DNA from: a virus
DNA length: 23,420 nucleotides
IMG/VR virus record: IMGVR_UViG_3300031162_001515
Coordinates: 1-23,420 of that record
Direction: 5' to 3' (one strand)
Shown: piece by piece, positions 1-23,420 of the stretch
Position numbering within the stretch: the first letter of the stretch is position 1
How the letters are laid out: each line of letters starts with the position of its first letter
The notes under the pieces: model-generated
The model's input: only the letters and a program-made list of their open reading frames with translations
Told to the model about the DNA's origin: nothing
Database searches by the model: none
Program-made: the position numbers and the translations under genes

Positions 1-2
1 TA

Positions 3-47
3 GAGCAAAGAATGCTAGAGTTGTTTTATAAACAAAATAACCTATAA
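3..47 (+). CDS. C-terminal end of a rightward gene cut by the window edge
   Basis: An open frame runs in from the left edge and stops with TAA at 45-47, encoding EQRMLELFYKQNNL. It sits 14 bases before a strong hairpin terminator, as expected for the last gene of a rightward operon. Another frame (2-31, RAKNARVVL) is also open from the edge, so the frame choice is uncertain. Only 14 codons are visible and no function can be given. Confidence 0.35.
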   Translation, partial: EQRMLELFYKQNNL

Positions 48-61
48 AAAATAACTCATAC

Positions 62-93
62 AAAAAAAGCCTCAAATATTGAGGCTTTTTTTT
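62..93. terminator. Bidirectional intrinsic terminator
   Basis: The perfect inverted repeat GCCTCAA-ATA-TTGAGGC (69-85) is flanked by seven A on the left and eight T on the right. It therefore gives a GC-rich stem followed by a U-run in both directions. It lies between a rightward gene ending near 47 and a leftward gene ending at 131, so it can end both transcripts. Confidence 0.9.
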
Positions 94-130
94 ATTTTAT
101 GCTTTTAGTTCCATCGAAATAGTTAGATTA

Positions 131-532
131 CTATGACTGCATCCCTGCTGCTGAACTACCAGATACTCCACCAGACCATGACACAGTGCTAGATGGTCTG
201 TATGACCAGGTTTTTGTTGACTTATCGAAACCTGGAGCTCCTTCATAACCATCAGGTTTTGCTTGAGCCATTAAATCAGCCATCATAGCATCATCAATTG
301 GCGCTCTCCAGGCTTTAGAATACTTTTCATAAGCTTTTTTTAATTTTTCTTCAGGACTATCTCTAAAAAAACCTTCTTCTATCTCTCCATCTCCACAATT
401 TTCATTAAGAGTTTTAAGTTCAGCCATAAGAGCTTTCTTTTCGTTTTCAAGAACAATTCTCTTTTTAAGTTTAAGAGCTTCTTCTTTGATGATTTCTCTA
501 AATTCAGATAGAGTTAATTCTTTTTTTGCCAT
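131..532 (-). CDS. Small protein with an LTxSxxRxIIKEE N-terminus; candidate internal virion protein
   Basis: This 133-residue protein has no family I recognise. Residues 1-45 are a highly charged helix (MAKKELTLSEFREIIKEEAL) rich in Lys and Glu. The middle is acidic, and the tail is low in complexity and rich in Ser and Gly (SSTVSWSGGVSGSSAAGMQS). The N-terminus resembles that of the isolated protein at 5361-6104 (LTESYIRKIVREIIKESL). Both contain an I-x-E site (I15-K16-E17 here) of the kind cut by T4-type prohead proteases. A role as an internal head protein is my inference. The gene stands alone: a 73-base gap separates it from the helicase, and it ends at the bidirectional terminator. The start ATG at 532 is preceded by an A-rich leader with no Shine-Dalgarno sequence. 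Confidence 0.7.
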   Translation of the reverse strand: MAKKELTLSEFREIIKEEALKLKKRIVLENEKKALMAELKTLNENCGDGEIEEGFFRDSPEEKLKKAYEKYSKAWRAPIDDAMMADLMAQAKPDGYEGAPGFDKSTKTWSYRPSSTVSWSGGVSGSSAAGMQS

Positions 533-605
533 GACAATATATTTTTTGTTAACGTTAATTTGTACTGTTTTAAATAAATAGATTAAAAAAACAAAAACTA
601 TATTA
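533..605 (-). promoter_or_regulatory. Candidate promoter for the 131-532 gene
   Basis: In this short AT-rich gap the minus strand reads CTATTTATTTAAAA (CTATTTAT at 581-574), about 40 bases before the ATG. The same kind of motif stands before several other isolated or operon-leading genes in the window. This is inference from recurrence only. Confidence 0.3.
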
Positions 606-3599
606 CTACCTTAATCTTTCTATCAAGCTTTTAAAGATACTATCATTTGATACCTTAATGTCTTTTTTATAATCCTTATTATCAAGCACCTTACTAACTA
701 CTTGAGATTTTTCCTTAAGCAAATCATTAATGTCAACATCAATTGTATCAACACAAATATATTGTATTATTTGAATGTTGTCATGAGTGGTTGTAGCTCT
801 ATGGATTCTATCTTCAGCTTGTTCCATATCAGCTGGCGACCAGGCGAACCCAAGAAATATAAGTTTAGACGCTTCTGTTAATGTAATTCCAACTCCAGAT
901 GCACCAATCATTCCAGCAAAAAGATTAATACCCTTCTCTTCTTGGAATCTGTCAACTGAAGACTGCTTATCTTCCTGATTCATACTTCCAGTATGCAGAA
1001 CAGAGTGATGCTTATATTCTTTATGAAGAGTTTCTGCTAAGAATTGGTAGTCCGACATCACAACAAGTTTTTCTCCGTTACTTGTAATATCACCCACAGT
1101 ACCATCCTTTAGCATTCTATCAAGCTTAACGCTCCCAGTGAATTGTTTTAGTTTATGAATTTTCTCAAGATAACCCTCTTCTTTCTCTTCCTCAGTGCCA
1201 TCTTCATTAATAACTTTCTTCATCTCTTTAAGAAGCTTATTGTATTCTGACCTCTGAGATGAAGAAAGTTCTATTTCTATTTCAGTATAAGTCTTAGGAG
1301 GAAGCTGCGAAAGAACATCTTTTTTAAGCCTTCTAAGGAAGTATGGCGCTATCCTTGTGAATAATTCCTCTAAATTAGATGCACCACTGTAGTCCCATCC
1401 AAAATTAGTCTCATAAGCAGCGCAGTACCTTAACCCAAAGTCATGAAATGAATTCCACATCTCTGGGTCCATAAAGTTAAGCCCAGAGAAAAATTCCATA
1501 GGTCTTGATTTAATTGCAGTTCCAGACATAAGTATTTTTTTAGCAACAGTATCTCTGAAGGCTCTCTTAATTATTCTTGTCCAATCAGTCTTAACACTTT
1601 TAATTCTATGAAACTCATCAATTACAATCAAATCATAATCATCAGGGTCTAGATGCTGCCCTTCTTTATCCTGAAGGAACACTATACCTTTAACTCTTGA
1701 TTTGAATGAATTTGAGTTTTTGCAGTCTGTACACTTAGTGTGTTTTTTTGTTAAGTCAATAATCTCCATACCACACCTTTGAGAGCCTTTTCCAGGAACA
1801 ATTATATTGCCATGACATTTATGACTGTATTCAAGCTTTATATAAGTCTGTATTGATTCATAGTTGATTATGTGAAACAGAGACTCTTCTTTTTTGTAGT
1901 TAATCTTACCAGTCTTCTTGCTTGGCTTATATTTATAAACATGAGCTTTCTCGTTGCTGAAATCAAGTATCTCTTTTCTCCAGTTCAACTTAAGAGAAGC
2001 TGGACAAACTACAAGTGTCTTTAGTTTGTTCTTGGCTGCATATGTAATTGGAGGAAGTGTATTATGAGTTACAATATAACTATCTGTAAGATAGGTATGG
2101 TCAGAACAAGAAACAGATATACACTGCTGCTCCTCTTTTCCAATATATTCAACTTTTGAAATATATTTAGAAATATAGTTTGATTTTTTTGGAGACCAAA
2201 TATCTGCTTTATCACTTGAATAGAATGGACAAAATGGAGTTTTTATGTTTGCTCTATATTCTGTAGGCTTGTTATCTTTAGACCTATCATAGATGTTAAT
2301 TTTAGCAATTCCACCCAAAGACTGGACTAATTTCACAACTCCCTCTGAAAGCTCTCTTGATGTTGAGTGAAAATGTACTCTATTTTTATGTACACTACCA
2401 TCTGTATCCATAAGTCCTTTTAATAAAGAAATACGTTGCTCAATAGAACCTTTCAAATAAATATCTGGTATGAATTTTTTTCCTGATTTTATATTTATTC
2501 CTAATTTCTTTATCTCTCTAACCACTTCGTTAGCAATATTTTTGTTATCTTTATTTTTAACAACCATATACTGCGGGCAAGACATTTCAGTTCTTTTATT
2601 TAATCTATATCCCTCTGGAAGTGATTCTCTTATTTTTTCTGCTATTTCTGTTTGAAAATCTGGTACAGATATTCCAACAGCACTTTTACCACATAAATAA
2701 CCATCACCTAAAAGGCCTCCAAGCATATATGGGTCTATAAAATAATTTTGTTTTTTATGAAATACTGGTTGAGTAACTGGAATTTCCCATTTAAGAACTG
2801 GCCTCCTTCCGCTCTTAGCTCTATTACTATTGTGATTATAACAAAGCCCTGCATCCATAAGTTCTTTTAAACTTTTTACTGTCCAATCCTTACCTCTCCT
2901 TCTTCTATTAACATCTCGAACTTTCCAAAGATGCTCTGGACCACACTTTGTTGATGTTCCATCATTAAAAAAAACTTTATATGAATCTTTGCACCCTTGT
3001 GGATACACTCCAGTAACAGTCGATATACCTCCGAACCTATCGTGAATCTCTTCTCCTACTTGTATATTCCCCATTTCAACCCATCCATCTGGAGTTGAGA
3101 TTAAGGTATCCAACGCAGCTTGCTTTCCAACTCCTGGTTGGTCTCCAAGAATTGCCTTACCTTCATTTATTTCGAAAAACTTTACAGCTTGCTTCTGGTA
3201 ATCATATGGTGGAATTTTCATGTGATTGAAGTCGCTATCATTAAAAGATAGGTCGGCCTCTTTTAATTTAAGAGCTGCAGATATTCTATTTTGTCTCTCT
3301 ACATAATCTGCCCTAAGCTTATCAAGCTCTTCTGGCAATAGGTTTTCAAACACAAATGGTATTGAATTGTCTACAAGAAAAGAAATCATATTTCCCATCT
3401 GAACTTCTCGAATTATCCTAACCCACTCATCTACAGTCCCGCCATTAACATCAAGAACATTGTCTACCCTATAGCTTGTATGTTCTTTGGGGAGCGTTTT
3501 TATAAAAGCAGTTATTATAGGTAAATAATCATACCTTAACTCGTAATTTGTTCTTAGCTTCCTGACTTTTACTGGGGCTATTTCTTTCTTTTTTGCCAT
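606..3599 (-). CDS. SNF2-family DNA helicase/ATPase interrupted by a class 3 intein
   Basis: The 997-residue precursor gives a 643-residue mature enzyme after splicing. SNF2 (superfamily 2) motifs appear in order: Walker A DQPGVGK at 153-159 completed by T514 after the intein; motif Ia around LVVCPASLKLNW (529-540); motif II DEFH at 661-664; motif III SGTAIK at 692-697; then the second RecA-like domain with VLHTGSM (867-873), motif V GASGVGITLTEAS (899-911) and motif VI QAEDRIHR (927-934). Cys595, Cys609, Cys623 and Cys626 between motifs Ia and II look like an inserted zinc ribbon. Such phage enzymes are double-stranded-DNA translocases that remodel replication or recombination intermediates, a role comparable to T4 UvsW. 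The start overlaps the preceding gene's stop by one base (TAATG), so translation is probably coupled. It is the last gene of a leftward operon headed by a RecB-type nuclease. Confidence 0.92.
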   Translation of the reverse strand: MAKKKEIAPVKVRKLRTNYELRYDYLPIITAFIKTLPKEHTSYRVDNVLDVNGGTVDEWVRIIREVQMGNMISFLVDNSIPFVFENLLPEELDKLRADYVERQNRISAALKLKEADLSFNDSDFNHMKIPPYDYQKQAVKFFEINEGKAILGDQPGVGKQAALDTLISTPDGWVEMGNIQVGEEIHDRFGGISTVTGVYPQGCKDSYKVFFNDGTSTKCGPEHLWKVRDVNRRRRGKDWTVKSLKELMDAGLCYNHNSNRAKSGRRPVLKWEIPVTQPVFHKKQNYFIDPYMLGGLLGDGYLCGKSAVGISVPDFQTEIAEKIRESLPEGYRLNKRTEMSCPQYMVVKNKDNKNIANEVVREIKKLGINIKSGKKFIPDIYLKGSIEQRISLLKGLMDTDGSVHKNRVHFHSTSRELSEGVVKLVQSLGGIAKINIYDRSKDNKPTEYRANIKTPFCPFYSSDKADIWSPKKSNYISKYISKVEYIGKEEQQCISVSCSDHTYLTDSYIVTHNTLPPITYAAKNKLKTLVVCPASLKLNWRKEILDFSNEKAHVYKYKPSKKTGKINYKKEESLFHIINYESIQTYIKLEYSHKCHGNIIVPGKGSQRCGMEIIDLTKKHTKCTDCKNSNSFKSRVKGIVFLQDKEGQHLDPDDYDLIVIDEFHRIKSVKTDWTRIIKRAFRDTVAKKILMSGTAIKSRPMEFFSGLNFMDPEMWNSFHDFGLRYCAAYETNFGWDYSGASNLEELFTRIAPYFLRRLKKDVLSQLPPKTYTEIEIELSSSQRSEYNKLLKEMKKVINEDGTEEEKEEGYLEKIHKLKQFTGSVKLDRMLKDGTVGDITSNGEKLVVMSDYQFLAETLHKEYKHHSVLHTGSMNQEDKQSSVDRFQEEKGINLFAGMIGASGVGITLTEASKLIFLGFAWSPADMEQAEDRIHRATTTHDNIQIIQYICVDTIDVDINDLLKEKSQVVSKVLDNKDYKKDIKVSNDSIFKSLIERLR
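2061..3122 (-). mobile_element. Class 3 intein (Gln1) with LAGLIDADG homing endonuclease
   Basis: Residues 160-513 of the helicase (354 residues) form an intein inserted between Lys159 and Thr514, inside the Walker A GK^T. Block A is QAALDTLISTPDG, which aligns with C-L-A-x-D/G-T of standard inteins and places Gln, not Cys or Ser, at position 1. Block B is GPEHLW (220-225), block F QQCISV (491-496), and block G IVTHN followed by Thr. W225, C493 and T511 match the WCT triplet that defines class 3 inteins, which use the block F Cys as first nucleophile and do not need Cys1. The two LAGLIDADG helices are LGGLLGDGY (293-301) and LLKGLMDTDGS (392-402), so the endonuclease looks intact. Splicing should restore LGDQPGVGKTLPP. 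The codon boundaries were checked directly in the DNA. Confidence 0.9.
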
Positions 3600-3967
3600 T
3601 ACCTAATTTTTTCTTTTCTCTTAGACTTCCTGAAATTAGCAACTCTATTGATATATATTTCTTCTTTTTCGATGCTTTCTTTTTTATCTACAATAGCTTT
3701 CTCAAGCTTTGTCATAGGGATTAGCTCCCCCTTGTATTCACGAATATCTGGCTCTTTTTTTAATTTCTTAATTTGTATGGATTCACGAATAAGTTCAGCC
3801 AGCATCCTGATATCTTGCATAGAATGTCTTACATCAACTCCAGCTGTGCCGTTTCCTCTAAGAAACTGCTCCACTCTTTTTTTATTTCCCTCTGCAACCT
3901 CTATTAGCTTATACAACAAATCTAGCTCACTACACTCCCTTAACTCTTCTAACTCCTTAATCTCCAT
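3599..3967 (-). CDS. Small basic protein resembling histone H1-like Hc1
   Basis: This 122-residue protein has residues 31-65 (KRVEQFLRGNGTAGVDVR, then SMQDIRMLAELIRESIQIKK) in the pattern of the bacterial and phage Hc1-like family, which usually reads roughly K-x-N-x-AAG-x-R-x-R-x-x-L-x-x-L-K-x-LA-x-E-I-R. The C-terminal half is rich in Lys and Glu and ends in a basic KSKRKEKIR tail. Hc1-like proteins are thought to bind DNA, but the role in phages is unproven. The gene overlaps its upstream neighbour by 11 bases and the helicase start by one base, so the three are probably made together. The family call rests on pattern memory only. Confidence 0.6.
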   Translation of the reverse strand: MEIKELEELRECSELDLLYKLIEVAEGNKKRVEQFLRGNGTAGVDVRHSMQDIRMLAELIRESIQIKKLKKEPDIREYKGELIPMTKLEKAIVDKKESIEKEEIYINRVANFRKSKRKEKIR

Positions 3968-4358
3968 CTGTGTTTATGTTTTTTTCTATTGTTTCCTCAA
4001 GAGCCTCAACATCAACTATACCTTGTTTAGCAAGTTCTTTTTCTGCTTCTCTCTTTTTGATGATGTCTGTTACATTTAAACCAGCTTTCATTGCTTGGTA
4101 AAGGTCAATTGCAAACCTATCATCAGTATATAAATCATGGTTAATTCTATACCACGACTTACCTTCCATCTTTATTTTTTCTCCATCATTTTCATCTTTT
4201 ATATATGAAATCCAGAAAAAACCAACCAAATCCTCTTCATCATTAACTCTTTTTATTACCTCTTCTTCAGGATTCAAAGGTTTTAATCCATTTGATTCCA
4301 TCTCTTTAATATTATTGGAAACAAAGTCGAGTATTTCTTGTTTTTTATAGTACGCCAT
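3957..4358 (-). CDS. Hypothetical protein, 133 residues
   Basis: I do not recognise this protein. It is acidic and mostly helical in appearance, with no transmembrane segment, Cys cluster or nucleotide-binding motif. The middle (GFFWISYIKDENDGEKIKMEGKS) looks like a short beta region, and the C-terminus from about residue 85 is a long charged helix. It begins two bases after the stop of the Cas4/RecB-type nuclease and overlaps the Hc1-like gene by 11 bases, which ties it to the nuclease-helicase operon. The leader (TAATTAAAAATG) is A-rich with no Shine-Dalgarno sequence. Confidence 0.7.
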   Translation of the reverse strand: MAYYKKQEILDFVSNNIKEMESNGLKPLNPEEEVIKRVNDEEDLVGFFWISYIKDENDGEKIKMEGKSWYRINHDLYTDDRFAIDLYQAMKAGLNVTDIIKKREAEKELAKQGIVDVEALEETIEKNINTDGD

Positions 4359-4360
4359 TT

Positions 4361-5290
4361 TTAATTATTTATTTTTTTATTAATTTTATTTTTATTATCA
4401 ATCAGCATCTGCTTTCCCTGACCCTTACTATCATTACACATAGGATGCCTACCTCCTTTGAACTTACAGAACATACATTCAAAGAACTCATTTCCATTAT
4501 GCTTTTTTTTTGGGAAAAACTTGCTAATATGAATACTTTCTACAGTTGCTGCTAAGCTTTTGATTGATTCAAATATTTCGCTATTTGTAGAATTTACCTG
4601 CACATGTTGTATTCCACCGCATCCAGATTCAGGCTTCTTTTTGTTTTTAAGCCTGTTTAAGACTATGTATTCACAATCTATATCTTCTAGCGGTATTTTG
4701 TTTTTTCTAGACCAGAAATATTTATAAAACCTCATCTGAGCAAGAAAATACTTATTTTTAAGTTTCTTTCCTATATTCCACTTCTGTCCAGACGTTTTCC
4801 AGTCCATAATAATATATCTTCCAGTATCTCTGTCTTGAACCACTAAATCTATAAATCCCTTAAAATTAAACTCCTCATATATATGTTCCATTATAGGCTC
4901 TTCAACAGAGATTATTTTATATTTTTTTAACAAGTCTTCGATAGAAAGTTTGTTTAATAAATCCTCCCCTTGTTTTAAAAAATCATCTAGATTCACCTTA
5001 AACCCAGGCTCATCTTTCAAGTGGTCAAGCATATCTTTTGTAAAAGTTCTCTTGAAGTATTCTACCCTCTTAACTAGTCCTATAGGCTCTTTAAGGGATT
5101 TTTCAATAGTTGAATGGATTGCGTTTCCAAAAAATAAGTGAACAGTCATAGGCTGTTCTGTAAGCTTAAGATGCTTCTCCACTAAGTGTTTGTGACCACA
5201 TTGATTGAAAAGATTGAACTCGCTGAAGCTGATATGTATTTTATCAGCATATTTATTGTTAAGCGGTATGTAGTTTAAATCCTTGTTCAT
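4361..5290 (-). CDS. Cas4/RecB-like PD-(D/E)XK nuclease with a four-Cys cluster
   Basis: The protein has 309 residues from ATG at 5290. Family motifs are SFSEFNLFNQC (Cys31) near the N-terminus, GNAIHSTIE (His59), GFIDLV (Asp148), YIIMDWKTS (Asp163, Lys165) and QMRFYKYF (the QxxxY motif). A C-terminal Cys trio follows (FFECMFC, Cys272 and Cys275, then Cys285). One early and three late Cys is the layout of the iron-sulphur cluster in Cas4, AddB and related single-strand exonucleases. It probably resects DNA ends in recombination or replication together with the helicase in the same operon. The frame can be extended to a TTG at 5335, adding a hydrophobic 15-residue leader (MIFRFFFQIFSKPSN). I prefer the ATG because the motif region starts soon after it and the extension looks non-coding. 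Confidence 0.87.
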   Translation of the reverse strand: MNKDLNYIPLNNKYADKIHISFSEFNLFNQCGHKHLVEKHLKLTEQPMTVHLFFGNAIHSTIEKSLKEPIGLVKRVEYFKRTFTKDMLDHLKDEPGFKVNLDDFLKQGEDLLNKLSIEDLLKKYKIISVEEPIMEHIYEEFNFKGFIDLVVQDRDTGRYIIMDWKTSGQKWNIGKKLKNKYFLAQMRFYKYFWSRKNKIPLEDIDCEYIVLNRLKNKKKPESGCGGIQHVQVNSTNSEIFESIKSLAATVESIHISKFFPKKKHNGNEFFECMFCKFKGGRHPMCNDSKGQGKQMLIDNKNKINKKINN

Positions 5291-5360
5291 ATTTGATGGT
5301 TTACTAAATATCTGAAAAAAAAACCTAAAAATCAAAAATTTAGAAGATATTTATTATTAA
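5291..5360. promoter_or_regulatory. Divergent promoter region
   Basis: The 70 bases between the leftward nuclease operon and the rightward gene at 5361 must hold promoters for both. ATATTTATTA lies at 5347-5356 just before the rightward ATG. On the other strand ATATTTAGTA (5311-5302) lies before the leftward ATG. These resemble motifs before other leading genes in the window. No experimentally defined promoter matches with certainty. Confidence 0.4.
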
Positions 5361-6104
5361 ATGGCAAATTTAACTGAATCATATATTAGAAAAATTGTTA
5401 GAGAAATTATAAAAGAATCTTTGATTCTTGAGATTTCTGCTGATGAAAAGAACTTGGCTTATGAAAAAAGTAACCAGAGGGTTCCGTTTAATGCAGATTT
5501 AATGAAGCAAGCTATCATGCAAGGTCGTGAGATTGGGCTAAACTTTAAATCTGATAATGAAAAATATACAATGCCTACAACAAAGACTAGGATTATACAT
5601 CCAGTTGCGTATGGGATTAATAAAAGTGGCAAAAAAGTTGTTCGTGGTCTTCACATAACTGGCCAATCAGAAAAAGTAGCATTGAGCCACACTCCTCGTA
5701 AAGGTAGTGCTGAAGCTAATGTAGATTCTCCTGAAACTGGTGGAATGAATGCCTGGAGGATGTTTAAAACAGAAAATATTAAATCTATGTGGTTTACAGA
5801 TAGGTTTTTTAGCGATGACATTCCAGGGTATAACCCAAACGACAAAGGCATGTCTTCTATTTACGTTTCATACAACCCAAAAGTTGCAAAGAAATATCAA
5901 GACGAAATTATAGTGGCAAGAAAATCTTACGCAAGTCCAATTACACCTGAAGTTAAGCCAGAAACACAACCAACACAAGAGCCTCAACCAGAAATACCAA
6001 CACAAAAAGCTCAGCCGAAATCTGATAAAGATATAGAGCAAATGGGATATGAGGACCAGACAATTCAAGAAAAAAAGAAGAACATTAGGGGTTTTTTTAA
6101 ATAA
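5361..6104 (+). CDS. Isolated protein with LTES-type N-terminus; possible internal virion protein
   Basis: The protein has 247 residues. Residues 1-27 (LTESYIRKIVREIIKESL) form an amphipathic helix resembling the N-terminus of the 131-532 protein, with possible prohead-protease sites I17-K18-E19 and I22-L23-E24. Residues about 75-185 form a globular beta-rich domain (RIIHPVAYGINKSGKKVVRG, then NAWRMFKTENIKSMWF) that loosely resembles WYL-type domains. That resemblance is weak. A Pro/Gln/Glu-rich linker follows (SPITPEVKPETQPTQEPQPE), and the end is basic. It is the only rightward gene between two leftward operons and has its own upstream AT-rich motif, so it is probably controlled separately, perhaps as a late gene. 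Function unknown. Confidence 0.78.
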   Translation: MANLTESYIRKIVREIIKESLILEISADEKNLAYEKSNQRVPFNADLMKQAIMQGREIGLNFKSDNEKYTMPTTKTRIIHPVAYGINKSGKKVVRGLHITGQSEKVALSHTPRKGSAEANVDSPETGGMNAWRMFKTENIKSMWFTDRFFSDDIPGYNPNDKGMSSIYVSYNPKVAKKYQDEIIVARKSYASPITPEVKPETQPTQEPQPEIPTQKAQPKSDKDIEQMGYEDQTIQEKKKNIRGFFK

Positions 6105-6209
6105 AACAAACATACTTGCATATAGATGGTTGTAAGATAATAAAAATAGCCCAAAGAAAAGGACTCGCTTTATTTCCAAAATCACAGACTATCCCAACAA
6201 ACAAAAATA

Positions 6210-6707
6210 CTACTTCTTAAGTTTTTTTTCTTTTTCTATTTTTTTATAGGATTTATTGGATTCTTTCAAAATATTATCAGCCTTTTCTTTAAGTGTATCA
6301 AGATTCATTGATGTATGGGCCTTTGTCCTCCATGATTCATGAAGTACATCTCCAAGAATGGTTAGGTGAAATAGAGTTATTCCACGATTTATTTTAAAAA
6401 CCTGATTATCATTATACTCAGCAACATAGCGAATGCCTTTTCCGTCTGGATTGGTCCAGGTTGCCAGAAACCTTGTATCAACTTCTGGGACTTTATTTTT
6501 CTCCTCTTTATCTAATTCTCTTTGGAGATTTCTCATCTTCTTTTTAATTTTATTCTCCACCTCTTGCTTTAAAGCGTTTTCACGAGCCTTAGTGTCCTCT
6601 TCTTCTCTTTGTTTTTCCTGTCTGTCAGCCTCTTTTATAGCCAACATTGCCTCTCTAGCAAGCTCCTCTACGCTCTTCCCAGAGTCTTCATATTCATCTT
6701 CAGCCAT
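6210..6707 (-). CDS. Charged coiled-coil protein, unknown function
   Basis: The protein has 165 residues. Residues 10-75 are a long charged helix, probably coiled coil (EELAREAMLAIKEADRQEKQ and onward). Residues 76-125 form a small globular part (DTRFLATWTNPDGKGIRYVA, then LFHLTILGDVLHESWR). The C-terminus is Lys-rich. Its ATG overlaps the stop of the gp46-like gene by one base (TAATG), so it is translationally coupled and may act with the recombination ATPase. I do not recognise the family. Confidence 0.75.
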   Translation of the reverse strand: MAEDEYEDSGKSVEELAREAMLAIKEADRQEKQREEEDTKARENALKQEVENKIKKKMRNLQRELDKEEKNKVPEVDTRFLATWTNPDGKGIRYVAEYNDNQVFKINRGITLFHLTILGDVLHESWRTKAHTSMNLDTLKEKADNILKESNKSYKKIEKEKKLKK

Positions 6708-9532
6708 TATGTTATTGTAATTTTAGAAATACCAGCCTTAGGGTTGTTGTCAAGAACTTCTCTACTTAAACCACCTGTTACCTTAACAACATCTATAGTA
6801 TGGTCTGAGAAGTCCTTAATTTCATTCCTATGCGTAATTATTAATACATTCTTATACTTATTACGTAAATAATTCAAAATATTTACAACACCCATTGTGA
6901 GTTCATCATCAAGAGTCCCAAATCCTTCATCAATTATCCTAAGAGAAGGCTTTGTCAACCTGCTCATATACCTTAATGCCTCTGTAATTACAATAGATGC
7001 AATAAACTTCTGAGAGCCAGAGGCGGATGATAAAGGGAGAGCATCACACTTGTCTTCACTGAAGAAGAAAGTTTCTACAATATCTCCGTTAGAAAGTATT
7101 TCAAGTTCAATTTTAAAATCAACAACCTCTGAAAGAATAGAGTTAATCTTTGAATTAATTATAGGAAGCTTCTTTCTGATTATTGCAGCAGGAATACCAT
7201 CCCTATGTACAGCCTGCATATAAATGGAATACTTTTTGAATAACTTATCAGAATCCTCTATATCTTTGAGTTTGTCTCCAAAGTTTTCCTTATTGTTTTC
7301 TAACACTTTTAGTTCACCATATGAGGCATTTATAATTTTATCAAGATTAAATACGGACAATTTATATGTTTTCATCAAAGCTGTTTTGTCTTCAATTTTA
7401 TCTTGAGTTTTAGAATTATATTTTACTTTATATTTATTTGCGTCAAACTTAACAATAGCTTCTTTTGCTAGTGCAATAGTTCTCTTATCTGACTCAGCAG
7501 TCTCTCTTTCCTCTTTAAGAGTTTTTGTTTTAGCTTCAACTAATTTATTATGTTCAATAATGTCTTTAGAGCTATTGATTAAGTCTATTTTATCTTGAAG
7601 GAGTTTATTAGAGTCTTTCTTGACTGATATAGATTGCTCCATAATAGACACTCTTTCTTTTGAGTCATCTACCTTTTTGTTATGAGCAATAATATCATCA
7701 TTCTTTTTAATCTCAATTGATTTGTAATCAATTAAATCTTGATTCATCTTAATATCTTCAAGACAAATCTCCTCTTTTTCTGGGTCCGCCTGATGCTCTA
7801 TATGATTACAGGTTGGGCAACTCTTGCCTTGGTATGTTAAAAGTTGATTATTTAAAGTATTGTTCTTAAGCTTAAGGTCTTCTATTTCTTCTGCAAACTT
7901 CGATACGCTCAATTCATTTTTCTTTGGATTGTCTTTAATCCATTTTTTAAAAGTTTCAAAAGTAGCTTCAGATGTAGTTAATAATTTAGTTTCACTGTCC
8001 AATTTTAACTGCATAGACTGAGCGTCTTCTCCTTCTTTAAATGGAAGTTCTTTCTTGAAGTTCTCTGATAACCATTTTTCTACTTTTTCAATATCACCTT
8101 CAATAATTACCACACTCTCCTCAAGTCTGTTAATTTTTTCTTGAGTTTCTTCCTTATTTGTAATTCCAGATTCTTCCACTTTCTCAAGACTCTTGGTAAG
8201 CTCAAGAATTTCATCATTGACATCATTTTGCTTTATTAAAGATATTTCTTTTTCTTCTTCTACAGATTTTAAATCTTTTGTTTTTCCTGTAATTTCAACA
8301 TTAACATCTTTAATTTTATTTTCAATATCAATAGCATTTCCTAAGTCCTTCTGCTTCCTCTTTACATCATTGAAAAATGTTTTCGCATATTCATGCCTTT
8401 CTTTAAAAGGCTCAAGGCCAAGGAATCTACTAATTAAACTATTCTTTGGCTGCTGCTGTTGATTAATATAATCTCCAGAGCCGCCTTGAGCTTGAAGAGA
8501 TGTCTTAGTGAAGTCATCAAAAGTTCCAACAGTATCTTCAACTAGGTGCTGGACTTCTTTTTGTTCAGCCGTTTTTCTGTCAGATACTTTATCTGTCCAT
8601 TTTTCCCCAGACTCATTACCATCCTCATCATATGTTTTTACGAACTTTTCACAGGTTATCTTAAATGTATTTTTACCCCTCTTAGTTGTTATTTGTCTAT
8701 TTATTCTATATTTTTCTCCATTTATAGTAAGAAAAAGTTTCACATATCCAGTATCTGAATCAGTATATATATTCACAAGGTAGCTTGAGGCCCCTTGGCT
8801 ACCTCCAATAATTTCTTTATAAAGACCCCATACGATTGCTTTAATTACATTTGATTTTCCATTAAAGTTTTTACCAAAAATACCTGTAAGACCACCTATT
8901 TTATCAAAATCAATTATTGTCGGCTTCTTATCAAAAGAAAGTATATTACTTACCTCCATTGAATTTATATCCCAGTCATCAATCACATTATACATTGATT
9001 CATCTATCTCAAGAGTTTTATCTACATGCTCTGAAAAATCAATCAACTCTTTCATTAAGCTATCTTCAACATTAAATTCACCATCTTTGATATATTCTCT
9101 AAACAGCTCATCAAAACTTTGTTGCCTATTTTCAACATCTTCATCTGTAGTAGATAAATCTCTTCTCAATTCCTTAAACTCAACTCTAACGCTTTCGCAT
9201 CCATACTTATCTTTAACAAGCCTTTTGATTTGATTCTCTTTTTCTACAGAATAGTTTTCTTCATAGTCTTCCCAAGTAATGTAAACTTTAGTCTTTCTCT
9301 TGTTATTACTAAACTGAATAAACTCAATTCTTTCATCAATATCTTCCCCTCTAGATATATCAATCTTTGCAAATCCATAGTCATTAAGAATAAATTTTCT
9401 CTCATGAGAGTTATCATCAGTGTCCCAAAGAACATATCCTTTATTTATGGACTCCCCGAAATTCTGCTGAATTAAGCTCCCCGCAAAAACTGCTGTAGGT
9501 GATTTTCGTCTTATTTTTATCTTTTTTCCCAT
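6707..9532 (-). CDS. gp46/SbcC/Rad50-like ATPase with a gp47/Mre11 C-terminal half fused to its N-terminus
   Basis: This protein has 941 residues. A Rad50-type ATPase occupies residues about 188-940: Walker A GKNFNGKS (220-227), coiled-coil arms about 390-560 and 585-770, zinc hook CPTC (572-575), signature LSSASGSQKF (834-843), Walker B LRIIDEG (864-870) and H-loop His901. Rad50, SbcC and gp46 normally begin about 30 residues before Walker A; here there are about 185 extra residues. Residues 12-60 (AVFAGSLIQQNFGES, KGYVLWDTDD, NDYGFAKIDI) are what normally follows the phosphoesterase core of SbcD/gp47. Residues about 65-120 look like its capping domain, and 138-180 like its Rad50-binding helices. 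The separate gp47-like gene at 10385 lacks exactly these parts. The predicted role is DNA-end processing in recombination-dependent replication with the 241-residue nuclease chain. Confidence 0.92.
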   Translation of the reverse strand: MGKKIKIRRKSPTAVFAGSLIQQNFGESINKGYVLWDTDDNSHERKFILNDYGFAKIDISRGEDIDERIEFIQFSNNKRKTKVYITWEDYEENYSVEKENQIKRLVKDKYGCESVRVEFKELRRDLSTTDEDVENRQQSFDELFREYIKDGEFNVEDSLMKELIDFSEHVDKTLEIDESMYNVIDDWDINSMEVSNILSFDKKPTIIDFDKIGGLTGIFGKNFNGKSNVIKAIVWGLYKEIIGGSQGASSYLVNIYTDSDTGYVKLFLTINGEKYRINRQITTKRGKNTFKITCEKFVKTYDEDGNESGEKWTDKVSDRKTAEQKEVQHLVEDTVGTFDDFTKTSLQAQGGSGDYINQQQQPKNSLISRFLGLEPFKERHEYAKTFFNDVKRKQKDLGNAIDIENKIKDVNVEITGKTKDLKSVEEEKEISLIKQNDVNDEILELTKSLEKVEESGITNKEETQEKINRLEESVVIIEGDIEKVEKWLSENFKKELPFKEGEDAQSMQLKLDSETKLLTTSEATFETFKKWIKDNPKKNELSVSKFAEEIEDLKLKNNTLNNQLLTYQGKSCPTCNHIEHQADPEKEEICLEDIKMNQDLIDYKSIEIKKNDDIIAHNKKVDDSKERVSIMEQSISVKKDSNKLLQDKIDLINSSKDIIEHNKLVEAKTKTLKEERETAESDKRTIALAKEAIVKFDANKYKVKYNSKTQDKIEDKTALMKTYKLSVFNLDKIINASYGELKVLENNKENFGDKLKDIEDSDKLFKKYSIYMQAVHRDGIPAAIIRKKLPIINSKINSILSEVVDFKIELEILSNGDIVETFFFSEDKCDALPLSSASGSQKFIASIVITEALRYMSRLTKPSLRIIDEGFGTLDDELTMGVVNILNYLRNKYKNVLIITHRNEIKDFSDHTIDVVKVTGGLSREVLDNNPKAGISKITIT

Positions 9533-9584
9533 TTGTATAGTTATTCTAATAATTTTTTACTTATTTAGTTGCTCCAAAATATAA

Positions 9585-10058
9585 TTAAATTACATCTTTA
9601 AAAGCGTCATCATCTTTACTAATAATGTCAAATGAAAATAACGAATAATCTTGAATATACCCTTTACTATTAATACTTCCAGTACCTCTTGAACGTATGA
9701 CAGCTGATTTATTTTCAAACATCTTTTTAACTAATTCTCCATTTGGAGTATCCAGTGTTTCTATAGTGCCAAATAAAACGGGGCTATTGTTATTTTTCCA
9801 ATTTATATAGAGACCTTGTTTTTTTAAAAGTTTTTTAGTCCTTCTTGGTAATCTATATTTTTTAATTTTAATAGAATCAATTTTGTGAGAAGCATTACTT
9901 AATAATGTTACTGATTCACTTGGCATACCTAACTCACCAAGTAAGGGTTTATTCATATTGTTAAATTGGTTAACCATTTTATTTAAAACTTCTGTAGAAT
10001 ATATTCTACCATTCAAATTTTTTTTATTAGCAATAGCTAAACTTGTTTCTATTTTCAT
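9585..10058 (-). CDS. Prohead-protease-like protein, probably lacking the catalytic His
   Basis: This 157-residue protein has the pattern of T4 gp21-type prohead proteases: NKKNLNGRIYSTEVLNKMV (11-29), LLGELGMPSESV (39-50), LLSNASHKID (52-61), VLFGTIETLDTPNGELVKKM (94-113), VIRSRGTGSI (120-129) and DYSLFSFDIIS (137-147). In the family the second block usually reads GELxHP with the catalytic His; here the position is Met45. The Ser before Arg-Gly is kept (Ser123). A basic insert (KKYRLPRRTKKLLKKQ) replaces the usual Trp-rich strand. Short degenerate relatives may be inactive or act as scaffold or decoy proteins. It lies between the two halves of gp47, four bases after the preceding gene, away from any capsid gene in this window. 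Confidence 0.75.
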   Translation of the reverse strand: MKIETSLAIANKKNLNGRIYSTEVLNKMVNQFNNMNKPLLGELGMPSESVTLLSNASHKIDSIKIKKYRLPRRTKKLLKKQGLYINWKNNNSPVLFGTIETLDTPNGELVKKMFENKSAVIRSRGTGSINSKGYIQDYSLFSFDIISKDDDAFKDVI

Positions 10059-10062
10059 AATT

Positions 10063-10374
10063 TTAAATTTCTTCTATTCCAAATCCTATTTTTTCTTTTC
10101 TTATTTTTATTTTTGAATTAAACTCTTCGTTTATGAATTTTTCATTAGATTTAAATCTCTCTTTTCTGGATGAATCTGAATTTTTTATATCATAGTAAAT
10201 ACCTTCTTCATCCTCCCTTGAGTCCCATATACCGCCAAGTTTCTCATTCCCATTTTCATCAACAACAACTTCCAAAGCCATTCCAAGTGGATGTAAAAAC
10301 CTTCTATTTAACTCTTGTAAATACCCTTTCTCACGAAACTCTCTGATATCAATTCTCTTTATTTGTTTTTCCAT
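10063..10374 (-). CDS. Conserved phage protein with IREFREKGYLQELNRRF motif
   Basis: This 103-residue protein has residues 8-60 (IDIREFREKGYLQELNRRF, LHPLGMALEVVVDENG, GGIWDSREDEEGIYYD) that match a conserved small phage protein I know only as uncharacterised, with the pattern GYLQE-x-NRRF-x-HPLGLALEV and then WDxRxDxEG. The C-terminal 40 residues are Lys-rich. It starts 10 bases after the stop of the truncated gp47-like gene and ends four bases before the protease-like gene. No catalytic function is known to me. Confidence 0.8.
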   Translation of the reverse strand: MEKQIKRIDIREFREKGYLQELNRRFLHPLGMALEVVVDENGNEKLGGIWDSREDEEGIYYDIKNSDSSRKERFKSNEKFINEEFNSKIKIRKEKIGFGIEEI

Positions 10375-10384
10375 AGTTTTATAT

Positions 10385-11110
10385 TTATTCTTTTACAATT
10401 TCCCAACCTTCAGCTTCAAAATCTTCAAGCTCATCTTCGTCAATTAATTTATCTTCCCATCTATCAAATGTTTGATACTCATGGATATCACCAAGCATAA
10501 CCATATCAAAATTATTAAATGTACTTAGCTTCATTAAATTATCTCCATGAGCCATCATTCCATTATCATTTCTTGAGCCATACACAGTTCCATGATACAT
10601 TGCAATATACTTTTTTCCTGGCTCCTTTTTTTCTAAAGTTAATATTTCATTATCCTTACAAGAATAAACACCATAAACAAGCTCTTCTCCTATATTGTAG
10701 AATCCGCTGTCTGGAAAATAATACACTGCATTCTTACTGTAGTCTATTTCATCTTTATTATCATTAGTTACAATGAAAGCTTTTTTATCTTCACCTTCTT
10801 CAATCATATTTGCAAGGTGGAATATTGGAGAAATAGCATCTCCCTGTTCCAATTGAGCAAGATTGATATCATGATTACCAAGTATCACATCTGTAGGAGC
10901 TATCTTGGCAAGCTTCAGAAAGAATTCAGACAACAAGTTGAATGAGCCTGGAGACATATTAATTTTATGGTGCACAAGGTCACCAGCAAGATATATTCTA
11001 TCTGGCTTTTGTTTTCTCAAGTCTTCATAGAGTCTATTAAATACTTGTCTATATTCTTCATGTCTTGTTCCAAATCGTATTTGGATGTCCGCTAAGTGGC
11101 AAATCTTCAT
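10385..11110 (-). CDS. gp47/SbcD/Mre11-like nuclease, phosphoesterase domain only
   Basis: This 241-residue protein holds the calcineurin-like phosphoesterase core of Mre11 nucleases: HLADIQ (5-10), LAGDLVHH (41-48), ILGNHD (76-81), MYHGTVYGS (171-179) and MLGDIHEYQ (205-213). It ends about 28 residues after the last motif with an acidic tail (LIDEDELEDFEAEGWEIVKE). Usual SbcD/gp47 proteins are 330-430 residues and continue into YxGSLIQQNFGE, a cap and Rad50-binding helices. Those parts are found at the N-terminus of the gp46-like protein at 6707-9532. The metal-binding position after motif I Asp8 is Gln10, where Mre11 has His. The start codon overlaps a small upstream frame by four bases (ATGA at 11110-11107). 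Confidence 0.9.
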   Translation of the reverse strand: MKICHLADIQIRFGTRHEEYRQVFNRLYEDLRKQKPDRIYLAGDLVHHKINMSPGSFNLLSEFFLKLAKIAPTDVILGNHDINLAQLEQGDAISPIFHLANMIEEGEDKKAFIVTNDNKDEIDYSKNAVYYFPDSGFYNIGEELVYGVYSCKDNEILTLEKKEPGKKYIAMYHGTVYGSRNDNGMMAHGDNLMKLSTFNNFDMVMLGDIHEYQTFDRWEDKLIDEDELEDFEAEGWEIVKE

Positions 11111-11267
11111 AATTTATCTAAATTTTTCTTAAATACTAATCTGTATTCTATATCATTTTCATCACAAAATTTATTTGCAACTTCATTTTTTAATGCAAAA
11201 CAAAAATCGTAACTTGGTGATACTAACAAGTTAGATATTGTATATCCGCTAAATGTGCTATTTTCAT
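11107..11267 (-). pseudogene. Broken small gene carrying a duplicated gp47 start
   Basis: From ATG at 11267, eight bases after AGGAG, the frame encodes MKIAHLADIQYLTC and stops at 11223. Its first ten residues match the gp47-like start (MKICHLADIQ) at nine positions, and the DNA is alike over about 30 bases. In another frame, 46 protein-like codons (from 11247, GYTISNLLVSPSYDF on to FKKNLDKL) run to TGA at 11107, overlapping the gp47 ATG by four bases as a real operon gene would. That frame has no ATG. Either a frameshift disrupted a small gene, or a recombination event pasted a gp47 start onto it. The product is unknown. Confidence 0.5.
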
Positions 11268-11270
11268 AAT

Positions 11271-11498
11271 TTATTCTCCTGTAAATGTTTCGTATTCTTC
11301 TTTGCTTGGTTCTCCTATATTTTCATCGCAATGAGTACAGATTCTAGCTTGGTCAATTACTCCAGGTCTCCAGCTCCAGTTTCCAATTCTATAACTATCG
11401 TGCGAACAGTCTCTTCTTATTTCTTGTAACTCCTGAAATAAAATCTCTTGCTTTGCGATTATCTCATTCATACTTAACCTTGTTTGCTTGCTATCCAT
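11271..11498 (-). CDS. Small zinc-ribbon-like protein
   Basis: This 75-residue protein has an N-terminal helix (residues 1-30) followed by CSH (Cys31, His33) and, after GNWSWRPG, RICTHC (Cys54, Cys57). These could bind one zinc ion. The block DCSHDSYRIGNWSWRPG with RICTHCDENIGEPS resembles a conserved small phage protein of unknown role. Its start overlaps the primase stop by eight bases, after TTAGGAA as a modest Shine-Dalgarno sequence, which supports coupling with the primase. Confidence 0.8.
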   Translation of the reverse strand: MDSKQTRLSMNEIIAKQEILFQELQEIRRDCSHDSYRIGNWSWRPGVIDQARICTHCDENIGEPSKEEYETFTGE

Positions 11499-12495
11499 TT
11501 CCTAATTTTTTTTTGACCTGCATAGACAAATCAATTCTCTTAATATTTCTTACTGCCTTAATCACCTCGTGTTTTCCACTATCCTCATAAATCTTTGAAA
11601 TGTCTTTGTCATATTCTGTTAAGTCTACAAAAAAAACATTTAAACCCAAGGAAGAAAGCTTGGTATATGTCTCCACTGTTTTGTCTATTGCATCTGGGTC
11701 AAAACAGAGTATTACAGTAGAACCATGTTTAATTAATTCATCTGTCAATAATTCTGATATTTCTTTACCGAGAATAGGGATTGCATTTGGAAGCCTAAAC
11801 ATATCAAAGACTCCCTCAACAAGAAATATTGGTATATCCCAATTAATGAAGTATTCGTTAAATATAATATCGTTTTTTGCAACTTCCTTAGAAGAGGGTT
11901 TTATATAAGGTATTGAAGCGTTTTTCATATAAGACCTTGCCTCATAGTAATTGAATCTGCCTAATGCGTTCTTAGAAGGTATTATGATACGAAATCTTCT
12001 GTTTCCAGTTTCAGTATATCCTATTTCATATTTATCAATGAAAGCGGGGCTAACTTTTCTCTCGTGAACAAGATAGTCCCAAGCAAGCCTGTACAAGCTT
12101 GTGTTCTTATTCTTACCAAGAGGTATATATCCTTCTGGTAATTCACAAGTGACTAAATGGTGGTCAATTTTTTTCTTTTTTATTCTCTGGTCATTAAGCC
12201 TTGCGACTTCATCTGGAGGAAGAAGAGTTTTGAGCCTGCTTATATCATCTTGAGAGCCGTAATCCCCAACAAGCCTATATACATATCCAGCATATCTTGG
12301 CTCACACTTCCAACACTTAAACATCTTTTTCTTAGCATTGTATTCAAGATTGAATTTGTCAACGTCCAGCCTGCAGGTTGCACCTGGACAATTAAATTGC
12401 CACTGCTCTTTATTAAGAGCGTCTCCCTCAGTTTTTGGTCTACCCAAAAAACCTTGTATTATTTGAACTATTGCATAGTTGGTATTCATATCCAT
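11491..12495 (-). CDS. DnaG-type DNA primase with zinc finger and TOPRIM domain
   Basis: This 334-residue protein has an N-terminal zinc-binding site of Cys36, Cys41, Cys61 and Cys64 (FNCPGATC, FKCWKC). The TOPRIM fold follows with FLVEGVFD (Glu227) and ILCFDPDAID (Asp266, Asp268), then YDKDIS (295-300). No helicase domain is attached, unlike T7 gp4. It should make RNA primers for lagging-strand synthesis. It leads the leftward replication and recombination operon. Two ATGs lie close together (12495 and 12489); the first is used here. No clear Shine-Dalgarno sequence precedes it. Confidence 0.9.
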   Translation of the reverse strand: MDMNTNYAIVQIIQGFLGRPKTEGDALNKEQWQFNCPGATCRLDVDKFNLEYNAKKKMFKCWKCEPRYAGYVYRLVGDYGSQDDISRLKTLLPPDEVARLNDQRIKKKKIDHHLVTCELPEGYIPLGKNKNTSLYRLAWDYLVHERKVSPAFIDKYEIGYTETGNRRFRIIIPSKNALGRFNYYEARSYMKNASIPYIKPSSKEVAKNDIIFNEYFINWDIPIFLVEGVFDMFRLPNAIPILGKEISELLTDELIKHGSTVILCFDPDAIDKTVETYTKLSSLGLNVFFVDLTEYDKDISKIYEDSGKHEVIKAVRNIKRIDLSMQVKKKLGNG

Positions 12496-12514
12496 TGGGC
12501 AAATCTAATGAATT

Positions 12515-12691
12515 ATGTTGATTTATGCAAATAAATTATTAAACCAATTACACATGTACCAATCAGCGCCAGCAGTAAGCAAAAATTATATAAAGGATTT
12601 ATTTGGAGTTGGTCAAAAATATAATTATAAAATTTTTATGATTAATTTATGTTATTTTATTTTGTTCCCTCATTATATTAATATGAGCTAA
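12515..12691 (+). CDS. Possible small rightward gene filling the primase-resolvase gap
   Basis: A frame of 58 codons starts at ATG 12515 (MLIYANKLLNQLHMYQSAP) and stops with TAA at 12689-12691. It covers most of the 151-base gap between the primase and the RuvC-like gene and overlaps the latter's 3' end on the opposite strand. The first 40 residues (including VSKNYIKDLFGVGQ) read like protein, but there is no Shine-Dalgarno sequence and the neighbours run the other way. The gap must also hold the primase promoter. Doubtful. Confidence 0.25.
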   Translation: MLIYANKLLNQLHMYQSAPAVSKNYIKDLFGVGQKYNYKIFMINLCYFILFPHYINMS

Positions 12692-13189
12692 TCCTATAAC
12701 ATACGAGTCTGCCATGTCGAAATTTTCTGCCACAAGCTTTGCGCTTCTTGGTCCATATTTCCAAACTATGTGAGGCTCTCTATCACGAACAAGAGTCCAT
12801 ATCTGATGTTTGTTTTCACTACTCTGCTTCTTAGCTTTATACTCTGGAAACGCAGTCTTTCTTGCTGTGTTTACATTATAGTATATTGGCTCAATTCCAA
12901 ACATCTCATATATAGAGCCACTAATCATTCCATTAAAGAAATTTAACAAACCAATTGTACTTGCGCTTGAGAATTTACCAGCAAACTTCTTAAGAGGCTC
13001 CTCGATAACTATGTGTTGTATATCATTTTCTTTTAAGAAAAATATCTGCTTCTTAAATTCTTCAAGCTTTTCAAATAAGCTAATTTTAGTTCTAAATTTT
13101 ACATAGTTAAGCTCCATTAGTTCATCGCCAGACTCATTAAAGAGTGCATAGCCAATACAGCTTGTTGATACATCGAGTGCAAGAATCAT
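12647..13189 (-). CDS. RuvC-like Holliday junction resolvase
   Basis: This 180-residue RNase H-fold nuclease has ILALDVSTSCIGYAL (Asp6) at the very start, IVIEEPL (Glu63 or Glu64) and, at the end, NFDMADSYVIGLAH (Asp158 and Asp161). These are the four acidic metal-binding positions expected of the RuvC family. It should cut four-way DNA junctions before packaging, taking the place of endonuclease VII in T4. It begins just after the terminator of the structural operon, so it probably has its own promoter; the leader on its strand reads TATATTTAAAAAACGAAAATT. Confidence 0.85.
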   Translation of the reverse strand: MILALDVSTSCIGYALFNESGDELMELNYVKFRTKISLFEKLEEFKKQIFFLKENDIQHIVIEEPLKKFAGKFSSASTIGLLNFFNGMISGSIYEMFGIEPIYYNVNTARKTAFPEYKAKKQSSENKHQIWTLVRDREPHIVWKYGPRSAKLVAENFDMADSYVIGLAHINIMREQNKIT

Positions 13190-13208
13190 AATTTTCGTTT
13201 TTTAAATA

Positions 13209-13240
13209 TAAAAAAAGCCCTTGATAATATCAAGAGCTTC
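13209..13240 (-). terminator. Intrinsic terminator of the leftward structural operon
   Basis: On the minus strand GCTCTTGATATTATCAAGGGC (13237-13217) folds into a hairpin with CTTGA/TCAAG pairing and GC at the base, followed by a run of seven T (13216-13210). It lies after the structural genes and right before the RuvC-like gene. Confidence 0.8.
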
Positions 13241-13262
13241 TTCTTTAATGTTGTATTTAGAT

Positions 13263-13406
13263 TTATTCGTTATTTTTGATTGTATACACAATATATTTTT
13301 TTATTTTATTCATCAAATCAGAATTAATGTTTCCTGGTATATTATTTAACCTGTTTATAGATAGGCTATCTTGTGTGTAGCGTATAAATAACTGATTTTC
13401 AATCCG
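13263..13406 (-). other. 47-codon open frame continuing in frame after a stop codon
   Basis: After the TAA of the 13407-14501 gene, the same frame stays open for 47 codons to the next TAA at 13265-13263, just before the operon terminator. The translation (RIENQLFIRYTQDSLSINRL and onward to KNNE) looks protein-like. There is no ATG, GTG or TTG until near its end, so it would need a rare start (ATT at 13403) or readthrough. It could also be chance in AT-rich DNA. Confidence 0.3.
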
Positions 13407-14501
13407 TTAAACATCTATATTTAAATTAAACGTAATTAGGTTAGTATATGTTTTTTCAATTGGTCTATCTGTTTTTGCAACAGCTATTAACTCATCAACT
13501 ACATTATACAACCCTATCTCTGTAACTAAAATTGGGTCAAACCCATTAGTTCCATTGTCAAACTCTTGTTTATTATAGGTTAAGTTCCAAGTAGGGTTTG
13601 TAGAAAAAACAAATTCAGCTGGGAAGGCAATACAAATAACAGATGTCTTAAAGTTTATATTAATATCTGTAAAAGTAAGTTGAGAAACAGATGTGTCTGC
13701 AAAATAAACACTAGTAGTTCCAGAGTTTTGAGAATTAGTATATAAATCATACCCTAAATCCCATGGAATATTATCTACAACATCTGGATGTGTTAATACA
13801 ACAAGTCCTTTGCTTAAATTAATGAAACCAACTGGTATGTCATAATTATACCCAGCATTTGTTGTTGTAGGGTATATTTCATCTATATAGTCAACAGCTT
13901 TCTTTACATCAGTCCAAGGTCTAGTATCTGTGTTTATGTCTGATGAATCAAGGTCAGAATAAGCATGGGCCTGAGGTCTATTTACAAAAGGGGTCTCATT
14001 CCATGTTGTCCTAGGTAAACTTGTAGTGTTAGTTCCAGTAGTTGTTCCAGTTCTGGGTAAATTTATTTCATCAGAAAACAAAAATGCTATATTATCTCCA
14101 AGCAAGGCTGAGTCTTGAGATTTAGTAAGTTCACCATAAGTAGATGATACAACTGTCTTGGCAGACATAGATGTGCCGCTAAATTGAGGAACAGTAAAAG
14201 TAACACTTCTACCATCTATAATTTCACTATAATAAGATGCGGGTATTGGTGAAATAATAATATTATCAACATTTAACTGTTGAAGTTCTGGATTTTGTAA
14301 AGAAAGTGTAGAGCCTGATTTTAATTTTGAGTACTCATAAGGCAATCTTACTGACGTAAAATAATTAGTCTCCTTACTTAAAAAATCTGTTCTGTCACAC
14401 AATGTAAATGTCAAGCCGCTATCATTTACTATAGAGAAAGATGTTTCTTCTTGTCTTGTTGATATTAAACTACTTATGTCTTTATATGGTATATTGGCCA
14501 T
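13407..14501 (-). CDS. Virion structural protein, tail or fibre type
   Basis: This 364-residue protein is rich in Ser, Thr and Asn with beta-strand periodicity, typical of phage tail and fibre proteins. The C-terminal 42 residues (ILVTEIGLYNVVDELIAVAK, then RPIEK and NLNIDV) match the C-terminus of the 675-residue protein at 15574-17601 (FITEIGILNNNNALVAVGK, PIKK, QLEIDF). The TEIGLY-x-LIAVAK pattern recalls tail-collar fibre proteins. It is the last gene of the leftward structural operon and starts after an A-rich leader with no Shine-Dalgarno sequence. The exact role is unknown. Confidence 0.75.
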   Translation of the reverse strand: MANIPYKDISSLISTRQEETSFSIVNDSGLTFTLCDRTDFLSKETNYFTSVRLPYEYSKLKSGSTLSLQNPELQQLNVDNIIISPIPASYYSEIIDGRSVTFTVPQFSGTSMSAKTVVSSTYGELTKSQDSALLGDNIAFLFSDEINLPRTGTTTGTNTTSLPRTTWNETPFVNRPQAHAYSDLDSSDINTDTRPWTDVKKAVDYIDEIYPTTTNAGYNYDIPVGFINLSKGLVVLTHPDVVDNIPWDLGYDLYTNSQNSGTTSVYFADTSVSQLTFTDININFKTSVICIAFPAEFVFSTNPTWNLTYNKQEFDNGTNGFDPILVTEIGLYNVVDELIAVAKTDRPIEKTYTNLITFNLNIDV

Positions 14502-14513
14502 GTTTTATTTTTT

Positions 14514-15062
14514 TTATAATGTTCTAAGTGGTGTTGTTAATTGTGAACTTACAGAATTCTTACTAAGAAATATCGCTGAAAATTCTACTTTAATCTGAAT
14601 TGCTTGCGAAGTCTGATTAGTATTCTTTCCATATGCTGTGAAAAAAAGATTTTTACGTAAAGTTACAGTTGAAGTTATAGCATCGGTACTACCGTCTTTA
14701 ATCCATTCAAAAAAATCGATTCTATAATCATCTGGGACCCCTGTAATATAATCATAGTAACCATCCTGCATAGAATCGGCTTTTTTTGAAAATGTTACAT
14801 AAAGAATATCGGAAGTTGTTTGAGGGAGCCATATCTTTAAATAATTAGCTCCCTCAGATGTGTTTGTAGTAAGTGGTATAAAAACTTTATTTCCTCCATA
14901 TAAAACTGAATTTAAAGGATTGTTAAAAGAGCCTGTCGGACCATTTGCAATGAAGGGCTCCTGAAAGAGAGTTCCATCATCCAAATTACTTGTTGTAAAC
15001 TTAGCCTTAAAATGTAGTGAATTTTGAGGGGCTGCATTACTATTTCTTATTATTGCTGGCAT
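14514..15062 (-). CDS. Probable virion structural protein, 182 residues
   Basis: I do not recognise a family. The protein is beta-rich with many Ser, Thr, Asn and aromatic residues (YLKIWLPQTTSDILYVTFSK, IQIKVEFSAIFLSK) and has no signal peptide or membrane segment. It lies 12 bases from the gene after it and 14 bases from the gene before it within the structural operon, which is the main argument for a virion role. The leader TAAAATAAAATTATG is A-rich. Confidence 0.65.
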   Translation of the reverse strand: MPAIIRNSNAAPQNSLHFKAKFTTSNLDDGTLFQEPFIANGPTGSFNNPLNSVLYGGNKVFIPLTTNTSEGANYLKIWLPQTTSDILYVTFSKKADSMQDGYYDYITGVPDDYRIDFFEWIKDGSTDAITSTVTLRKNLFFTAYGKNTNQTSQAIQIKVEFSAIFLSKNSVSSQLTTPLRTL

Positions 15063-15076
15063 AATTTTATTTTATT

Positions 15077-15520
15077 TTAAATTGACTTTTTTACATTTAA
15101 AGTAGTTAGCGTATTTAGCTGCTTAGGAAATGGCGGAGGAGTTTCAGTTGATGTTGGTAAAGAGGCTTCTGTAATAGGAAGCGTAGGGTGTGCTCCTGAA
15201 GTTTGTAAATCTGTGAGGTACTCAATATTCACAGGGGCTCCATCATAAAAAAAAGCTACTAAATTTGTTTGTGAGAAATTTGAAGCCGTTTTTAAACATC
15301 CTTCTGATTTTCCTGTAACATCTGGAACATCTCCAGAGCTTAATGATGTAGATGTCTTATAATTTGTATCTATATCAGATAATGTAAACTTCTTTATCTC
15401 AAACAAATCATCTCCATTAGAATTGAATCTTTCATTATTTTTGTTGAACAAATATGTTCTGCCTATATCTGTAAGATAAGCTGTTGCATAGGTTGTTTCT
15501 GCTGAAGGTATATATCCCAT
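15077..15520 (-). CDS. Small virion protein with the LTDxGR N-terminal module
   Basis: This 147-residue protein has residues 1-25 that align without gaps to the start of the 675-residue protein upstream: Tyr3, Thr9-Thr10 and LTDxGR at 16-21 are shared. A second shared block follows (FEIKKFTLSDIDTNY, compare FDKGIFSDREINY). It lacks the long middle and the C-terminal TEIG block of the larger protein, so it looks like a stand-alone N-terminal module. It is probably a tail or baseplate appendage component. Confidence 0.7.
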   Translation of the reverse strand: MGYIPSAETTYATAYLTDIGRTYLFNKNNERFNSNGDDLFEIKKFTLSDIDTNYKTSTSLSSGDVPDVTGKSEGCLKTASNFSQTNLVAFFYDGAPVNIEYLTDLQTSGAHPTLPITEASLPTSTETPPPFPKQLNTLTTLNVKKSI

Positions 15521-15573
15521 TTTGTTTTTTTATTTGTTTTTTATTTTATTATAAATATATTAATTAAAAAAAG
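15521..15573 (-). promoter_or_regulatory. Candidate internal promoter in the structural operon
   Basis: A 53-base AT-only stretch separates the 675- and 147-residue genes. On the minus strand it reads ATATTTATAATAAAAT (ATATTTATAA at 15558-15549), similar to motifs ahead of other leading genes. The other gaps in this operon are only 12-14 bases, so this one is a likely site for an extra promoter. Confidence 0.3.
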
Positions 15574-17601
15574 TTAAAAATCAATCTCTAGCTGGAAAGC
15601 TAAATATCTTGATGGATTCTTTTTAATTGGATATGTAGGCTTTCCAACTGCAACAAGAGCGTTGTTGTTATTTAAAATGCCAATTTCTGTTATGAAAGTA
15701 TCTGAATCTAATATTCCATTAAAACTTGTATTATTAGAGCTATTGTATTTAGAGTCTGGAGCAGCCACTGTCATAATAGATTTATATGTGGTTGCCATTA
15801 TAGACGCTGTTATGTTTCCAAAAAAGAAAGCCTCGCTCCCAAATGTTAACCCATCTAATTCAACACTATTATTATCATAAAATTCACTATCTAAAACATA
15901 GGTAGTTCCGCTGTCATAATCTGGTTGTGAAACTATAAATTGATGTCCTGCAAGATTAAGTGGGTTAATAGTTTTACTACCAGTAGCTCCTGTATAGATA
16001 CCACTACCAGTTACTCCAGAAGAGATTTTCATCCATCCATCAGTCGGGATTGTGTCTAAATCTACAAGGGGGCTAGTTGTTGTGTTAACTTTATTAACTA
16101 ATAACTGAATTTTGTTTGCATTCCAACCACTGCCGCTAAAGGAAGTCATACCAGATTCGTCTCTCAAATAAGGGAAAAATGATGTACTAAAAGAAGCTCT
16201 AAGATGCTGTGGCGCACCAAGACTATCTTCAGCTCCATCAATCCTTTGTATGTATTGACAGGGTAATGTCTTAGGATATCCATATGTTAATCCAGAAGAT
16301 ATAGCTAAATCACTCTCTGCAACATAAGTTACAAAATAAGTATATCCAGTTTCAAGAAGACCAACAGCAGATGGCGATTGCTCTGAACTAGGGGTAGGTG
16401 AAGTAGAAAGGTTTAATTCAGGTAGCGTATAAGACCTGTTTGATTTATATGTTAAAGCAGTGAGTAACTCAGGGTCTGTAATTACAAACATCTTAAGCTT
16501 ATGATAAACTCTACCTACAACTGTATCAGTTGTTGATGCTCCGTCTCTTAAGTCTCTATAGCTAGTTTGAGATACAGCATCAAAAGTTGTAGAACCAGCT
16601 GAGTCTTGCAGTTTTAATCCATATGTAGCAGCTTGACCTGCATTCGCAGGTTCTCTGTGCCACATAACATTTGGAATATCTACGATAACAGATTTCTCAA
16701 CTAATTGTTCTGCATATGTATTTCCAGTAAATTCATTTGTATAGTGGAATATTCCCACTTGTCTTGTCTCATCTCTAAATCCTAGATAATGCTTAGTTCC
16801 ATTATACTGTATAGAACCATATGTTGTATATCCACTTATAGAAGAGTTAGTTCCTTCTACAGAGCTTGTTCTTACAATATTCATATTCCACACCTGAGTA
16901 TTTACAGTTGCGGCTGAACCATAATAAGTTTCAACCCCATTGAATGGGTAAAAGTATGTATTTAAAACCTGAGTAGTTGGAGTTGTTCCAAAGTCTGGAA
17001 CTTTTCTATCCAGAGTTACAATAGATGTCCCTGTATCTGCAGACAAAACTCTATACCAAAGTGTATTTGTAGGGTTTCCAGAAAGAAAAAGGTCATTCGA
17101 ACTATATGTAACCCCGCTACCTTGTATTGGCTGCCATGGGATGTACATAAGATTACCAGCTGTTGGGAAATACGCTGTACCACCACCAGCAACAGTTACA
17201 TTATTTGTTCCGTCTGGAACATATGTAGCATAATCTATTGTGTTTGAACCGAGTATCTCAGATGTGTTTGCTGACCATGAGTCTGTTTCTCCAGCAAAAA
17301 AACCAACAGAGGGAGTGGCTGCTGTTATATTTTGCTTTACTGAACCTATAGTAATAGTAAAAGCTGAAGAGCCATCAAAATTAGTAGGTGGAGAAAATGA
17401 TGGCGCAGAGTCTTTTGGTGATATAACTCTATTACAACACCCTATATCATAAGCTCCTGCCCTATCTATTCCATAATTTATTTCTCTATCAGAAAAAATA
17501 CCTTTATCAAAAGTTAATTGCCCTAATGATAAAAGTCTCCTACCTTCATCGGTAAGCTTTATATTGATGAATGTTGTTGGCTCGTTTGTTAAATAACTCA
17601 T
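15574..17601 (-). CDS. Large virion structural protein, tail or fibre type
   Basis: This 675-residue protein is the first gene of the leftward structural operon. The N-terminus holds the LTDEGRRLLSLGQL motif (16-29) followed by FSDREINYGID, shared with the 147-residue protein downstream. The long middle is Ser/Thr/Gly/Tyr-rich and beta-stranded. The C-terminus (FITEIGILNNNNALVAVGK, PIKK) is shared with the 364-residue protein. It therefore carries both modules that the two shorter proteins have singly. No enzymatic motif is visible. The leader TACGCTGAAATG lacks a Shine-Dalgarno sequence. Confidence 0.8.
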   Translation of the reverse strand: MSYLTNEPTTFINIKLTDEGRRLLSLGQLTFDKGIFSDREINYGIDRAGAYDIGCCNRVISPKDSAPSFSPPTNFDGSSAFTITIGSVKQNITAATPSVGFFAGETDSWSANTSEILGSNTIDYATYVPDGTNNVTVAGGGTAYFPTAGNLMYIPWQPIQGSGVTYSSNDLFLSGNPTNTLWYRVLSADTGTSIVTLDRKVPDFGTTPTTQVLNTYFYPFNGVETYYGSAATVNTQVWNMNIVRTSSVEGTNSSISGYTTYGSIQYNGTKHYLGFRDETRQVGIFHYTNEFTGNTYAEQLVEKSVIVDIPNVMWHREPANAGQAATYGLKLQDSAGSTTFDAVSQTSYRDLRDGASTTDTVVGRVYHKLKMFVITDPELLTALTYKSNRSYTLPELNLSTSPTPSSEQSPSAVGLLETGYTYFVTYVAESDLAISSGLTYGYPKTLPCQYIQRIDGAEDSLGAPQHLRASFSTSFFPYLRDESGMTSFSGSGWNANKIQLLVNKVNTTTSPLVDLDTIPTDGWMKISSGVTGSGIYTGATGSKTINPLNLAGHQFIVSQPDYDSGTTYVLDSEFYDNNSVELDGLTFGSEAFFFGNITASIMATTYKSIMTVAAPDSKYNSSNNTSFNGILDSDTFITEIGILNNNNALVAVGKPTYPIKKNPSRYLAFQLEIDF

Positions 17602-17742
17602 TTCAGCGTATTTTTTTTATATAAATAGAGTGATTAAAATTTATTCAATTCCTATTCTAAAATAAATAGTTTTATAAGAAAATAAATATTTTACATTTAC
17701 ATTCGAAAAGTTTTTCCCTAATATTTATTAAAAACCCATTTA
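17602..17742. promoter_or_regulatory. Divergent late promoter region
   Basis: This 141-base, very AT-rich gap separates the leftward and rightward structural operons. On the minus strand CTATTTATATAAAA (17628-17620 and beyond) lies 18 bases before the 17601 ATG. On the plus strand ATATTTATTA (17721-17730) lies 12 bases before the 17743 ATG, and AATAAATA, one base off the T4 late box TATAAATA, occurs twice between about 17660 and 17690. The exact promoter is not certain. Confidence 0.45.
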
Positions 17743-20208
17743 ATGGCAACGATACCAGCAAATACAGCAAATACCCTTTCTACGGCTTTCAGTCCAGGTG
17801 AAGACATACTTTTTGGAAACACTAGTTCTCAAGCTATATTCACGCATGGTGACTATAAAATGGAAAAAAGTTCAGAACCAGATAATTTAACTGGAACTTC
17901 TGAGAATTTATCTTTCTCCTCTTTTTCTACTCTTGAAAATATGGGGGTTGATGATTTTAATCCTAAAATTTATACATCAGTTCAAAATAACGAACTTAGA
18001 CCAGCGCCATCTGACCCTCATAGTTATAGTTATTTTGGCTCTTTTTATACAGAAGTAGCTCGTTCTATAAATAACATAATCGATACCTTCCCTTATGCAG
18101 CCCTTGCTTTTGATGGCTATAATGGTAATACAGTATATGATTATACTGAAACCACTAATTTAATTACTGGAGAACAAACTTCAAATTTTAAGATACCAGC
18201 AAGTGTAATAACAAATCAGGGTTTTATTTTATTTAATTCAGCATCAACAGTTGGAAACCAATCTAGCTTAATGACTGAAACTAATCAATTTGAAATACAG
18301 TTTAGCGGAGTTTCAAGTGCAAATACTGAATCCTTTGAAATAGATAGTTATTCTTTTACTGGAGGAACTAGCGGGGTTCTTGAATTTACTTTAAAGGGGA
18401 GTCTTAAAAATAGCGTAAACACCTCTGGGTTTACGGCTGGGACCAGTAATTTGCCAATATACATAAGACCTTCAAAGAAAAGAGCTACTGTGTACAATAT
18501 GCAAAAACCAAGACTTGATAAACAACTTTTGGAAGTAGGTCTATTAGATATACCAGATGTAGATGATGAACATAAAAACTTTAGATATAACATACCTTGG
18601 CCAAGAACAATAGATGGATTTAATCCAGATATAACAGGAGATGTTTTTGAAACATATAAAGATAATATACTTCTACTTGCTGGAAACGTTGATGTTGATA
18701 AGACTGATGTCATGATTAAGACTATGATTCCAGATAACTATCTTGACTTTGATACTGATACTCAGATTTATAGAAAACTAACCTCTTCCTATGCGAAGCA
18801 GTTTGATGAAATTAAGCAATTTATTGACAATATTGCTTATGCTCATACTATGAATTATAATAATGAAAATAGCATTCCAGAAAAATTCTTAGTAAAATTC
18901 AGCAACCTTCTTGGGTGGAAGTTATCTAGTTCATTTAGCGAAATAGATTTATTTGAATATCTTGCAGATGATGAAAATCCTGAACAAAATTCTTTTGCTT
19001 ATTATAATGTAGAGCTTTGGAAAAGGATTTTAATAAACATAAACTGGCTTTATAAGAAAAAAGGAACAAGAGATGCTATCCAATTTTTATTTAAACTAAT
19101 GGGGGCCCCAGATTGTCTTATCGAGTTTAATGAGTTTGTATATGATATCAACAAAACAGTGGTTGGGGATATTTCACAAGAATCTGGGAGCGAAGCAGAA
19201 GCTTTAACGGAAACTTCAGAAATAAGTAAGATAAATGAAAGAGGATTTATAAATTACGATGCAAGCAAGTTTATATTCCAAGAGGGTGGAGCTGGCAGGG
19301 GAGATGGGCAAAGCTATATAAATCAATGGAGACCAGAGTTTAATCCACTTAAGAGGGTTGATAACATAAAAGTACAAGTTGGACTTACCGCCTTCACTGG
19401 TAGTGAGAATATAATAAACACAAAAGAAGTACAAATTCAGCTAAATTCAGCACAAGCAGTTGAATGTGACGTTTTTGAATGGTATCAGTTGAGCGGAACT
19501 TGCTGGGTATGGGGAACTCAAGGAAGCCCTACATTTGATGGTAACAATGTTCCATTTGAATATACGATTCCTAATTGTGATTTTGTTAATCCAGACAATA
19601 TAACTGGTATGACTTTTAGTGAGTATATGGAATTTATATATACGTCTAACATAGAGCCTAGGAATAGAAAAACTAATACACAATCACATACTACTTGGGC
19701 CTACCCAGAGCTTAAGAGAATATATATGAACTATTATTTGCTTGCTGAACCAAAATCTAATTCATTAAATATAAAAAAATTAGAATCTTTCCTTGACCTT
19801 ATAGCTATTAATTTCGAAGAATATGTATTACAACTTATTCCTGCAACTACAATTTTAAACGCTGGTAGCATAGTTTATAGAAATACTGTTTTTCATAGAC
19901 AGAGGTTTGTTTATAAAGAAGGAATAAATGATGGTTCTGAATTTAAAAAAGCATTACCCCCAAACTTAAACTCACAAACATATCCAGTTAATGTTAGTGC
20001 TCAAATAAATGATTTCATTAGAGCTGGAGCTAATGTGGTTTCAATAAATTCATCAATATCTGGAGGTGTAGATATGTGTATTAATCCTGCAAATATAACT
20101 ATGACTGTTAATCAAAACAGCCTAAACTCAGTGGTAGATTCATTTGAAGTGACTAATAAAATAGAACCTAGTATAAGTAAAAGTACAATATTTCCAAAAT
20201 CACTATGA
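17743..20208 (+). CDS. Tail or baseplate protein with a phage tail protein I-like region
   Basis: This 821-residue protein is the first gene of the rightward tail operon. Residues about 345-465 carry a helical block (SSYAKQFDEIKQFIDNI, then FLVKFSNLLGWKLS) leading to WLYKKKGTRDAIQFLFKLMG (435-454). The KKGTRDAI-x-LLG pattern is typical of P2 gpI-type tail proteins, which join baseplate and tail fibres. The N-terminal 250 residues are Ser/Thr-rich, and the C-terminal part is beta-rich. Its stop overlaps the next start by four bases (ATGA). The leader CCCATTTAATG has no Shine-Dalgarno sequence. Confidence 0.75.
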   Translation: MATIPANTANTLSTAFSPGEDILFGNTSSQAIFTHGDYKMEKSSEPDNLTGTSENLSFSSFSTLENMGVDDFNPKIYTSVQNNELRPAPSDPHSYSYFGSFYTEVARSINNIIDTFPYAALAFDGYNGNTVYDYTETTNLITGEQTSNFKIPASVITNQGFILFNSASTVGNQSSLMTETNQFEIQFSGVSSANTESFEIDSYSFTGGTSGVLEFTLKGSLKNSVNTSGFTAGTSNLPIYIRPSKKRATVYNMQKPRLDKQLLEVGLLDIPDVDDEHKNFRYNIPWPRTIDGFNPDITGDVFETYKDNILLLAGNVDVDKTDVMIKTMIPDNYLDFDTDTQIYRKLTSSYAKQFDEIKQFIDNIAYAHTMNYNNENSIPEKFLVKFSNLLGWKLSSSFSEIDLFEYLADDENPEQNSFAYYNVELWKRILININWLYKKKGTRDAIQFLFKLMGAPDCLIEFNEFVYDINKTVVGDISQESGSEAEALTETSEISKINERGFINYDASKFIFQEGGAGRGDGQSYINQWRPEFNPLKRVDNIKVQVGLTAFTGSENIINTKEVQIQLNSAQAVECDVFEWYQLSGTCWVWGTQGSPTFDGNNVPFEYTIPNCDFVNPDNITGMTFSEYMEFIYTSNIEPRNRKTNTQSHTTWAYPELKRIYMNYYLLAEPKSNSLNIKKLESFLDLIAINFEEYVLQLIPATTILNAGSIVYRNTVFHRQRFVYKEGINDGSEFKKALPPNLNSQTYPVNVSAQINDFIRAGANVVSINSSISGGVDMCINPANITMTVNQNSLNSVVDSFEVTNKIEPSISKSTIFPKSL

Positions 20209-21866
20209 TATTTATAAACTCAATACAAGAAACTACTGGTACAAATGATAGTGTAGTACAATCTTTTTATCAAAATATATTTTATGATGTTTCAGATGGA
20301 GTTATATCTCCATTTACATTTAATGTTCCTAAATTTACAACAAACGGTGGCACAACAGATTACTATGAGCAAAATCCTCTTGCTATATTTACAAACCTTG
20401 TTAAGCCCTTTATTAGATTTGACTTTAGTGCGAATACATCAAGTTTTGGGCCAGACGTTTATATAAAGCATGACATATATCGTATTAAATGGGATAAATT
20501 TAGCGTAGCTCAACAAGACGTTAAAGCTGAAGGTAGTGATATTTTTCAGAATGAAAACATATCAACTGAGACAATACGAGAGGTAGATGAGAATACTGGG
20601 GAAATAAAAACAAAAACAATAAATAGAACTCTCAGAGAAAACTTAAACAGTATAAAATCTCATGAAAAAGTAGATAAAAACAATATAGACCCAATAACGA
20701 ATCTATACGTAAGGCCGACAGCTAAAGACATACAAGATGATTTGAATGTGCCGATATATTCTATAACTGCTTCAACTACAGGTATTACAACAAGTATATA
20801 TGATTTAGAGCTAGACCAGTTCATTAAAAAAATAGGAGAACTTAAGACGGATTTATTTCAAAATAAGAGTCAATATATAGTTGATACTAATATAATATTT
20901 AATAGAACAGTTTCAGAAGGTTTGTATGACCTTGAGGAGATTGTGGATGGAGCTATTGTGAGTAAAGATTATAAGTCTGTTATTACAACTGAAACAGTTA
21001 CTGATAGGCAGGTTATATCTGAGGGGAGATTTAAAGACCTTAACTTTGTTGCTGGAGCTTACTTTTCCTACTTAGAGGTTCCAGATAAACCAACTCTAGA
21101 GTTCCCTACAGCGGAGGGTCAGATTAACTCATTTACTCCAGAAATATTTTGGAGCAATGGAGAGAAGGCAGATGAATACCTAATTCAAGTAAGCTATAAT
21201 ACTGGGGACACAGCTTTTACAGAGAGTGTGTTTACTTATATTGTACCTAAATTAGATGAATTTAAAGAAGAGTCTAGAGTTACAACTAAAGATACAGTTT
21301 CTGAATTTACAAGTAAGAAAACTATTAGAAAATATGAAATTTCACTAAAGTCAAATAGTAGTGTAATATACAGGGTAGGTAACGTAAATAGTATCCAAAG
21401 TAATTTATTTGGAATTAGACAGTATGCTGTAACCTTCTCAGACAATAGAACTATTATTACTCAAGCAGAGCCAATTAAATCATTTGTATTCACCGAATCT
21501 GATAGCCCATACACAGAGCTTATATCTGGATTATCTTCACCGCCCTCTCTTGACTCTGAAAGCCCTCTTTCTGAGTATGTACTTAGCGGCACAGTATCTG
21601 GTTCAACTGTTACTGGAGCTACAATGCAGCTCGTATACCCTAATGCAAGCTTCGTGACAGAACTTACAGATGCTGCTGGTGGATTTGAGTTTGATAGTCT
21701 TGAACCTGGAACATACACTCTTAATACAACTTACAGAGGATATGCGCTAGATAGCAGGCAGGTTGTTATTAGTTCAGATACTAATTTAAACTTTGAGATA
21801 TTGATTCAGTGGGATAATACTTACGATATTTGGGCCACTAAAGAAAGTGATATAATTAAATATTAA
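20205..21866 (+). CDS. Tail/baseplate protein with Ig-like and carboxypeptidase-regulatory-like domains
   Basis: This 553-residue protein has an N-terminal part (1-290) that I do not recognise. Around residues 295-345, PDKPTLEFPTAEGQ and FTPEIFWSNGEKADEYLIQV look like a fibronectin-type-III-like domain. The C-terminal 95 residues (LSGTVSGSTVTGATMQLVYP, then GGFEFDSLEPGTYTLNTTYR) follow the carboxypeptidase-regulatory or transthyretin-like pattern, a beta-sandwich often used in phage surface adhesion. It is translationally coupled to the gene before it and followed by the tail fibre gene, which fits a baseplate or fibre-connector role. Confidence 0.75.
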   Translation: MIFINSIQETTGTNDSVVQSFYQNIFYDVSDGVISPFTFNVPKFTTNGGTTDYYEQNPLAIFTNLVKPFIRFDFSANTSSFGPDVYIKHDIYRIKWDKFSVAQQDVKAEGSDIFQNENISTETIREVDENTGEIKTKTINRTLRENLNSIKSHEKVDKNNIDPITNLYVRPTAKDIQDDLNVPIYSITASTTGITTSIYDLELDQFIKKIGELKTDLFQNKSQYIVDTNIIFNRTVSEGLYDLEEIVDGAIVSKDYKSVITTETVTDRQVISEGRFKDLNFVAGAYFSYLEVPDKPTLEFPTAEGQINSFTPEIFWSNGEKADEYLIQVSYNTGDTAFTESVFTYIVPKLDEFKEESRVTTKDTVSEFTSKKTIRKYEISLKSNSSVIYRVGNVNSIQSNLFGIRQYAVTFSDNRTIITQAEPIKSFVFTESDSPYTELISGLSSPPSLDSESPLSEYVLSGTVSGSTVTGATMQLVYPNASFVTELTDAAGGFEFDSLEPGTYTLNTTYRGYALDSRQVVISSDTNLNFEILIQWDNTYDIWATKESDIIKY

Positions 21867-21893
21867 AGAAACTATTTATAAGAAACTAATAAG
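21867..21893 (+). promoter_or_regulatory. Candidate promoter before the tail fibre gene
   Basis: CTATTTATAAGAAACTAATAAG stands directly before the ATG at 21894, with CTATTTATA at 21872-21880. It matches the motif seen before several other leading genes. Inference from recurrence. Confidence 0.3.
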
Positions 21894-23420
21894 ATGACTG
21901 GAGAACTAATACCTACTGGAGTAACGTTTGGAGCTGGAAGAAATTCTATAAACGAAGCGTTTAGCGGAACTGCTGAATTTAACAATATAGTAATGGACTC
22001 TGGCGCTGACCTTTATGGTGGAGCTGCTGGAGGAACTATTTATTCAGGAGGAACAGACCTTTATAATATATTTTCAACCTCTGGAGGTTCAACTTTTACA
22101 GGTAACACTTCTGCTACTTCTATAAGTGATATTTACGTATCAAACATACACTCTCCGTCTCTTAATCTAAACCCATTAGATGAAGGTAGTATTTTCTTTA
22201 GTTCAGCAAGCGGATTTACATACGACACAGTTAACAATAGGTTAGGGCTTAATAACTCTGCTCCAGCACATGTGTTAGATGCGATAAATACAGATGGTTC
22301 AACATTTTACTTAGATGCCACAAGTAGTGTATCTAGTGGTGCTAGGATGACTGGGGTATCTACTAAGTTTTCATCGTATCAAGTAGTATCACCCAATGTT
22401 GGTGGTATACAAATAGGGGTTATTGGGGAAGATACAGTAGTGCCATCTGCAATACCTCATTTTGGACAAACAGGTGATACCTTCATATATTCCAGCGCTG
22501 CAGCAAATGGTTTAAATATAATATCTAAAGAAAGCGGTGGCTCAACTAAAGATTACATTAGATTCTACGCAGGAAACGATGGCTCACTTAGTGCTCCAGG
22601 CTCTATAGGAGCTGATATACACATACAAGGTAAAGGTGGAACTAGGGGGTATGTTGGGTTTAATGAAGAGAATCCAACCGAGCAAATACACGTCAATGGC
22701 TCTATTAAAGTTGATAATGGAAGTGTGGGTATTAACACAACTGCATCTCCAGGCTTAGCTCTAGATGTGGTAGGTAGAGTGTTGGCTACTGGCGGTGGGG
22801 CTCATTCATTTGTTTCAACAGGGGGTAGTCCATATAATGTAATTCAAGTGATAGCTCCAAGTGTTCCAGCTGGATTGTCAGAAACTTTTGGCATACACTA
22901 TAGTACTGATGATAATAGCTCTGTAAATAGGACGTTTGCAAAAGTAGCATCATATGTAGAATCAAGAGCTGCTGGCTCTGTTACTGGGGGGTTAGCGTTT
23001 GGAACAGCTATAGCTGGAACTACAGAATCATCTCCAACAACTAAGATGACAATAGATTCTGCTGGTAATGTCGAGGTTTTAAGTGGGAATTTTTCTGCTG
23101 GAACTAGTGGGGTTATTTACTCTGGAGGAACTGACCTTTATAATATATTTGGAGCTGGTGGTTCTGGAGAAGTAAATACAGTATCAAGCGTTGGTACTGG
23201 AAATAGTTTGTTTAAGCAAAAAACAGGGGTTGACCTTGAATTTAGAAGCCTTTCTGCAGGAACAAATATAGTTATTACAACTGGAGATACAATCACTATA
23301 AACTCTGGAGGGGCTACTTATGATTTTGGGACTACCTCTGGGATTGTTGCTTGGGACCTACTAACAACTTCAAGGAGTGCTAAAATAACACTTAACGGAA
23401 ATGTTACAGCATTAAATATA
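21894..23420 (+). CDS. Tail fibre protein, C-terminus beyond the window
   Basis: The frame is open for 509 codons from ATG 21894 to the window edge with no stop. The translation is rich in Gly, Ser, Thr and Asn. It contains blocks of the type LGLNNSAPAHVLDAINTDG, VGFNEENPTEQIHVNGSIKV and VGINTTASPGLALDVVGR, the repeat found in fibres and adhesins that usually reads (V/I)GIGTxNPxxxLxVxG. A separate motif IYSGGTDLYNIF occurs twice (22038-22073 and 23115-23150). It should form an elongated trimeric fibre that binds the host surface. It follows the Ig-like protein by 27 bases. Confidence 0.85.
   Translation, partial: MTGELIPTGVTFGAGRNSINEAFSGTAEFNNIVMDSGADLYGGAAGGTIYSGGTDLYNIFSTSGGSTFTGNTSATSISDIYVSNIHSPSLNLNPLDEGSIFFSSASGFTYDTVNNRLGLNNSAPAHVLDAINTDGSTFYLDATSSVSSGARMTGVSTKFSSYQVVSPNVGGIQIGVIGEDTVVPSAIPHFGQTGDTFIYSSAAANGLNIISKESGGSTKDYIRFYAGNDGSLSAPGSIGADIHIQGKGGTRGYVGFNEENPTEQIHVNGSIKVDNGSVGINTTASPGLALDVVGRVLATGGGAHSFVSTGGSPYNVIQVIAPSVPAGLSETFGIHYSTDDNSSVNRTFAKVASYVESRAAGSVTGGLAFGTAIAGTTESSPTTKMTIDSAGNVEVLSGNFSAGTSGVIYSGGTDLYNIFGAGGSGEVNTVSSVGTGNSLFKQKTGVDLEFRSLSAGTNIVITTGDTITINSGGATYDFGTTSGIVAWDLLTTSRSAKITLNGNVTALNI
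22038..23150 (+). repeat. Repeated IYSGGTDLYNIF element in the tail fibre
   Basis: Two 36-base segments, at 22038-22073 and 23115-23150, encode the same twelve residues, IYSGGTDLYNIF, each followed by a Gly/Ser-rich stretch. The DNA differs only at synonymous positions. They bracket most of the visible fibre and may mark domain boundaries or sites of recombination between fibre genes. Confidence 0.7.

What the first reader, a model, noticed from the sequence alone, without database searches (positions are those of the whole stretch)
6707..11110. Mre11-Rad50 (gp47-gp46) pair is split and re-fused
The sequence shows a gp47-like gene that ends just after its last phosphoesterase motif (MLGDIHEYQ), and a gp46-like ATPase whose first ~185 residues begin with AVFAGSLIQQNFGES and KGYVLWD, the block that normally continues gp47. 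The gp47 cap and ATPase-binding region is therefore on the same chain as the ATPase, while the nuclease domain is a separate protein. Two other genes lie between. From family knowledge, gp47 and gp46 are separate whole proteins in T4, SbcD/SbcC and Mre11/Rad50. I know of no described case of this layout. It would force one cap per ATPase and leave the nuclease free to dock.
Basis: partly seen in the sequence, partly recalled or inferred. Interest (0 to 1): 0.85.

Follow-up and report, generated by a model that had tools for sequence, protein, structure and literature searches.

The report
Phage Mre11-Rad50 fusion gene, broken
This virus makes a DNA-repair machine (Mre11-Rad50) that its relatives make as one long protein, but here a selfish "homing" gene once jumped into the middle of the gene; the selfish gene has since decayed, and the two halves survive as separate proteins with short added ends that probably hold them together.

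Summary
In detail: a 241-aa Mre11/gp47 nuclease half (10385-11110, minus strand) and a 941-aa protein (6707-9532, minus) carrying the Mre11 cap plus Rad50 are separated by two unrelated genes. The "split and re-fused" reading is backwards. Close relatives (nuclease 75-87% identical) encode nuclease, cap and Rad50 as one ~1150-aa chain. Such Mre11-Rad50 fusions are published (PMC3175470). The window carries that fusion gene broken at one beta-hairpin turn by an insertion. Other phages broken at the same site hold homing-endonuclease-type genes there. The window keeps only a stop-ridden fossil of that gene's C-terminus (9533-9590) plus a dead prohead-protease copy and a 103-aa gene. The break recurs in several lineages, with at least 7 state changes on a nuclease tree. 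Two divergent phages share 127 identical bases across the junction. Every broken copy found adds a similar acidic tail (...EL..Y...GW...) to the nuclease half, and nearly all a basic strand to the cap half. Both are under purifying selection, so they are probably a docking pair. This is a new variant of the known "genes-in-pieces" kind (Aeh1 nrdA/mobE). Reassembly in trans is inferred, not shown.

The parts
10466..11110 (-). Mre11/SbcD nuclease body, residues 1-215, up to GDIHEYQTF
   Evidence: 75-87% identical to the nuclease part of one-chain fused relatives
10388..10465 (-). Acidic C-terminal tail, residues 216-241 (DRWEDKLIDEDELEDFEAEGWEIVKE), added by the insertion; proposed docking element
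   Evidence: Absent from fused relatives; same motif in all split lineages found; pN 0.108 / pS 0.441; net charge -10
10063..10374 (-). 103-aa gene inside the insertion, unknown function (phrog_3954); 68% identical to the first ~100 residues of a 232-aa protein in huge phage LR745206
9585..10058 (-). 157-aa degenerate second copy of the prohead (head maturation) protease inside the insertion
   Evidence: phrog_207 4.9e-16; GELDHP of the true protease reads GELGMP here; 68% identical gene in the L036 insertion
9533..9590 (-). Fossil of a homing-endonuclease C-terminus (NLIIFWSN*I...) in the spacer
   Evidence: Aligns to HEG residues 269-297 of L036 at the syntenic place; 0 of 2000 shuffles reach the protein-level score, 0 of 400 the syntenic DNA score
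9494..9532 (-). Basic N-terminal head of the cap-ATPase half, residues 1-13 (MGKKIKIRRKSPT), added by the insertion
   Evidence: Absent from fused relatives; pN 0.025 / pS 0.566; +6 charge, basic in all split lineages read
8963..9493 (-). Mre11 GSLIQQ strand, capping domain and Rad50-binding region, residues 14-190
6707..8962 (-). Rad50/SbcC ATPase with Walker A GKNFNGKS, CxxC zinc hook CPTC and Walker B LRIIDEGFGTLDDE

Best explanation
The locus is a viral one-chain Mre11-Rad50 fusion gene that was broken into two genes by a homing-endonuclease-type insertion. The insertion sits in the beta-hairpin turn between the last nuclease motif (GDIHEYQTF) and the AYAGSLIQQ strand. It brought an acidic C-terminal tail for the nuclease half and a basic N-terminal strand for the cap-ATPase half. 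In the window the endonuclease has been deleted down to a C-terminal fossil, leaving cargo genes, yet both halves stay open and conserved. The most likely mechanism is that the halves fold separately and reassemble without a peptide bond into a working Mre11-Rad50. The tail (strand-helix) and head (strand) would clasp across the broken hairpin and hold the nuclease on the cap. Shown: fusion state of relatives, identical break site, endonuclease-type genes at that site, fossil, horizontal transfer of the insertion, selection on tail and head, single copy in related genomes. Inferred: endonuclease-driven homing as the mechanism of insertion, trans assembly, and the docking role of tail and head.
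For: (2) L036, broken at the same site with the same tail and head, has a 299-aa zinc / Vsr- and PvuRts1I-like endonuclease in the gap (PHROG HNH/homing endonuclease 6e-11). L125 and L192 hold relatives of it (48-58% identical) at the same site in very different phages, and L003 (LR756508) and L187 hold a second, TnsA-like endonuclease there. (3) The window spacer holds a fossil of the L036-type endonuclease C-terminus: 0/2000 shuffles. L029 holds a chimera of protease fragment and endonuclease C-terminus, an intermediate decay state. (4) Fused and split copies interleave: 10 changes, 7 forced by starred branches. The AU test rejects one clade for the five window-type splits. The L007 cap-ATPase is 96% identical to fused L010/L011 but 85% to split L006. 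(5) L006 and L008 are identical for 127 bases across the junction although the rest of the gene is 78% identical. (6) Tail and head are under purifying selection in two clades. The tail model finds 34 nuclease halves and no other gene. The tail is acidic in all nine lineages tested, the head net basic in all eight parsed. (7) In the model of fused L015 the break falls between strands 213-215 and 221-223. (8) The nuclease half is the only copy in 8 records, up to 484 kb.
Against: No experiment or two-chain structure prediction supports docking. Selection on tail and head is mostly weaker than on the body, and NG86 with saturated dS on 12-25 codons is rough. No co-conversion tract is seen between the window and the other split copies. 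The endonucleases are identified by weak-to-moderate profile hits, and none has been tested. The charge pattern of the head is weak in L003 and L171. The own record is a 23-kb fragment, so a second intact gene elsewhere in this genome cannot be excluded directly.
Confidence: 0.8

Rival explanations
1. One reading: separate gp47 and gp46 genes were re-partitioned, the cap of gp47 moving onto gp46.
For: The domain layout taken alone.
Against: Close relatives are one-chain fusions with nuclease and cap contiguous; the break coincides with an endonuclease insertion site and fossil.
Confidence: 0.03
2. The halves are rejoined by splicing (split intein, intron or trans-splicing), so one chain is made after all.
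For: Phage genes broken by homing endonucleases often carry introns or split inteins ('fractured genes' literature); one relative (L188) has an intein-like block in its nuclease half and L125 an intein-like start at Walker A.
Against: No Rfam intron in eight loci; 26-aa tail and 13-aa head with no Cys/Ser start or His-Asn end; both conserved as protein and ending in their own stop and start; two further genes between.
Confidence: 0.04
3. The broken gene is a decaying pseudogene and the two halves are not used.
For: The insertion itself decays.
Against: Both halves are full length in every window-clade split genome with both sides complete, keep Walker A/B and zinc hook, show strong purifying selection (nuclease body pN 0.12, pS 0.70), and the nuclease half is the only copy in the related records.
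Confidence: 0.05
4. The gene is broken by homing insertion as above and the halves reassemble through the native Mre11 interfaces alone; tail and head are conserved for another reason (endonuclease target or site tolerance, solubility, translation coupling).
For: The nuclease and cap domains of Mre11 already pack against each other (general knowledge of the family); tail selection is weaker than on the body; translation starts often overlap (L199, L165 group).
Against: Tail motif is conserved across lineages with different or no insert gene and paired with a basic head.
Confidence: 0.25

Closest known systems
Mre11/Rad50 (SbcD/SbcC) fusion proteins: Mimivirus R555, Bacillus phage 0305phi8-36 and others (PMC3175470)
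   Same: Order nuclease, cap/HLH, Rad50; Asp instead of the first His in the last nuclease motif; abundant in aquatic viruses
   Different: Those are unbroken single chains; here the chain is broken inside Mre11 with added tail and head
Aeromonas phage Aeh1 nrdA-a / mobE / nrdA-b, genes in pieces (PMC2988022; the original PNAS 2007 and NAR 2011 papers are known to me but were not readable here)
   Same: A homing endonuclease gene splits an essential enzyme gene at a functional core; halves carry extra ends and, in Aeh1, are reported to make a working enzyme
   Different: Different target and endonuclease family; here the break recurs in many lineages with one tail/head type and persists after the endonuclease is lost; the Aeh1 tail read here (KKEKMLFKVKKSEVDKFK...) was not shown to be homologous
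Fractured genes with split inteins (Dassa et al. 2009, cited in PMC10448857)
   Same: Endonuclease gene between the two halves of a phage gene
   Different: No intein parts here; the added ends are too short and lack splicing residues
T4 gp46/gp47, E. coli SbcCD
   Same: Same domains and presumably same DNA-end processing job
   Different: There nuclease plus cap is one protein and the ATPase another

Membership tests
Mre11-Rad50 fusion family (R555-like) | Nuclease, cap and Rad50 encoded as one chain | tested here: not met
   Two chains in the window; met in its sisters at 75-87% nuclease identity
Mre11-Rad50 fusion family (R555-like) | All domains present in the order nuclease-cap-ATPase and homologous to the fused proteins | tested here: met
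Homing-endonuclease genes-in-pieces | Coding sequence interrupted at a site uninterrupted in close relatives | tested here: met
Homing-endonuclease genes-in-pieces | A homing endonuclease gene in the interruption | tested here: inconclusive
   Intact candidate genes in L036, L125, L192, L003, L187; only a fossil in the window; cleavage not testable
Homing-endonuclease genes-in-pieces | Insertion moves between genomes | tested here: met
   127-b identity across the junction in otherwise 78% identical genes; interleaved tree, AU test
Homing-endonuclease genes-in-pieces | Halves reassemble into an active enzyme | not testable with these tools
   Only selection and single-copy evidence
Intein or intron interrupted gene | Self-splicing RNA or splicing protein motifs at the junction | tested here: not met
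   Rfam none; no intein residues in tail or head
Prohead protease (157-aa gene) | Catalytic His of the ELDHP motif | tested here: not met
   GELGMP in the window, GELGMS in L036, GELDHP in the true protease of the same phage group

The most novel reading that the evidence does not exclude
A mobile split clasp: endonucleases of at least two unrelated families carry with them a small strand-helix / strand module, broken between its parts, that lets the two halves of an essential repair enzyme re-pair in trans. It would be a non-splicing counterpart of a split intein, used repeatedly at one site of phage Mre11-Rad50 and kept as a stable two-gene architecture after the selfish gene is gone.
Probability: 0.35. 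Interest if true: 0.78.

Novelty: new variant of a known kind. Interest (0 to 1): 0.6.

Why it matters
It shows the full life cycle of a selfish insertion in a core phage repair gene: empty site, active-looking endonuclease, decayed endonuclease, cargo replacement, and bare split gene, all still extant and comparable with each other. It makes a general question testable: how can a selfish gene interrupt a catalytic domain without killing its host genome? The recurring tail/head pair is a candidate answer, and possibly a useful protein-assembly tag. It also warns annotators that "gp47" and "gp46" in such phages do not break at the usual domain border.

Tried and rejected
Co-conversion signature between window and other split copies: none visible in 60-base windows. 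Tail against Pfam: no hit; PHROG only phrog_13055 at 0.014. Tail against phage records by tblastn: no match, query short. Tail model against 11,539 ORFs of all loci to find the same tail on other genes: only nuclease halves; next best a NUMOD3 protein in L097 at E 0.25 with IEKYLSDGWIFGR, suggestive of an endonuclease-module origin but not significant. Relatives of the 157-aa gene in viral contigs by pattern: none. DNA-level fossil test on the 53-b spacer alone against the whole endonuclease gene was not significant (67/500); the extended, syntenic and protein-level tests are. Own-genome search for a second copy: own record is only the 23-kb window. The ~300-aa gene in the marine split clade (L165 group) has no Pfam or PHROG family; I first read it as a GT9-like glycosyltransferase by eye, which is untested.
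Full report
What is there. The window is a 23,420-base virus record. On the minus strand, 10385-11110 encodes 241 aa of Mre11/SbcD nuclease, and 6707-9532 encodes 941 aa whose Rad50 domain begins at residue ~190. Between them are a 103-aa gene and a 157-aa gene.

Is residues 9-190 really the Mre11 cap? Yes. In fused relatives the stretch continues the nuclease in the same reading frame. The AlphaFold model of window residues 1-190 (mean pLDDT 70, cap core 80-92) matches P. furiosus Mre11 224-333 with Z 5.9. Many other Mre11/SbcD chains lie in the same register, although a few unrelated folds score as high over a shorter stretch. The whole fused model matches Mre11/SbcD and Rad50 chains.

What the ancestor looked like. 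Close relatives (nuclease 75-87% identical) and distant ones (LR756501, Microcystis phage Mel-JY01 WWT39521, Tenacibaculum phage pT24 BAV39141) are single chains of 1050-1310 aa. Mre11-Rad50 fusions, including viral ones, were described in 2011 (PMC3175470). The cap sits on the ATPase chain because everything was once one chain. The event here is fission, not re-fusion.

The break. Fused relatives read GDIHEYQTF-RDDETVAYAGSLIQQ. In the window the nuclease half ends GDIHEYQTF-DRWEDKLIDEDELEDFEAEGWEIVKE-stop and the other half starts MGKKIKIRRKSPT-AVFAGSLIQQ. In the model of fused L015 this is the turn between strands 213-215 and 221-223.

The invader. L036, with the same tail and head, has in its gap a protease-like gene homologous to the window's 157-aa gene, methyltransferase fragments, and a 299-aa zinc-finger plus Vsr/PvuRts1I-like endonuclease whose end overlaps the start of the ATPase gene. 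L029 has a deletion chimera of the protease-like gene and the endonuclease C-terminus. The window has lost the endonuclease except for a stop-ridden fossil of its last ~29 codons, exactly at the syntenic place (window 9590-9533: NLIIFWSN*I... against NLIRFWGNEI...). Related endonucleases (48-58% identical) sit at the same site in L125 and L192, whose nuclease halves are only distantly related. A second, TnsA-like endonuclease type sits there in LR756508 (L003) and L187. The marine L165 group carries a ~300-aa gene of no known family there. L162 and L199 have nothing between the halves.

Mobility. On a nuclease tree that leaves out the tail, split and fused copies interleave: 10 changes, at least 7 forced by starred branches. 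The AU test rejects a single clade of the five window-type splits (the group was named after seeing the first tree, so the p-value is indicative). L006 and L008 share 127 identical bases running from the last nuclease codons into the insert, to the end of the L008 contig, while the gene body is 78% identical. The L007 cap-ATPase is 96% identical to fused L010/L011 but 85% to split L006. Direction (gain rather than precise loss) follows from the split tips lying within fused groups; it is an inference. The two searches were biased towards one state or the other, so the numbers are not frequencies.

Why the halves are probably used. In eight records carrying split genes, up to 484 kb, the nuclease half is the only copy. 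Nuclease body, tail, head and cap all show fewer amino-acid than silent changes: window clade tail pN 0.108 / pS 0.441 and head 0.025 / 0.566; marine clade tail 0.217 / 0.588 and head 0.163 / 0.501. A tail profile finds 34 nuclease halves at E < 1e-7 and nothing else. The tail is acidic in all nine lineages tested and the head net basic in all eight that could be parsed, strongly so in most. The simplest mechanism is a strand-helix tail that clasps a strand head across the broken hairpin. This docking step is inferred. The precedent is Aeh1 NrdA, split by mobE and reported to be active (PMC2988022).

Alternatives. Splicing: no Rfam intron, no intein residues. Pseudogene: contradicted by selection and single copy. 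Assembly error: contradicted by independent contigs. Docking through native interfaces alone, with tails conserved for other reasons, remains open.

Novelty. Fusion: known. Genes in pieces by homing endonuclease: known. New here: this target, the recurrence at one codon-scale site with two endonuclease families and other cargo, the conserved tail/head pair, and the persistence after loss of the endonuclease. I found no description of it in the papers searched, a library that lacks most subscription journals.

Noticed in passing
L125:3257-8452: In a 362-kb phage contig the same gene appears broken in several places: endonuclease after the nuclease motif, small ORFs and an HNH-type gene inside the cap, and an intein-like start (GGK|CVRADTKV) at Walker A followed by an endonuclease-like ORF.
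   Followed up: partly
L188:3597-5231: Nuclease half of 545 aa with an intein-like block (Pfam Intein_splicing, E 0.0014) inside it, plus the usual tail at the end.
   Followed up: partly
L019:5982-9426: Fused gene broken instead in the coiled coil into 619 + 529 aa overlapping ORFs; may be a second fission or a sequencing frameshift.
   Followed up: no
10063-10374: 103-aa gene is 68% identical to the N-terminal ~100 residues of a 232-aa protein in huge phage LR745206 that lies just upstream of a DnaJ-like gene; the C-terminal part (GrpE-like by eye) is missing here.
   Followed up: partly
9585-10058: Dead second copy of the head maturation protease; a true protease gene exists elsewhere in the related 101-kb contig (G003:79726-80223). 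It may have travelled with the endonuclease from the head-gene region.
   Followed up: partly
11081-11090: Nuclease motif I reads D-x-Q (LADIQIRF) in the window and its close fused relatives instead of the canonical D-x-H; the last motif reads GDIH instead of GHxH.
   Followed up: no
606-3599: 997-aa protein matches both terminase large subunit families (residues 148-514) and a phage DNA helicase family (505-981) in PHROGs.
   Followed up: no
13407-21866: Five large ORFs (364, 182, 675, 821, 553 aa) with no convincing PHROG family.
   Followed up: no
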